The translations under genes were made by a program, and so were the position numbers. This document shows positions 1 through 64,000 of a stretch of 64,000 bases of DNA, in pieces. Below the pieces are notes generated by a model. That model was not told where the DNA came from and searched no databases. It saw only the letters and a list, made by a program, of their open reading frames with translations. The stretch comes from Tessaracoccus sp. OH4464_COT-324 (lineage in GTDB: Bacteria; Actinomycetota; Actinomycetes; Propionibacteriales; Propionibacteriaceae), in contig NZ_RQYZ01000017.1 of NCBI RefSeq assembly GCF_003932855.1, positions 1 to 64,000 on the forward strand, read 5' to 3'. How positions within the stretch are numbered: the stretch's first letter is position 1; each line of letters begins with the position of its first letter.

Positions 1-5
1 TCCTC

Positions 6-494
6 TTGACTGGGACTTTTCAAGATAAGTTCGAGGAGCTTGCACCCCACTTCATCGCAACCGCCTGGGACTTCACCGACCGCGATGACCGCATCGAAGC
101 CATCTGGGTCGCGGTCGGATACGAGGAGGACGGTTCGAAATCCGCAGTACCCGCCTACCAAGTGGACGGAAGGAAGCTGCTGCCGCACGAGCTAGGTCAG
201 ATCGGCGTAGACGCTAGCCCGGATGCCCAGCACGAAATGTTCATGGCCCTAAACGACCTGGCGCAGAAATACGCCGAAATCGGCGATGAGGTTCCGCGAC
301 TGTCCGTCCTGCGCTTCCAAACCGCGGACAGCGACCTGCGAGCAGAGTTCTCCTACCAGCCCTGGGAACCAGGCGTCAAGGAAGACGATAAAAGGCTCAT
401 TGTCCACCTCGTCCACATGTGGTGCCAACACCTCGTGGAAACGGGAGACGACTCCGCCGACTGGCGCCCGCCCCAGGACTACAGGCTCGTCTAG
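6..494 (+). CDS. Hypothetical protein, possible YezG/DUF600-like immunity protein
   Basis: This 162-residue acidic, soluble protein has no signal peptide or membrane segment. It contains two aromatic-rich stretches (WVAVGYEEDG near residue 35, FSYQPWEP near residue 115) in an alpha/beta pattern, which loosely recalls DUF600/YezG-type immunity proteins of polymorphic toxin systems. That is only an impression of fold, so the function is unassigned. The TTG start at base 6 lies almost at the window edge, and the true start could be upstream. The gene points towards the exonuclease gene on the other strand. Confidence 0.55.
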   Translation: MTGTFQDKFEELAPHFIATAWDFTDRDDRIEAIWVAVGYEEDGSKSAVPAYQVDGRKLLPHELGQIGVDASPDAQHEMFMALNDLAQKYAEIGDEVPRLSVLRFQTADSDLRAEFSYQPWEPGVKEDDKRLIVHLVHMWCQHLVETGDDSADWRPPQDYRLV

Positions 495-563
495 CGCCCG
501 GGGCCGAGCATTTCGTCGTGGATGCACGCCCGCGGCCGGCTGCACGACGAGCCCCCAGTCGAG

Positions 564-1235
564 CTAGGCCAGGGCGTCGTCGCGTCGAGGCCAACCGCGA
601 TCGGCCAACACCTTCTGCGCCTCGACGGACCCACCCTGGCTCTCCAGCCAGTGCGCGTAGGAGCGTTTCTGCTCATCGTGGTACCTGGCCTGGGCGTCGT
701 TTGCCTCTGCGGGGTTAGGCAGGTGGCGGACGAGAAGCTCTGCGAGCTGGACCGCCGCTGCTGCGTCGGCACACGCGCCGTGCGCATCGTCGGCAGACAG
801 GTCGACGCCATAATGCAGCGCCACGTCCGTCAACGTCCGCTTACCCTTGCGGAACCTGTCGAACTGTTTGTCGAGGACGAAGGGGTCAACGATCACGCCA
901 CGGATTTCGAAGCCGCCGAGGCCGTGCCTGCGGCATTCGCGATCCAGCAGGGTGCAGTCGTAGGAGGCGTTGAACGCGCACAGCGCCCTGCCCTCCGCCC
1001 AAGCCTGGTAGATAGCCTCGCGGATCGCCGCCAGCCCCTGCGCGTGATCAATGCCCTGCGACGTAGCGAAATCGGTGGTGATGCCGTGCACCTTCGTCGC
1101 CCCCGCAGGAATCGGCGCGGTGGGCCGCAGCAACCATTCCTCACCACCGACGCACGCGGCGACGATCTCCGCCGTCTGGGGATTGGGGCCGCTGGTCTCG
1201 GTGTCGAATCCGACGAATCGTACAGCGCTCCACAT
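564..1235 (-). CDS. DEDDh-family 3'-5' exonuclease (DnaQ-like)
   Basis: This 223-residue protein belongs to the DnaQ/RNase T superfamily, which removes nucleotides from DNA or RNA 3' ends using two metal ions. Motif I is FDTETSG near residue 9 (the DxE pair). A HGIT segment follows near residue 50. Motif II is NASYDCTLL near residue 92, and motif III is DAHGACADAAA near residue 150, giving the D-E-D-D and catalytic His set. It is a single domain of the usual epsilon-subunit size with no polymerase or helicase fusion. The minus-strand ATG at 1235 is preceded by an AGAGGAG ribosome site. Its partner is unknown. DnaQ-like nucleases trim CRISPR prespacers in some type I-E systems, but this gene is about 4.5 kb from cas3 and the link is speculative. 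Confidence 0.85.
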   Translation of the reverse strand: MWSAVRFVGFDTETSGPNPQTAEIVAACVGGEEWLLRPTAPIPAGATKVHGITTDFATSQGIDHAQGLAAIREAIYQAWAEGRALCAFNASYDCTLLDRECRRHGLGGFEIRGVIVDPFVLDKQFDRFRKGKRTLTDVALHYGVDLSADDAHGACADAAAAVQLAELLVRHLPNPAEANDAQARYHDEQKRSYAHWLESQGGSVEAQKVLADRGWPRRDDALA

Positions 1236-1372
1236 CGTTGTTCACTCCTCTTCTCGGTTGGCCGCGTCCTCAGACTAGCCAACCCTCCCGACAGTTCCGC
1301 AGTCCTCCGCCCGGCCGAGGCGACGTCGACACGGCTAGTGCGCCGCCGACAGCTGCCCATCGGAGCCTCGAT

Positions 1373-4168
1373 TCACTCCAGCCGACGCCGCACCAGCGGA
1401 ACCCGGCGCAGCCCGGCACACAGCGCCACTGCCGTGACCGCAGCCAGCAACGCCAGCAAGATGACCGCCTGCACGGGCAACAGCAGGGGCACAGCCCCCA
1501 GGTCCCCGCTCAGGCGGGCCCACCACCGGCTCTGCAGCGCACCCAACCCGAGCCCCAGGAGCATGCCCAGTGGCCCACCCAGGAGCACCAGCGCCAAGCC
1601 CTGAGCCACAGTGAACCGGCGCGCGAGCGACGGCGGTGCCCCCACCCCGACCATGGTGATCAATTCACGCTCCGTCTGCGTCCGAGCCAGCGCGAGCGAC
1701 ACACCAGCCGCAACCACCGCCAGGGACAGCGAAACGCACAGCGCCAGCAGCGTGGAATCCGCGCCCCAGGGATATCGTTCATGCCCGATCCCCATGAAGA
1801 CCAGCGGGTGCTCGCGCCGCAGGAGGTCGTGGATCTCCTCGCCGCGCCAATCCGGGAAATAGGGGCCCGAAACCATCATGCCCAACAGTCTTGGCTGAGC
1901 GTCCAGTTGGCGAGCGGTAACGCTGCTAACCGTGGGCAATGCTCCCCGAACGTGTATCGCGGGGACGCTCATCCGCCTCGCGCCGCTCGCAACCTCTACG
2001 GTGCCGTCCGGGCGGATCATCGTCGCATCCCCCACCACTATTCCGCCCAGTTCCAAGATCCGAGCGGCCTCGTGCGCCTCCGCGAAACCGCTGACCCGCA
2101 TCGCCTCCGGCTCCACCGCGAACACCTCGTAGTTCAGCCAGCTCGGAAACCTGATCCCCGGAACAAAACCGATCTGTTGGGGAACACACTTTGGCGGAGT
2201 TCCCGGGTTCAGCGCCGAAAGGTAATCGACGGCGGTGTCGCCCCCGCAGTTCGCCGTGGCTGGGCGAACGATCTCCGCCTCGACACCCAACACGTCATGC
2301 ATCTCATCGAAGCCGTGGGAGCGCAAAGTGGCGGCCGCGTCGTCGAGGATCAGCCGATCGAACGAATCGGAAACGGGCGTGTTCGGGCCGATCGTCCAAG
2401 CCGGACGAACAGTCAAGGCGGTTCCTGTCGCCCACTCCCGCTGGGCGACATCGCCGAACATGACGGCCAGGTAACTGGCCAGGAGCGTCGTAACAAGCAC
2501 TGCGGCAGCGGCCGGCACGAAGCGAGAGCGATGCTCGTCGGCGTCCCGCAGCGCCAGCCGAAGAACCAGCGGAGCCCCGCTCGCTGCCCGGGCCGCCCAG
2601 CTGGTGAGCGTGGAGACCAGAAGCAGCGCGCCCACGATGCTCGACGCAAAGGCCAGCACCAGCAGAGCCAAAGCCCCCTGGAGCGGCTCAGGCACGGTGC
2701 CGGACGCAACTCCCGACCCCACGTCCTGAAGCGGGTCGAACGGCCAGTTGACCACCCCGAACGCCGCCGCCACAGAAAACGCGAACAGCGCCACAGAAGC
2801 TCCGCCCCGAAAAACCACCCAGCGCCTTGCGCTCCGGGAACCGACGGGAATGTCTTTGAGCGCGCCGATCGGATCCAAACGAGCCACCCGCCAGGCCGCA
2901 ATCCCCGTGGCCAACAGGCCCAAAAGTACCGAAACTGCCACCGATAGAAACAAAACCCACCACGGAAGATAGGCAAAGTTAATCGGATCGGAGTAAACCC
3001 ATGCACTGGCTGCCCAGGCACCGATCACACCGACCATGGTGCCCAGAACGCCACCCAACAAGCCGAGAGCCAATCCCTGAGTGATGAACACCTGGCCGAG
3101 CTGACCGGGAGTGGCCCCGCACGAGGACAACATTCCCAGGAATCGGCGCGATTGTTCCGCCCCAACCATGAAAGCCGGCGCGATCAGCATCAGGGCTAGG
3201 GCCCCGCCCAAACCTGCTGAGACCAGCCCGCTGAACAGCGCGATCGCGGCCTTCCGCAAAGTGGTACGCACGGGGTAAAGCTCGTGCGGCTGCGGATAGT
3301 TGTTCAGGACGTGCCTGCTGACTGCGAAGGCCATCAGCTGGTTCAGTTGCTTGGCCTGATCCCAGGTCACGGGCGCATCGCCTACCGCGAGATAGTTTGC
3401 CACGAAGCCCACATCGTCGCGCTCGACGCGGCTGCTCGCCCAGCCCTCCGGTCCCCAGATCTGCTCCTCGTCGTGGGCGACGACGCCCGCCACGCGAAAC
3501 GCCTTCTGCTGGTTCTCCACCGCCTCCTTCGCACGCCCTTCCGTGCTATACCAGCCGGTGAACGGTGGCGCCACCACCGTTACGGTGGCGCCCGCGACGA
3601 CGCCCAACCGCTCAGCCAATGCGCCGCTCACCCAGGCCTCGTCGGGGGCGAGGACCTCGTCGGGCCTGCCCGTCAGCAGGCCCAGGACCTCGTTGCTCCC
3701 CTCGGTGTAGGTTGCCACCCGCAGCTGCGCCCGCTGGGGCAGCACCACATCCGCCGTAGCGGGACGGGCATCACCAGGGCGCAAACCTACATCCCCTGCG
3801 ACGATCAGCTCCGGGAAAACGTGGTAACGCAGTAGGCGCAGTCGGGGGTCCAGTGCACGCGCCAGCTCGGACGCGTCGGCCGGTTTCTGGCTCAGGTCAT
3901 CGAACCACGGCCCGGGAGCCCCCTCCGGGATCTGCTCGAACGGCGCCAACTCGGGCGGCACCGCCGTCGCGACGATCCGCGCCTCAGCCCCCACCGGGAT
4001 ACTGGCGAGCGCACCTTCTCTGCTGGGAGGCCTGGCGCTGGTCAACGTGTGATAGGCCGCGAGCGGGGCCACCGCCAACGTGATCAGCGCCAAGGTGAGC
4101 AAACTGCGCAGCCTGTGCCGCCAGGCGTCGCGCACCCCCAGCCGAAGCGCGGCCCGGAAGGCGTTCAC
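1373..4168 (-). CDS. ABC transporter permease, FtsX/MacB family
   Basis: This is a 931-residue membrane protein of the large duplicated FtsX type: an N-terminal membrane helix (near residue 20), a large extracellular domain, a first three-helix FtsX block around residues 300-480, a second extracellular domain, and a second FtsX block at the C-terminus. Such permeases pair with LolD/MacB-like ATPases to drive peptide or lipoprotein extrusion or cell-wall signalling rather than substrate passage through a pore. I chose the GTG at 4168 because it overlaps the ATPase stop codon as GTGA and starts a normal cytoplasmic N-terminus; the longer open frame upstream is only the ATPase gene read in another frame. 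It is the last gene of the PadR-ATPase-permease operon. The substrate is not visible from sequence. Confidence 0.9.
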   Translation of the reverse strand: MNAFRAALRLGVRDAWRHRLRSLLTLALITLAVAPLAAYHTLTSARPPSREGALASIPVGAEARIVATAVPPELAPFEQIPEGAPGPWFDDLSQKPADASELARALDPRLRLLRYHVFPELIVAGDVGLRPGDARPATADVVLPQRAQLRVATYTEGSNEVLGLLTGRPDEVLAPDEAWVSGALAERLGVVAGATVTVVAPPFTGWYSTEGRAKEAVENQQKAFRVAGVVAHDEEQIWGPEGWASSRVERDDVGFVANYLAVGDAPVTWDQAKQLNQLMAFAVSRHVLNNYPQPHELYPVRTTLRKAAIALFSGLVSAGLGGALALMLIAPAFMVGAEQSRRFLGMLSSCGATPGQLGQVFITQGLALGLLGGVLGTMVGVIGAWAASAWVYSDPINFAYLPWWVLFLSVAVSVLLGLLATGIAAWRVARLDPIGALKDIPVGSRSARRWVVFRGGASVALFAFSVAAAFGVVNWPFDPLQDVGSGVASGTVPEPLQGALALLVLAFASSIVGALLLVSTLTSWAARAASGAPLVLRLALRDADEHRSRFVPAAAAVLVTTLLASYLAVMFGDVAQREWATGTALTVRPAWTIGPNTPVSDSFDRLILDDAAATLRSHGFDEMHDVLGVEAEIVRPATANCGGDTAVDYLSALNPGTPPKCVPQQIGFVPGIRFPSWLNYEVFAVEPEAMRVSGFAEAHEAARILELGGIVVGDATMIRPDGTVEVASGARRMSVPAIHVRGALPTVSSVTARQLDAQPRLLGMMVSGPYFPDWRGEEIHDLLRREHPLVFMGIGHERYPWGADSTLLALCVSLSLAVVAAGVSLALARTQTERELITMVGVGAPPSLARRFTVAQGLALVLLGGPLGMLLGLGLGALQSRWWARLSGDLGAVPLLLPVQAVILLALLAAVTAVALCAGLRRVPLVRRRLE

Positions 4169-4878
4169 GACAACTCTCCCGGCCCGTGCTCGAAACTGGT
4201 GCCGCTCGCCTCGTCGACAATCCTGCCGTCGGAAAGGAAGATGGTGCGGTCCGCCCAGGCCGCGAACCGCGGCTCGTGTGTCACGAGCAATACAGTGGCC
4301 CCTTCGTCGGCCCGCTCCCGAAGGATCTCCAGGATGTCGTCTCCAGACACCGTGTCCAAGGCGCCGGTGGGCTCGTCGGCCAGCAAGAGCCGGCGCTCCC
4401 CGACAAGTGCACGGGCGATGGCCACACGCTGAGCTTGGCCACCGCTCATGTCTTGGGGCCGCCGGTTGGCCAGCTCGGCAATCCCGACGCGCTCCAACAG
4501 TTTGCAGGCCTCCGCCTGCGCTTTTCGGCGCGGCCAACCGTCGAGTTCCAGTGGCAGAGCCGCGTTCTCCGCCGCGGTCAGCCCCGGTACGAGGTTGTAG
4601 TCCTGGAACACGTATCCGACGCTCCTGCGCCGCAGGGCTGCGCGCTTCTTGAGCGACAGGCTCGGCACGCTCTGGCCCAGCACCCGCACGTCGCCCGACG
4701 TAGGCGTGTCGAGCCCGCCCGCGAGGTGCAGCAGGGTCGACTTGCCCGACCCGGACTGCCCCATTAGCGCGACGAACTCTCCCGGGTCGGCCGCGAGGCT
4801 GACCTCGGCCAGTGCGACGACTGCGGCGGCCCCTGCGCCGTGGATGCGCGAAACGCGCTCGAACTCAAGCACCGGCAT
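4165..4878 (-). CDS. ABC transporter ATP-binding protein (LolD/MacB type)
   Basis: This 237-residue ATPase shows Walker A GQSGSGKST near residue 40, the Q-loop in VGYVFQDYN, the signature MSGGQAQRVAIARAL near residue 140, Walker B LLLADEPTGALD, and the H-loop in LLVTHEPRFAAW. The DEPTGALD sequence is typical of ATPases that work with FtsX-type permeases. The ATG at 4878 gives a family-length protein; extending to the far upstream start would read through the PadR gene in another frame. Its start lies inside the last codons of the PadR gene, and its stop overlaps the permease start, so the three genes are one translationally coupled unit. Confidence 0.92.
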   Translation of the reverse strand: MPVLEFERVSRIHGAGAAAVVALAEVSLAADPGEFVALMGQSGSGKSTLLHLAGGLDTPTSGDVRVLGQSVPSLSLKKRAALRRRSVGYVFQDYNLVPGLTAAENAALPLELDGWPRRKAQAEACKLLERVGIAELANRRPQDMSGGQAQRVAIARALVGERRLLLADEPTGALDTVSGDDILEILRERADEGATVLLVTHEPRFAAWADRTIFLSDGRIVDEASGTSFEHGPGELS

Positions 4879-5440
4879 GCTGCGACTCCGCCTCGCGTGC
4901 GGCCGGGGAGTCGGCCCGACGGCTCCCGGCGCTGCGTTTGCTCCGCGCTCCGCTGGCCTCAAGGGCGGCCAGCCAGCGCAGCTCTGCTTCGCAGCTGAAG
5001 ATGTGGTTGAGCAGCACCAGGCGGGCGGTTTGTTCGTCGTCGGAAACCGTGCGCAGCGCGCGGGTGAGGTCGTGCAGCGTGCCTTGGGTGGCCGTGCGCT
5101 GGCGGGCGATGAGCCGTCGGAAATCCACCCCGGGGTCCGCCGACGCGAGCGCGAATTTGATGACCAACTCATCGCGACTCTCCCGCAGGCGCACGACGGG
5201 CGTTGCCCACCACGCGCGCAGCTCCTCCCGCCCCGCGGGCGTGATCACCCAGCGCACGGGCTCCACGTCGCCCTCCTCGGCGACGAGTCCGTCGCGCTCC
5301 AGACGCCGCAACGTCGTCGAAACCTGGCCGACGTTGAGCGGCCAGGTTTGGTTGGTCGAGGCGTCGAATGCTTTCTTGAGCCGGTAGGCGCTCATCTGCT
5401 CGCGCGCCAGCAGGGCCAGCAGGGCGTGCTTCACGGACAT
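4865..5440 (-). CDS. PadR-family transcriptional regulator
   Basis: This 191-residue protein has the PadR architecture: an N-terminal winged helix (residues 1-80, with SVKHALLALLA at the start and LRRLERDGLV in the wing region), then a helical dimerisation region with many arginines and leucines. PadR proteins are usually repressors, and many control the ABC transporter gene beside them. I chose ATG 5440 because GGAGGT sits five bases upstream; the TTG twelve bases further up lies on that ribosome site. The palindrome at 5458-5489, just upstream and over a possible -10 box on this strand, is the obvious autoregulatory site. The last codons overlap the ATPase start by 14 nt. Confidence 0.9.
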   Translation of the reverse strand: MSVKHALLALLAREQMSAYRLKKAFDASTNQTWPLNVGQVSTTLRRLERDGLVAEEGDVEPVRWVITPAGREELRAWWATPVVRLRESRDELVIKFALASADPGVDFRRLIARQRTATQGTLHDLTRALRTVSDDEQTARLVLLNHIFSCEAELRWLAALEASGARSKRSAGSRRADSPAAREAESQHAGA

Positions 5441-5457
5441 CGTGACCTCCAAGATGC

Positions 5458-5489
5458 GGTTATCGAGTAACTATAGTTACGGAGTAACC
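5458..5489. promoter_or_regulatory. Probable PadR operator
   Basis: A perfect 14-bp dyad, GTAACTATAGTTAC, occupies 5467-5480 and is flanked by an outer GGTTA (5458-5462) and TAACC (5485-5489) pair. It lies 18-49 bases upstream of the padR ATG and overlaps a minus-strand TATAGT that could be the -10 box. Long AT-rich dyads of this kind are typical PadR sites. It is also within 80 bases of the likely cas promoter, so one site could influence both operons. Confidence 0.75.
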
Positions 5490-5523
5490 ATCATTCAAGG
5501 GACACACCAACCTGGCGAAGCCG

Positions 5524-5529
5524 TAGACT
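5524..5529 (+). promoter_or_regulatory. Candidate -10 box of the cas operon
   Basis: TAGACT at 5524-5529 matches the actinobacterial -10 consensus and recurs before other genes in this window. No good -35 is seen (GACACA at 5501-5506 is 17 bases away). If used, transcription would start near 5536 and leave a leader of about 235 nt before cas3, including the repeat-like hairpin. Confidence 0.4.
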
Positions 5530-5597
5530 GACCCTGGGCGAGACCGCCCGAGCCGACCGACCGCTTGGGATGACCCGCTTGTAGCGTTTAGCTGCAC

Positions 5598-5625
5598 CTG
5601 CTCCCCGCCCCGGCGGGGATTCTCG
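5598..5625 (+). promoter_or_regulatory. Lone CRISPR-repeat-like hairpin in the cas leader
   Basis: These 28 bases fold as CTGCT, stem CCCCGC, loop CCCG, stem GCGGGG, tail ATTCTCG. The array repeat folds as GTGCT, CCCCAC, GCGA, GTGGGG, ATGATCC. Segment lengths (5+6+4+6+7) are identical. The fifth stem pair changed from A-U to G-C on both sides, a compensatory change. No U-tract follows, so it is a poor intrinsic terminator. It could be a Cas6e or Cascade binding site in the cas mRNA, a CreR-like guide precursor, or a relic of another I-E array; Cas6e recognition is inference. Confidence 0.65.
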
Positions 5626-5641
5626 CCCGCCACCTTCGGTA

Positions 5642-5659
5642 TTCATCAAACTTTATGAA
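5642..5659. promoter_or_regulatory. Imperfect palindrome upstream of cas3
   Basis: TTCAT-C-AAA-C-TTT-ATGAA is a dyad with one unpaired base, in the AT-rich part of the cas leader about 110 bases before cas3. It may be an operator or a weak mRNA hairpin. No matching regulator is identified. Confidence 0.35.
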
Positions 5660-5674
5660 GCTTGTTGCGTTTAG

Positions 5675-10228
<4,554 letters not shown>

Positions 10229-10236
<8 letters not shown>

Positions 10237-10834
10237 TGATTTCTCAATCAAACGCTTCGTCAACAGCAAGATCAGAGGTCTCGGCGGCAGCGACCCAAGC
10301 AACATCTCGCCCACCAACCGAGCGCTCCTCGCTCAACTGAGGCAATCGATCTCCGCCGAGCCGGGCACCGTTCCCGCGGTGTGGTCCGCAACGCTGGAGG
10401 GGTTGCCCGACTTCGAGGGCGAAAGCTACCGGCTGCGGGTGGAGCGAGCCGTCCACATGGTGCTCACCCAATTTGCGATGCATCAACAATCACGAAGCGA
10501 AGCGATGCACAAAGAGGGGATTCCCTTCGGACAAGCAGTCCGTCAGCTTGCCTACCGCATGGACAAGGAACGCATGATGGAAACCCCCATCTACAAGCGT
10601 TTCACCGCCATGTGCCTGTCTACTTCCATCCCCGGCCTGGCCGCCCATGCCCGAGGCATCATCTCTCAGCTGAGATCCGAAAAGATTCCGTTCGACTATG
10701 CGCAGTTTGCGCAGGATCTTCTTGATTTCCAGCAAGCTAACAAGACCCGCGCCGTAATTCGACGCTGGGGTCGAGACTTCAGCCGAGTCACTAAATCAGA
10801 TAACGAGAACATCACCGAAGGAGATTCAGAATGA
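10229..10834 (+). CDS. cse2: Cascade small subunit Cse2 (CasB, Cas11)
   Basis: Cse2 is a 201-residue helical protein, two copies of which line the belly of Cascade and stabilise the displaced strand and the R-loop. It contains the expected basic surface segments, for example VRQLAYRMDKERMM near residue 107, and a C-terminal helical domain ending in IRRWGRDF. Identity rests on the operon position between cse1 and cas7, the length, and the family-like TNRALLAQLRQ motif near the N-terminus. It overlaps cse1 by 8 nt and cas7 by 4 nt. The ribosome site GGGAGAGGAGG lies inside the end of cse1. Confidence 0.92.
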
Positions 10835-11955
10835 CCACCTTTATCGAAATCCATGCCCTACAGACTGTTCCACCCTCGAACATCAACCGGGACGACACCG
10901 GCACCCCAAAGACCGCGGTGTACGGGGGAGTCGTACGTTCCAGGGTCTCCAGCCAGTCGTGGAAGCGGGCAATCCGAGAGGATTTTAACCGCACACTCGA
11001 CCCCAAGGACATCGGTACGCGCAGCCGGCTGCTCGTCGCGGAGATCGCCAAACTGATCGAGCAGCGCAACCCCGACCTGGGCGAGCGCGCGGAGGAGCTG
11101 GCGGTCGCGGCGATGGAGGCAGCAGGGTTCAAGAAACCTGTCCCCAAAGCCAAAAAGAAGGAAGAAGCGGGCACCCCTGAGACCGGGTACTTGGTGTTCT
11201 TGTCCCAGCGCCAACTCGATTCCCTCGCGGAAGCGGCCGTGGAGGCCAGCAGCGAGCCGAACCCACTTCAGGCCTTGAAGAACGCAAAGGTGAAGGACCT
11301 CGTTGACGCCGACCACTCCGTCGATATCGCGCTCTTCGGCCGGATGGTGGCCGACTCCGCCGACCTGAACGTCGAGGCGGCCTGCCAGGTCGCGCACGCG
11401 CTCAGCGTCCATGAGGCCACCCCGGAGTACGACTTCTACACAGCTGTTGACGACACGCGCAAGCGCGACGAGGATGCCGAGGACGCAGGCGCAGGCATGA
11501 TGGGCACGATCGGTTTCACGTCATCGACGCTCTATCGCTACGCGGCAGTCAACGTGGATCAACTCACCGAGAACCTCGGCAACAACGCTGCTGTCCAGAA
11601 GGCTGTCGAGGCTTTCCTGCGCAGTTTCGTCGCCGCCATTCCGAGCGGAAAGCAGAACTCCATGGCACACGGCACACGCCCCGCAGCCGTTCTGGTCACC
11701 GTGGCCGAGGGCCAGCCCACCAACCTGGTCGGAGCTTTCGAGGCACCAGTGGCCTCACGGAAGGGTCACCTTGAGCCGGCCGTGTCCAAGCTCGCCCAGC
11801 ACGCGCAAGAGGTGTTCGGGGTTTGGCGCACCCCGAAGAGGGCGCTCGTCTCCGGCCTCCCCTCGGTGGTGGGCCCGCTCGCTGCGGTGGGCGAGACCGT
11901 CTCATTCGATGACGTTGTGTCCGCCGTTCTGGCGGAGATCTCGGAGTCAGCATGA
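10831..11955 (+). CDS. cas7: Cascade backbone Cas7 (Cse4, CasC)
   Basis: Cas7e is a RAMP-fold protein, six copies of which coat the crRNA spacer in Cascade. The 374-residue product starts with FIEIHALQTVPPSNINRDD, followed by TPKTAVYGGVVRSRVSSQSWKRA, the classic Cas7e N-terminal signature. The thumb and finger regions follow, with GTIGFTSSTLYRYAAVN near residue 225 and the late motif GKQNSMAHGTRPAAV near residue 273. An acidic and lysine-rich insert (residues 105-125) is somewhat longer than in the E. coli protein. It overlaps cse2 and cas5 by 4 nt each. Confidence 0.95.
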   Translation: MTTFIEIHALQTVPPSNINRDDTGTPKTAVYGGVVRSRVSSQSWKRAIREDFNRTLDPKDIGTRSRLLVAEIAKLIEQRNPDLGERAEELAVAAMEAAGFKKPVPKAKKKEEAGTPETGYLVFLSQRQLDSLAEAAVEASSEPNPLQALKNAKVKDLVDADHSVDIALFGRMVADSADLNVEAACQVAHALSVHEATPEYDFYTAVDDTRKRDEDAEDAGAGMMGTIGFTSSTLYRYAAVNVDQLTENLGNNAAVQKAVEAFLRSFVAAIPSGKQNSMAHGTRPAAVLVTVAEGQPTNLVGAFEAPVASRKGHLEPAVSKLAQHAQEVFGVWRTPKRALVSGLPSVVGPLAAVGETVSFDDVVSAVLAEISESA

Positions 11956-12680
11956 GCGTCCTCGTGCTGAGGCTTGCCGCGCCCCTGCAGAGCTGGGGCG
12001 CCGCCAGCCGCTTCACCCGGCGGGAGACGGAGAACATGCCCACCAAAAGCGGCATCCTCGGGCTCCTCGCTGCGGCAGATGGGAGGCGGCGTTCGGATCC
12101 CATCGAGGACATGCTCGGCCTCCAGCTTGCGGTGCGCACCGAGCAAAGCGGCGTGCTGCTGCGTGATTTTCACACAGCTCATCACCAGATCAAGGGGACC
12201 GCGATGCCCCTGACGGATCGTTTCTACTTGAGCGACGCTGTGTTCACTGCCTACATCGGCGGAAATGACGTACTGGTCGATTCCCTTGCGGGTGCCCTGG
12301 AGAACCCTGCTTTCCCGCTGTTCTTCGGCCGACGATCGTGCGTCCCGACGGGTCGAATTGTCCAGGATGTCGTCGAAGGGAACGTCGCCGAAACGGCGCT
12401 CAGCTACCCGTGGTGCCCCGGTTACTCCGGGCGACGTCGAGCCCGCTGGTCCGGTACCGTCTCGCTACCAGTCCAAGCGGATTCGGTGGTGTACCCGGAA
12501 TTGATCGCCAATCGCGAGTTGAACGATGTGCCCATCTCTTGGGATGGAAAACATCGCCAATACAGGAGCAGGCCTGTCGTCGAAACCTACGCCACTCTGC
12601 CCACAGGTAATGAAGACCCTGCCGCACAGAAATCTGTCGGGCATGACCCCTTGGCAACCTTGATCGGAGTTCAAAAGTGA
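11952..12680 (+). CDS. cas5: Cascade subunit Cas5e (CasD)
   Basis: Cas5e binds the 5' handle of the crRNA and caps the Cas7 filament. The 242-residue protein begins MSVLVLRLAAPLQSWG, the nearly invariant Cas5 N-terminal strand, then RFTRRETENMPTKSGILGLLAAADGRRR, the family's conserved helix region. It also carries FFGRRSCVPTGRI near residue 125. Because the array repeat leaves an unusual ATGATCC tail, this subunit should recognise that handle. It overlaps cas7 and cas6e by 4 nt each. Confidence 0.94.
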   Translation: MSVLVLRLAAPLQSWGAASRFTRRETENMPTKSGILGLLAAADGRRRSDPIEDMLGLQLAVRTEQSGVLLRDFHTAHHQIKGTAMPLTDRFYLSDAVFTAYIGGNDVLVDSLAGALENPAFPLFFGRRSCVPTGRIVQDVVEGNVAETALSYPWCPGYSGRRRARWSGTVSLPVQADSVVYPELIANRELNDVPISWDGKHRQYRSRPVVETYATLPTGNEDPAAQKSVGHDPLATLIGVQK

Positions 12681-13312
12681 TTCTCACCCGGACGCTACTG
12701 AATATTCGACGCCCCGGAGCCAGGAAACTGCTCGGGTCCCCACAAGCCATGCACGCAGCGGTGGAAGCCGGTTTCCCCACTTCTCCGACCACCGGGCGAT
12801 CGCTCTGGCGTGTCGACCTAGACGACCCGGTGCGCCCAACCCTGTACGTGCTCAGCCCCACGTCGCCTGACTTCACGCACATAGAGGAACAGGCGGGATG
12901 GCCATCTCAGCCCACGACGGATTCTCTCCCCTACTCTCCGCTACTCGACTCGCTGAAGCCTGGGCAGGTCTGGGCTTTCCGCGTAAAGGTAAACCCCACC
13001 CACCGGGTGAAACTGGATGGCAAGTCGAAAATTCTTGCTCACAAGACCGCACAGCATCAGATGCGCTGGCTGCTCGAACGGCAAGAAGCTCTCGGGGTTT
13101 CCTTGGGCTCGGAAAGCGAGCCGAGTTTTCGGCTCAGTCGGCGGGAGACCATCCGATTCCGCCGGGGAGGGATGCAGGTTACGCTCGGGACTGCGCTCTT
13201 CGATGGGCTTCTTGAGATTCGCGACCCGGGAAAGTTTCGCTCATCTCTGCTTGAAGGGATCGGGCGTGCCAAGGGCTACGGTTGCGGCCTCTTGACTTTG
13301 GCAAAACCATGA
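12677..13312 (+). CDS. cas6e: crRNA endoribonuclease Cas6e (Cse3, CasE)
   Basis: Cas6e cuts the repeat hairpin at the 3' base of its stem and stays bound to the 3' end of the mature crRNA. The 211-residue protein has two ferredoxin-like halves. His26 in SPQAMHAAVEAGFP matches the position of the general catalytic histidine of the family, and the C-terminus carries the glycine-rich loop GIGRAKGYGCG. Its substrate here should be the CCCCAC-GCGA-GTGGGG hairpin of the array, and possibly the repeat-like hairpin in the cas leader. The stop overlaps the cas1 ATG as ATGA. Confidence 0.94.
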   Translation: MILTRTLLNIRRPGARKLLGSPQAMHAAVEAGFPTSPTTGRSLWRVDLDDPVRPTLYVLSPTSPDFTHIEEQAGWPSQPTTDSLPYSPLLDSLKPGQVWAFRVKVNPTHRVKLDGKSKILAHKTAQHQMRWLLERQEALGVSLGSESEPSFRLSRRETIRFRRGGMQVTLGTALFDGLLEIRDPGKFRSSLLEGIGRAKGYGCGLLTLAKP

Positions 13313-14241
13313 TTCCTGGTGCTGCTCCGCCAAAGTCAAAACAACTGCTCAGGGTGGAGGACAGGGCCACCTTCCTCCACCTTGAGCGGTGCTTGGTCAA
13401 TCGCGACTCCAACGCGATCACCGCAACAGATAAAAATGGTGTAGTTCACATCCCCGCGGCAACATTGTGTACCGTGCTCTTGGGGCCGGGAACTCGGATA
13501 ACCCACCATGCGATGATGTTGCTCGCCCAGTGCGGCGTAACTGTAGTGTGGGTGGGCGAGAAGGGTGTTCGATACTACGCACACGGAGAGCCGCTGGCCA
13601 AGAAAACTGCCCTCCTTGAGGCGCAGGCCAAGGCGGTGAGCAACACGCGCGCCCGTCTCGCGGTGGCCAGAAAAATGTATGAGCAGCGCTTCCCGGATGA
13701 AGTCGTCGAGGGGCTGACCATGCAACAGTTGCGTGGCCGCGAGGGCGCAAGAGTTCGCTCAATCTATCGCTCGGAATCAGCACGAACAGGCGTAGCCTGG
13801 GGTAAGCGCTCGTATGATCCGGAGCACTTCGACGATTCTGACGCAATCAACCAGGCCCTGTCAGCAGCCCATGCATGCCTGTACGGCGTGGTTCATGCGA
13901 CGGTGGTTGGGTTGGGCTGCTCCCCTGGCCTCGGGTTCATCCACACTGGCCATTCACGAGCCTTTGTGTATGACATCGCCGACCTCTACAAGGCGGAGTT
14001 CACAATACCGATAGCCTTCGACGTAGTGGCTTCTGGAACGACCGATGTAGGAGCAGACACCCGACGTGCGGTAAGGGACTCCATGCGTGAGGGTCGAGTC
14101 GTAGAGCAGTGTGTCCGGGATGTGAAGCGCCTGCTTCTGCCCGAGGAAGAACCCTCATACGACTTCAACGTGGTCTACCTCTGGGATGAGGAAGTCGGGG
14201 CCGTTTCCGGCGGGGTCGACTACACCGAGGTCGACTTCTAA
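13309..14241 (+). CDS. cas1: CRISPR integrase Cas1 (type I-E)
   Basis: Cas1 forms the Cas1-Cas2 integrase that inserts new spacers at the leader-repeat junction. The ATG at 13309 overlaps the cas6e stop and gives 310 residues; the TTG at 13282 would only add nine residues that duplicate cas6e coding sequence. Metal-ligand residues are present: Glu145 in RGREGARV, His215 in HTGHSRAF, and the Asp pair at 222 and 225 in YDIADLYK. All are intact, so spacer acquisition should be possible. The stop TAA shares one base with the cas2 ATG. Confidence 0.95.
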   Translation: MIPGAAPPKSKQLLRVEDRATFLHLERCLVNRDSNAITATDKNGVVHIPAATLCTVLLGPGTRITHHAMMLLAQCGVTVVWVGEKGVRYYAHGEPLAKKTALLEAQAKAVSNTRARLAVARKMYEQRFPDEVVEGLTMQQLRGREGARVRSIYRSESARTGVAWGKRSYDPEHFDDSDAINQALSAAHACLYGVVHATVVGLGCSPGLGFIHTGHSRAFVYDIADLYKAEFTIPIAFDVVASGTTDVGADTRRAVRDSMREGRVVEQCVRDVKRLLLPEEEPSYDFNVVYLWDEEVGAVSGGVDYTEVDF

Positions 14242-14630
14242 TGATCACTCTCGTACTGAGCAAAGTTCCTCGCGGGTTACGCGGACACCTGACCAAGTGG
14301 CTCATGGAGGCGGCCCCAAACGTTTTCGTCGGATCGCTCCCTGCACGGGTTCGGGACGAGCTCTGGGACATAGTTCAGGACGGCTTGGAGGGAGGAACCG
14401 CGCTTCTGGTCTACAGCGCACGAAACGAGCAAGGCTTCGCAGTGCGTAACGCTGGACACGCCTGGCAACCCATCGACCTCGATGGGCTAGTCGTCCTCCG
14501 CAGACCAGCCGCCAACGACACCAGCCGCCCGGAAGAGAGACTGCCCATGCCGAGAGCCGCGAGACTCGGCTGGCTCCACGCGCAGAGCCTCAAACGAAAC
14601 CCAAAACACGAAACCCGCGAAACAAACTGA
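14241..14630 (+). CDS. cas2: Cas2 (type I-E) with C-terminal extension
   Basis: Cas2e is the structural partner of Cas1 in spacer integration. The first 90 or so residues match the compact I-E fold (MITLVLSKVPRGLRGHLTKW, then WDIVQDGLEGG and a beta strand GTALLVYSA). At 129 residues it is longer than the E. coli protein of about 94. The extra tail from about residue 100 is basic and ends in Lys, Arg and Thr codons just before the array leader. No DnaQ domain is fused. The tail's coding DNA probably also supplies part of the functional leader, because only 44 bases separate the stop from the first repeat. Confidence 0.93.
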   Translation: MITLVLSKVPRGLRGHLTKWLMEAAPNVFVGSLPARVRDELWDIVQDGLEGGTALLVYSARNEQGFAVRNAGHAWQPIDLDGLVVLRRPAANDTSRPEERLPMPRAARLGWLHAQSLKRNPKHETRETN

Positions 14631-14674
14631 ACGAAGACGCCAAGATGCGCTAGCATCATGGCTAGTCAATAACT
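14631..14674 (+). promoter_or_regulatory. CRISPR leader
   Basis: Only 44 bases lie between the cas2 stop and the first repeat. They contain an inverted repeat GATGC-GCTA-GCATC (14644-14657) and a GCTAG direct repeat at 14649 and 14661. The first spacers adjoin this end and the degenerate repeats are at the far end, so it is the acquisition side and transcription runs rightwards. A promoter is not obvious; TAGCAT or TAGTCA could serve as the -10. Confidence 0.6.
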
Positions 14675-17600
14675 GTGCTCCCCACGCGAGTGGGGATGAT
14701 CCCTGGAGACCGTGTCCAAGCAGGTCCTCGAGGCCGTGCTCCCCACGCGAGTGGGGATGATCCAACGTGCACGTGGTCGAGGTGACGGTCGCTGACGTGC
14801 TCCCCACGCGAGTGGGGATGATCCGGTGACGTCGGTCAGCTTGAAGGTGAAGGACGAGTGCTCCCCACGCGAGTGGGGATGATCCTACCCAGACCTACGT
14901 TGCGTCGCCGTTTAGCCGGTGCTCCCCACGCGAGTGGGGATGATCCGCCAGCCTCCGCTGCCAGCCGCAAGATGATCTGGTGCTCCCCACGCGAGTGGGG
15001 ATGATCCTCCGTCGATGGTGTCGCGTGCGCTGTTCAGGCCGTGCTCCCCACGCGAGTGGGGATGATCCCACCATCTCATAGAAAGAAAGCCTTAATGCCA
15101 GGTGCTCCCCACGCGAGTGGGGATGATCCTACGCACGGCTAGGATGGCGGTTTTGCCGGCCAGTGCTCCCCACGCGAGTGGGGATGATCCCGCAAAGAGC
15201 CACTTTGTGTCAGCCTATTGCAGTGTGCTCCCCACGCGAGTGGGGATGATCCCACATCCGCCTGGCAGCCCCGTGAAGCCGACCAGTGCTCCCCACGCGA
15301 GTGGGGATGATCCGGAGTAGAGGTGCTAGCCGCACTCCCCGCCGCCGTGCTCCCCACGCGAGTGGGGATGATCCCGGCGCAGCCGCAGCCGGTGCGGGGG
15401 CCGGGGTGTGCTCCCCACGCGAGTGGGGATGATCCCCCCCGAGACCCGATGGCCGCGCTCAAGATCTAGTGCTCCCCACGCGAGTGGGGATGATCCGTGG
15501 GTTCAAACATGGTCGTAATCTGTGTGTTCGTGCTCCCCACGCGAGTGGGGATGATCCTCGCCAAGCATCGACTGGTGACCTGTCAAACCGGTGCTCCCCA
15601 CGCGAGTGGGGATGATCCCCAGAGCGCCCTGACCGGAAACCACCCCCACTCGTGCTCCCCACGCGAGTGGGGATGATCCACTCGGGTTTGGGTGTCGGCG
15701 TCGAGGCCGGCGGTGCTCCCCACGCGAGTGGGGATGATCCTGGGGGGCGTCTCAGCAAAACGGCAGACGAGCCGTGCTCCCCACGCGAGTGGGGATGATC
15801 CTGATCGCGTCACGGCGGGCCATGGCCTCGTATCGTGCTCCCCACGCGAGTGGGGATGATCCCCAGCCGGTGTCCACGGGGCACATCTGCTTGGCGTGCT
15901 CCCCACGCGAGTGGGGATGATCCCTCTGCCGGCGAGGGTCCGCGCACGCTCGGGCCGTGCTCCCCACGCGAGTGGGGATGATCCGGTCATTCCATGTGGC
16001 CGGGCCGTCGAGGCCCAGTGCTCCCCACGCGAGTGGGGATGATCCTAGTCACGGGGGTCGAGGCGGCTTCTGAGGGCAGTGCTCCCCACGCGAGTGGGGA
16101 TGATCCCCCCCCTCGGGGGTTGCGCACTGTATATGGATCGTGCTCCCCACGCGAGTGGGGATGATCCGGTTGAGCGCTGCCGAAGCCTGGACGACCTAGC
16201 GTGCTCCCCACGCGAGTGGGGATGATCCGGCCTTGGTTGACGGGCTGGTCGACGCGGGCGTGTGCTCCCCACGCGAGTGGGGATGATCCCCTGACCAGCG
16301 CCAACCTGCGCGGCGCCAACCTGTGCTCCCCACGCGAGTGGGGATGATCCTGAGCGCCTCCGAAGTGCTGCGGCAGGTCGAGGGTGCTCCCCACGCGAGT
16401 GGGGATGATCCTGGCGGACACGATTTGTGGCATGATCGTCGCGGGTGCTCCCCACGCGAGTGGGGATGATCCGGCACGGCCCGCAACGGTGAGGGCGGGA
16501 CGGACGTGCTCCCCACGCGAGTGGGGATGATCCCGAGGACGTACGGCGTGTCATCGACGCCTGCTGGGTGCTCCCCACGCGAGTGGGGATGATCCCCGTG
16601 CACCGCCGACATCACGGCCGCGCGCGGCGTGCTCCCCACGCGAGTGGGGATGATCCCAGAAGAGCCCCCTGTACACCATGCGCCCTCCAGTGCTCCCCAC
16701 GCGAGTGGGGATGATCCCCGCACGCCCCCATGCCAGAAAAGACCGACCCAGTGCTCCCCACGCGAGTGGGGATGATCCTATCTTCGAAGCGCTAGCCTCC
16801 CTCACCGGTGCGTGCTCCCCACGCGAGTGGGGATGATCCGGCGTGCTCCGTGGCGAGATGTTCCAAGACTTCGTGCTCCCCACGCGAGTGGGGATGATCC
16901 CTGGAATCCCGGCCTCCGTATGGGAGTCCGAACGTGCTCCCCACGCGAGTGGGGATGATCCTGTGTCAGGGTGGCGCACGGGTATTCGTGGCCGGTGCTC
17001 CCCACGCGAGTGGGGATGATCCCACGCCGAAGAGGGAGCCGCTCTGAGCTTCCGGGTGCTCCCCACGCGAGTGGGGATGATCCGCGACTCGAAGTAGTGA
17101 ACGGCGCTCTCGACCTGTGCTCCCCACGCGAGTGGGGATGATCCGGAGCCAGCGGCCGACGCCCTCTACGGCGTCAGGTGCTCCCCACGCGAGTGGGGAT
17201 GATCCCGGGAGGGCAAGGAGTCCGCCGACGGATTCAGCGTGCTCCCCACGCGAGTGGGGATGATCCTCTTGCATAGCCACATTTGTACTGCATTGCAAGG
17301 TGCTCCCCACGCGAGTGGGGATGATCCCTGCGCTTGCGGGCAGCTGAGGTCAAGGCCGAGGTGCTCCCCACGCGAGTGGGGATGATCCTTGCAGGATGGG
17401 GGTCATACCCCGAGATGGTGAGTGCTCCCCACGCGAGTGGGGATGATCCTATGTGGCGCGCCATCCAGCTGTCCCCCGCCACGTGCTCCCCACGCGAGTG
17501 GGGATGATCCGTAGGCAAATGGGGCGTCCAGGGGGCCCTCCTCGTGCTCCCCACGCGAGTGGGGATGATCCGAACGCCAAGACCGACACCAAGCAGCTCC

Positions 17601-20600
17601 AGGCGTGCTCCCCACGCGAGTGGGGATGATCCGAGCACCGCCGTATCGAACTGGAACGCCTGGACGTGCTCCCCACGCGAGTGGGGATGATCCGGCTAAA
17701 AAATGAACGTCATCTCTAGCGTCGGAGTGCTCCCCACGCGAGTGGGGATGATCCCATCCAGATGGTGCGCGTGCCGTGGTCGGTCAGGTGCTCCCCACGC
17801 GAGTGGGGATGATCCCAAACCGCCCCCCTCAAGCTCAGCAACTACACTGTGCTCCCCACGCGAGTGGGGATGATCCGGCCGGGGGCAGGAGAGAAAAGGA
17901 GGCCGAGATGTGCTCCCCACGCGAGTGGGGATGATCCAGTCGGCTGCTGGGCCGGCACCCTCGCCGACCTGGTGCTCCCCACGCGAGTGGGGATGATCCC
18001 GAGCGCCGACCCGAGATGGGAAACCCGCGAGGGTGCTCCCCACGCGAGTGGGGATGATCCCCGCGAGCGGGGTAGCGAGCATGGTTGCATCAGGTGCTCC
18101 CCACGCGAGTGGGGATGATCCTGGGAGGCTCCCGAGACTGGCGCCCAGTCGATCGTGCTCCCCACGCGAGTGGGGATGATCCGCAGCGGGGCATCACGGA
18201 GTCCGCCCTTAGTGAGTGCTCCCCACGCGAGTGGGGATGATCCTGTCGAGCGGGCCCCGACTGCCTCGCTCATGTGGTGCTCCCCACGCGAGTGGGGATG
18301 ATCCCTCCGGCACTAAAATTTCTTGGGCTGGCAAGAAGTGCTCCCCACGCGAGTGGGGATGATCCGGCTCAGGACCCTAACCGCCCCCTCGGAGGTGCGT
18401 GCTCCCCACGCGAGTGGGGATGATCCCCATTCCCACCGTTAAAGCTGCGACTATTGAGCGTGCTCCCCACGCGAGTGGGGATGATCCGCCGCTGCTGGTG
18501 GTGCCGCTGATTCTCGGATCGTGCTCCCCACGCGAGTGGGGATGATCCCAAATGAGTCCTCGCTTCGTCACTAGCCCCGCCGTGCTCCCCACGCGAGTGG
18601 GGATGATCCCCTGGCCCACGCCAACCTGTCGGACACCAACCTGTGCTCCCCACGCGAGTGGGGATGATCCCACGGTGTCAAGGGCTCCGATGGACTGCTC
18701 CAGGTGCTCCCCACGCGAGTGGGGATGATCCGTCCACACTGCTCCGAGCCGTCAACATCGACCGGTGCTCCCCACGCGAGTGGGGATGATCCCATGATCT
18801 TGGCGTCAATCTCGACGGTGCGGTCGTGCTCCCCACGCGAGTGGGGATGATCCGCCCTCATCCACGCCGTAAACATGGGCCTAGCCGTGCTCCCCACGCG
18901 AGTGGGGATGATCCTTGGTCGTCGGGCGGCATCGTGTCGACATACGAGTGCTCCCCACGCGAGTGGGGATGATCCGAGTGACCCAGACGCTCGAATTCGA
19001 TATCGCACGTGCTCCCCACGCGAGTGGGGATGATCCGACGCCACCCATTTCGCCCATGTCAACTTGGGCGTGCTCCCCACGCGAGTGGGGATGATCCGAG
19101 CCAATCACAGCGGTGATCCAGGACATGGACGTGCTCCCCACGCGAGTGGGGATGATCCGCCTTCTCGGCCTGACGAAGGGCCTTCTTGGTCGTGCTCCCC
19201 ACACGAGTGGGGATGATCCGAGCCGACGGCGGGGGTGCCTGCAAGCGAGTCAGTGCTCCCCACGCGAGTGGGGATGATCCGCTGGCGGCGACGGCCGGGA
19301 CTATTCTTGAGCGGTGCTCCCCACGCGAGTGGGGATGATCCCCCGCTTGTGGTGGTACCGCTGATTCGCGGGTCGTGCTCCCCACGCGAGTGGGGATGAT
19401 CCTGCGACTCGGGTCGCGGCGGCTTTCCCGAGTGCGTGCTCCCCACGCGAGTGGGGATGATCCAATATCCGTCCCCGCTCCGCCTCGACGGCGACAGTGC
19501 TCCCCACGCGAGTGGGGATGATCCGTCCTCGCCGCGGCCACCCTGTCTATCTCCTACGTGCTCCCCACGCGAGTGGGGATGATCCTTTCTGGAGCAGCGC
19601 GGGCGAGACGGGCTAATCGTGCTCCCCACGCGAGTGGGGATGATCCTGTGGCTTGGCGGCCTTTATGGCCGACACGGCCGTGCTCCCCACGCGAGTGGGG
19701 ATGATCCCGGGCGCCGATCTGATGGACGCCGACCTGCGCGGTGCTCCCCACGCGAGTGGGGATGATCCGATCATGTTCTGCGGTAAGGATGTTGCTGAAG
19801 CGTGCTCCCCACGCGAGTGGGGATGATCCGGCCGCCGTCGAAGAGCACCGCCGTATCGAACTGGTGCTCCCCACGCGAGTGGGGATGATCCGACCCGCGT
19901 CACGTCCGCCAACCACGTCCGCAAGTGCTCCCCACGCGAGTGGGGATGATCCCTGGGAGAGGGATCTTGGTCCCTCCCTACTTGTGTGCTCCCCACGCGA
20001 GTGGGGATGATCCCTCTTCGAGCTGCTCCCAGGCCGCACCGAAGCAGTGCTCCCCACGCGAGTGGGGATGATCCCACTTCGTCTTCTTCCGAAGTCCAAG
20101 TATTCTTGTGCTCCCCACGCGAGTGGGGATGATCCGATGAACTCGTGCGGGTAGTCGGCTTCATCGTCGTGCTCCCCACGCGAGTGGGGATGATCCCCAC
20201 GAGAAGGTCGACCCGATCGCAGCAAGGGCGTGCTCCCCACGCGAGTGGGGATGATCCTCCGCCGACCTGATCGGCGACACAGAGCGAGCGGTGCTCCCCA
20301 CGCGAGTGGGGATGATCCTATCTTCCTATGGAAGATAGTCCGTACCTGACTGTGCTCCCCACGCGAGTGGGGATGATCCGGCGCGCGCCGGGATCGCCTG
20401 GCTGGTTTTCGGGTGCTCCCCACGCGAGTGGGGATGATCCGTCTGCCGAGCACGCCACGGGGCGTGCGCTTGAGTGCTCCCCACGCGAGTGGGGATGATC
20501 CCTGTCCTCGCCATCCAACAGCAGATCAGAGACCGTGCTCCCCACGCGAGTGGGGATGATCCCTCAGCAACTCCAAATCGAGAAGGGAGACTGACAGTGC

Positions 20601-23600
20601 TCCCCACGCGAGTGGGGATGATCCCGAGTTGCCACTTCTCCGCGAAATCGGCAGTCTGTGCTCCCCACGCGAGTGGGGATGATCCTATCGATATCCGATC
20701 ACCCTCGCCGCGCCACTCGTGCTCCCCACGCGAGTGGGGATGATCCGTGACCGACACGATCCGCGTCGGCACCGGCGCGGTGCTCCCCACGCGAGTGGGG
20801 ATGATCCGAAACCGGCCCCCACTAGGCAAAACGCCTGGCGGTGCTCCCCACGCGAGTGGGGATGATCCAGGCGGTGAGTAGTGAGCGACACGGAGCACTG
20901 GGTGCTCCCCACGCGAGTGGGGATGATCCCGTGACGTGCGCATGCACCCTGCTGGCGGCCCTGTGCTCCCCACGCGAGTGGGGATGATCCGCTCCAGGCT
21001 GCCGAGGCCTTCGCCATCGCCGAGTGCTCCCCACGCGAGTGGGGATGATCCGTCTTTGGTCACCCTCTCGAAAGACGGCGAGCAGTGCTCCCCACGCGAG
21101 TGGGGATGATCCCTGGGAGCGCGTTTCCTCGGCGGGGGAGGCAGCGTGCTCCCCACGCGAGTGGGGATGATCCGTACAAATTCAACCCGAACTCCGACGC
21201 TGGCGTGTGCTCCCCACGCGAGTGGGGATGATCCCAGCGCGTAGAGCCCGTTCACCACCACAGGGGTGTGCTCCCCACGCGAGTGGGGATGATCCGCTCT
21301 CACCCATGTCCGAGCTCGTGCAGCCTGCGTGCTCCCCACGCGAGTGGGGATGATCCTGTCCGCGAGCTCCATCACTCATCTCCCGAGCGGTGCTCCCCAC
21401 GCGAGTGGGGATGATCCGAGCGCGGCAAGCGGTCAGCAGTCGTCGTTGACGTGCTCCCCACGCGAGTGGGGATGATCCGTTTTACTCATAAGAGCAAAAG
21501 AGGCCCGGCAGGTGCTCCCCACGCGAGTGGGGATGATCCGTGGGCTGGGATAGGCTGGGATGAGCTCTCATTGTGCTCCCCACGCGAGTGGGGATGATCC
21601 GGACCTGACCATGACCATCATCGACAGCTTCGAGTGCTCCCCACGCGAGTGGGGATGATCCCTGCGCCTCGGCGTGTACTCCGCGGATCTGCCCGTGCTC
21701 CCCACGCGAGTGGGGATGATCCGTCGGTCTTGGTCAGCGGGGTGAGCTCGGCTGAGTGCTCCCCACGCGAGTGGGGATGATCCCTGCATCTGTCCCGACA
21801 GGCATACCTGCCAACGGTGCTCCCCACGCGAGTGGGGATGATCCGGTCACGATCCAGCTCCTTGACGGTACAGAAACGTGCTCCCCACGCGAGTGGGGAT
21901 GATCCGCACCAGCCGCCTCCGGGGCCTGCTGCAAGCCGGTGCTCCCCACGCGAGTGGGGATGATCCCACTGGCCTGAGCAACGCGCGCGACACCATCAAG
22001 TGCTCCCCACGCGAGTGGGGATGATCCAACCTGTACCGCGCCAACCTGCACCGCGCTACCCTGTGCTCCCCACGCGAGTGGGGATGATCCAGGTCGTGGC
22101 GGTGGGTCACGGTCGGTTCTCCTGTGCTCCCCACGCGAGTGGGGATGATCCGGCCGCCGATCTGGCGGCTGGGGGGTTCAGTAAGTGCTCCCCACGCGAG
22201 TGGGGATGATCCTTGGGATAAGGGTTGGGGCCGTTAGGTCGTCTAGTGCTCCCCACGCGAGTGGGGATGATCCGTGCTGGTGGTGGAGGTTCCGCAGGGC
22301 GTTGGCGGTGCTCCCCACGCGAGTGGGGATGATCCCGCCCCGCCCCCATCCTTGTTTCCCGCCTGACCGTGCTCCCCACGCGAGTGGGGATGATCCCGCT
22401 AACGTCGATGTCGGCCGCTTCAAGGTCGGGTGCTCCCCACGCGAGTGGGGATGATCCTGTGCCCGCCGAGTACGCCAGGCATATTGAGAAGTGCTCCCCA
22501 CGCGAGTGGGGATGATCCTCCATACCCCCATTGGGGTGGCGTAGGCGCCCCGTGCTCCCCACGCGAGTGGGGATGATCCCGTCGTCGAGATCCACCAGGA
22601 GAAGGTGGAGGTGTGCTCCCCACGCGAGTGGGGATGATCCTCTCGACCGGCGGACCGTCGTCGCGCGCCACCAGTGCTCCCCACGCGAGTGGGGATGATC
22701 CGCAGACCCTCTTGCTGTGGTCGCTTCGGACTGGAGTGCTCCCCACGCGAGTGGGGATGATCCCGCTACCCTGCGCGGCGCCAACCTGTCGGACGCGTGC
22801 TCCCCACGCGAGTGGGGATGATCCGTCGCAAGTGTTGCCGTCCGTCCGCTACCCAGAGTGCTCCCCACGCGAGTGGGGATGATCCTTGATCACAACAGAA
22901 GATGAGCCTGCCGACTCGGTGCTCCCCACGCGAGTGGGGATGATCCCAGTCGAGAAGATCCGAGTTTATGGGGATCAGCGTGCTCCCCACGCGAGTGGGG
23001 ATGATCCACCGAAATCAACACCGCCTGGCCGCGCCGATCGGTGCTCCCCACGCGAGTGGGGATGATCCGGCGTTAGCGAGGCCCCGTCTCAGCTGCCGGT
23101 TGTGCTCCCCACGCGAGTGGGGATGATCCTCTCTGACACTTCGTCGCGGCCACTCCTGACCAGTGCTCCCCACGCGAGTGGGGATGATCCTTTCTAGGAA
23201 CTCCTCAGCGTCAATCTCGGGCAGTGCTCCCCACGCGAGTGGGGATGATCCCATGGGACAGACGGCCCCGGGACATGGGACACAGTGCTCCCCACGCGAG
23301 TGGGGATGATCCCGCCACTTGATCATCAAGTCGGGCTCGGTTGCCGTGCTCCCCACGCGAGTGGGGATGATCCGGCTCGACATGGTGCCGCAGGCGCTCA
23401 GCCAGCGTGCTCCCCACGCGAGTGGGGATGATCCGCCCTCCTCCGTACCCCGGAGCTAGGGGGGTCCGTGCTCCCCACGCGAGTGGGGATGATCCCGTCG
23501 CCCGGCACATATGCGGCCTCAGCCGAAAGTGCTCCCCACGCGAGTGGGGATGATCCCCCCACTCGCCCCAACTGGCGGCGCCCAGCCGAGTGCTCCCCAC

Positions 23601-24443
23601 GCGAGTGGGGATGATCCGGGCGCTTTCTCGTTCAGGGCCGGGATGGCGGGGTGCTCCCCACGCGAGTGGGGATGATCCCTTCCCGCCGGGGGTCTCCGTG
23701 ATGAACTTCGAGTGCTCCCCACGCGAGTGGGGATGATCCTGTCACGCGCCGGGATGCCCGCGTCGAGGGCGAGTGCTCCCCACGCGAGTGGGGATGATCC
23801 CTCGGCATCGGCCCCGTCGTCGAGGACGTCGTGGTGCTCCCCACGCGAGTGGGGATGATCCCAGCACGCCGGTCGATTTCTCGGTCTCTTCGAAGTGCTC
23901 CCCACGCGAGTGGGGATGATCCGGACGGACTTCTCTCCGATTTGGACGCAGGTCTGTGCTCCCCACGCGAGTGGGGATGATCCTCTTGAGTTGGCTCCGC
24001 ATCGGTGGAAGAGAGTGTGCTCCCCACGCGAGTGGGGATGATCCCGACTTGCGGCGCGGAGCAAATCCAAATCTAGCGTGCTCCCCACGCGAGTGGGGAT
24101 GATCCCTACCTCGGCGTTACGCGCCAGACGGTCGGCACGTGCTCCCCACGCGAGTGGGGATGATCCTTGGGGCCCGGCTTCCTCAAGTTTGGGGAGACCG
24201 TGCTCCCCACGCGAGTGGGGATGATCCTCACCGGCGCAATCTGGGTGGGCCCCCCGATGGGTGCTCCCCACGCGAGTGGGGATGATCCTTTGTGTAGTCG
24301 CTACCGACGAATGACCGAGCAGTGCTCCCCACGCGAGTGGGGATGATCCTCACGCGCCGGGTGAGCTGGACCCACCCCGTGGGTGCTCCCCACGCGAGTG
24401 GGGATGATCCGCATTGGCATGTCGCGGCACGAAAGGCTGGGAT

Positions 24444-24517
24444 GTGCTCCCCACGCGAGTGGGGATGATCCGCGGGGATGATCCGCTCGCGGTAGATCCC
24501 CGTCGGAGAGGGGGTGG
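24444..24517 (+). repeat. Repeat with duplicated 3' tail plus its spacer
   Basis: After the repeat at 24444-24471, the 13 bases GGGGATGATCCGC occur twice in tandem, which stretches the repeat-to-repeat distance from 61 to 74. The remaining spacer, 24485-24517, is a normal 33 nt. Slippage in the repeat tail is the simplest cause. The first copy still has a full hairpin, so processing should leave a 13-nt longer 5' region on this crRNA. Confidence 0.8.
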
Positions 24518-27354
24518 GTGCTCCCCACGCGAGTGGGGATGATCCGTGACTCGCCCCCGACGGGGCATCAACTGACCCGTGCTCCCCACGCGAGTGGGGA
24601 TGATCCTCCGAGGCCTTCCTGCAGGGCAGGCAGGTTGTCGTGCTCCCCACGCGAGTGGGGATGATCCTACCGGGCTGGCCTCTCTGGTGGCCAGCCTGTC
24701 GTGCTCCCCACGCGAGTGGGGATGATCCCGCCGCCCTCGGCGGGCGTCGGGTGTCCTTGATGTGCTCCCCACGCGAGTGGGGATGATCCTACCGACTCAG
24801 TCCGCAGGGCCGACGCATGTACGTGCTCCCCACGCGAGTGGGGATGATCCATACAGAACCATCCGCGACGGAGACGACCGCATGTGCTCCCCACGCGAGT
24901 GGGGATAATCCGCACGTCGCACCCTACGCCAACATCAACCGTGGGTGCTCCCCACGCGAGTGGGGATGATCCGCATGCGGTAGATCCCCGCCGGAGAGGG
25001 GGTGGGTGCTCCCCACGCGAGTGGGGATGATCCGGCTATCAGCGGGAACCGCACAACCAAGGCCGTGTGCTCCCCACGCGAGTGGGGATGATCCGAAGCA
25101 GCCCGGTGCCCACACGGCGCTGAACGCGTGCTCCCCACGCGAGTGGGGATGATCCCTTGGTCGCCCCGTCCGCCGAAGCGGCAGAAGCGTGCTCCCCACG
25201 CGAGTGGGGATGAATCGATCGCTGGGAAAGCTACGCATGCCTGACCGGAGTGCTCCCCACGCGAGTGGGGATGATCCATTTTCCGTTCGATGGTGGTTAG
25301 GCGGTCGTGGGTGCTCCCCACGCGAGTGGGGATGATCCGACTATTCCGAGTGGCTGGGCAGCTCCGATGGCGTGCTCCCCACGCGAGTGGGGATGATCCG
25401 CAGCCTCTGTGACGATAGAGACCTGCCCGGACGTGCTCCCCACGCGAGTGGGGATGATCCGATTTGCAGCCACGCGCGAGGCGCGAGGGTGTCGTGCTCC
25501 CCACGCGAGTGGGGATGATCCCCTGACGGACGCCGACCTGCCCCGCGCCAACCTGTGCTCCCCACGCGAGTGGGGATGATCCCGCGTACTTCGTCCCGAC
25601 GTGGCAGGGGTGGCGGTGCTCCCCACGCGAGTGGGGATGATCCGAGCTAGCCCGATCCGTGGGCTCCATCCGCGACGTGCTCCCCACGCGAGTGGGGATG
25701 ATCCCTATTCGTGCCGCTGAGTAGGCGGGCCAAGGAAGTGCTCCCCACGCGAGTGGGGATGATCCTAGGCTCTTGGCGGAGCTATTGCTTACGCGGTCGT
25801 GCTCCCCACGCGAGTGGGGATGATCCTGTGACCATACACGCCCCGACCCCAGGGCAGGTGTGCTCCCCACGCGAGTGGGGATGATCCGCCCATCGTCAAT
25901 GCCTGGCGCTGCGCCAACCCGTGCTCCCCACGCGAGTGGGGATGATCCTCTCGTGCTGTGCCACGGATCACACCTCCCAACGTGCTCCCCACGCGAGTGG
26001 GGATGATCCGCGCCTTGGCGGCGGCTTTTGCGCCAGCCACGAGTGCTCCCCACGCGAGTGGGGATGATCCGGCCATCGCAGCGGAGATCAGAGCCGCTGT
26101 AGCGTGCTCCCCACGCGAGTGGGGATGATCCGCCGCCCGGACGGCTTGGCGAGCAGGCCGGTCAGTGCTCCCCACGCGAGTGGGGATGATCCGGGAATCC
26201 CCACGGCGTGGCGTGCCAGCGTGGAGTGCTCCCCACGCGAGTGGGGATGATCCGCCGCGAAGGGGCTGATCCACCCCGACCACCTGGTGCTCCCCACGCG
26301 AGTGGGGATGATCCACACTGCTCACCGTTTCCGCGATCGGCCTGTCGGTGCTCCCCACGCGAGTGGGGATGATCCACGCCCTGGCCGGTCGCAGCAGTCA
26401 ACAACGACGTGCTCCCCACGCGAGTGGGGATGATCCGCCACCCCTGTGCTGCCCATCGAGTCCCCGGACGTGCTCCCCACGCGAGTGGGGATGATCCTTT
26501 CCGCATTTTCTGGCAGCCCTTCCGCAAGCTGTGCTCCCCACGCGAGTGGGGATGATCCCAGCTCGGCGTGACGAAGCTGCTCGGCTGCGACGTGCTCCCC
26601 ACGCGAGTGGGGATGATCCCCACCTGCCCCAGGTCCTCGCGCCAGGTGGCGAGTGCTCCCCACGCGAGTGGGGATGATCCGCTGATGGGTGCCCCATTTC
26701 GCCACCCCGAGGGGTGCTCCCCACGCGAGTGGGGATGATCCGCTGCTCAAACGGAAAGGGAAACAGCGGCAGCCGTGCTCCCCACGCGAGTGGGGATGAT
26801 CCTGATCTATCCGCCAAGGTGCAAAAGGCGTCCCCGTGCTCCCCACGCGAGTGGGGATGATCCGCCAGGGGGCAAGGATGGTCCGCGCCGATGCCATGTG
26901 CTCCCCACGCGAGTGGGGATGATCCGCCGGAAGCGGCGCCTCCCCGGCACGCCTTAGGGGTGCTCCCCACGCGAGTGGGGATGATCCGCCCTTGCGATCC
27001 ATCAGCGCGCAACTGCCGACGTGCTCCCCACGCGAGTGGGGATGATCCTGTGCGGCCTGCCACGCGGACTCCGACGAGGACGTGCTCCCCACGCGAGTGG
27101 GGATGATCCCTCGTAGGTGCCGCGCCCTTGCCGGTAGTCCTGGTGCTCCCCACGCGAGTGGGGATGATCCCGGTCACGTATGACCAGTTGGCGGCGCCGG
27201 TGCGGTGCTCCCCACGCGAGTGGGGATGATCCCAGAGACTCGGCTTCGGTGATGTAGTCGCGGGTGTGCTCCCCACGCGAGTGGGGATGATCCGAACTCC
27301 CGCAGGCTGGACCCCAATGGGATGCGGTGCTCCCCACGCGAGTGGGGATGATCC

Positions 27355-27442
27355 GTCGGCCTCGGGCAGCAGCAGGCCGGAGAAGCCGTGCTCCCCACGC
27401 GGATGATCCGTCGGCCTCGGGCAGCAGCAGGCCGGAGAAGCC
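27355..27442 (+). repeat. Duplicated spacer flanking a truncated repeat
   Basis: Spacers 27355-27387 and 27410-27442 are identical over 33 nt. Between them the repeat at 27388-27409 is only 22 nt, having lost GAGTGG, the 3' half of its hairpin. The damaged repeat cannot form the Cas6e stem, so this junction should not be cut and the two spacers would stay fused. Confidence 0.9.
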
Positions 27443-27784
27443 GTGCTCCCCACGCGAGTGGGGATGATCCGATCACCGCCTCCGTTGCCAAGCAAACCGC
27501 CGAGTGCTCCCCACGCGAGTGGGGATGATCCGTTATTAACATGATGGGAGAGTGAAAGTGGAAGGTGCTCCCCACGCGAGTGGGGATGATCCGCGGTAGC
27601 CGCCGAGGCGATGCAACAACAACCGGTGCTCCCCACGCGAGTGGGGATGATCCGTTGTTGACGACTGGGATGTTCTTGGGGGGCAGGTGCTCCCCACGCG
27701 AGTGGGGATGATCCTGGGACTCAGGATGGACCGTCGCAGCCCGCGTCGTGCTCCCCACACGAGTGGGGATGCTCCAGAGTCCGA

Positions 27785-27790
27785 TAGACT
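27785..27790 (+). promoter_or_regulatory. Candidate -10 box for the ASCH gene
   Basis: TAGACT lies six bases before the ATG at 27797, ten bases after the last main-array repeat. The spacing matches other apparently leaderless genes here. No -35 is evident, so read-through from the array is an alternative source of transcript. Confidence 0.4.
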
Positions 27791-27796
27791 GGCGAG

Positions 27797-28219
27797 ATGA
27801 AGGCTCTCACAGTGCGCTATCCTTGGGCACAATTTATCGCCGCTGGAGCGAAAACTGTCGAAAACCGCAATTGGCGCCCCGCATCTCTGCCTGCTCAGAT
27901 AGCCATCCACGCTGGGGTTGGGGCAGATCCCGTCCCGGGGGATATGGCTGCGCCGCCAAAGGATCGGCTAGGACAGGCGGTTGCCCTGGTAACCGTGGCC
28001 AGCTGCCATGCCCCCGGGACGGAATGTGGCGCGGCCTGCGCGGTTTGGGGCGATCCCGATTCTCGGTGGCACTGGGTACTGAGCGACATGAAGGAATTGC
28101 CCCCGGGTCCGAAGCTCCGCGGGCAGCTTGGCCTGTGGGATCTGTCGCTGCACGATATAACGGTCGCCCCGATGGTGGGCGCTCCCCACGCAAGTGAGGA
28201 TGATCCGTCGATAGGATAG
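27797..28219 (+). CDS. ASCH-domain protein inside the CRISPR locus
   Basis: The 140-residue product begins MKALTVRYPWAQFIAAGAK followed by TVENRNWRP, the classic start of ASCH (PUA-like) proteins, and continues with IAIHAG near residue 36 and GQLGLWDL near residue 109. ASCH domains bind RNA or modified nucleosides; some are nucleases or N4-acetylcytidine hydrolases. The domain ends near residue 115. The last dozen or so codons run through the degenerate repeat at 28179-28206, so the C-terminus (GAPHASEDDP) is repeat-derived. The gene starts 21 bases after the last main-array repeat and is followed by three divergent repeats, so it sits between the array body and its trailer. It is either cargo inserted in the old end of the array or a gene the array grew against. 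Confidence 0.8.
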   Translation: MKALTVRYPWAQFIAAGAKTVENRNWRPASLPAQIAIHAGVGADPVPGDMAAPPKDRLGQAVALVTVASCHAPGTECGAACAVWGDPDSRWHWVLSDMKELPPGPKLRGQLGLWDLSLHDITVAPMVGAPHASEDDPSIG

Positions 28220-28329
28220 AAGGGGAACTGATCCTCAACCGTGCTCCCCACGCGAGTGGGGATGGTTCGGCGATGCTCGCCGCCCGCAAGCGCATCACCC
28301 GGTGCTCCCCACGCAAGTGGGGATGGTTC
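28179..28329 (+). CRISPR. Trailer block of three degenerate repeats
   Basis: Repeats lie at 28179-28206 (GCGCT start, GCAAG loop, GTGAGG stem), 28241-28268 and 28302-28329 (both ending ATGGTTC instead of ATGATCC). Spacers of 34 and 33 nt separate them. They are in the same orientation as the main array and represent its oldest end. The shared ATGGTTC tail suggests an ancestral or different repeat variant. The first repeat has a broken stem pair and encodes the end of the ASCH ORF. Confidence 0.9.
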
Positions 28330-28665
28330 TGTGCGCTTTCGTCGGTGGTGTTGTTATGGGAGTCGCGCCTAGAGGCCTATTCCAAAGGTCGTGCCGGGCT
28401 GCCGCACGTCGGATCGGGCGGTAAGAGCCCAGTACCTTGGTAAAAGCGTTCAGCGCAGAAGGCGAATGTTGACGCCTCTCTTGTATCGGCCGGAGTGTCC
28501 TCCCCCAGACGGCATCGGAACAATCTCTCGTGGAACTGATCCGACTACGGGGAATGAGGAACCACCCAGTTGTGTGTTCCTCAGAAGCTTGGGACTCCTT
28601 CCCGCCGAGGACTTCGCCATGACAACGTGAGGCTCCGCAACAGGCGTACACAACCCACCGAGCCA
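28330..28665. other. Intergenic region without a recognisable gene
   Basis: These 336 bases hold only overlapping short open frames with no recognisable motif, including a minus-strand one that runs back into the trailer repeats. No further repeats, tRNA or insertion-sequence ends are visible. It may be decayed coding DNA beyond the array. Confidence 0.5.
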
Positions 28666-28707
28666 AAAAATTGGGGTGGCACGAGCGATAGCCCATGCCA
28701 CCCCAAA
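28666..28707 (-). terminator. Intrinsic terminator of the secreted-protein gene
   Basis: Read on the minus strand, TTGGGGTGGCA (28697-28707) pairs perfectly with TGCCACCCCAA (28672-28682) over 11 bp with a 14-nt loop and runs into six T residues. It lies just downstream of the stop codon at 28723. Confidence 0.9.
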
Positions 28708-28722
28708 GTGGTTGCAACAGGA

Positions 28723-29646
28723 TCAGACGCCAGTGCTAGGCAGAGAAGGCTTGCCAGGCTTACCAGGCTTGGTCGGTGCAGGTTTGCCAGGCTTGGTCGG
28801 CTTGTCGTCGGGCTTGCCCGGGTTGGTCACCTGGGGGATACCCGCGATGTAGGTCAGGGTCACCATCTGCGGAGAAACCCACTCGTAGCCGGGCTTGGCG
28901 TTGCGCAGCCGCAGCTGGTAGGTGCCGCTTTGCAGGCTGTCCGGGACCTCCCAGGCCACAGGGCTCTGGGTGGCGCCTTCCTTGGTGACCTCGACCCACT
29001 GATCCCCGATCTTCAGGTCGACGCGGTAGTCGGACAGCTCAGGGTTGGCACCGACGATGTACTGCGTCGGAAAAGCGGAGATGCCGGGCTTGGTCTTATC
29101 GATAGTCACCTCGTAGGAGGCGAATCCGATGCGCGCAGCCGAACCGTAGTGATGAGCCTTGGCAGTCTGCAGCTCAACCGTATTGAAGATCCCCTTCTTA
29201 CCCAGCCGCGAGAAGAACTCACCGTCTTCGACCTGCTTCTGGGTGAGCCCTGCCTGCAGCACGGTGATACCCGAACCGATCTCGAGGTCGGCGGGCACCT
29301 TCACCTCGTGGATGCCACTGCCGAGCTTGAAGGGGGTGCCGACCTGCTTGAACACCGTGAAGGGGTTGGGCTGGCCGTTGTGCTCCTTGTCGAACGAGGG
29401 TTGAGCGCGGGTCACCTGGTAGAAGGCGAACGACGCCTCCTCGTCCTTGGGCAGGCCGACGTCAACCCGCGTCATCTCGCCCGGACGCAGCACGCTCGTC
29501 CCGGCGGTGAAGCCGACCGAGCAGATCGGACCACCGGGCGGGCAGGCCTTCGCCAAGTCCTCGCCCTCCAGGGCATGGGCAGGGGTGACAACAAAAGCAC
29601 TTGTGGCGACGACCGCCGCCGCAAAAGCTGCGAGTATTTTCTTCAC
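28723..29646 (-). CDS. Secreted protein ending in a bare LPXTG-like motif
   Basis: The 307-residue product starts at GTG 29646, seven bases after a GGAAGGA ribosome site; the longer frame upstream lacks one. Residues 1-25 form a signal peptide (KKILAAFAAAVV core, AHA cleavage). The mature part is a beta-rich domain of about 240 residues, followed by a Pro-Lys-Gly stretch of KPGKP units typical of wall-spanning linkers. It ends LPSTGV then stop. LPSTG matches the sortase motif, but the usual hydrophobic segment and basic tail are absent, and none appears after the stop in any frame I checked. It may be released rather than anchored. It is divergent from the riboswitch-controlled B12 importer, but no B12 role can be shown. 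Confidence 0.8.
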   Translation of the reverse strand: MKKILAAFAAAVVATSAFVVTPAHALEGEDLAKACPPGGPICSVGFTAGTSVLRPGEMTRVDVGLPKDEEASFAFYQVTRAQPSFDKEHNGQPNPFTVFKQVGTPFKLGSGIHEVKVPADLEIGSGITVLQAGLTQKQVEDGEFFSRLGKKGIFNTVELQTAKAHHYGSAARIGFASYEVTIDKTKPGISAFPTQYIVGANPELSDYRVDLKIGDQWVEVTKEGATQSPVAWEVPDSLQSGTYQLRLRNAKPGYEWVSPQMVTLTYIAGIPQVTNPGKPDDKPTKPGKPAPTKPGKPGKPSLPSTGV

Positions 29647-29820
29647 AGACTTTCCTTCCGTTAGTAACTTCAGATCCGCCCGAAGTTCTGGGACGGACCG
29701 CAAGAAAGACTAACAGCAGATCCGGCTCAGGGACAGGAGAACCGGCTGGAAGCCATCGGCCCCGCCCCAGACGCCCACCGGATGATGGGCTCAGAGGCAA
29801 CCACTGTTAAGCTGCACCCA

Positions 29821-29969
29821 GAAGCTGTATGTGCCACAGGCACGGGAACCCGGTGAGACTCCGGGGCTGACGCGCAGCGGTAACGGTGACGAGTCGACGA
29901 ATACGGCCACTGGGAGCCCCCGGGAAGGCAGTTGACGAGGATGATCCGAAGCCCGAAGACCACAGCTTC
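29821..29969 (+). ncRNA. Cobalamin (AdoCbl) riboswitch
   Basis: P1 is formed by GAAGCTGT (29821-29828) and ACAGCTTC (29962-29969), eight perfect pairs. Inside are the conserved cobalamin blocks in order: GGGAACCCGGTG with GACTCC, GGCTGACGCGCAGCGGT, GCCACTGG, GGGAAGGC, GATGATCCG, and a B12 box AGCCCGAAGACC. It lies about 55 nt upstream of btuC, so B12 binding probably hides the translation start or ends the transcript. A TGTTAA at 29805-29810 is a possible -10. Confidence 0.93.
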
Positions 29970-30025
29970 GCGGAGAGTTCGCATGAGGGCCTCGCGGTAA
30001 GGCTCGTGGATCGTGGAGTCACTTG

Positions 30026-31087
30026 GTGGCAATTTGGAAGAATGTGCACAGCTGGCTGAAACGCCTCAGCCCGCTGCTGGCACTCGTGATCGTCGCAATC
30101 ACAGCGGTGAGTGTCGTCTACTCAGTCAACATCGGTTCTGAGTCCCTGGACAGTTCCGCTGTCTGGGACGTTATCCGCAGCAAACTTGCAGGCGAGATGA
30201 GTGGCCATCCCACCGTCGAGACCATCGTCTGGGAGTTGCGCCTACCCCGCGCGCTCCTAGCCGTCATCGTCGGGGCCGGCCTGGGTATTGCAGGCTGCGG
30301 GATGCAGACCCTGGTGCGCAACCCACTCGCCGACCCCTACCTGCTGGGCGTCTCCGCGGGCGCTTCGGTGGGCGCAACAGCCGTGATCACCTTTGGCGTC
30401 CTCTCTAGCTTCGGGCTGTGGTCCATCTCGGTGGGCGCGCTTCTCGGCTCGCTCGCCGCAGCCCTGGCTGTATACCTGGTAGCGATGGCGCAGGGCGGGT
30501 TGACCCCGATCCGGCTGGTCCTGTCCGGCGTCGTGCTCTCCTCGGCTTTCTCCGCGATAGCCAGCTTCCTCGTTTTCAAGGGACCCGATCCGCGTGCCGC
30601 GCAGTCCGTGCTCTTCTGGTTGCTGGGCAGCGTATCCGGCGCGCAATGGAACAAGCTAGCGCTGCCCGCGGTCGTCGTCGCGGTCTGCCTGCTCCTGCTG
30701 CTGCTCGGCCACAATTGGCTGGATGCGCTCGCCTGGGGACCGGACTCCGCCGCGGCGCTGGGCGTCCCGGTCAACCGGGTTCGGCAGGGCCTCTTCCTTA
30801 TCCTGGCGGTGCTGGTGGGCGTACTGGTGGCGGTTTCCGGTGGCATCGGCTTCGTCGGCCTGGTCATCCCCCACTTGTGCCGCATGGTGGTCGGTTCCCT
30901 GCATCGACGGCTCCTCCCCCTCGCCGCAACCGTGGGTGGCCTGTTCCTGCTCTGGGTGGATGTGCTCTCCCGGGTAGTGGCCGCACCAGCCGAGGTTCCA
31001 CTAGGCGTCGTCACCGGCCTGATCGGCGCCCCCGTGTTCCTCATCGTCATGGGCCGCCGCAGCTACGGATTCGGAGGTGCCGCATGA
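30026..31087 (+). CDS. btuC: Cobalamin ABC transporter permease (FecCD/BtuC family)
   Basis: This is a 353-residue integral membrane protein of the FecCD family with about ten hydrophobic helices. Family motifs include LRLPRALLAVIVGAGLG near residue 75, CGMQTLVRNPLADPYLLG near residue 93, and GGIGFVGLVIPHLCRM near residue 270, the region that contacts the ATPase. The GTG at 30026 is seven bases after GGAG; the adjacent TTG at 30023 is possible. FecCD permeases also carry siderophores or haem, but the riboswitch upstream makes cobalamin or another corrinoid the likely substrate. The stop overlaps the ATPase ATG. Confidence 0.88.
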   Translation: MAIWKNVHSWLKRLSPLLALVIVAITAVSVVYSVNIGSESLDSSAVWDVIRSKLAGEMSGHPTVETIVWELRLPRALLAVIVGAGLGIAGCGMQTLVRNPLADPYLLGVSAGASVGATAVITFGVLSSFGLWSISVGALLGSLAAALAVYLVAMAQGGLTPIRLVLSGVVLSSAFSAIASFLVFKGPDPRAAQSVLFWLLGSVSGAQWNKLALPAVVVAVCLLLLLLGHNWLDALAWGPDSAAALGVPVNRVRQGLFLILAVLVGVLVAVSGGIGFVGLVIPHLCRMVVGSLHRRLLPLAATVGGLFLLWVDVLSRVVAAPAEVPLGVVTGLIGAPVFLIVMGRRSYGFGGAA

Positions 31088-31869
31088 CCCGCTTGGACGC
31101 AGAGAACCTGACCTGCAAGATCGGCCACCGCGTGATCGTGCGCGACGTCAGCCTGAGCGTCGAGCCCAAGACCATGACCGCGATCATTGGCGTCAACGGC
31201 GTGGGAAAGTCCACCCTGATGCGGGCGCTGGCTGGCATCAACCCTCCGGCCAACGGGAGGGTGCTCGTCGACGGCAAGGATCTGACCGCCCTGACACCCC
31301 GCGAGCGAGCCCGAAGCATCGCGTTCGTCGCTCAGGAAGAGGCCGCCCCCGAGGATCTCACCCTCACCGAAATGATCATGCTGGGCCGACTCCCCCACCT
31401 CATGCCGTGGGCCGTAGGCAGCGCCCGCGAACGAAAGATCGTCTCGGACTGCCTGGAGTTGGTGGGCCTAACCAAGCTCGCCAACCGACGCTGCAGCCAG
31501 CTCTCCGGCGGTGAGCGCCGACGCGCGATGCTCGCCAAAGGCCTGGCCCAGGGCACCGAACTCTTGCTCCTCGACGAACCAACCAACCACCTAGACGTTC
31601 ACCACCAGATCCATCTTCTTCAAACGATGCGCGCCACCGGCCGCACCATCGTCGCCACCATTCACGACCTCGACCTTGCCATGGGCTGGTTTGATCGCGT
31701 GATCATCCTCGCGGACGGCAAAACCCTCGCGCTGGGGGCTCCGCCACAGACCATGTCCGTCGAAAACCTGGACCACGCTTTCAAAGTAGTTGCCCGGCAA
31801 ATACCGCCCGTCGACGATGGTGTCCGCCACCTCGTAATCGACGGATTGTCCGACACCCCTCACCACTAA
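31084..31869 (+). CDS. btuD: Cobalamin ABC transporter ATPase
   Basis: This 261-residue ATPase shows Walker A GVNGVGKST near residue 38, the Q-loop FVAQEE, signature LSGGERRRAMLAKGLAQ near residue 139, Walker B LLLLDEPTNHLD, and the H-loop TIHDLDLA. The DEPTNHLD form is typical of FecE/BtuD ATPases. The ATG at 31084 overlaps the btuC stop as ATGA; the open frame extending to 30418 is btuC read in another frame. The C-terminal tail after residue 225 is slightly extended. Confidence 0.9.
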   Translation: MTRLDAENLTCKIGHRVIVRDVSLSVEPKTMTAIIGVNGVGKSTLMRALAGINPPANGRVLVDGKDLTALTPRERARSIAFVAQEEAAPEDLTLTEMIMLGRLPHLMPWAVGSARERKIVSDCLELVGLTKLANRRCSQLSGGERRRAMLAKGLAQGTELLLLDEPTNHLDVHHQIHLLQTMRATGRTIVATIHDLDLAMGWFDRVIILADGKTLALGAPPQTMSVENLDHAFKVVARQIPPVDDGVRHLVIDGLSDTPHH

Positions 31870-31890
31870 TTAACCCAGTAAGGAAGCAAA

Positions 31891-33015
31891 ATGAAGTTCG
31901 TTCTCCGCACGGCCGCGCTGCTCTGCGCGCCGCTCATCGCGCTCAGCGCATGCTCCTCCACAGCCACTCAGCCCACGGACGCCACCAGCTCCGCGGGCAG
32001 CGCTGCGTCCGCCACTCAGAGCGCTGACATCAACGCCAGTGGCGAGATCAGCGTCACCAACTGCGGCAAGACCCTCAGCCTGCCCGGCCCCGCCAAGAAG
32101 ATGTACATCAACGACGGCAACATCATCGCCCTCGCACTCGCTGCGGGCGCCCACAAGGAGATCACGGCGGTCAGCAGCCTCGGGCGCGACATCCCGGTGC
32201 TGAAGCAGAAGTACGGCGCGGAGGTCGTCGACGGGCTAAACGAGGTGTCCAAGGACTACCCCACCCTCGAATCCATCCTCGCCGCCGCGCCCGATCTCGT
32301 CGTCGCCGGCTGGAACTACGGCTTCTCCGAGGGCAAGAACCTCACCCCCGATATCCTGAAGGAGCGGGGCATCCCCTCCTATCTGCTCACCGAGTCGTGC
32401 CGCCAGGAGGGCAGCAACAAGCGAGGCATCGTCGACCCCTGGGAGGCTGTGCGGATCGACATCAACAACCTCGGCGCCATCACCGGCCACGCTGACACCG
32501 CCAAGGGCGTCATCGAGGACATGGACCAGCGTCTGTCCGCACTTGAGAAGGCCGCCAAGCCTGAGAAACAGCCAGTGGTGTTCGTGTTCGACTCCGCCAA
32601 GGACACCATCTTCACCAGCGGCTCCTTCGGCGCCCCCAATGCCATCATCGAGGCTGCGGGCGGGGTGAACGCCGCCGCGGACGTGGACGACACGTGGACC
32701 ACCGTCAGCTGGGAGAAGCTGGCCACCGCAAAGCCCGACATCATCGCCTTCGTCGAATACCCCGGTCAGAGCTACGAGGATAAGGTGCAGATTCTCAAGG
32801 AACACCCCGTTTCCAAAGACTTCCCTGCTGTCGCGGAGGAACGCTTCGTCAACCTGCCTTACGCGCTGTGGACCGAAAGCCCCATGAACATCGATGCCGC
32901 CGAGTATCTGCGCAAGGCTTTCGAGCAGCACAAGCTGGCGCCGGAGTCGGACGTGAAGATCCACCTCGACATGCCCGCCGAGCTCCCGGGCCTGGGCAAG
33001 CTGCCCAAGAAGTAA
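31891..33015 (+). CDS. btuF: Cobalamin-binding lipoprotein of the ABC importer
   Basis: This 374-residue lipoprotein has a signal peptide with lipobox LSAC and Cys21, a short Ser/Thr/Ala linker, and then a class III periplasmic-binding fold joined by a long helix. Landmarks include LPGPAKKMYINDGN near residue 65, LESILAAAPDLVVAGWNYG near residue 128, and a C-terminal lobe with EAAGGVNAA near residue 253. It would deliver corrinoid to BtuC on the outer face of the membrane. A ribosome site AAGGAAG precedes the ATG, 21 nt after btuD. A strong hairpin follows the gene. Confidence 0.88.
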   Translation: MKFVLRTAALLCAPLIALSACSSTATQPTDATSSAGSAASATQSADINASGEISVTNCGKTLSLPGPAKKMYINDGNIIALALAAGAHKEITAVSSLGRDIPVLKQKYGAEVVDGLNEVSKDYPTLESILAAAPDLVVAGWNYGFSEGKNLTPDILKERGIPSYLLTESCRQEGSNKRGIVDPWEAVRIDINNLGAITGHADTAKGVIEDMDQRLSALEKAAKPEKQPVVFVFDSAKDTIFTSGSFGAPNAIIEAAGGVNAAADVDDTWTTVSWEKLATAKPDIIAFVEYPGQSYEDKVQILKEHPVSKDFPAVAEERFVNLPYALWTESPMNIDAAEYLRKAFEQHKLAPESDVKIHLDMPAELPGLGKLPKK

Positions 33016-33060
33016 GAAGTAACCCGCCCCGGCTCCTGAACCAACGCGAGCCCGAAACCG

Positions 33061-33104
33061 ACCGGCCCGTCGGTAGCCGCTCCCAGCGCTACCGACGGGC
33101 CGGT
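33061..33104 (+). terminator. Hairpin terminator after the B12 importer operon
   Basis: ACCGGCCCGTCGGTAGC (33061-33077) pairs perfectly with 33088-33104 over 17 bp with a 10-nt loop. The following TTCGCCTTCTCC is only moderately T-rich, but the position 45 bases after btuF fits transcription termination. Confidence 0.75.
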
Positions 33105-33389
33105 TCGCCTTCTCCCCGCGATCGCGCCGCCACCGAAGCGGTATCCGACAACGCTGGGTCGAAGGTGCTGCGGACCCCAGCGGTTGGGTTCCCTGCAGCT
33201 GCCCTCTGCACTGGCTGGGCCGGCAGGATGCGGAGAGTCCCTTTCGACCGCCCGGCGCATGGCACGGCATGACCGTCGAAACAAGCCCCGAAAGCCCCAA
33301 GCACCATCCCGTCGAGGCAGACACACCATCGGGAACGGTTTAACCGCGTCCTCCAGCGGCCGCCGCCTGGGGCGGGATAGGGTGGGAAC
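33105..33389. other. Intergenic region before meaB
   Basis: These 285 bases contain no convincing gene. A 72-codon plus-strand frame overlaps the meaB start and lacks a recognisable motif. Only the TAGGGT at 33378-33383, six bases before the meaB GTG, looks like a promoter element. Confidence 0.5.
33378..33383 (+). promoter_or_regulatory. Candidate -10 box of meaB (leaderless)
   Basis: TAGGGT is followed by six bases and then the GTG start at 33390, the same spacing as other leaderless candidates in this window. The intervening GGGAAC could also act as a weak ribosome site. Confidence 0.4.
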
Positions 33390-34421
33390 GTGCGAAATCT
33401 GAATGTTGCTGAGCTTGCCGACAAAATCCGCGAAGGCTCCCGGGGACACATCGCACGGGCGATCACCCTGGTGGAATCAACGAAACCCGAGCACCGTCAT
33501 CTGGCGCACCAGTTGCTGCGCAACATCGCCTCCGACACCGGCAAGGCGTTCCGGGTTGGTGTGTCCGGAGTTCCCGGCGCGGGAAAGTCCACCTTCATCA
33601 ACGCGATGGGGATGAAACTGGTGCGGGAGCGCAACCACAAGGTGGCCGTTCTCGCCATCGACCCCAGCTCGTCGCGCACCGGCGGGTCTATCCTCGGTGA
33701 CCGCACCCGCATGGGAGACTTTGCCGCCCTCGAAAACGCCTTCGTGCGCCCCTCCCCGACGGCGGGCCACCTGGGCGGCGTCGCGCGCGCCACCCGCGAG
33801 TCCATGCTGGTGCTTGAAGCTGCCGGCTACGACGTGGTGCTGGTGGAGACGGTCGGCGTGGGCCAGTCCGAGGTGGCGGTGGCCGGCATGGTGGATACGT
33901 TTCTGATGCTGCAGGTCTCCGGTACCGGGGACCAGCTCCAGGGCATCAAGCGCGGCATCCTCGAACTCGCCGACGTGATCGCCATCACCAAGGCCGACGG
34001 CGACAACGAGGCCGACGCCCGCGTCGCCGCCCGCGACCTCAGCATCGCCATGAAACTCGTCACCGGTGACTCCGACAAGCGACGCGCCCCGGTACTCACC
34101 TGCTCCAGCTACACCGGGGCCGGCCTAGACGAGGTGTGGGACAACGTTGTACGGCACCGGGAGGAGTTGGAGGCCCAGGGCGTGCTGACCACCCGACGCC
34201 TCAACCAGCAGCGCGACTGGTTGTGGAACATGGTGCAAGGCGAGCTAGCTCAGGCGCTGCGCACGTCCTCCACGGTGCAGGCGGTTGCGCGCGACGTCGA
34301 GGCTCAGCTCGCCAGCGAGGAGTTGAGCGCGGTGGAGGGGGCCGAGCTGATCCTGGGCGCCTTCGCCCAGAGCCTGCCCGAGTTTCCCTGGGCGACGGGC
34401 ACGCAGCCGGCCAATTCTTGA
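33390..34421 (+). CDS. meaB: Methylmalonyl-CoA mutase GTPase chaperone MeaB
   Basis: MeaB (also called ArgK) is a G3E-type GTPase that gates cofactor delivery and protects adenosylcobalamin-dependent methylmalonyl-CoA mutase. The 343-residue protein has the P-loop GVSGVPGAGKST near residue 57, the Mg-binding segment DPSSSRTGGSILGDRTRM near residue 90, VETVGVGQSEV near residue 150, and the base-recognition TKADGDN near residue 196. A helical dimerisation arm follows. The mutase genes are not in the window. Its position just after a B12-regulated corrinoid importer ties cofactor supply to the mutase-dependent propionate route. Confidence 0.93.
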   Translation: MRNLNVAELADKIREGSRGHIARAITLVESTKPEHRHLAHQLLRNIASDTGKAFRVGVSGVPGAGKSTFINAMGMKLVRERNHKVAVLAIDPSSSRTGGSILGDRTRMGDFAALENAFVRPSPTAGHLGGVARATRESMLVLEAAGYDVVLVETVGVGQSEVAVAGMVDTFLMLQVSGTGDQLQGIKRGILELADVIAITKADGDNEADARVAARDLSIAMKLVTGDSDKRRAPVLTCSSYTGAGLDEVWDNVVRHREELEAQGVLTTRRLNQQRDWLWNMVQGELAQALRTSSTVQAVARDVEAQLASEELSAVEGAELILGAFAQSLPEFPWATGTQPANS

Positions 34422-34437
34422 ACGGGCACGCAACCGG

Positions 34438-34443
34438 TAGACT
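34438..34443 (+). promoter_or_regulatory. Candidate -10 box of the fhaA-pknB operon
   Basis: TAGACT lies 40 bases before the fhaA ATG, in the short gap after meaB. A TTGAAC at 34418 is only 14 bases upstream, which is short for a -35, so the call rests mainly on the -10 match. Confidence 0.4.
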
Positions 34444-34482
34444 TTCCAGCCAAGTGTGCCTATTCAGGAGAGAGGAGGACGG

Positions 34483-35169
34483 ATGGGCGTGTTCGACAAG
34501 GCAGAGCGCAAGATCGACTCGGTAGTTGGTAAGGTCTTCGCCAAGGCTTTCAAGGGCGACGTCGAACCCGTCGAGATCGGCGGGGGCATCCAGCGGGAAC
34601 TGGATGCCGAGAAGCGCCTGCTCGACAAGGGCAAGCACCTAGTGCCGAATCATTTCACCGTCGGACTCTCCCAACACGACTATGAGCGGCTGTACCCCTA
34701 CGCACGCAAACTCAACGCGGAGATCCTCCCGAGCATCCGCGAGCACGCCGCCACCAACCACTACGTGTTCAACGGGCCGATCTCTATCGAGTACGTGTTG
34801 CAGAAAGACCTCCCGGTGGGACAGTTCACGCTGCGTAGCGAGGCTGTCGAGGGCCGCTCCGACACTCCCGGCGGGCGCCTGGTCATCGAAGTGCACGGCG
34901 TCCGACACCCGCTGATGCCACCAGGCATCGTCATCGGGCGCGGAGCCGACGCCGACCTCCGCCTCAACGACCCCGGGGTCTCCCGACGGCACGCGCTGAT
35001 CGCCGTCTCCGGCACCCCGGATCGGCCCATCGTCACCATCGAGGATCTCGGCTCCACCAACGGTGTCATCGTCAACGGCCAGAAGGTGTCCAAAACGGCG
35101 CTGCGCGAAGGCGCGCGCATCGAGTTGGGCAACACCCGGATGCTGATCCACGCCCCGGGGGAAATGTAG
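34483..35169 (+). CDS. fhaA: FHA-domain protein FhaA (DUF3662-FHA)
   Basis: The 228-residue protein has an N-terminal DUF3662 domain (residues 1-115, MGVFDKAERKIDSVVGKVFA) and a C-terminal FHA domain (about 130-225) with the phosphothreonine-binding signature IVIGRGADAD, SRRHA and GSTNGVIVNG. In mycobacteria FhaA binds phosphorylated MviN and regulates peptidoglycan synthesis with PknB. ATG 34483 follows a strong AGGAGG; the upstream GTG does not. The variable linker found between the two domains in many homologues is nearly absent here. It is the first gene of the kinase and cell-elongation operon. Confidence 0.92.
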   Translation: MGVFDKAERKIDSVVGKVFAKAFKGDVEPVEIGGGIQRELDAEKRLLDKGKHLVPNHFTVGLSQHDYERLYPYARKLNAEILPSIREHAATNHYVFNGPISIEYVLQKDLPVGQFTLRSEAVEGRSDTPGGRLVIEVHGVRHPLMPPGIVIGRGADADLRLNDPGVSRRHALIAVSGTPDRPIVTIEDLGSTNGVIVNGQKVSKTALREGARIELGNTRMLIHAPGEM

Positions 35170-35175
35170 CCTGGC

Positions 35176-35646
35176 GTGTCTGAACTCATCGTCGTAACGC
35201 TCAAGATCGCGTTCCTTGCGCTGCTGTGGCTGTTCATCCTGGTCACCGCCAACGTGATCCGATCCGACCTGTTCGGCAAGCGCGTGCCCGCCGCCACCCT
35301 CGCGACGGTGCCCGCCGACCGCGGCCGGCCGGAGAGCCACCGGCTCCAGCATGTGCCCACCAGGTTTGCGATCACGAGCGGCTCCCAGCAAGGCATCGCC
35401 GTGCCCGTGGAGCCGACGATCAACCTGGGCCGCGCGGCCGGCTCTACCCTGATCCTGGAAGACGAGTTCGCCTCCGCGCGCCACGCCCAGCTGGTGCAAA
35501 GAGACGAGGAAACGTGGCTGGTTTCCGACCTGCGCTCCACCAACGGTACTTTCGTTAACGGCAAGCGGGTCGGCGATGAGCCGGTGCCGGCCACCGTCGG
35601 CGACGTGATCCGCATCGGCCGCACCCTGATGAGGCTGGAGGTCTAG
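35176..35646 (+). CDS. fhaB: FHA-domain protein FhaB (FipA)
   Basis: This 156-residue protein has one N-terminal membrane helix (residues 5-28), a basic linker, and an FHA domain with INLGRAAGS, SARHAQL and STNGTFVNGKRV. In mycobacteria the homologue FipA is a PknA/PknB-linked phosphothreonine reader that connects to FtsZ/FtsQ and division under stress. The GTG start is six bases after the fhaA stop, and its TAG is directly followed by the pstP GTG, so it is co-translated in the operon. Confidence 0.9.
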   Translation: MSELIVVTLKIAFLALLWLFILVTANVIRSDLFGKRVPAATLATVPADRGRPESHRLQHVPTRFAITSGSQQGIAVPVEPTINLGRAAGSTLILEDEFASARHAQLVQRDEETWLVSDLRSTNGTFVNGKRVGDEPVPATVGDVIRIGRTLMRLEV

Positions 35647-37071
35647 GTGTTCTCCTACCAGTTCACGGTCCACTCCGAGGTGGGGCGAATCCGCAAGAAC
35701 AACCAGGATGCCGCCTACGGTTCCCCTACGATGCTGCTGATCTGCGACGGCATGGGCGGTGCCGCCGCCGGTGACCTGGCCTCAGCCGTGGCCGCCACCG
35801 AGGCGAAGCGCTCAGATCGTAGGCTCACCGACCCGGAGGACGCTCTCGCCGCGATCGCGGGGGTGGTCAACCGCGCCAACGACAGGATCGGGTCCCTCAT
35901 CGAGGAGGAACCAACCTTCGACGGCATGGGCACCACGTTCTGCGGTGGCCTGTTCACCGGAACCCAGCTCGCCGTCGCCCACATCGGCGACTCGCGCGGC
36001 TACCTCGTGCGCGACGAGGAGATGACGCAGTTCACCCACGACCACTCCTGGGTGCAGTCCCTGATTGATGACGGTAAAATCACCCCCGAACAGGCCGCCA
36101 CCCACCCACACCGCTCCCTGATCCTCAAGGTCCTGAACGGCCAGGAGGGGTTCGAGCCCGACTACTTCGTCCTCGACCTGCAAGTCGGCGACCGCATTCT
36201 CTTCTGTTCAGACGGGCTCTCCGGCTTCGTCGCGGAGGACGTGATCTGTCAGACGATTTTGTCCTTCCCGATCGACGAGGCTGTCGAGGAACTCGCCGCC
36301 GCCGCCAACGCCAGCGGCGGATACGACAACATCTCCATCGTGCTCGCCGAGGTGGTCGAGCACGACGAGGCCCTCGACCAAGCCGACGCGGTGCTCGCTG
36401 GTTCAGCCACCGAGGTGGAGGTCCCGACGATCGGCGCGCTCGCTCAGAAGGCCGGCCAGGATAGCGGATACCCGGAACCTCCTCAGCCGTCGACACCCGT
36501 CGCCGAGGAATCGACGGACCAGGAACCCGAGGAGTCCGCCCGCTACGCGCCCAGCGCGGATCGGCGTCGGCTGCCCGGAGCCCTGATCCTGCTGCTGGTC
36601 GTCGCCCTGCTCGTCGGGGTGGGGGCTTGGGGTGTGGGAGCCTTCGCACGCAGCCGCTACTTCGTCGCCCCGGATGGCGAGACTGTAGCAATCTACAACG
36701 GGCTGCCCGGGGCCATCCTGGGTCTTCGGCTGAACGAGCTTGCCGAAGACACGGAGGTGCGCTTGGCTGACTTGCCGACCTTTCACCAGCGGGCGGTGCG
36801 CAACACCATTGCTGTGACGGATCTCGATGCGGGCCGCGCGACGGCGACTGAGCTGGCCGGCATAGCCGAACGCTGCCGCGCGGTGCGGCAGCAACGCCTT
36901 CGGCCCGTTGACCCCGTGCCCGACGCTTCCTCGTCTCCTTCGCCGACGATGCCCGGTCTGCCTATGGCCCCCGGGGAGCAGCGCCCCGGCCCCGTTGACC
37001 CCGGCTATCCCACGCTCCTGGCCCCGATCACGCCCACCGCCACAGCGGAAGCAGACCCCGAGAGCTGCTGA
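35647..37071 (+). CDS. pstP: PP2C-family Ser/Thr protein phosphatase PstP
   Basis: This 474-residue protein dephosphorylates PknB and its substrates. The PP2C catalytic domain spans about residues 1-235: RIRKNNQDAAY, CDGMGGAAAG, AHIGDSRGYL and the late Asp of GGYDNISIV give the metal ligands. A Pro/Glu-rich linker follows, then one membrane helix (about 308-332), an extracellular domain of roughly 90 residues, and a Pro/Ser-rich tail. This matches the mycobacterial PstP layout. The GTG directly abuts the fhaB stop, and the TGA shares one base with the rodA ATG. Confidence 0.93.
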   Translation: MFSYQFTVHSEVGRIRKNNQDAAYGSPTMLLICDGMGGAAAGDLASAVAATEAKRSDRRLTDPEDALAAIAGVVNRANDRIGSLIEEEPTFDGMGTTFCGGLFTGTQLAVAHIGDSRGYLVRDEEMTQFTHDHSWVQSLIDDGKITPEQAATHPHRSLILKVLNGQEGFEPDYFVLDLQVGDRILFCSDGLSGFVAEDVICQTILSFPIDEAVEELAAAANASGGYDNISIVLAEVVEHDEALDQADAVLAGSATEVEVPTIGALAQKAGQDSGYPEPPQPSTPVAEESTDQEPEESARYAPSADRRRLPGALILLLVVALLVGVGAWGVGAFARSRYFVAPDGETVAIYNGLPGAILGLRLNELAEDTEVRLADLPTFHQRAVRNTIAVTDLDAGRATATELAGIAERCRAVRQQRLRPVDPVPDASSSPSPTMPGLPMAPGEQRPGPVDPGYPTLLAPITPTATAEADPESC

Positions 37072-38465
37072 TGAGCGTAGCCGTCCAGCCCGAACTCTCC
37101 GGCGACGTCATCGTTTATCGGCGACGGCGCAACGTCGAATTGCTGCTGCTCATCTTCGCGCAGCTTTTCGGGTATTTCGGTTGGCTGCTCACCCACCTCA
37201 ACCTGTACAACAAACTACCCGAGGATTGGCTGCGCGCGGCGATCATCTGGTTTGGCCTCGGCCTGGTGGCTCACCTCGTCGTGCGGTGGCGAATCCCCTA
37301 CACTGATCCGGTGATCCTGCCGAGCGTCTTCCTGCTCAACGGCATCGGACTCGCGATGATCGCTCGCATTGACCAGATCCCAGACGTGCCCAAAACCGAC
37401 GCCGCCATGCAGCTGCTGTGGACGGTGTTGGGCGTGGGCGCGCTGATCGCCGCAGTGAACCTGCTGCCGGATCATCGACGCCTGCAGCGTTTCCCCTACC
37501 TGCTGTTCTTGACGAGTCTCGTGCTGTTGCTATTGCCGTTGACCCCGCTCGGCATCGAGCTGAACAACGCCCGCATCTGGATCAGCGTCCACGGCTACAG
37601 TTTCCAGCCCGCGGAGGTGGCGAAGATCGCCCTGGCCATCGCTTTCGCCGCCTACTTCTACGAGAAACGCGACGTCCTGGCGCTTGCGGGCAAACGGGTT
37701 TGGGGGATCAGCATCCCGCGCGCCCGCGACTTTATTCCCATCGCCATCATGTGGCTCATCGCCCTGATGGTGATGGTCGGTCAAAACGATCTCGGCATGG
37801 CGATGCTCGTGTTCGGCCTCTTCACCGTGATGATCTACGTCGCCACACAGCGCAAGTTTTGGCCCATCCTGTCCGGGCTGCTGTTTGCGGCTGCCGCGCT
37901 TGGCGCCTACCTGTTCACCTCGCACGTGCCCCGCCGGGTCGACTCCTGGCTGCGCCCCTTCGATGACCTCGACCGCAACTGGCAGATCGTGCAGGCCCAG
38001 TTCGGGTTCGCCTGGGGTGGGCTCTTCGGCCGCGGCTGGGGCGAAGGGCGTCCCGGGCTCACGCCGCTGGCCAAGAGCGACTTCATCGCCGCTGCCGTGG
38101 GCGAGGAACTCGGCATCGTCGGCCTGATGGCGATCATCCTGGTCTACGGGCTCATCGTGTCCCGCGGCCTGAAGGCGGCCCTGCTGTGCCCCGACGGCTT
38201 CGGCAAGCTGCTCGCGGGCGGGCTCAGCTTTATTCTCGCGCTGCAGGTCTTCGCCATTATTGGTGGCGTCACGCGTCTGCTGCCGCTGACCGGGCTCACA
38301 ACCCCGTTCATGAGCCAGGGCGGGTCAGCGCTGGTGGCTAACTGGCTGCTGATCGCTATCCTCATGATTATTTCGCATCGCGCCCGCATGCCGCAGGCAG
38401 CTACCGCCACCCCACAACCGGTGCAGGCCCAGGGCGAATCCGTCACAGAATGGATCCGACGATGA
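37071..38465 (+). CDS. rodA: SEDS peptidoglycan polymerase RodA/FtsW family
   Basis: This 464-residue polytopic protein is a SEDS glycosyltransferase that polymerises lipid II, working with the adjacent class B PBP. About ten to twelve helices are visible. Signatures include QPAEVAKIALAIAFAAYF near residue 177, the WLRPFDDLDRNWQIVQAQ stretch and GWGEG near residue 325, SDFIAAAVGEELGIVG near residue 338, and a late PFMSQGGSALVANW. It overlaps the pbpA start by 4 nt. Position in the pstP-pbpA-pknB operon points to RodA rather than FtsW. Confidence 0.92.
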   Translation: MSVAVQPELSGDVIVYRRRRNVELLLLIFAQLFGYFGWLLTHLNLYNKLPEDWLRAAIIWFGLGLVAHLVVRWRIPYTDPVILPSVFLLNGIGLAMIARIDQIPDVPKTDAAMQLLWTVLGVGALIAAVNLLPDHRRLQRFPYLLFLTSLVLLLLPLTPLGIELNNARIWISVHGYSFQPAEVAKIALAIAFAAYFYEKRDVLALAGKRVWGISIPRARDFIPIAIMWLIALMVMVGQNDLGMAMLVFGLFTVMIYVATQRKFWPILSGLLFAAAALGAYLFTSHVPRRVDSWLRPFDDLDRNWQIVQAQFGFAWGGLFGRGWGEGRPGLTPLAKSDFIAAAVGEELGIVGLMAIILVYGLIVSRGLKAALLCPDGFGKLLAGGLSFILALQVFAIIGGVTRLLPLTGLTTPFMSQGGSALVANWLLIAILMIISHRARMPQAATATPQPVQAQGESVTEWIRR

Positions 38466-39892
38466 ACGGCCCCCTGCGCAAGGTGAGTGTCTTCGTCGCG
38501 GCGATGCTGGCGCTGCTGCTGCTTAACGTCACCTACACGTCAATCTTCCGGCAGGAATCCGTCCTCAACCACCCCGCAAACCGGCGGGTGCGCGACACCG
38601 AGTTCTCCCGGGACCGGGGGGCAATCCTCGTCGGCAACACACCGATCGCGATGAGCGAGCCCTCCGGCGACCCCGCCGTGCCCTTCCTGCGCACCTACCC
38701 GGCGGGGCCGACGTGGGCCCCCGTCACGGGCTGGTTCACGCGAACAATAGGCGCATCCGGGCTGGAACGCGCCTACACGCTAGACCTGGCGGGCACCGCG
38801 TCGCAGCAGGCCGTGAACCGGCTGTTCGACATCCTGGCCGGCCGCACCCCGTCGGGCGCCGATGTCACCACCACACTGCACCCCAAGGCCCAGGAGGCCG
38901 CGATGTCGGCGCTGGGCGACGCGAAGGGCGCGGTCGTCGCGCTCGACTACACGACGGGCAAGGTGCTCGCGCTGGCCTCCACCCCCTCGTACGACCCGAA
39001 CCTGCTCGCTGTGATCGACAGCAAGGCGGCCAACGATCAATGGTCCGCGCTGCTCAACCATCCCGACGAGCCGCTCAAGAACCGCGCGACACGCGAGGTC
39101 TACCCGCCCGGCTCCACCTTCAAGCTGCTGACCGCGGCTGCGGCGCTGGAGCAGGGCATTGGACCGGAGACCGAGATCCCGTCGCCGACTTCCCTGAGGC
39201 TACCCAAGTCGTCGCACTCGATGGGCAACTCCACCAACTGTGGCGGTACAACAACAACGCTTCAGCAGGCTCTCACCACCTCCTGCAACACCGCCTTCGG
39301 CTCGCTCGGCATCCAGCTGGGTGCTCAGACGATGCGAGACATGGCCGAGCGGTTCGGTTTCAACCAGGAACAGAGCATAGACATCGACGCCGCCACCTCC
39401 CGCTACCCGAAAGACGCCGACGAGGCACAAACTGCGCTCAGCGCGATCGGGCAGTTCGAGGTGGCCGCGTCCCCCCTCCAGATGGCTCAGGTGGTGGGCA
39501 CCATCGCGAACGACGGGGTGATGATGAAGCCGTACATCGTTGAGACCGTCAGGACGCGCGACCTTCAGGTGCTGGCAAGTTCCCGTCCCACCGAACTAGG
39601 CCAGCCGCTGTCGGAGGCAACGGCGAAGCAGCTGAAGCAGATGATGGTCACCGCCGTGCGAGAAGGAACCGGCAAACCGGCCCGGGTTGACGGCATGGTC
39701 GTCGGCGGCAAGACGGGAACGGCCCAGTCAGCGCCGAACCGCCCGCCATACGCCTGGTTCGTGGGCTACGCGGATGATCCGAAGGTGGCCATCGCCGTGT
39801 TCATTGAGGACGCCGGCGTGGCCCGCGACGACATCTCGGGCGGGGGTTTGGCCGCCCCAATTTTCAGATCAGTTATTCAGGCTTTGCGGTGA
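38462..39892 (+). CDS. pbpA: Class B penicillin-binding protein PbpA
   Basis: This 476-residue transpeptidase cross-links peptidoglycan as partner of RodA. It has a short cytoplasmic end, one membrane helix (about 8-26), a reduced PBP-dimer domain, and a transpeptidase domain with STFK near residue 217, the SxN motif SCN near residue 278, and KTGTA near residue 417. ATG 38462 overlaps the rodA stop as ATGA; the codon at 38450 would lie further inside rodA. Length and motifs match actinobacterial PbpA rather than the larger FtsI. Confidence 0.93.
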   Translation: MNGPLRKVSVFVAAMLALLLLNVTYTSIFRQESVLNHPANRRVRDTEFSRDRGAILVGNTPIAMSEPSGDPAVPFLRTYPAGPTWAPVTGWFTRTIGASGLERAYTLDLAGTASQQAVNRLFDILAGRTPSGADVTTTLHPKAQEAAMSALGDAKGAVVALDYTTGKVLALASTPSYDPNLLAVIDSKAANDQWSALLNHPDEPLKNRATREVYPPGSTFKLLTAAAALEQGIGPETEIPSPTSLRLPKSSHSMGNSTNCGGTTTTLQQALTTSCNTAFGSLGIQLGAQTMRDMAERFGFNQEQSIDIDAATSRYPKDADEAQTALSAIGQFEVAASPLQMAQVVGTIANDGVMMKPYIVETVRTRDLQVLASSRPTELGQPLSEATAKQLKQMMVTAVREGTGKPARVDGMVVGGKTGTAQSAPNRPPYAWFVGYADDPKVAIAVFIEDAGVARDDISGGGLAAPIFRSVIQALR

Positions 39893-39950
39893 ATGATGCA
39901 ATTCGAGCGCACAGTTTGCCACAATGGTGGACGGTTGAAAGGAAAGAGCG

Positions 39951-41816
39951 ATGACTGAGCAAACCAACCTCCTCAGTGGACGCTACGAGCTGGATCAGGT
40001 GATCGGCCGTGGCGGGATGGCAGAGGTTTGGCGCGCCCGCGACATGAGGTTGCAACGCGATGTTGCGGTGAAGAGGCTGCGCTTGGACCTCGCATCCGAT
40101 CCCACCTTCCAGGAGCGGTTCCGGCGAGAGGCGAAGGCCGCCGCTGGGCTAAACCACCCGAACATCGTCGCTGTCTACGACACCGGCGAGCAGCTCGACG
40201 CCGCGTCGAATGTGATGGTGCCCTACATCGTCATGGAACTCGTCGAGGGTGTGACGCTGCGCGAGGTGCTGCGCGGTGGCCGTAAGATCGTGCCGGAGAA
40301 GGCGCTGGAGTTCGCCGCCGGAGTGCTGGACGCACTCGCCTATTCGCACCGGGCCGGCATCATCCACCGCGACATCAAGCCCGCCAACGTGATGTTCACG
40401 ACGCCCGGCACCGTCAAGGTGATGGACTTTGGCATCGCCCGCGCCGTGGCCGATACATCCGCGACGATGACCCAGACCGCTGCCGTCATCGGCACCGCAC
40501 AGTATCTTTCCCCCGAGCAGGCCCGAGGCCACAAGGTGGACAACCGATCGGACATCTACGCGGTCGGCTGCCTGCTCTACGAGCTGCTCGTCTCCGAACC
40601 CCCGTTCAAGGGCGATTCGCCGGTCTCGGTGGTCTTCCAGCACGTGCGCGAGATGCCGGTGCCGCCGTCGCAGCGCGACCCGGAGATCACACCAGACATG
40701 GACGCCATCGTGTTGCGGGCGCTCGCGAAGGATCCGCGTGACCGCTACCAGGACGCGTCGGAGATGCGTGAAGACATCATCCGGGTGCTCAACCACCAGC
40801 CCCTGCCGCATCGCATGGCCCCGCAGACGGAGGCACCCACCCAGGTGATCGCCTCCGATCCGATCACCGCCACCGCCCGACGGGCTGCTCCCCCGATCGC
40901 GACGGTGCCCCCGCACAGCGAGCAGCCGCTGCAGCCGGCAGAGGAGTGGCCGGCAGAGGAAGAGGTTGTGGAGGAGCCACGCAAGAAAACCCCGATGATC
41001 GTGCTGGGGGTGCTTGGCGGGCTGGTGTTGATCGGCATCGTCGTCGCGCTGGTGACACTGTTCAGTGGCGGCCCGACCGCGCCAGCCTCGCCCAGCCCGT
41101 CGCCCAGCCCCAGCCTGAGCCCCACCGAGTCGCCGTCGCCGACGGTGCAGCCGGTGAAAGTGCCGAAGCTGGAAGGGCTCGCGGAGCAGGATGCCGTGGA
41201 GAGCCTGCGCAAACTTGGCCTCGCGCCCAAGGTGGAATACGTCGAGGGCAAAAAGGACCAGGCGGGCAAAGTGGAGGGCACCGACCCGCGCGCAGACACC
41301 GAGGTGGTGGAGGGCGCGGTGGTGACCGTGCGCGTCTACAAGGCGCCCGAGACCATCCGCATTCCGGCCACCATCGTCGGCATGACGGAAGCCCAGGCGC
41401 GCGAAGAACTGATCGGGCTGGGCTTCGCCAAGGGCAACATCAAAACCGTCAAAGCCGATCCCGCATCCGAACCGATCACCGCCAAGCCGGGCACCGTCGT
41501 CTCGCTGGATCCCTCCACCGAGGCTGGCCCGGATGCGACGATCATCCTCACCATCGCGACTGGCGAATCCCGGGTGCCTGCCTTGACCAGCATGACTCCG
41601 GGCAAGGCCACCGAGGAGGCGAAGAAGGCTGGCTTCGAGATCGAGGTGCGGGTGGTGGAGACAAACACCGAGCTAGAGGGCGTCGTCTTCGAGCAAAACC
41701 CGCGCGAGGGAACCACCCTCGCCCGAAGCGAGAAGATCACGGTCTCCGTAGCCCGAAACAAGTCTGAGCCGACCTCCCCGAGCTCCTCGCCGTCGGCCAC
41801 GCCCGGTGATCAGTGA
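39951..41816 (+). CDS. pknB: Ser/Thr protein kinase PknB with PASTA domains
   Basis: This 621-residue receptor kinase controls cell growth in response to muropeptides or lipid II. The kinase domain covers residues 12-275: GRGGMAEVWRA loop, Lys41 in VAVKRL, HRDIKPANVMF and DFGIA. A juxtamembrane segment and one membrane helix (about 345-365) precede a Pro/Ser linker and three PASTA repeats (about 400-600), fewer than the four in M. tuberculosis. It has its own AAGGAAAG ribosome site, 58 bases after pbpA. No PknA gene sits in the usual place between pbpA and pknB. The stop overlaps the next GTG. Confidence 0.95.
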   Translation: MTEQTNLLSGRYELDQVIGRGGMAEVWRARDMRLQRDVAVKRLRLDLASDPTFQERFRREAKAAAGLNHPNIVAVYDTGEQLDAASNVMVPYIVMELVEGVTLREVLRGGRKIVPEKALEFAAGVLDALAYSHRAGIIHRDIKPANVMFTTPGTVKVMDFGIARAVADTSATMTQTAAVIGTAQYLSPEQARGHKVDNRSDIYAVGCLLYELLVSEPPFKGDSPVSVVFQHVREMPVPPSQRDPEITPDMDAIVLRALAKDPRDRYQDASEMREDIIRVLNHQPLPHRMAPQTEAPTQVIASDPITATARRAAPPIATVPPHSEQPLQPAEEWPAEEEVVEEPRKKTPMIVLGVLGGLVLIGIVVALVTLFSGGPTAPASPSPSPSPSLSPTESPSPTVQPVKVPKLEGLAEQDAVESLRKLGLAPKVEYVEGKKDQAGKVEGTDPRADTEVVEGAVVTVRVYKAPETIRIPATIVGMTEAQAREELIGLGFAKGNIKTVKADPASEPITAKPGTVVSLDPSTEAGPDATIILTIATGESRVPALTSMTPGKATEEAKKAGFEIEVRVVETNTELEGVVFEQNPREGTTLARSEKITVSVARNKSEPTSPSSSPSATPGDQ

Positions 41817-42580
41817 CGTCGGGAAAATTTCGCTGGGTCCGGGGTTTGCGACTGCCTGCGCAGCGCAGCTCCCGGACCGCTCTCGGGCACGCCACGAGCG
41901 CCCTGGTGTTGGCCACCGCTGGGCTGCTGATCACCGTCTCCGCGCTCGCGGCCCGCGGCAGCGACCTGCGCAGCGACCGTAATCTGAGCTTGCGCGAGCT
42001 GATCATCGCGCAGGGTCAACGGAATGCCCAGCTGGAGGAACAGATTGAGCAGTTGCGGGCCAAGATCGCTGAAGCAGGTGAGGATGACGAGCTGCTGGCT
42101 GATCTGCAGCCGCGGATCGCCTCGGCTGCGCTGGCCGCCTCGACGACGCCCGTCGTCGGGCCGGGCGTTCGGGTACAGCTGGCGGATGCCCCACCGGACG
42201 TCAAGCCGGCCGGCGTGAGCGAGGACGCCCTCGTGGTACACCAGCAGGACATCCAGGAGGTGGTGAACGCGCTCTGGTCCGGCGGAGCCGAGGCGATCAC
42301 CATTCAGGGTGAGCGGGTGATCGCCACAACGGGCATCAAATGCGTGGGAAACACCGTGGTGCTCCACGGTGTGCCGTATGCGCCACCTTATGTGATCGAG
42401 GCGATCGGCGACCCGGCTAAACTCACGAAAGCGCTGGATGGTTCCTCGGCTGTGACGATCTTCCGGCAGTACGTCAACGCTTACGGTTTGGGATTCTCAA
42501 TGGAGAAGGTTGGCGAACTGGACATGCCGGGATTCACCGGCACGCTTGGGCTCGGCCACGCACGCCGCGGGTCGAATTGA
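41813..42580 (+). CDS. DUF881-family membrane protein
   Basis: This 255-residue protein has an N-terminal membrane helix (about 27-47), a coiled-coil stretch (about 60-90, QNAQLEEQIEQLRAKI-like), and a C-terminal DUF881 domain with VVGPGVRVQLADAP, HQQDIQEVVNALWSGGAEA and RVIATTGIKCVGNTV. The family is widespread next to crgA and pknB in actinobacteria and is thought to act at the division site, but its function is unknown. The GTG start overlaps the pknB stop as GTGA. Confidence 0.88.
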   Translation: MTSGKFRWVRGLRLPAQRSSRTALGHATSALVLATAGLLITVSALAARGSDLRSDRNLSLRELIIAQGQRNAQLEEQIEQLRAKIAEAGEDDELLADLQPRIASAALAASTTPVVGPGVRVQLADAPPDVKPAGVSEDALVVHQQDIQEVVNALWSGGAEAITIQGERVIATTGIKCVGNTVVLHGVPYAPPYVIEAIGDPAKLTKALDGSSAVTIFRQYVNAYGLGFSMEKVGELDMPGFTGTLGLGHARRGSN

Positions 42581-42652
42581 GCGTTTCTGGGGGCCGCGTG
42601 GCATTACTGGCCATCCTCAACTAACCTAAGACGGGATTTGCAAGGAGGAACA

Positions 42653-42937
42653 GTGCCGGAATCACGAGTACGCAAGGAAGCCGCGCGGAAGAAGTACGCC
42701 AAGAAGCGCCGCCAAGCGCTTGAGGAGAAGGCGGAGACCACTCGCCTCGCGTCCGGCGGACGTGACTGGGTGCCGTGGGTTTTCGTGCCCGTCGGGCTGT
42801 TGGGTGTGCTGTGGATGATCGTGTGGAACCTGGCCGGCCAGTCGATTGGTTTTCTGAGCGCGCTCGGCAACTGGAACCTCCTGATCTCCTTGGGTTTCAT
42901 CGTCGCCAGCCTTTTCCTGATGACCCTCTGGAAGTAG
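42653..42937 (+). CDS. crgA: Cell division protein CrgA
   Basis: CrgA is a small septal protein that helps recruit PBPs and FtsI and tempers Z-ring assembly. The 94-residue product has a basic N-terminal tail (RKEAARKKYAKKRRQ) and two hydrophobic helices (about 40-58 and 70-90), the standard family arrangement. The GTG at 42653 follows AAGGAGGA by five bases; the TTG upstream would begin inside that ribosome site. An intrinsic terminator follows the stop, so it is the last gene of the operon. Confidence 0.9.
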   Translation: MPESRVRKEAARKKYAKKRRQALEEKAETTRLASGGRDWVPWVFVPVGLLGVLWMIVWNLAGQSIGFLSALGNWNLLISLGFIVASLFLMTLWK

Positions 42938-42951
42938 CCGAGGACACGATC

Positions 42952-42985
42952 AGCGCATCCGGCCCCGCGGCCGGGTGCGCTTTTT
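42952..42985 (+). terminator. Intrinsic terminator after crgA
   Basis: AGCGCATCCGGCC (42952-42964) pairs with GGCCGGGTGCGCT (42969-42981) over 13 positions with one T-G wobble and a 4-nt loop, ending in TTTTT. It ends the fhaA-crgA operon. Confidence 0.9.
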
Positions 42986-43076
42986 CGTGCGTCCGGAGCC
43001 ACCGTCGGGTGGCGGAGGAGCCGCTGCCACCCACCTCGACAGCGGCTGGGCTTTATCTAATATCGCGGCCGGAAGC

Positions 43077-43082
43077 TAGAAT
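43077..43082 (+). promoter_or_regulatory. -10 box of lysS (leaderless)
   Basis: TAGAAT is followed by six bases and the GTG start of lysS at 43089. No ribosome site lies in the expected window, so transcription probably starts at or next to the start codon. Confidence 0.6.
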
Positions 43083-43088
43083 GCCGCC

Positions 43089-44588
43089 GTGACCGAGATG
43101 CTCCCCAATGATTCCGAACAGACCGCAGTCCGCAAGGAAAAGCGCGCCCGCCTGCTGGCGGCCGGCGTCGAACCCTATCCCGCGGACCTCAAGCGCACCC
43201 ATTCGCTCGCCGAGGTGCGCGCGGGCTGGCAGCATCTTGAGACCGGTCAGGAAACCGACGACGTGGTGGCCGTCGGCGGCCGCGTCGTGTTCATCCGCAA
43301 CACCGGGAAGCTGGCATTCGCGACGCTGCAGGACGGGTTCGGCCCCACCAGCAACGGCGAGCGGCTACAGGTGATGCTGTCGCTGGCCGAGGTGGGCGAG
43401 GAAGCGCTCGCCGCATGGAAGTCCGATGTCGATCTGGGCGACCATGTCTGGGTGCAAGGCCGGGTGATCGTCTCGAAGAGAGGCGAACTCTCGGTGATGG
43501 CCGCTTCCTGGCGGATGGCTTCAAAGGCGCTGCGCCCGCTGCCGGTTTTGCACAAGGAGCTTTCCGAGGAAGCGCGAGTGCGGCGCCGCTACGTCGACCT
43601 GATCGTCCGCGACGAGGCGCGCGAGATGGTGCGCAAGCGCTCCGCCATCACCCGAGCAGTGCGCGACACCCTGTACGCCCGCGACTACCTGGAGGTGGAG
43701 ACCCCGATCCTCCAACTGATGCACGGCGGTGCCGCTGCCCGACCCTTCGGCACGCACCTGAACGCATTCGGCATCGACATGAGCCTGCGCATTGCGCTGG
43801 AGCTGCACCTGAAGCGTACGATGGTGGGTGGCGCTGATCGGGTGTTCGAGATGGGCAGGGTGTTCCGCAACGAGGGTGTCGACTCGTCGCACTCCCCCGA
43901 GTTCACGATGTTGGAGGCCTACCAGGCGTGGGGTGATCAGTTCACCGTCGCGAATCTCACCAGGGACATCTTCCTGGCCGCCGCCGACGCCGTCGGCAGC
44001 CGCCAGCTGGAAACCCCGAAGGGCACGGTCGACCTGGACGGCGAGTGGCGTTGGCTGCCGGTTTTCCCCGCGCTGTCCGAGGAGCTTGGGGAGGAAATCA
44101 CCGCCGATACGGCGCTCGCCGACCTCCAGCGGCACGCGGACGCGCGCGAGGTCGAGTACGACCCGAAGTGGGACGCGGGCAAGCTGGCCATGGAACTGTT
44201 CGCGGAGTTGATCGAACCAACCCTGGTGCAGCCCACCTTCGTGTGCGACTACCCGTGCGTCGCTCAGCCGCTGGCCCGGATCAACTCCGAGGTTCCCGGC
44301 CAGGTGCTCGCGTGGGATCTCATCATCGGTGGGATGGAGCGCGGCACTGGGTTCACCGAGCTGATCGACCCGGTGATTCAGCGCGACGTGCTCACCGCCC
44401 AGTCCTTGCGCGCAGCCGCCGGCGACCCGGAGGCGATGCAGTTGGACGTCGACTTCATCGAGTCCCTGGAGTATGGCGTGCCGCCGATGGGTGGTTTGGG
44501 TGTGGGCATTGACCGGCTCATCATGCTGCTGACCGGGGTCGGCATCCGCGAGACCATTCTCTACCCGCTGCTGCGCCCGCAGGCCTGA
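43089..44588 (+). CDS. lysS: Lysyl-tRNA synthetase, class II
   Basis: This 499-residue enzyme charges tRNA-Lys. The N-terminal OB-fold anticodon-binding domain (residues 40-150) contains VAVGGRVVFIRNTGKLAFATL. The catalytic domain shows class II motif 1 (FLEVETPIL-like DYLEVETPIL), motif 2 (FEMGRVFRNEGVDSSHSPEFTMLE near residue 255) and motif 3 (PMGGLGVGIDRLIMLLTG near residue 470). Length is typical. The GTG start appears leaderless behind TAGAAT. It stands alone after the crgA terminator and converges on the next gene. Confidence 0.95.
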   Translation: MTEMLPNDSEQTAVRKEKRARLLAAGVEPYPADLKRTHSLAEVRAGWQHLETGQETDDVVAVGGRVVFIRNTGKLAFATLQDGFGPTSNGERLQVMLSLAEVGEEALAAWKSDVDLGDHVWVQGRVIVSKRGELSVMAASWRMASKALRPLPVLHKELSEEARVRRRYVDLIVRDEAREMVRKRSAITRAVRDTLYARDYLEVETPILQLMHGGAAARPFGTHLNAFGIDMSLRIALELHLKRTMVGGADRVFEMGRVFRNEGVDSSHSPEFTMLEAYQAWGDQFTVANLTRDIFLAAADAVGSRQLETPKGTVDLDGEWRWLPVFPALSEELGEEITADTALADLQRHADAREVEYDPKWDAGKLAMELFAELIEPTLVQPTFVCDYPCVAQPLARINSEVPGQVLAWDLIIGGMERGTGFTELIDPVIQRDVLTAQSLRAAAGDPEAMQLDVDFIESLEYGVPPMGGLGVGIDRLIMLLTGVGIRETILYPLLRPQA

Positions 44589-44707
44589 GCCGCGCCACGA
44601 GGGAAACTCCGGGCAGGTCGGGTCCGCTGCAGCCGCCTACCGCATTGCACACGCTGGTCGAGAGGCAGGCAACTCCCATTGCCCGAACTGGGGCGGTAAG
44701 CGCGGCG

Positions 44708-45328
44708 CTATTTCGGCGCCCGGGTCTGACCGTTCGTGCGCGCCGCGCGAACCGGTTTCAGCTGCCCGTAGACCTCCACCGTGGCCTTGGCCACGAGCAG
44801 TATCAGCAGAACGAGCAGCTTGGGGTCGATCCTCAGGCCGGCCCCTCCTCCGTGTAGCTGCGAAAAGGACCAGACGAAGACGAACCAGCACAGGAGGATC
44901 GCGATGTGCAGCATCACGACCCGCGCAGACGCGAAACCGTAGGTTTCCTTGAAATTGTTGGGCTTTCGCTCCCGCTGATCCCAGCCTTCGATGCTGTAAC
45001 GCACGACGAGGAGCACCGCGGGCAGGAAGAGTTCTGCCATGGTCATTCGGAAACCAGCAAAGGTAGCGAGGGTGAAGCTGAACACGGAATGGATGAGCGT
45101 GAAGAAGAGCAGCTGGAAAGCGATCATGACGAAGGTCCCCCAGCTGAATTCCTTGTTTCGTCGGTAGCTGCCCATCCGCACCACCGCCAGGATGACCAGC
45201 AGCAGATTCTCGAACCACAGCAGCAGAAACACGTTGCCCATCGGCCAATCAAGGAATATCACCCCGGCGACCTGCCAGAGCGTATTGCCTAAAGCCAAAG
45301 CTATCGTGATGAGTAGTCCCCGACTCAC
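44708..45328 (-). CDS. Polytopic membrane protein (DUF6498-like)
   Basis: This 206-residue protein has about five to six hydrophobic helices and a conserved-looking DWPMGNVFLLLWFENLLL segment near residue 27, reminiscent of the DUF6498 family of unknown function. A cytoplasmic basic tail ends RAARTNGQTRAPK. The GTG start at 45328 follows a GGGGAAGGGGAAG purine run. It is transcribed in the same direction as, and 50 bases downstream of, the VanZ-RDD gene; the relation is unclear. Confidence 0.65.
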   Translation of the reverse strand: MSRGLLITIALALGNTLWQVAGVIFLDWPMGNVFLLLWFENLLLVILAVVRMGSYRRNKEFSWGTFVMIAFQLLFFTLIHSVFSFTLATFAGFRMTMAELFLPAVLLVVRYSIEGWDQRERKPNNFKETYGFASARVVMLHIAILLCWFVFVWSFSQLHGGGAGLRIDPKLLVLLILLVAKATVEVYGQLKPVRAARTNGQTRAPK

Positions 45329-45378
45329 GTCTTCCCCTTCCCCATCGGCCCCTTCGAGGCCGACCCGCTGTCCCTACC

Positions 45379-46563
45379 CTAGCTGAGGCTGGCGGGTGCC
45401 GCGCTGGAGCCCGCCGCAGCTTCTGCGCCGCCCGCGCCACCGCGTCGCGGGTGCACTGGCAGCGCGCGCGTCGCATCGGCCTCCCGGATGTCGACGATGT
45501 ACGCACGGGTCAGCAGACCGGACAGGCTGCGGTGAGTCTTCGTGAAGGGCACCAGCACGATCGCGGCCGGCACCACCAGCAGCAACCACAGCCATGGACC
45601 ATGGCCGACGACAAACGCTAGCGTCCACGGGCCGGAAACGATCAGCGAACGCAGCACCCGCTGCCAGCGGGAGCCGTCGTGCCATCCCCCATCCGGGGTG
45701 CGCCATCTCGGGGTCAGCCAGACCGCGGTTTGTCCCACGGAGGCCGCGAGGTGATTCCAGGCGGGCCACACGAAAACGATCAGTGTGGCTCCGACGATGC
45801 CCGCCTGGTCCACCCAGCCCACCCACTCCGGGTCCCGCGCACCCAGCAGCACGGCCACGACGCGCGCACCCACGCCGGCTCCCCACATGGTGAGCACCAC
45901 CAGGGTTCCGTCTATGGCCATCCCGACCCACCGTCGCCAGACGGTCACGGGGCGAGGAACCAGGCGTTCCTCTTGCAGTTGCTGCGCTCGCGGCATCCAC
46001 CACAGCAGCAGTGGCGCCAGCACCGCGCCAACGAACGCGCCCAGCGTGTTGGCGAGCACATCGTCGATGTCCGCTGCGCGGTACGCGCACGGGTAGATGA
46101 ACCAAAACCCGGTCAGCTGAGTCAGCTCGATCAGCCAACTCGTAACGAAACCGAGCAGCGTGGCGAAGAGAATCGAGCGCGCGAAGTAGCGCCGCAGGAT
46201 CACGCCGAACGGGATGAAGAGCACCACGTTGAACGCCACCTGGAGCACCGTGAAGGTGGTGACGAACTCGGTGAAGGTACGGCCCACGGCGAGCCGGCGA
46301 AAGTCTTCGATGAAGCTGAACGGCCGCAGGTTAACCCCGCCCGAGTAGGCGCTACACACGGTTGCCCGATCCGGAAGCGGCAGCAGCGTGTAGGTGAAGA
46401 GCGCGGTGGCGTACAGGCAGACTGCGGCGAGCCCGAGCAGGCGAGCGAAGCTGAGCCTGCCGAAGCGGCGATACTGCCAGGCCAGGCCAGGCAGGAATAG
46501 TGCGGCGAACGCCGCTGCCCCGATGACGCCCGCAAGCAACCCATTGTCAACCCACTCGCGCAT
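45379..46563 (-). CDS. VanZ-RDD fusion membrane protein
   Basis: The 394-residue product joins two membrane modules. Residues 1-190 form a VanZ-like domain with VNLRPFSFIEDF near residue 77, NVVLFIPFGVILRR near residue 112, TSWLIELTQL near residue 142 and YRAADIDDVLANTLGAFVG near residue 161. Residues 200-370 form an RDD-like domain (RRWVGMAIDGTLVV, ending KTHRSLSGLL). VanZ proteins are linked to glycopeptide or lipid-level resistance; RDD domains have unknown or transport roles. The C-terminus is Ala/Gly-rich and disordered. ATG 46563 follows GGAGG closely. It is divergent from the DUF1707 gene. Confidence 0.85.
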   Translation of the reverse strand: MREWVDNGLLAGVIGAAAFAALFLPGLAWQYRRFGRLSFARLLGLAAVCLYATALFTYTLLPLPDRATVCSAYSGGVNLRPFSFIEDFRRLAVGRTFTEFVTTFTVLQVAFNVVLFIPFGVILRRYFARSILFATLLGFVTSWLIELTQLTGFWFIYPCAYRAADIDDVLANTLGAFVGAVLAPLLLWWMPRAQQLQEERLVPRPVTVWRRWVGMAIDGTLVVLTMWGAGVGARVVAVLLGARDPEWVGWVDQAGIVGATLIVFVWPAWNHLAASVGQTAVWLTPRWRTPDGGWHDGSRWQRVLRSLIVSGPWTLAFVVGHGPWLWLLLVVPAAIVLVPFTKTHRSLSGLLTRAYIVDIREADATRALPVHPRRGGAGGAEAAAGSSAAPASLS

Positions 46564-46640
46564 AGCCCTCCGATCTCAAGCGACGACACTACCGCGCTAC
46601 CCTCGCAGCGACGGATCGATGCTGCGGGAACGCCGAGCAC

Positions 46641-46646
46641 TATAAT
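46641..46646 (+). promoter_or_regulatory. -10 box of the DUF1707 gene (leaderless)
   Basis: A perfect TATAAT is followed by six bases and the ATG at 46653. No ribosome site is present, so the mRNA likely starts at or next to the ATG. Confidence 0.65.
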
Positions 46647-46652
46647 GGCCGC

Positions 46653-47264
46653 ATGTCCGAACCTTATCCGTCCCCACGCCTCCGCACCGGAGACAGTGAG
46701 CGAGAAGCCGTGCTGTGCATCCTGCAGGAGGCGCACGCCATGGGGCGGCTGTCGCTGGAGGAGCTGAACGAACGCCAGGAGCAAACCCTGGCCGCGCGCT
46801 ACGCGGACGAACTGGTGCCGATCACCGCTGACCTGCCCGAAGGGGCGGCTCTGGGTCCGCAGCCGGTGCCGCAGGCCCAGGCCGCGCACATGAGGCAACT
46901 CGCGTATCCGGAAAGCCTGGGCACAAGGGTCGCGGTCATGAGCGGACGGGAAGTTCGCTTGCCCCCGGGGTGCACGCGCTACTCCGGTTTCGCGTTCTGG
47001 GGCGGTGACGAGGTCGTTGTGACGGACGCGCTCGGCCCGGGCGTCGTGGTGGAGGTCAACGCCTCCGCGATCATGGGCGGCTTCCAGTTGCGGGTGCCGC
47101 CGGGTGTGCGGGTGATTGACAAAACCATCGCGATCATGGCGGGCGCGGAGGTCAAGAAGGAGGCACAGGGCGACGGCAGCTTCGGCACGGTCATTCTGAA
47201 GGGTTTCCTGTTCTGGGCCGGCATCGAGGTGGCCCTCGATCCGCGCTCGGTGCAGCCCTACTGA
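46653..47264 (+). CDS. DUF1707 domain protein
   Basis: This 203-residue protein begins with a DUF1707 domain (residues 8-60: RTGDSEREAVLCILQEAHAMGRLSLEELNER), a SHOCT-like helical module common in actinobacteria. The C-terminal half (about 100-200) is a beta-helix-like region similar to the LiaF/cell-wall-active-antibiotics-response C-terminus (FWGGDEVVV, then INASAIMGGF-like turns). No membrane helix is present. It converges on and overlaps by 7 nt the histidine kinase gene, so the two-component pair nearby may act in the same envelope-stress response. Confidence 0.8.
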   Translation: MSEPYPSPRLRTGDSEREAVLCILQEAHAMGRLSLEELNERQEQTLAARYADELVPITADLPEGAALGPQPVPQAQAAHMRQLAYPESLGTRVAVMSGREVRLPPGCTRYSGFAFWGGDEVVVTDALGPGVVVEVNASAIMGGFQLRVPPGVRVIDKTIAIMAGAEVKKEAQGDGSFGTVILKGFLFWAGIEVALDPRSVQPY

Positions 47265-48124
47265 GCGCCCAGCGGCAGCCGCAGCACCACCGTGGTGCCT
47301 TGACCCTCGATGGAACTCAGCTCGCAGCCACCGCCGAGCCGCCGTGTGACCGCCGCCACCATCGACAGCCCCAGGCCGTGTCCGGGTATGTGGCGCACCC
47401 CGGAGCCTCGGGCCAGTTCGCCCCACACCTGATCCACCTCGCCCGCAGGGATGCCGCACCCGGTATCCGAGACCTCGACCCGCACCATGTGCCGCTCCTC
47501 GGAGGCTCGGATCTCGATGGTGGCCCCGGGGCCGGAGTACTTGTGCGCGTTGGACACGACGTTGTACAGCGCCAGGAACACCAGGTCGCGGTCTCCCCAC
47601 ACCGCGGGCAGCGGGCGTGGTGCCCGGGGCAGCGACACCACAACGTCGCGATCCGACAGGTCCAGCGCGGCCAGCACATCGTCGATCACCTCCGCGAGGT
47701 CGACGGGTTCCTGCGCCACGGGGTACTCGTCGATCTCGCTCAGCTTGCGCAGCTCCCCCACCAGGCCTTGCAGCCGGTCTACCTGGCCCATGAGTTGGCG
47801 CGCCAGCACCGGGTCGGACACGCTGGGAAGAGCCATCTTCAGCGCGGTGACGGGGTTCTTCAGCTCGTGGTCGAGCCGCCCGACGAACGTTCGATGTGCC
47901 CGCCTGGATTCGGACTCCGCACTCCGCCTCGCCTGCTCGACGGCCTGCCGCCGGGCGCGACGCTGACCGAGGACCACCGCGGCGACGGCCAGCATCAGCC
48001 CGGCGGCGACGAGCGGCAGCGCCCAGAGCTGGAGTTCCACATAGGCTGCACGGCGCTCACCGGAGGCCCACCAAGCGATGGCGCCTCCGACGGCGAGCAC
48101 GGCCACCACCCACAGGTATCTCAT
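47258..48124 (-). CDS. Sensor histidine kinase
   Basis: This 288-residue kinase has two closely spaced N-terminal membrane helices (about 4-20 and 33-53) with almost no extracellular loop and no HAMP domain, so it probably senses within the membrane or via a partner protein. His86 in RLDHELKNPVTALK is the phosphorylated residue. The ATPase domain shows the N box NVVSNAHKYSG, G1 DTGCGIP and G2 GHGLGLSM. Its ATG overlaps the response regulator stop by 4 nt. Confidence 0.9.
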   Translation of the reverse strand: MRYLWVVAVLAVGGAIAWWASGERRAAYVELQLWALPLVAAGLMLAVAAVVLGQRRARRQAVEQARRSAESESRRAHRTFVGRLDHELKNPVTALKMALPSVSDPVLARQLMGQVDRLQGLVGELRKLSEIDEYPVAQEPVDLAEVIDDVLAALDLSDRDVVVSLPRAPRPLPAVWGDRDLVFLALYNVVSNAHKYSGPGATIEIRASEERHMVRVEVSDTGCGIPAGEVDQVWGELARGSGVRHIPGHGLGLSMVAAVTRRLGGGCELSSIEGQGTTVVLRLPLGAQ

Positions 48125-48819
48125 CGCGCCTCCACCTTGGGGTGAAACCGGTAGCCGACTCCCTGAACGGTGTCGATCACGTCGTCAACGCCACGCGCCG
48201 CCAAGGCCTTGCGGATCTCCGCCACCCGGTGGTCGACGGCGCGCGTAGTGATCGCGAACTCGATACCCCACACCCGCGCGAGCAACTCCTCCCGGGTGAA
48301 TGTTTGGCCATGGTTGAGCATCAGGAACTCCAGGAGCGCCCATGCCTTCGGTGTGAGGGCCAGCGCGCGGGAGTGAACGGATGCGGTGCGCTGCTGCCGG
48401 TCCATCTCCACCCCGCCCCCGACGATGGTGTGGGCATGCGCGAGGGTTCGGCCTCGCGCGTCGCGGCGCAGCACCGCACGAATGCGGGCGAGCAGCTCGG
48501 CCTGGTCGAAGGGTTTGTTCAGGTAGTCGTCGGCCCCGCCGTCGAGTGCGTCCGCGCGCTGCCCTGCCGCGCCGACGCCGGTGAGCAGGATTACGGGCGT
48601 CCAGTCGCCGCGTCCCCGGAGGGTGGCGAGCACGCTGCGCCCGTCAGCGCGCGGCATCAGCACGTCGAGCACTATCAGGTCCGGCGCGTGGGTTGCGATC
48701 ACTTCGAGGGCGGCTACACCGTCGCAGGCCGTCTGGACGCCGAAGCCCGCAGCACGCAGCACGACGGCCACCTGGGAGCGGATCATCTCGTCGTCGTCGA
48801 CGACCAGGACGGTGGGCAT
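48121..48819 (-). CDS. OmpR-family response regulator
   Basis: This 232-residue regulator has a receiver domain with the acidic pair in VVDDDEM, phospho-acceptor Asp52 in LIVLDVLMP, and Lys in YLNKPFD, followed by a winged-helix domain (residues 135-225, ALTPKAWALLEFL and REELLARVWG). It is the cognate partner of the downstream kinase, sharing a 4-nt overlap. The lipoprotein gene just upstream on the same strand may be part of the same unit. Confidence 0.92.
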   Translation of the reverse strand: MPTVLVVDDDEMIRSQVAVVLRAAGFGVQTACDGVAALEVIATHAPDLIVLDVLMPRADGRSVLATLRGRGDWTPVILLTGVGAAGQRADALDGGADDYLNKPFDQAELLARIRAVLRRDARGRTLAHAHTIVGGGVEMDRQQRTASVHSRALALTPKAWALLEFLMLNHGQTFTREELLARVWGIEFAITTRAVDHRVAEIRKALAARGVDDVIDTVQGVGYRFHPKVEAR

Positions 48820-48837
48820 CGCTTCCTCGCTTCCGGG

Positions 48838-49488
48838 CTACTGCTTCCCGACAGTATTATTCACGCCTTCCTGGCGCACTTCGCCGGTGACCTCCGCGTT
48901 GATGGTGTTCATGCTGCCCATGATCGTGACATCTCCGATTTTGTCGACCTCGACCTCGTTGCTGGCCCCCGCAATAGTGAGTTTGTCAATGCTCTGGCCC
49001 TTGAGCGTCACCATGGCTGCCTCGACGCGCACCTCGTCGGCGGTCTCAAAGGTGACGTTGGACGCAGCACCGGTGATCACCAGCAGTTCGCAGTGCCCGG
49101 TGAACCTGAGTTCGCTGAGCGCGGTCTGCACCTCGCGGGTTCCGCACTCCTCCGCTGGGCCACCATCGCCAACCCGCACGTCAACGCCACCGCCGGTCAC
49201 TCGCACGCCCGGATCGTTCCCTTGGCTGGGCGCTGAGGCGTCCGCTTTCGAGTTGGGGCCGTTGGCCTCGGCGCTCACCTCAACGTCGCCGCTGATGACG
49301 CGGGGCTCGGGAAGTTTGCCCTCGCCGTTGCGGGGCGGCTCGCCGTCGGCGGGAGCCACGTTCATGGTCTTGGGTGCCTGCGCGGTGGGTTGACCGTCGG
49401 AGGGGCCCGCGGTTACTCCCGCGGAGCACCCGACGGTGGCCAGGGTCAACGCGGCGACGATTCCGATGCGTGCGATTGCAGCCTTCAT
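48838..49488 (-). CDS. DUF3060-like lipoprotein
   Basis: This 216-residue secreted lipoprotein has a lipobox with Cys21 (TLATVGC), a low-complexity linker, and a C-terminal beta-helical domain (about 110-216) of short repeating strands such as LVITGAASNVTF, LTIAGASNEVEV and VTIMGSMNTINAEV, the pattern of DUF3060. Function unknown. It lies 18 bases upstream of the response regulator gene on the same strand and may be its target or sensory partner. Confidence 0.8.
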   Translation of the reverse strand: MKAAIARIGIVAALTLATVGCSAGVTAGPSDGQPTAQAPKTMNVAPADGEPPRNGEGKLPEPRVISGDVEVSAEANGPNSKADASAPSQGNDPGVRVTGGGVDVRVGDGGPAEECGTREVQTALSELRFTGHCELLVITGAASNVTFETADEVRVEAAMVTLKGQSIDKLTIAGASNEVEVDKIGDVTIMGSMNTINAEVTGEVRQEGVNNTVGKQ

Positions 49489-49683
49489 GGCGTTTCCTTT
49501 CGTTTCGTTGTCCTCAGCTTGCCGAACTGCGGGGTCACTGCAGCCGGGTTGTCGCAGGCTCGCGACAACTGACTCACGTTTGCGACACGCCGCGGGCCGC
49601 GGTTATCTGCAAAAGTGCCCGGACCTTGGGGAGCGGCGGGATACTGGTTGCACGGCATCCAGCCGGGAGTACAGGACTGGTCG

Positions 49684-52458
49684 ATGAAACCTGCTGAACG
49701 TGATCCGAGTTTGCTGAGTACCGCGCAGGTATGCGCGGCTCACGGTCTTGATCCGAGCACGGGGCTCAGCGCCGACGAGGCACGGCGTCGGCTCAGCGAG
49801 CACGGCCCCAATGAGCTTCGGCAGAAGCCGCCGGTTCCGCTGTGGCGCAAGGTGTTGGCGCAGTTCCAGGACCCGCTGGTGTATCTGCTGTTTGCCGCGA
49901 TGGGCATTTCGCTCGCGGCCTGGCTCGCGGAGGGCACGTCGGGCGTACCGATCGACGTGGTGGTGATTGCGCTGATCGTGGTGGCCAATGCCGCGCTCGG
50001 GTTGGCGCAGGAGCGCAAGGCGGAGGGTGCCGTCGCCGCGCTGGCGAAGCTCACGGCGGCCACGTCGACGGTGGTGCGCGACGGCGCGCTGGTCACCGTT
50101 TCGGCGAGCGAACTGGTCCCGGGCGACCTGCTGGTGCTGGGCGAGGGCGACGCGGTGGGCGCGGATGCGCGTCTGTTGAGCGCCACTAGCTTGAAGGTGC
50201 AGGAGTCGTCGCTGACGGGCGAGTCGGAGGCCACCGCAAAGCAGACTGAGCCGCTGACGAGTCTGGTGGCGTTGGGCGACCGCAGCAACATGGTGTTCCG
50301 CGGCACCGCCGTTGTGCATGGGGTGGGTCGTGCGGTGGTGACCGCGACGGGCATGGGCACCCAGATGGGCGCGATCGCGGACATGCTGGACGCCTCGGAG
50401 TCGGAACCGTCGCCGCTGGAACGGGAGATTGCGGGCGTGTCGAAGGCGCTCGGGCTGCTGGTGCTGGGGATTGCGGCGGTGGTGATGGCCACGCTGTGGC
50501 TGGTGAGCGACGTGCGCTCGTTCGAGGACGCCGTCGAGATTCTGCTGCTGGGGGTGAGCCTCGCCGTGGCGGCGGTGCCTGAGGGGCTGCCCGCGATTCT
50601 GTCGCTGGTGCTGGCGATCGGAGTGCAGGCGATGGCCAAGCGCAACGCGGTGATGAAGGATCTGCACTCCGTGGAGACGTTGGGTTCAGCGTCGGTGATC
50701 GCTTCGGATAAGACGGGTACCCTGACCCGCAACGAGATGATGCTCAGCCGGGTACTGACGGCATCGGGTGAGGTGCGCTTGACTGGATCGGGTTACGACC
50801 CGGCGGGTGGCCCGGCGGATCCGGTGGTTCCGGAGGCTCTTGCGGAGGCAGCGCTCGCCGTCGGTGGCGGGGCTATCGCGAATAATGCGCAGTTGTCGTT
50901 CGATGGCGGGTGGCGCGTCGAGGGCGACCCAACGGAGGCCGCGTTCCTGGTGGCGGCGCGGAAACTTGAGGGCGCGACCGAACTGGCGCAGGGGTTTGAG
51001 CGCGCGGCCGAGGTCCCGTTCTCGTCGGAGCGGAAGCTGATGAGCGTTGGCGGCCGCGACGGGCAGGGGCTGCGGCTGTACACTAAGGGCGCTCCCGACG
51101 TGTTGCTGGCTCACTGCGTTACCCGCCAGGTTGGCGCGGAGGTGCGGGCCCTGTCGGACGGGGATCGACAGGAGATTCTGGCCGGGGTGGAGCGGCTTTC
51201 CGGTTCGGGGTATCGGACGTTGGGCGTGGCTAGCCGTGAGTTGCCGCAGTTGGCCGAGGAGCTGGCCGAGGACGCTGAGGAGGGGCTCACTTTCCTGGGT
51301 GTGGTTGCGATTGTTGATCCGCCTCGGGCGGAGGCGGCTGAGGCGATCCGGGAGGCGCAGCGGGCCGAGATCCGCACGATGATGATCACCGGCGACCACC
51401 CGCGCACGGCGGCCCGGATTGGCGCGGACCTGGGCATCGTCGGGGCGGACGGGCGGGCGCTGACCGGGGTGGAGCTGGATGCGTTGTCGGAGGACGAGTT
51501 TCGTTTGGCGGTGCGGGAGGTGAGCATTTATGCCCGGGTTTCGCCCGCGCACAAGCTGAGCATTATTGACGCGCTGCAAGACGACGGGCTCATCGTCGCC
51601 ATGACGGGAGACGGGGTGAACGATGCGCCGGCGTTGAAGTCGGCCGATATCGGTATCGCCATGGGCATTACCGGCACGGAGGTGACGAAGGAGGCTGGGA
51701 AGATGATACTGGCCGACGATAACTACGCGACGATCGTTTCGGCGGTCAGGCAGGGGCGTGGCATCTTCGACAACATCAAGAAGTTCCTGCGTTTCCTATT
51801 GTCGTCGAACATGGGCGAAGTGACCACGGTCTTCTTCGGTGTGCTGCTGGCAGGGGTGCTGGGGCTGGCCGACGCCACTGGGGCGACGCTGGCGGTGCCG
51901 CTGCTGGCCACCCAGATTCTGTGGATCAATCTGGTGACGGATTCGGGTCCGGCGCTGGCGATGGGGGTTGATCCGGATGACGGTGACCTGATGGCGCGGC
52001 CGCCGCGCGACCCCAGAAAGGCGATCATCGATCGTCGGATGTGGTATCGGATCGGGTTCATCGGCGCTGTGATGGGCGCGGTTTCCCTGGTGGGCATCGA
52101 CCTGTTCCTGCCGGGTGGGCTGTTCACGCTGAACGATTCCTCGCTGGAGGTGGCGCGCACTGCGGGGTTCACGACGCTCGTTTTTGCTCAGCTGTTCAAC
52201 GCGCTCAACTCGCGCTCCGACGAGCGCTCGGCCTTCCGGGGGATGTTCGCCAACCGCTGGTTGTGGGCATCCATCTTGCTCGCGGTGGTGTTGCAGGTGG
52301 CTGTGGTGCACCTGCCGGTGCTGCAGACCGCGTTCGGCACGGCTTCGCTCAGCCCGGGGCAGTGGGCGGTGACGGCTGCGCTGGCTTCGGCGGTGTTGTG
52401 GGTCGAGGAGTTGGCGAAACTCGTTCGTGCTGCCCTGCGACGCCAGGCGCGCCGGTGA
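49684..52458 (+). CDS. P-type cation ATPase, P2 (calcium-type) family
   Basis: This 924-residue transporter has all P-type landmarks: actuator LTGESEATAK near residue 180, phosphorylated Asp342 in DKTGTLTRNEM, the nucleotide domain with KGAPDVLL, and the hinge MTGDGVNDAPALKSADIG near residue 640. An N-terminal cation-ATPase domain (residues 15-65) and PEGLPAILS in helix 4 place it with Ca2+/P2-type pumps rather than heavy-metal P1B pumps, which would have CPC. It probably exports Ca2+ or Mn2+. ATG 49684 starts the conserved domain; upstream codons of the frame lie in the intergenic region. Confidence 0.92.
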   Translation: MKPAERDPSLLSTAQVCAAHGLDPSTGLSADEARRRLSEHGPNELRQKPPVPLWRKVLAQFQDPLVYLLFAAMGISLAAWLAEGTSGVPIDVVVIALIVVANAALGLAQERKAEGAVAALAKLTAATSTVVRDGALVTVSASELVPGDLLVLGEGDAVGADARLLSATSLKVQESSLTGESEATAKQTEPLTSLVALGDRSNMVFRGTAVVHGVGRAVVTATGMGTQMGAIADMLDASESEPSPLEREIAGVSKALGLLVLGIAAVVMATLWLVSDVRSFEDAVEILLLGVSLAVAAVPEGLPAILSLVLAIGVQAMAKRNAVMKDLHSVETLGSASVIASDKTGTLTRNEMMLSRVLTASGEVRLTGSGYDPAGGPADPVVPEALAEAALAVGGGAIANNAQLSFDGGWRVEGDPTEAAFLVAARKLEGATELAQGFERAAEVPFSSERKLMSVGGRDGQGLRLYTKGAPDVLLAHCVTRQVGAEVRALSDGDRQEILAGVERLSGSGYRTLGVASRELPQLAEELAEDAEEGLTFLGVVAIVDPPRAEAAEAIREAQRAEIRTMMITGDHPRTAARIGADLGIVGADGRALTGVELDALSEDEFRLAVREVSIYARVSPAHKLSIIDALQDDGLIVAMTGDGVNDAPALKSADIGIAMGITGTEVTKEAGKMILADDNYATIVSAVRQGRGIFDNIKKFLRFLLSSNMGEVTTVFFGVLLAGVLGLADATGATLAVPLLATQILWINLVTDSGPALAMGVDPDDGDLMARPPRDPRKAIIDRRMWYRIGFIGAVMGAVSLVGIDLFLPGGLFTLNDSSLEVARTAGFTTLVFAQLFNALNSRSDERSAFRGMFANRWLWASILLAVVLQVAVVHLPVLQTAFGTASLSPGQWAVTAALASAVLWVEELAKLVRAALRRQARR

Positions 52459-52490
52459 TGGCTGGATCGGGCCTCTTGGCCAGTGGCCCT

Positions 52491-52519
52491 TTGGCTCATG
52501 AGTGAGTGCTCACTATCAT
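52491..52519 (+). promoter_or_regulatory. Promoter and TetR operator of the ABC exporter operon
   Basis: TTGGCT (52491-52496) and TATCAT (52514-52519) are separated by exactly 17 bases. Between them lies the dyad AGTGAG-TG-CTCACT (52501-52514), placed to block RNA polymerase. The TetR gene starts seven bases after the -10, so autorepression is likely. Confidence 0.7.
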
Positions 52520-52526
52520 TTCCGTC

Positions 52527-53108
52527 GTGATACGCGCAGCCCGAATGACCCGTGACGAGCGCCGAGCGGCAATCGTCGCGGCTGTCTTTCCCCTCATCCA
52601 GCGCCACGGCGCCCAGATAACCACACGGCAGATCGCGGAGGCGGCCGGAGTGGCCGAGGGAACCATCTTCCGGGCCTTCGACTCGCTGCAGGATGTTCTC
52701 GAGGCGGTAGCCCTCGACGTGCTCTCCCCCGGACGGCTCTCAGACTTTCTCGCGGAACGCCCCTTCACCGGGAGACTCCCCGACGACGTCGGGCTGGCCC
52801 TCGACCTCGTGGTCGAGTACTACGACCGCGTGAGCGCTGGGGCGGCCGTGGGTCATGCCCAGAACAGCGGGGAGCGCGCAGGCTGCGCTCTGGACCAGCT
52901 GGCCCACCGACACCATGAACTATTGGCCGCCCTCACCGACAGGTTCTCGATGCACGCCGACCAGCTGGCCACGTCGCCCGCACACTTCGCGCAGCTGGTC
53001 GCCACCCTGGCGATGGGTATGCGTCGCTACCCGAACTTCGACGTCGAGCCGCTGCCCAGGCAGTTGGCCGTCGCCACCATCCTCCACGGAGCTGGGAGAG
53101 CAGAATGA
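52527..53108 (+). CDS. TetR-family transcriptional regulator
   Basis: This 193-residue repressor has a TetR N-terminal domain (DERRAAIVAAVFPLIQRHG, then TTRQIAEAAGVAEGTIFRAF with the recognition helix) and a helical ligand domain. I chose GTG 52527 because it sits seven bases after the -10 box, implying a leaderless message; the GTG at 52506 would lie upstream of the transcript. It controls the exporter genes it overlaps, and the ligand is probably a substrate of that pump. Confidence 0.88.
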   Translation: MIRAARMTRDERRAAIVAAVFPLIQRHGAQITTRQIAEAAGVAEGTIFRAFDSLQDVLEAVALDVLSPGRLSDFLAERPFTGRLPDDVGLALDLVVEYYDRVSAGAAVGHAQNSGERAGCALDQLAHRHHELLAALTDRFSMHADQLATSPAHFAQLVATLAMGMRRYPNFDVEPLPRQLAVATILHGAGRAE

Positions 53109-54847
53109 TCAGGCACCTCGCGCGGTTGATCAACCGCTTCATCCGCCCCCAGTGGGGCTACTTGCTCGTCGTGCTGGTGCTGCAGACCATCGCCACTCTC
53201 ACCAGCCTGTACCTGCCCACGATGAACGCCCGGATCATCGACGAGGGCGTGGTCACCGGCGACACCGGCTACATCTGGGGCGCCGGAGCCCAGATGATCG
53301 GCCTGTCCGCTCTCCAGGTGCTCGCGCAGATCGGCGCGGTGTGGGCGGGCGCCAACGCCTCCGCACGGTTCGGGCGCGACGTTCGTGCCGCCCTGTTCGA
53401 CCGGGTGCTCACTTTCTCGTCGCAGGAGCTGAACAAGTTTGGTGCGCCCAGCCTCCTGACCCGAAACACCAACGACGTCACCCAGGTGCAAACCCTCGTC
53501 CACATGACCTGTGTGATGCTGATCTCCGCACCGATCACGATGGCCGGCGGCGTATTCCTGGCGATCAGCGAGGACTTCGGCCTGACCTGGCTGGTGCTCG
53601 CCGCTGTGACGCTGCTCGGGGCGGGGTTTGTCGCGCTGATCACTCGGATGGGGCCGCTGTTTCAACTGATGCAAGCCCGTATAGACAACCTGAACCGGGT
53701 GCTGCGCGAACAGATCACGGGCGTTCGGGTGGTGCGGGCCTTCGCCCGCGAGCAGCACGAGTCCAAGCGTTTCGACAACACCAACGCCGAGCTGACCGAC
53801 GTGACGCTGAAGGTCGGGCGACTGATGGTGTTCGTGTTCCCGTTTGTGGGTTTCGTGATGAACATCTCCACCGTGGCCGTCATGTGGTTCGGCGGACATC
53901 GACTGGAAGAGGGGCACCTGCAGATCGGTCAGTTGACCGCATTCATCTCTTACCTGATGCAGATCCTGATCGCGGTGATGATGGCCTCCATGCTGATGAT
54001 GATGGCCCCACGCGCCGCCGTGTGTGCCGACCGGATCATGGAGGTGCTGAACACGCGCTCTACCGTCGACGAGCCGCCCTCCCCCCGGCGCGTGCCTGCG
54101 GCGGGGGGCGTGGTGCGCTTCGACCAGGTCACGTTCGCCTACCCGGGGGCGGAGGCCCCGGTGCTGGACCGGGTTTCTTTCACAGCGCTGCCCGGCCAGA
54201 CCACTGCGATCGTCGGCTCCACCGGCTCAGGAAAGTCGACTCTGGTGAATCTCATCCCGCGCCTGTACGACGTCACCGGTGGTCGGCTGAGCATCGACGG
54301 CGTGGACGTGCGCGAACTCGCCCTCGACGACCTCTGGGGGCTTGTCGGTATCGTGCCTCAGCAGCCCTACCTGTTCTCGGGCACCGTGGCGAGCAATCTG
54401 CGCTACGGCAAGCCGGACGCCACCGTCGAGGAAATGTGGGCGGCGCTGGACATCGCCCAGGCGCGTGACTTCGTGTCCGCCAAGCCCGGTGGCCTTGAGG
54501 CCGAGATCTCGCAGTCGGGCACCAACGTCTCGGGCGGGCAGCGGCAGCGCCTGGCGATCGCCCGCGCCCTGGTGAAGCGGCCCAGCATCTACATCTTCGA
54601 CGATTCGTTCTCCGCACTCGATGTGGCCACCGACGCCCGGCTGCGCGCGGCGCTCGGTTCGGTCACTGAGGAGGCGACGGTCATTGTCGTGGCCCAGCGG
54701 GTGGCCACCATCCGCGAGGCGGACCAGATCGTCGTTCTTGACGACGGGCGAGTGGTTGGTTGCGGCACGCACGACGAGCTGCTCGCCTCCAACGCCACCT
54801 ATCAGGAAATCGTCGAGTCGCAGCGCAGCGTGGAGGAGGCAGCATGA
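53105..54847 (+). CDS. ABC exporter half-transporter 1
   Basis: This 580-residue protein fuses a six-helix exporter membrane domain (residues 1-310) to an ATPase (about 335-575). It has Walker A GSTGSGKST near residue 377, Q-loop VPQQPYLF, signature NVSGGQRQRLAIARAL near residue 475 and H-loop VAQRVATI, where the usual His is replaced by Gln. Walker B reads IYIFDDSFSALD, with Asp replacing the catalytic Glu. These changes mark a degenerate nucleotide site, so this is the inactive-site half of a heterodimer with the next gene. Confidence 0.9.
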   Translation: MIRHLARLINRFIRPQWGYLLVVLVLQTIATLTSLYLPTMNARIIDEGVVTGDTGYIWGAGAQMIGLSALQVLAQIGAVWAGANASARFGRDVRAALFDRVLTFSSQELNKFGAPSLLTRNTNDVTQVQTLVHMTCVMLISAPITMAGGVFLAISEDFGLTWLVLAAVTLLGAGFVALITRMGPLFQLMQARIDNLNRVLREQITGVRVVRAFAREQHESKRFDNTNAELTDVTLKVGRLMVFVFPFVGFVMNISTVAVMWFGGHRLEEGHLQIGQLTAFISYLMQILIAVMMASMLMMMAPRAAVCADRIMEVLNTRSTVDEPPSPRRVPAAGGVVRFDQVTFAYPGAEAPVLDRVSFTALPGQTTAIVGSTGSGKSTLVNLIPRLYDVTGGRLSIDGVDVRELALDDLWGLVGIVPQQPYLFSGTVASNLRYGKPDATVEEMWAALDIAQARDFVSAKPGGLEAEISQSGTNVSGGQRQRLAIARALVKRPSIYIFDDSFSALDVATDARLRAALGSVTEEATVIVVAQRVATIREADQIVVLDDGRVVGCGTHDELLASNATYQEIVESQRSVEEAA

Positions 54848-56802
54848 GCGAGAAGGTGGTCGCGAACGAGCGCCCCAAGCACGCCCAGCATATGGGCCGT
54901 GGCCCGGGTTTCCGCCCGATCGGGGGTGGGACGGGCGAGAAGGCCGCTAACTTCCGGGTCAGCGGGAGGAGGTTGCTGCGCCAGATGCGCTCGGAGCGGT
55001 TCACCGTGGCGCTTTCGGTGCTGCTGTGCGCTGTGGGAGTGACGTTGAACGTCCTTGGTCCGAAGGTGTTGGGTGCCGCCACCGACAAACTGCTGGCCGG
55101 CGCCGTCGGCGGCCGGATGCCCGCCGGGGCCACACGCGAGGACGTGATTGCGCAGGCCGCTCAGGAGAGCCCGCGGCTGGCCGACATGCTGCGCAGCCTG
55201 GATTTCGTGCCCGGTCAGGGCATCGATTTCGCGGCCATCGGTGCCATCCTGCTAGTGGTGTTGGCGCTGTACGTCGTCTCCGGCGTGCTGATGGTGACTC
55301 AGGGCTGGCTGCTGAACGGGGCGATTCAGCGCACGATCTACCGGATGCGCTCACAGGTGGAGGCCAAGGTCGGGCGGCTGCCGCTTTCGTACTTTGACCG
55401 CCAGCCGCGCGGCGAACTGTTGAGCCGGGTGACGAACGACATCGACAACGTGTCGCAGACGCTGCAGCAGACCCTTACCCAGCTGCTCACCTCCGTGCTA
55501 ATCCTGGTGGGCGTGCTCAGCATGATGTTCTGGATTTCGCCCGTGCTGGCGCTGGTGTCGCTGCTCAGCGTGCCGCTGGGAATGCTGGTCGTCGGGCTGA
55601 TCGGCAAGCGGGCGCAGCGGCTGTTCAAGCGCAACTGGGCGGCCACGGGCGAGCTGAACGCCCACATCGAAGAGGCTTTCACGGGGCATTCCCTAGTGAA
55701 GGTTTTTGGCCGTCGCCGGGAGGTGGCCGAGGAGTTTGCGAATCGCAATGAGAGCCTGATGAAGGCGGGATTCGGGGCGCAATTCCTCTCCGGATTGATC
55801 ATGCCCATCATGTTCTTCGTGGGCAACCTGAACTACGTCGTCATCGCGGTTATCGGCGGGCTGCGGGTGGCGAGCGGCACGATGTCCATCGGCGACGTGC
55901 AGGCATTCATCCAGTACTCGCGTCAGTTCACGCAGCCACTCACCCAGGTGGCCTCGATGGCCAACCTGTTGCAGTCCGGGGTGGCGTCAGCCGAGCGAGT
56001 GTTCGAGGTCTTGGACGCCGACGAGCTGTCCGAGGAGCCCGACGGCCAGTTGCCGCAGCAGGTGGCGGGGGCGGTGCGCTTCGAGCACGTCAACTTCTCC
56101 TACTCGCCGGAGGTGGAGTTGATCCGGGATCTCTCGCTCGCCGTGGATCCCGGGCAGACGGTGGCCATCGTCGGGCCGACGGGTGCCGGGAAGACGACGC
56201 TGGTCAACCTCCTGATGCGCTTCTACGAGCTTGACGGGGGGCGGATCACGCTAGACGGCGTGGACATCGCGAGCGTGCCCCGCGACGCGGTGCGCGCCCA
56301 GGTGGGCATGGTGCTGCAAGACGCATGGCTGTTCGGGGGCACGATTCGTGACAACATCGCCTACAGCCGACCGGGCGCAAGCGAGGAGGAGATCATTGCC
56401 GCGGCGCGCGCGACGTTCGTCGACCGATTCGTGCACTCCCTGCCCGACGGCTACGACACCGTGATCGATGAGGAGGGCTCCAATGTCTCGTCGGGTGAGA
56501 AGCAGCTGATCACCATCGCGCGCGCTTTCCTCAAGGATCCGGCGCTGCTGATCCTCGACGAGGCCACGAGTTCGGTGGACACCCGCACCGAGCTGCTGCT
56601 GCAGCAGGCGATGGGTCGGCTGCGTCACGGTCGTACATCCTTCGTGATCGCGCACCGCCTGTCCACCATCCGCGACGCCGACCTGATCCTCGTCATGGAA
56701 GCCGGCCGCATCGTCGAGCAGGGCAGTCACGAGGCCCTGCTCGCCAGGCGGGGCCGCTACCACGAGCTGCACCACGCCGCGCAGCTCGGCGCCGACGGGT
56801 AA
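54844..56802 (+). CDS. ABC exporter half-transporter 2
   Basis: This 652-residue partner has a cytoplasmic N-terminal tail of about 55 residues, six membrane helices, and an ATPase with Walker A GPTGAGKTT near residue 445, signature NVSSGEKQLITIARAF near residue 550, intact Walker B LLILDEATSSVD and H-loop IAHRLSTI. An insertion after helix 1 (about residues 85-125) forms an extra loop. It carries the consensus catalytic residues missing in half 1. ATG 54844 overlaps the previous stop as ATGA. The pair probably exports a drug or lipid under TetR control. Confidence 0.9.
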   Translation: MSEKVVANERPKHAQHMGRGPGFRPIGGGTGEKAANFRVSGRRLLRQMRSERFTVALSVLLCAVGVTLNVLGPKVLGAATDKLLAGAVGGRMPAGATREDVIAQAAQESPRLADMLRSLDFVPGQGIDFAAIGAILLVVLALYVVSGVLMVTQGWLLNGAIQRTIYRMRSQVEAKVGRLPLSYFDRQPRGELLSRVTNDIDNVSQTLQQTLTQLLTSVLILVGVLSMMFWISPVLALVSLLSVPLGMLVVGLIGKRAQRLFKRNWAATGELNAHIEEAFTGHSLVKVFGRRREVAEEFANRNESLMKAGFGAQFLSGLIMPIMFFVGNLNYVVIAVIGGLRVASGTMSIGDVQAFIQYSRQFTQPLTQVASMANLLQSGVASAERVFEVLDADELSEEPDGQLPQQVAGAVRFEHVNFSYSPEVELIRDLSLAVDPGQTVAIVGPTGAGKTTLVNLLMRFYELDGGRITLDGVDIASVPRDAVRAQVGMVLQDAWLFGGTIRDNIAYSRPGASEEEIIAAARATFVDRFVHSLPDGYDTVIDEEGSNVSSGEKQLITIARAFLKDPALLILDEATSSVDTRTELLLQQAMGRLRHGRTSFVIAHRLSTIRDADLILVMEAGRIVEQGSHEALLARRGRYHELHHAAQLGADG

Positions 56803-57082
56803 CCCTGCTGGGCGCTGAGCTGGCCTCACCCTGACGACCCGCTGCTTTCCTCGCGAGGCCGGCGCGACTTTGTAGCGCATCCGCCGCGCTTTCGTTGTCG
56901 GCAGATCGGAAAAACTCGTGTCGCTGCCAATCATTGAAATTGCGCATTCGCAGCAAATGCGCTGAGAACCGAAGTGCCACCACTCGGCCACACGCAACAA
57001 TTGGTTCTGTGCGCGGGGCTTACTCTCCGAACGGTCGGAGGACAGGCCCGAGCCGGAGCCAACAAGGATCGAGGCGCAGTAC
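56803..57082. other. Intergenic region upstream of the TPR-CHAT operon
   Basis: These 280 bases hold no gene. Two hairpins stand out: GCGCATT and AATGCGC (56942-56948, 56956-56962) with a 7-nt loop, and CTCCGA-ACGG-TCGGAG at 57025-57040, about 40 bases before the CHAT gene. Either may be an operator or a leader hairpin. No clear -10/-35 pair was found. Confidence 0.5.
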
Positions 57083-59551
57083 ATGAGTTCGTCAGACGAG
57101 TTTTCTCGCCGCATTTGGCGGGCGTGGCGGGAGTTCGACGTCAACCGCCCGGTCCCGTTGAGCAATCCGGCGCTGGATCCGGGGCGCCCGGTGGTGCTGC
57201 GCGCCCGGCATCACATTCTCCGACACCCCAGCGACGGACAGGAGCAAAGGTGGTTCCGCACGCCGTGGGAAATCTGGCAGCACGAGATAAAACTGGTGGA
57301 GAACGGCGAGTCCGCTATTCGCGCGGGCGACTTGCTGGCGGCACGGACCTCGTTCGAGGAGCTCCGGTCCCTGGCCGATGACGAGTCCGCCCACCCGATG
57401 CGCAAGGTGGAGGCGCTCATCGGCTTGGGCGACGTGCTTCGCACCGAGGGAAACGGCGGGGATGCCAGGCAAAAGTATCTGGAGGCGGTCTCGCTGTCCG
57501 ACCGGCATGGGCTCCCTTTCGGGCGCGTCAGGGCGCTGACCCCGTTGCTCCATTTGGAGGGGCGCTCGCTGGCCGCGAAGGAGATTCTTGAGCGAGCGAG
57601 CGTGGCCGCCGAATCTGCGGCGGCGCTGGGCGACACCGTCTACCTGGCCAACATGGAGATGATTCAGGCCGAAGCGCTGGTGCTGCTCAACGAATACGAC
57701 ACGGCCCTGGTCGCGGCAAAATCGGCTGAGCAGTACTTCGACGGGAATCCCGTGGGGCTGGTCGGCCTTTACATCAGGCTCTCGGATCTGTTTCGGATGC
57801 GGGAGCAGCAGGGCCCGCTCCGCGATTCCCTACAGCGCCTTTTCGCCATGTTGAAGAACATCTCATTGCCCCGCGAACAGGTTGAAGCGCACGACCTGAA
57901 AGCGGCTTGGCATCTGATGCGCGGGGAGTTGGAGGAGGCCGAGGCCACGGCAAACACGGCAGAGACTCTGGCGAAGCAAGTGAATTACAAGGAGGGCTTG
58001 AACAACGCCCGGATAACTCTGGCCCAGATCGCGCGAAAGATCGAAGATCGTCAGAAATCAGTTGAATGGCGCACGCAAGTCATCGCCAGCTTCCGCGAAT
58101 CCGAGTACCAAAAAGCCCAGCTGGCCTACGCGCTGATTGAGCGCGCAGAGCTATTCATTGACCTCGGAGAGCCCGACCAGGCGGAAGCCGACGTGGTCGA
58201 AGGAATCACCGCGCTCGAAAGCCTCCGCTGCGAGCAAACCCGCCCCGAGTCACAGGCGGAGTACCGCATACGCTTCGCGCAGGTTTACCGTCGTTCGCTG
58301 GAGGCCTCCTGCCGCATGGAGAATTCCCCTCTGTTCGCCATGGCCTTCGAGGGGATGTGGGGTAGGCGTCTCGCGGGCTTGTTGGATGAGCCCAAGCATC
58401 TATCGGAGGCGATGCTTGAGGCTCAACTGCTCGCGCAATTCCAGCTCGCCGACGACGCTCCGCCCGAAGCGGGCGGCCCCCGAGCAAGGCGCCTGCTAGG
58501 AAGCGGAAGCGCGGCCGGCGGAAGCCACCTGTCCGAGGAGGTTGTGCGGCGCTCTGCCGCCGACGTCGCGGCCCTGTCCCGGCCCTACGATTTCCGCTCC
58601 GCGGGCGAGCACCTCGCCGACATCCCGCACGGGACGGCGGCGTTCCTGATTGCTCCTCTACCTGAACGGCGGGGCAAGTTCGCCTGTTTGGTGATTGATC
58701 ACCTCGGCACCGCCACCTGCTCAATCTTCGAAGTGCCCGAGGAGACTGCGGCAGGCATAGACGCCCTGAACCGCGACGGCTCCGCCTGCACGCACCGGCT
58801 GCTCGACTGGTTGAGCCACCTGATTCCGGAGGGCGTGCGCCGACTGCCCGAAAACGTCCCGCTGCTGGTGGTGCCGCTGGAGGAGTTGTGGGCCATTCCC
58901 TGGCCCGCCATCCCCATGCCCGACGGCGGTGGGCAATACCTCGGGCAGCGCCACCCGGTGCGGATGTGCCCTTCGCTCGCGGTTGCGGCCGCGGCCAGGC
59001 GACGAACGATCCCCGAGCAGCGCACGGTGATCTCGTGGCTGAGCCCCGACGTGGATCCGGGCTTCTGGGAGCGCGAGGAGCCCGCCAGGTGCGCCTCGGC
59101 CCAGGACATGCACTCAGTCATCTGCCACGGCTCGCCCACCCAGGATGCGCTTGTTGTTGCGCACGCCATTCAGGCCCGGGAGCTGGCCCACGTCGTCGCA
59201 CTCGCGCCAGACGTGGGCCTGTTTCCGCTGGAGGTCATGAGCGCAGACCCGCCCGGCAGGGTCGCCCTGCTCACCTGCTGGAGCGCGCACGTTCCCGGGG
59301 AATCGCCCGGCGATCCGCTGACTGTTGCCACGGTTCTGCTGGCGCGTGGGGCGGCGACTGTGCTGGCCACTTCCGCGGAATTGGCGAACGAGCCGCTGAG
59401 CGGGTTCTTCACCTATAACATCGTCTGCAACGAGCGGGAAACGGACTGGAGCCGGGCACAGCAGCAAACGATGGCGCAGTTGGCAGGCGCCGAACCCTTT
59501 CAGCAGAAGCTTTCCTGCTGGGTTCCCTTACGAGTATTGGGGGCATGGTGA
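57083..59551 (+). CDS. TPR-CHAT (caspase-like peptidase) protein
   Basis: The 822-residue product has a basic N-terminus, TPR-like helical repeats over about residues 65-400 (for example EIKLVENGESAIRAGDLLAA, EYDTALVAAKSAEQYF), and a C-terminal CHAT domain (about 560-822). CHAT peptidases use a His-Cys dyad and are often conflict or death effectors. Cys732 in VALLTCWSAHVPGES fits the catalytic Cys block. The expected HG histidine is not clean: ELAHVVALAPDVG has His703 but PDVG where HG normally follows, while CHG (His682) lies earlier. The domain may be atypical or inactive. A GAGG ribosome site precedes ATG 57083. The gene overlaps the next one; the set looks like a three-gene module. Confidence 0.75.
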   Translation: MSSSDEFSRRIWRAWREFDVNRPVPLSNPALDPGRPVVLRARHHILRHPSDGQEQRWFRTPWEIWQHEIKLVENGESAIRAGDLLAARTSFEELRSLADDESAHPMRKVEALIGLGDVLRTEGNGGDARQKYLEAVSLSDRHGLPFGRVRALTPLLHLEGRSLAAKEILERASVAAESAAALGDTVYLANMEMIQAEALVLLNEYDTALVAAKSAEQYFDGNPVGLVGLYIRLSDLFRMREQQGPLRDSLQRLFAMLKNISLPREQVEAHDLKAAWHLMRGELEEAEATANTAETLAKQVNYKEGLNNARITLAQIARKIEDRQKSVEWRTQVIASFRESEYQKAQLAYALIERAELFIDLGEPDQAEADVVEGITALESLRCEQTRPESQAEYRIRFAQVYRRSLEASCRMENSPLFAMAFEGMWGRRLAGLLDEPKHLSEAMLEAQLLAQFQLADDAPPEAGGPRARRLLGSGSAAGGSHLSEEVVRRSAADVAALSRPYDFRSAGEHLADIPHGTAAFLIAPLPERRGKFACLVIDHLGTATCSIFEVPEETAAGIDALNRDGSACTHRLLDWLSHLIPEGVRRLPENVPLLVVPLEELWAIPWPAIPMPDGGGQYLGQRHPVRMCPSLAVAAAARRRTIPEQRTVISWLSPDVDPGFWEREEPARCASAQDMHSVICHGSPTQDALVVAHAIQARELAHVVALAPDVGLFPLEVMSADPPGRVALLTCWSAHVPGESPGDPLTVATVLLARGAATVLATSAELANEPLSGFFTYNIVCNERETDWSRAQQQTMAQLAGAEPFQQKLSCWVPLRVLGAW

Positions 59552-59910
59552 TGGAAGAGATTGTCTACCAGCGTGAAGCGACGCCAAATCAGAAATGGAC
59601 CAACAGGGCCTTCCAGCTGCAGCAGGAAGGCAAGCTGGTGGCCACCTTGAGGATTGGCGAATCCGCGGAGGTATTCGTGCAGGGCCTTTGCCCTCGCTGC
59701 AACAAGACGTTCCAGACTGTTATTTCGCGGGAGATCACCGCAGTCGACCACCAGCATCTGGGGGTGGGTGAATCCACGGTCGGCGCCTCGCCACGCTACG
59801 AAAGGCAGGCGGTGGTTTGCAGCGCCTCCCCGGCCAAGGGAGCGCCGAGCGACGCAATGGGCTGTGGCGCCTGCTTCAGCGTCTTCGCGAAAGTTCAGGA
59901 AACGCGATGA
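59545..59910 (+). CDS. Small Cys-rich protein, possible zinc ribbon
   Basis: This 121-residue protein contains CPRC near residue 49 and C-x2-C-type GCGAC near residue 106, with one more Cys near residue 91, suggesting a bound Zn. The segment between reads as beta strands (VFVQGLCPRCNKTFQTV). No family is recognised. The ATG at 59545 overlaps the CHAT stop; ATG 59551 is an alternative. The TGA overlaps the next ATG, so it is co-translated with the CHAT and membrane proteins and may be an adaptor or a substrate of the peptidase. Confidence 0.65.
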   Translation: MVMEEIVYQREATPNQKWTNRAFQLQQEGKLVATLRIGESAEVFVQGLCPRCNKTFQTVISREITAVDHQHLGVGESTVGASPRYERQAVVCSASPAKGAPSDAMGCGACFSVFAKVQETR

Positions 59911-60572
59911 GCACAACCGACGCTGACCGGCCCGACGATGATGGCTTCCCCAGCCAGCCTCCGCAGGCGCCCACCGGCGATGAGCAGCTGATCCTTGAGG
60001 AATGGCAGAAGCTCAGCGAACTGGCCCTGGCTGAGGTGGACGCTTCGGCTGCCAAGTGGAAAGAAGGGCTGCTCGCTCTCGCCACCACCTCGGCATCAGG
60101 GTTCCTCTTGCTCAAGGGCGTCGGCCTGGAGTCCGCAGAGGGCATGTGGTTTTGGATCGTTCTGATCTTGTGGGCCCTGGCTTCGGCGGTCGGCTTGGGC
60201 GGGCTCTGGCTCGGGCTTGCGGCCGCCGCTGGCACGCCAAGAAGGTTGGGCTATGAGGAATTCGCTCAACGGTACCGCTCGCTGTTCGCGTTCCGTCGCC
60301 AGCAGAGCAAGCGGGTTGCCCGGCAGCTCCTGCTGGCGAGGACGACCATCTTGGTGAGCATTTCCTGCACCCTGCTGGGTGGTTTCCTTCTGCAGGTTGC
60401 CCCGACGGCCGGTGAGCCCAGGCTTGAGGTGCAGACCACAGCCGGGACCCACTGTGGGACCGTGAGATCCGCCGACAACGGAGAGATTCACCTACTGGTT
60501 GCCCGACGGCGCGATCCGTTGATCATCCCGCTGCAGGAAGTGACAAATCTCCGCCCACGTTCCTCCTGTTAG
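59907..60572 (+). CDS. Membrane protein of the TPR-CHAT operon
   Basis: This 221-residue protein has a Pro/Asp-rich disordered N-terminus, an amphipathic helix (LILEEWQKLSELALAEV), and three hydrophobic segments: a weak one at about 57-68, strong ones at about 78-107 and 143-165. The C-terminal 55 residues look like a soluble beta domain. No family is recognised. The ATG overlaps the upstream stop as ATGA; the longer frame lies in the previous gene. A membrane protein beside a CHAT peptidase could be a pore-type effector released by cleavage, but this is inference. Confidence 0.65.
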   Translation: MSTTDADRPDDDGFPSQPPQAPTGDEQLILEEWQKLSELALAEVDASAAKWKEGLLALATTSASGFLLLKGVGLESAEGMWFWIVLILWALASAVGLGGLWLGLAAAAGTPRRLGYEEFAQRYRSLFAFRRQQSKRVARQLLLARTTILVSISCTLLGGFLLQVAPTAGEPRLEVQTTAGTHCGTVRSADNGEIHLLVARRRDPLIIPLQEVTNLRPRSSC

Positions 60573-60652
60573 GCACCCGCCACGCGACGGGTATCGGCCA
60601 GGGGGTGCGCACTCTCGGTTCGGCACCCGCTACTGTCTGCTTGGGAGGTGCC

Positions 60653-61246
60653 ATGAAACCCGATTACCCGCTGCTTGGGCTGCTTGCCCGTAACCCTGCG
60701 TCCGGCTACGACCTCGGCAAGTGGCTGCGCCTGGATGGCCAGTTCCTGGGCCGCAAGCCGTCGATGAGCCCGATCTACCGTGCCCTGAATGAGTTGAAGG
60801 GGCGGGGCTGGGTGACGACGACCTCCGGGGGCAGCGGCGCGGGTCCGGAGGCGAAGGTGTACGCCCTGACGCCCGCCGGCCGGGAGGCGCTCATCGAGTG
60901 GGCCAGGGGCGAGTACGTGCCCGCCGCGCGCCCGATGTCGCCCGATTTCATGGTGCGGATGAACTTCGCGGGCCAGCTTGGCCCGGAGTACGCGTTGCGG
61001 ATCGTCCAGACGGAGCTGGCGTTTCGTCGCGCCCAGCGGCAGGCCGAGTTCGACGGGGGGCACGGGCTGGGTCTGGTGGATCCGGTGCCGGAGATCGACT
61101 CGGGTTGGCTCGCGGAGATCTACCACATCACCCACGACCGGGGGTGGCAGAACACGTCGCTCTACATCGGGTGGCTGGAAACGACGGAACGCTACCTGCT
61201 TCGCCGGGTTTCCCAATCAGACCCAGATATTCCCACCCGGTGTTAG
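60653..61246 (+). CDS. PadR-family transcriptional regulator
   Basis: This 197-residue protein has a PadR winged helix (residues 1-85: PLLGLLARNPASGYDLGKWL, PIYRALNELKGRGWV, VYALTPAGREAL) and a C-terminal helical dimer domain of about 100 residues. ATG 60653 follows GGGAGGTG. A TACTGT (60631-60636) is a likely -10, and the same GCTACTGTC string recurs at 61251-61259 before the importer operon. It may control itself and the importer; no strong palindrome was found. Confidence 0.85.
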   Translation: MKPDYPLLGLLARNPASGYDLGKWLRLDGQFLGRKPSMSPIYRALNELKGRGWVTTTSGGSGAGPEAKVYALTPAGREALIEWARGEYVPAARPMSPDFMVRMNFAGQLGPEYALRIVQTELAFRRAQRQAEFDGGHGLGLVDPVPEIDSGWLAEIYHITHDRGWQNTSLYIGWLETTERYLLRRVSQSDPDIPTRC

Positions 61247-61250
61247 CTGT

Positions 61251-61259
61251 GCTACTGTC
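61251..61259 (+). promoter_or_regulatory. Candidate promoter motif of the importer operon
   Basis: GCTACTGTC occurs here and at 60630-60638, each in the right place for a -10 (TACTGT). The region after it (61263-61354) would be the mRNA leader and holds a small TTGGGAA/TTCCC hairpin. No known riboswitch pattern was recognised. Confidence 0.35.
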
Positions 61260-61354
61260 ACACCCGTAGCTGCGGAGCTGCCTTGCGCTTATCCAGCTTG
61301 GGAACTCCCGTAACTATTCCCGAACAGTCATAGTCGCCTGAATCCGGAGGAACA

Positions 61355-61417
61355 GTGGATATATTCTCTCCCCTCGTCGGCGGCTCGCCTGCGCCCACCG
61401 CTCGAAAGGAGTCTTGA
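61355..61417 (+). CDS. Twenty-codon leader ORF coupled to the importer permease
   Basis: GTG 61355 follows GGAGGAACA and encodes [20 protein letters not shown]. The TGA at 61415-61417 overlaps the permease ATG as TGATG, and the permease's own AAGGAG lies inside the small ORF. It could be an attenuator-type or translationally coupled leader peptide. There are no Cys residues or runs of one amino acid to suggest a sensed compound. Confidence 0.45.
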
Positions 61418-62223
61418 TGAGCGCTACCACGGCTTCCACCGCGGCCAAGGAAGGCCGCAACACGAAACGTAAAACAGGTGCCTCGAAAGCCAACATTCTG
61501 AGCATTGTCTCGGTTGTCGGCGGCATCTTCCTCTGGTGGCTGCTGTCCCTGATCCCCGGTACGTTGCTGCCTGGGCCCCAGCTCGTCGTCGTGCGGTTCG
61601 GCCAGTTGATCGCGGATGGCACCTGGTTCAGCGACCTGGCTGCTTCCCTGCAGCGCGTGCTGCTTGGCTTCTTCATCGGCGCCGGCCTCGCCATCCCTCT
61701 CGGCTTCGCGATGGGCTGGTACTGGCAGGTGCGGGCGGTGATCGAACCCTGGACCCAGTTCTTCCGCACCATTCCCCCGCTCGCGATCATCCCCGTCGCC
61801 ATCATCCTGATGGGTATCGGCGAGGTGCCCAAGGTGTTCGTCATCACCCTGGCCAGCTTCCTCGTCGCCATCATCGCAACCTTCCAGGGCGTGTTGAACG
61901 TTGACAAGACGCTGATCAACGCTGGCCGAGTGCTGGGCGCCAGCGACATGGTGATCTTCCGCCGTATCGCGGTGCCCGCGTCCACGCCGTTCATCATGGT
62001 GGGTCTGCGCCAGGCACTCGGCTCCGCCTGGGCCACGCTCGTCGCGGCCGAACTCATCGCGGCCGACGGCGGCCTCGGCTACCGGATGCAGAGCGCGCAG
62101 GTCTACAACGACCTGCCCACTATCTTCGTCTCCCTCGTCACCATCGGCGTGTTCGGCCTGTTCATGGACCGGGCTCTGCTGTGGTGCGACACCAAACTCA
62201 CCAGCTGGCAGGAGCGGCGATGA
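61417..62223 (+). CDS. ABC importer permease (SsuC/TauC/NrtB family)
   Basis: This 268-residue permease of the nitrate/sulfonate/taurine class has six helices and the EAA-type motif [21 protein letters not shown] near residue 163, plus [20 protein letters not shown] near residue 110, both typical of SsuC/TauC. ATG 61417 follows AAGGAG by five bases. The N-terminal 25 residues are basic and disordered. The substrate could be a sulfonate, taurine, nitrate or a thiamine precursor; nothing here decides it. It overlaps the ATPase gene by 4 nt. Confidence 0.9.
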
Positions 62224-62981
62224 CCACCAAAATCCACTTCGACGGCGTAAGCGCCGAGTTCGAACTCAAAGGAAAACCGTTTCTCGCGGTGGACAACGTA
62301 GATCTGGAGATCGGGGACAACGAGTTCGTCACCGTCGTCGGCCCCTCCGGCTGCGGCAAGTCCACCCTGATGAACATGGCCGCAGGTCTGCTCACCCCGA
62401 CGTCGGGCCGCGTGCTCGTCGACGGCAAGGAGGTCACTGGCCCTGGTCCCGAGCGCGGCGTCATCTTCCAGCAGTACGCGCTCTTCCCCTGGATGACGGT
62501 TCGGCAGAACGTCGAGTTCGGGCTGGAGTTGCAGAAGATCCCGAAAGAGGAACGCACCGCGATCGCGGACCGCCACCTTGAACTCACCGGCCTGCTGAGC
62601 TTTGCCGAGGCGCTGCCCAAGAACCTCTCCGGCGGCATGAAACAGCGCTGCGCCATCGCCCGGGCCTACGCGGTGAACCCCAGCATCCTGCTCATGGACG
62701 AGCCCTTCGGCGCGCTGGATGCGCTGACACGCGTGCAGATGCAGGTGCAGCTGCTGGAGACGTGGCGCAAGGAGAAGCGAACCGTGATGTTCATCACGCA
62801 CGACGTGGACGAAGCCGTTTACCTGGCCACCCGCGTGATTGTGATGGCCGCCCGTCCGGGGCGTATCTTCAAAATCATCCCCGTCAATCTGCCGGCGGAT
62901 CGCGACGAGGATATCCGCCTTACCCCGGAATTCGCTGCGCTGCGCAACGAAGTCTGGAACGCTGTTTATCACCAAGACTGA
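62220..62981 (+). CDS. ABC importer ATPase (SsuB/TauB family)
   Basis: This 253-residue ATPase shows Walker [10 protein letters not shown] near residue 41, Q-loop [10 protein letters not shown], signature [16 protein letters not shown] near residue 140, Walker [16 protein letters not shown] and H-loop [13 protein letters not shown]. The FGALDALTR and DVDEAV sequences are characteristic of SsuB/TauB/NrtD. ATG 62220 overlaps the permease stop as ATGA. Confidence 0.92.
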
Positions 62982-63017
62982 AGCTAGAACCCTGGCCCAG
63001 AAAACAAAGGAAAACCA

Positions 63018-63998
63018 ATGAACATCAACCGTCGTACTCTGCTCATCGGCTCGCTCGGCGTCGCCGGCGCGTCCGCGCTGTCCGCCTGCGGCGGCGACAC
63101 ACCCGCAGGTGTTGACAAGATCGTGGTCGGCTACATCGCTGACGGAAACGGCGCGACGCTGGTCACGGTGGCCAACAAGCTGGACCTGTGGAAGAAGCAC
63201 GGCCTAGAGGTGCAGACGAAGACCTTCACCAACGGCCCCCTCCAGGTGCAGGCCCTCGGCACCGGCGACATCGACTTCGGCTACATCGGCCCCGGCGCCA
63301 TGTGGCTGCCGATGAAGGGCGACGCGAGCATCGTCACCCTCAACTCGCTCGGCACCGCCGACCGCATCATCGCCCAGGAGGGCATCGCTAGCCTCAAGGA
63401 TCTCAAGGGCAAGACCGTGGGCGTGCCGGAGGGCACCTCGGGTGACATGCTGCTCAACCTGGCGCTCGAAGCCAACGGCATGACCGTGGACGACATCAAG
63501 CGCACCCCGATGGACCCGCCCACCACGATCTCCGCGTTCAGCGCCGGTCAGATCGATGCCGCCGCCATCTGGTACCCGCACGTCGCCACCATCAAGGCGA
63601 AGGTGCCTAACCTCGTCGAGGTGGTCAAGTCCACCGACTTCCCGGAGCTCGCCTTCCCCGCCGCCCAGGTGGCTGGCAAGTCGATCGCGAAGGACAAGCC
63701 CGCCGTGCTGAAGAAGTTCCAGGCCGTTGCCAAGGAGGCCTTCACCTGGGCTGCCGCCAACCGCGAGGAACTGGTGAAGGAACTGGCCACCTTCCTGAAG
63801 GCCCCGGCCGAGTCGCTCACCTCCGAGCAGGAGTTCGTCGACATTCTCACCCCGGAGAAGCTGAAGCCCCTCATTGAGGACGGCACCGTCAAGAAGTGGC
63901 TCACCACCCTCAACAAGCAGTTCATCAAGGCCGGCAAGCTTGAGGCCGAGGGCAACCCCGACGAGTACTTCCTGGGCGCTGAGTACCTGCAAGCATGA
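63018..63998 (+). CDS. Substrate-binding lipoprotein (SsuA/TauA/NMT1 type)
   Basis: This 326-residue lipoprotein has a twin-arginine-like NRRTLLIG start and lipobox LSAC with Cys24. The mature protein is an NMT1/OpuAC-type binding fold: VGYIADGNGATLVTVANKLDLW, GDIDFGYIGPGAMW near residue 86, KGKTVGVPEGTSGDMLLN near residue 130, FSAGQIDAAAIWYPHV near residue 175. It feeds the adjacent permease. The ATG follows AAAGGAAAA. The last codons overlap a further ATG (63995), so the operon continues past the window. Confidence 0.9.
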   Translation: MNINRRTLLIGSLGVAGASALSACGGDTPAGVDKIVVGYIADGNGATLVTVANKLDLWKKHGLEVQTKTFTNGPLQVQALGTGDIDFGYIGPGAMWLPMKGDASIVTLNSLGTADRIIAQEGIASLKDLKGKTVGVPEGTSGDMLLNLALEANGMTVDDIKRTPMDPPTTISAFSAGQIDAAAIWYPHVATIKAKVPNLVEVVKSTDFPELAFPAAQVAGKSIAKDKPAVLKKFQAVAKEAFTWAAANREELVKELATFLKAPAESLTSEQEFVDILTPEKLKPLIEDGTVKKWLTTLNKQFIKAGKLEAEGNPDEYFLGAEYLQA

Positions 63999-64000
63999 GC
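63995..64000 (+). CDS. Start of a further operon gene, cut by the window
   Basis: ATGAGC at 63995 overlaps the stop of the binding-protein gene in the same ATGA fashion used across this operon. Only two codons are present, so nothing can be said of the product. Confidence 0.35.

Follow-up and report, generated by a model that had tools for sequence, protein, structure and literature searches.

A probable creR gene before cas3 in an actinobacterial type I-E CRISPR-Cas system, and its recurrence in related leaders

The repeat-like hairpin at positions 5598–5625 of the window (the whole stretch of 64,000 nucleotides analyzed here) is, on our reading of the sequence, the second repeat of a two-repeat mini-CRISPR and not a lone repeat, and the complete element is very probably the creR gene of the window's type I-E system, that is, a cas autorepressor of a published kind. 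The analysis itself shows the two repeats, the guide, its seed and PAM match, and selection on that match across genomes. CreRs are mini-CRISPR RNAs that regulate cas genes (Liu et al. 2023, doi 10.1016/j.chom.2023.08.005, as cited in PMC13131331, PMC12948488 and PMC12737573), and the account given in PMC13131331 attributes autorepression to them in types I-B, I-E and V-A. CreR of type I-E is already published, and the window's element would be a further example: in both, a mini-CRISPR stands beside the cas operon and carries a guide with limited complementarity to the cas promoter. A previously unexplained hairpin thereby becomes a complete regulatory unit, and a strict search places such units before cas3 in 34 of 226 leaders, showing that they recur in many actinobacterial type I-E systems.

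The type I-E operon of the window extends from cas3 to cas2 and is followed on its 3' side by the CRISPR array, with the mini-CRISPR and its proposed target both lying upstream of cas3, as follows.

5524..5529, + strand: TAGACT, putative -10 of the creR promoter, a TA...T box upstream of the handle
5549..5576, + strand: psiR1, the degenerate first repeat, with its 3' end GGGATGACCC retained and its position shared with relatives
5570..5577, + strand: AUGACCCG, the predicted 5' handle (8 nt) in the mature RNA, a role assigned by analogy with the array repeat (ATGATCC) and CreA RNAs (PMC8501985)
5578..5597, + strand: guide (psi-spacer), 20 nt, or 21 nt counting 5577
5598..5625, + strand: psiR2, the hairpin, of sequence CTGCTCCCCGCCCCGGCGGGGATTCTCG; predicted Cas6e cut at 5618/5619
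5658..5660, + strand: target PAM AAG (AAN was required in the search)
5661..5674, + strand: guide target, 13/14 bases identical, with the mismatch at position 6
5665..5670, + strand: TTGCGT, putative -35 of the cas promoter, within the target and 17 nt before TAATGT
5688..5693, + strand: TAATGT, putative -10 of the cas promoter, 27 nt past the target start
5771..8644, + strand: cas3, start at 5771
8641..14630, + strand: cse1-cse2-cas7-cas5-cas6e-cas1-cas2 (type I-E), assigned by Pfam
14675..28329, + strand: CRISPR array (repeat GTGCTCCCCACGCGAGTGGGGATGATCC), degenerate at its distal end

The array contains 215 core repeats from 14675 onward, and 200 of its 214 repeat intervals measure 61 nt, a period that implies spacers of 33 nt. 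Regex extraction of spacers gave the same 33-nt length in relatives (92/93 spacers in L024, 38/38 in L032 and 6/6 in L022); elsewhere it returned nothing or one to three stray values, with none for the window array.

The hairpin itself is real, as the preliminary description had maintained. psiR2 folds into a 7-bp stem with a 4-nt loop, as does the array repeat, with closely similar folding energies (-13.8 vs -13.6 kcal/mol) that were equaled by only 5 and 3 of 200 shuffles, respectively. It shares 19/28 bases with the array repeat (15/21 over the first 21 nt), retaining TGCTCCCC and GGGGAT and replacing an A-U pair of the array stem by a compensatory G-C pair, whereas its tail, ATTCTCG, diverges from the array handle (4/7 bases equal); the two retained motifs, the pair change and the altered tail had been pointed out earlier, as had its position between the TAGACT box and the start of cas3. 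A search of the 2.76-Mb genome with the pattern TGCTCCCC-N8-GGGGAT gave 217 matches (100 of the places being listed) and none for the pattern read backwards, a total that is reached by adding up the 215 array repeats of the window, a variant at 28302, and psiR2. On the basis of this fold, 5618/5619 is the expected Cas6e cut site.

The earlier statement that there is no second repeat is, in turn, mistaken. Among relatives found through Cse1, those numbered L022–L027, L032 and L038 carry a two-repeat unit before cas3, composed of a worn first repeat that keeps its 3' end (GGGATGACCC or ATGATCC), a short spacer and a hairpin repeat, and it is this layout that led us to recognize psiR1 in the window. 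psiR1 agrees with the array repeat at only 13/28 positions, but these are distributed very unevenly, with 4/18 in the first 18 nt and 9/10 in the last 10. The position of psiR2 relative to the guide then implies that the hairpin forms the 3' handle, and not the 5' end, of the predicted guide RNA. The unit thus comprises one psi-spacer enclosed by two degenerate repeats, and it stands apart from the array, beside the cas operon. It resembles the array of the same locus in repeat fold, handle and orientation, yet differs from a canonical array in having a single spacer of 21 rather than 33 nt and repeats of limited identity (the 13/28 and 19/28 above).

The same architecture is found in two-repeat CreA genes, in which, according to PMC8501985 and PMC9458426, psiR1 is preserved over its last 8 nt and psiR2 over its first 22 nt. 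CreA and the window's unit have in common two divergent repeats, with the 5' handle retained in psiR1 and the 3' part in psiR2, and they also share a seed at positions 1–5 and 7–11 with tolerant positions 6 and 12. They differ in that CreA targets the promoter of a toxin gene whereas the window's guide targets a site before cas3, and in that the CreA examples compared here are haloarchaeal whereas the window holds an actinobacterial I-E system.

The guide CTTGTAGCGTTTAG pairs with CTTGTTGCGTTTAG at 5661–5674 through positions 1–5 and 7–14, with AAG adjoining. All 10 scored seed positions match at this site, which none of 2000 shuffled guides equaled, and when CTTGTNGCGTTTAG was sought genome-wide with at most one mismatch, it occurred only at 5578 and 5661. 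The target probably covers the cas3 promoter, for which TTGCGT and TAATGT are plausible elements. A sigma-70 consensus scan of 5440–5800 reported neither this pair nor TAGACT, and calling the target site a promoter rests instead on a -10 peak across leaders that is described below. The preliminary description had surmised a CreR-like guide precursor, and while the evidence supports this idea, the guide lies upstream of the hairpin (5578–5597) and not, as was proposed, at 5626–5658: the latter segment matches the promoter no better than chance (shuffles did as well in 740/2000 and 1812/2000 cases for two starts), and we have rejected it as the pseudo-spacer.

To place the element in a wider context, cas3 leaders were gathered by Cas3 searches and fetching of the corresponding stretches (an alignment-based search gave 80 loci). 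Removing 9 loci without a usable cas3 start, 1 that was too short, and 40 duplicates from 276 loci left 226 nonredundant leaders, made up of those of other genomes and the window's own. Guides were scored by their matches at positions 1–5 and 7–11 to a site following AAN, on either strand and at most 400 nt from cas3. A handle motif is present in 151/226 leaders and absent from the other 75, and 35 of the 151 score at least 9/10, or 34 once L311, in which two intact repeats matched each other, was dropped after scoring; the remaining 117 have no such match. When guides were instead paired with the leaders of other genomes, a score of 9 was reached in 13 of 6014 pairs and a score of 10 in none, corresponding to 0.33 expected. 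A looser seed test, at positions 1–5, 7 and 8, selected 35 of the 226 leaders (none dropped) vs 0.80 expected, and of 55 further leaders, held out and drawn from two other families, 37 carry the handle and 5 score at least 9, with 0.10 expected. The 34 matches are partly nonindependent, as some guides are near-copies of each other (L296 and L297, for example). In the window's genus, the unit is found in 7 of 12 genomes with a detected cse1, and the PAMs among the matches are AAG, AAC, AAT and AAA, the AAN form having been imposed by the search.

The guides differ between genomes, and, as the swapped-leader test indicates, each matches the promoter of its own genome but not those of the other genomes. 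We take this as evidence that the guide–promoter pairing is under selection, and it is also in this survey that the element displays the conservation in relatives on which the preliminary description had made its reading depend. The target lies on the + strand, downstream of the guide and 46–255 nt before cas3, in 29/34 units; in the other five, it is on the opposite strand (L076, L207, L285 and L291) or upstream of the guide (L071), and these units may act not on the cas3 promoter but on another promoter, or, for L207, the match may be due to chance.

Identity between guide and target varies strongly with position in these 34 units. It is nearly complete at positions 1–5 (34, 33, 34, 34 and 34 units), drops to 7 at position 6, returns to 34 at both positions 7 and 8, and then takes values of 23, 32, 32 and 6 at positions 9–12 and of 27, 27, 21, 16, 19 and 9 at positions 13–18. 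As positions 6, 12 and 18 were left unscored, the low identity there is not produced by the choice of matches. Cascade flips out each sixth base, and minima every 6 nt fit this backbone. In the held-out guides, the mismatch that had been predicted for position 6 is found in only 3/5 cases, and one at position 12 in 4/5. CreA guides, according to PMC8501985, require positions 1–5 and 7–11, with changes at 6 or 12 being harmless. Because the matches hold pair by pair, natural sequences are enough to reveal the seed and flip rules of type I-E Cascade. We also observe that, of the 16 mismatches falling at scored positions, 11 are at position 9, the center of the second 5-nt segment.

Promoter-like boxes recur at two places in the leaders. 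Measured from the start of the target, 12 of the 30 + strand targets have a TA...T box at +27 (7 cases) or +28 (5 cases), compared with a mean of 0.46 per offset, and a further TA...T box is present 18–54 nt upstream of the handle in 24/34 units, vs 7/34 and 2/34 in control stretches further upstream. The exact hexamer TAGACT is found upstream of the handle in 5/34 units and in none in either control. Both patterns are consistent with a creR promoter upstream of a cas promoter that the guide would cover.

Taking these observations together, we propose a mechanism in which transcription, processing, binding, repression and both routes of relief are inferred. A promoter at TAGACT would yield a short RNA comprising psiR1, the 20-nt guide and psiR2, in which the last 8 nt of psiR1 would serve as the 5' handle, and Cas6e would bind the psiR2 hairpin and cut at 5618/5619. 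psiR1 has no recognizable Cas6e hairpin, so the 5' end of the RNA may stay unprocessed. The resulting RNA of about 49 nt would load Cascade, which would then bind the cas3 promoter at 5661–5674 through the seed and the AAG PAM, blocking cas3 and the downstream genes; with pairing limited to about 13 bases, the target would be repressed and not destroyed. Relief could come from array crRNAs that occupy Cascade, or from a phage inhibitor that disables it, and in either case cas expression would rise.

Three other explanations deserve consideration alongside the creR assignment, all of which we have rejected. The hairpin might act by itself as a Cas6e or Cascade binding site in the leader of the cas mRNA, repressing without a guide, as the preliminary description had also considered. 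With the stem and TGCTCCCC preserved, Cas6e binding to the hairpin is indeed probable, but the creR reading expects such binding too, and since the hairpin precedes the proposed cas promoter, mRNA made from that promoter would not contain it. A site of this kind cannot account for the guide–promoter match, and it also leaves unexplained the upstream handle and the recurrence in 34/151 leaders, making it a very improbable account. We judge it similarly improbable that the unit is what remains, without function, of an old array that had a spacer matching its own genome, an origin as an array relic having likewise been raised earlier. The repeats are degenerate, as a relic's would be, and array repeats adjoin the unit in L026, L047 and L141; yet a relic would not retain seed matches to its own promoter, pair by pair, across many genomes with differing guides, nor would it show the same tolerant guide positions in them. 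In L026 (positions 3324–4023 in the cas3 orientation), these array repeats lie immediately upstream of the creR-like unit, and the leaders of L047 and L141 (Enemella evansiae) are the same as that of L026. This adjacency suggests that creR-like units can originate from array ends.

The least credible of the three, to which we give hardly any weight, is a CreTA addiction module, whose guide would repress a small toxic RNA transcribed from the stretch between 5693 and cas3. The identical layout and seed rule of CreA speak for it, and there is a 10-codon open reading frame with an AGA codon at 5742–5774. Against it, cas3 is the sole gene in line with the targeted promoter. A tRNA-sequestering CreT has two consecutive rare codons (PMC8501985), and the 5742–5774 frame has no tandem rare codons, although CreTs of other kinds are not recognizable by sequence. 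In L023–L025, moreover, the corresponding ATG reads in frame into cas3, so that the 5742–5774 frame may encode a leader peptide or represent a former start of cas3 that has shifted. This frame, on the + strand with a single AGA, ends in a TGA that overlaps the cas3 start (ATGA).

Returning to the creR units, a length could be assigned to the psi-spacer in 33 of the 34 (by script in 32 and by eye in L253; L207, having no psiR2, was excluded), giving lengths of 21 (12 units), 22 (8), 31 (1), 33 (6), 34 (2), 35 (2), 39 (1) and 45 nt (1). In 30/33 cases, the length differs from 33 by a multiple of 6, or exceeds such a value by one, with 31, 35 and 35 lying off this grid. When these 33 units are placed on a Cas3 tree, separating 21–22 nt from the other lengths takes 9 changes, 7 of which are forced by well-supported branches, and the length classes show no clustering (as few changes suffice in 127 of 500 shuffles); the window (21 nt) and L043 (34 nt) are sisters, with support of 94/85. 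Length switches scattered in this way over the tree indicate that jumps of about 12 nt recur. The held-out units gave lengths of 21, 22, 21, 21 and 33 nt, all 5 falling on the grid predicted beforehand, where L325 is a close relative of L263 and psiR2 of L344 was set by eye.

One Cas7 subunit spans 6 nt of guide, and a guide of 21–22 nt would thus be two segments short. The length steps therefore suggest changes by entire Cas7 segments and a shortened Cascade that occurs naturally. We tentatively extend this to the proposal, which we hold with slightly less than even confidence, that I-E CreR lengths shift only by whole Cas7 segments (6 nt, and mostly 12), and that a short Cascade of about four Cas7 subunits instead of six runs cas autorepression. 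If true, the short Cascade would still have the length needed to occupy a promoter and block it while seldom licensing Cas3, and psi-spacer length would be a genetic setting that separates a regulator from an immune guide. Were the steps real, they would also provide a naturally truncated Cascade for repression, with bearing on how binding is separated from cutting and relevance to safe repressors built from native systems.

The natural 21–22 nt class falls in the same length range as short type I-B guides that have been engineered: in PMC10989794, spacers of 21–24 bp gave strong repression with no interference or priming, and a 20 bp spacer gave weaker repression. For type I-E, on the other hand, the title of Kuznedelov 2016 (cited in PMC10989794) describes E. 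coli Cascade with shortened spacers as capable of interference and priming, such that the published picture for shortened I-E guides is mixed. As short I-E guides perhaps still permit cutting, limited pairing may be the main safeguard of the target, and short guide length the second. Our literature search, the coverage of which excluded Liu et al. 2023, found no paper on CreR spacer lengths, and we thus do not claim that the steps are unreported.

Two further features were observed in the window downstream of the operon. Within the far end of the array, after the repeat at 27748, there is a 140-aa open reading frame on the + strand (27797–28219), flanked by degenerate repeats near 28180, 28241 and 28302; a Pfam search with this frame returned no family, and its N-terminal start may resemble that of ASCH-domain proteins. 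An Rfam search of the window gave a single match, a cobalamin riboswitch (RF00174) at 29808–29981 on the + strand, with a score of 81.2 bits.
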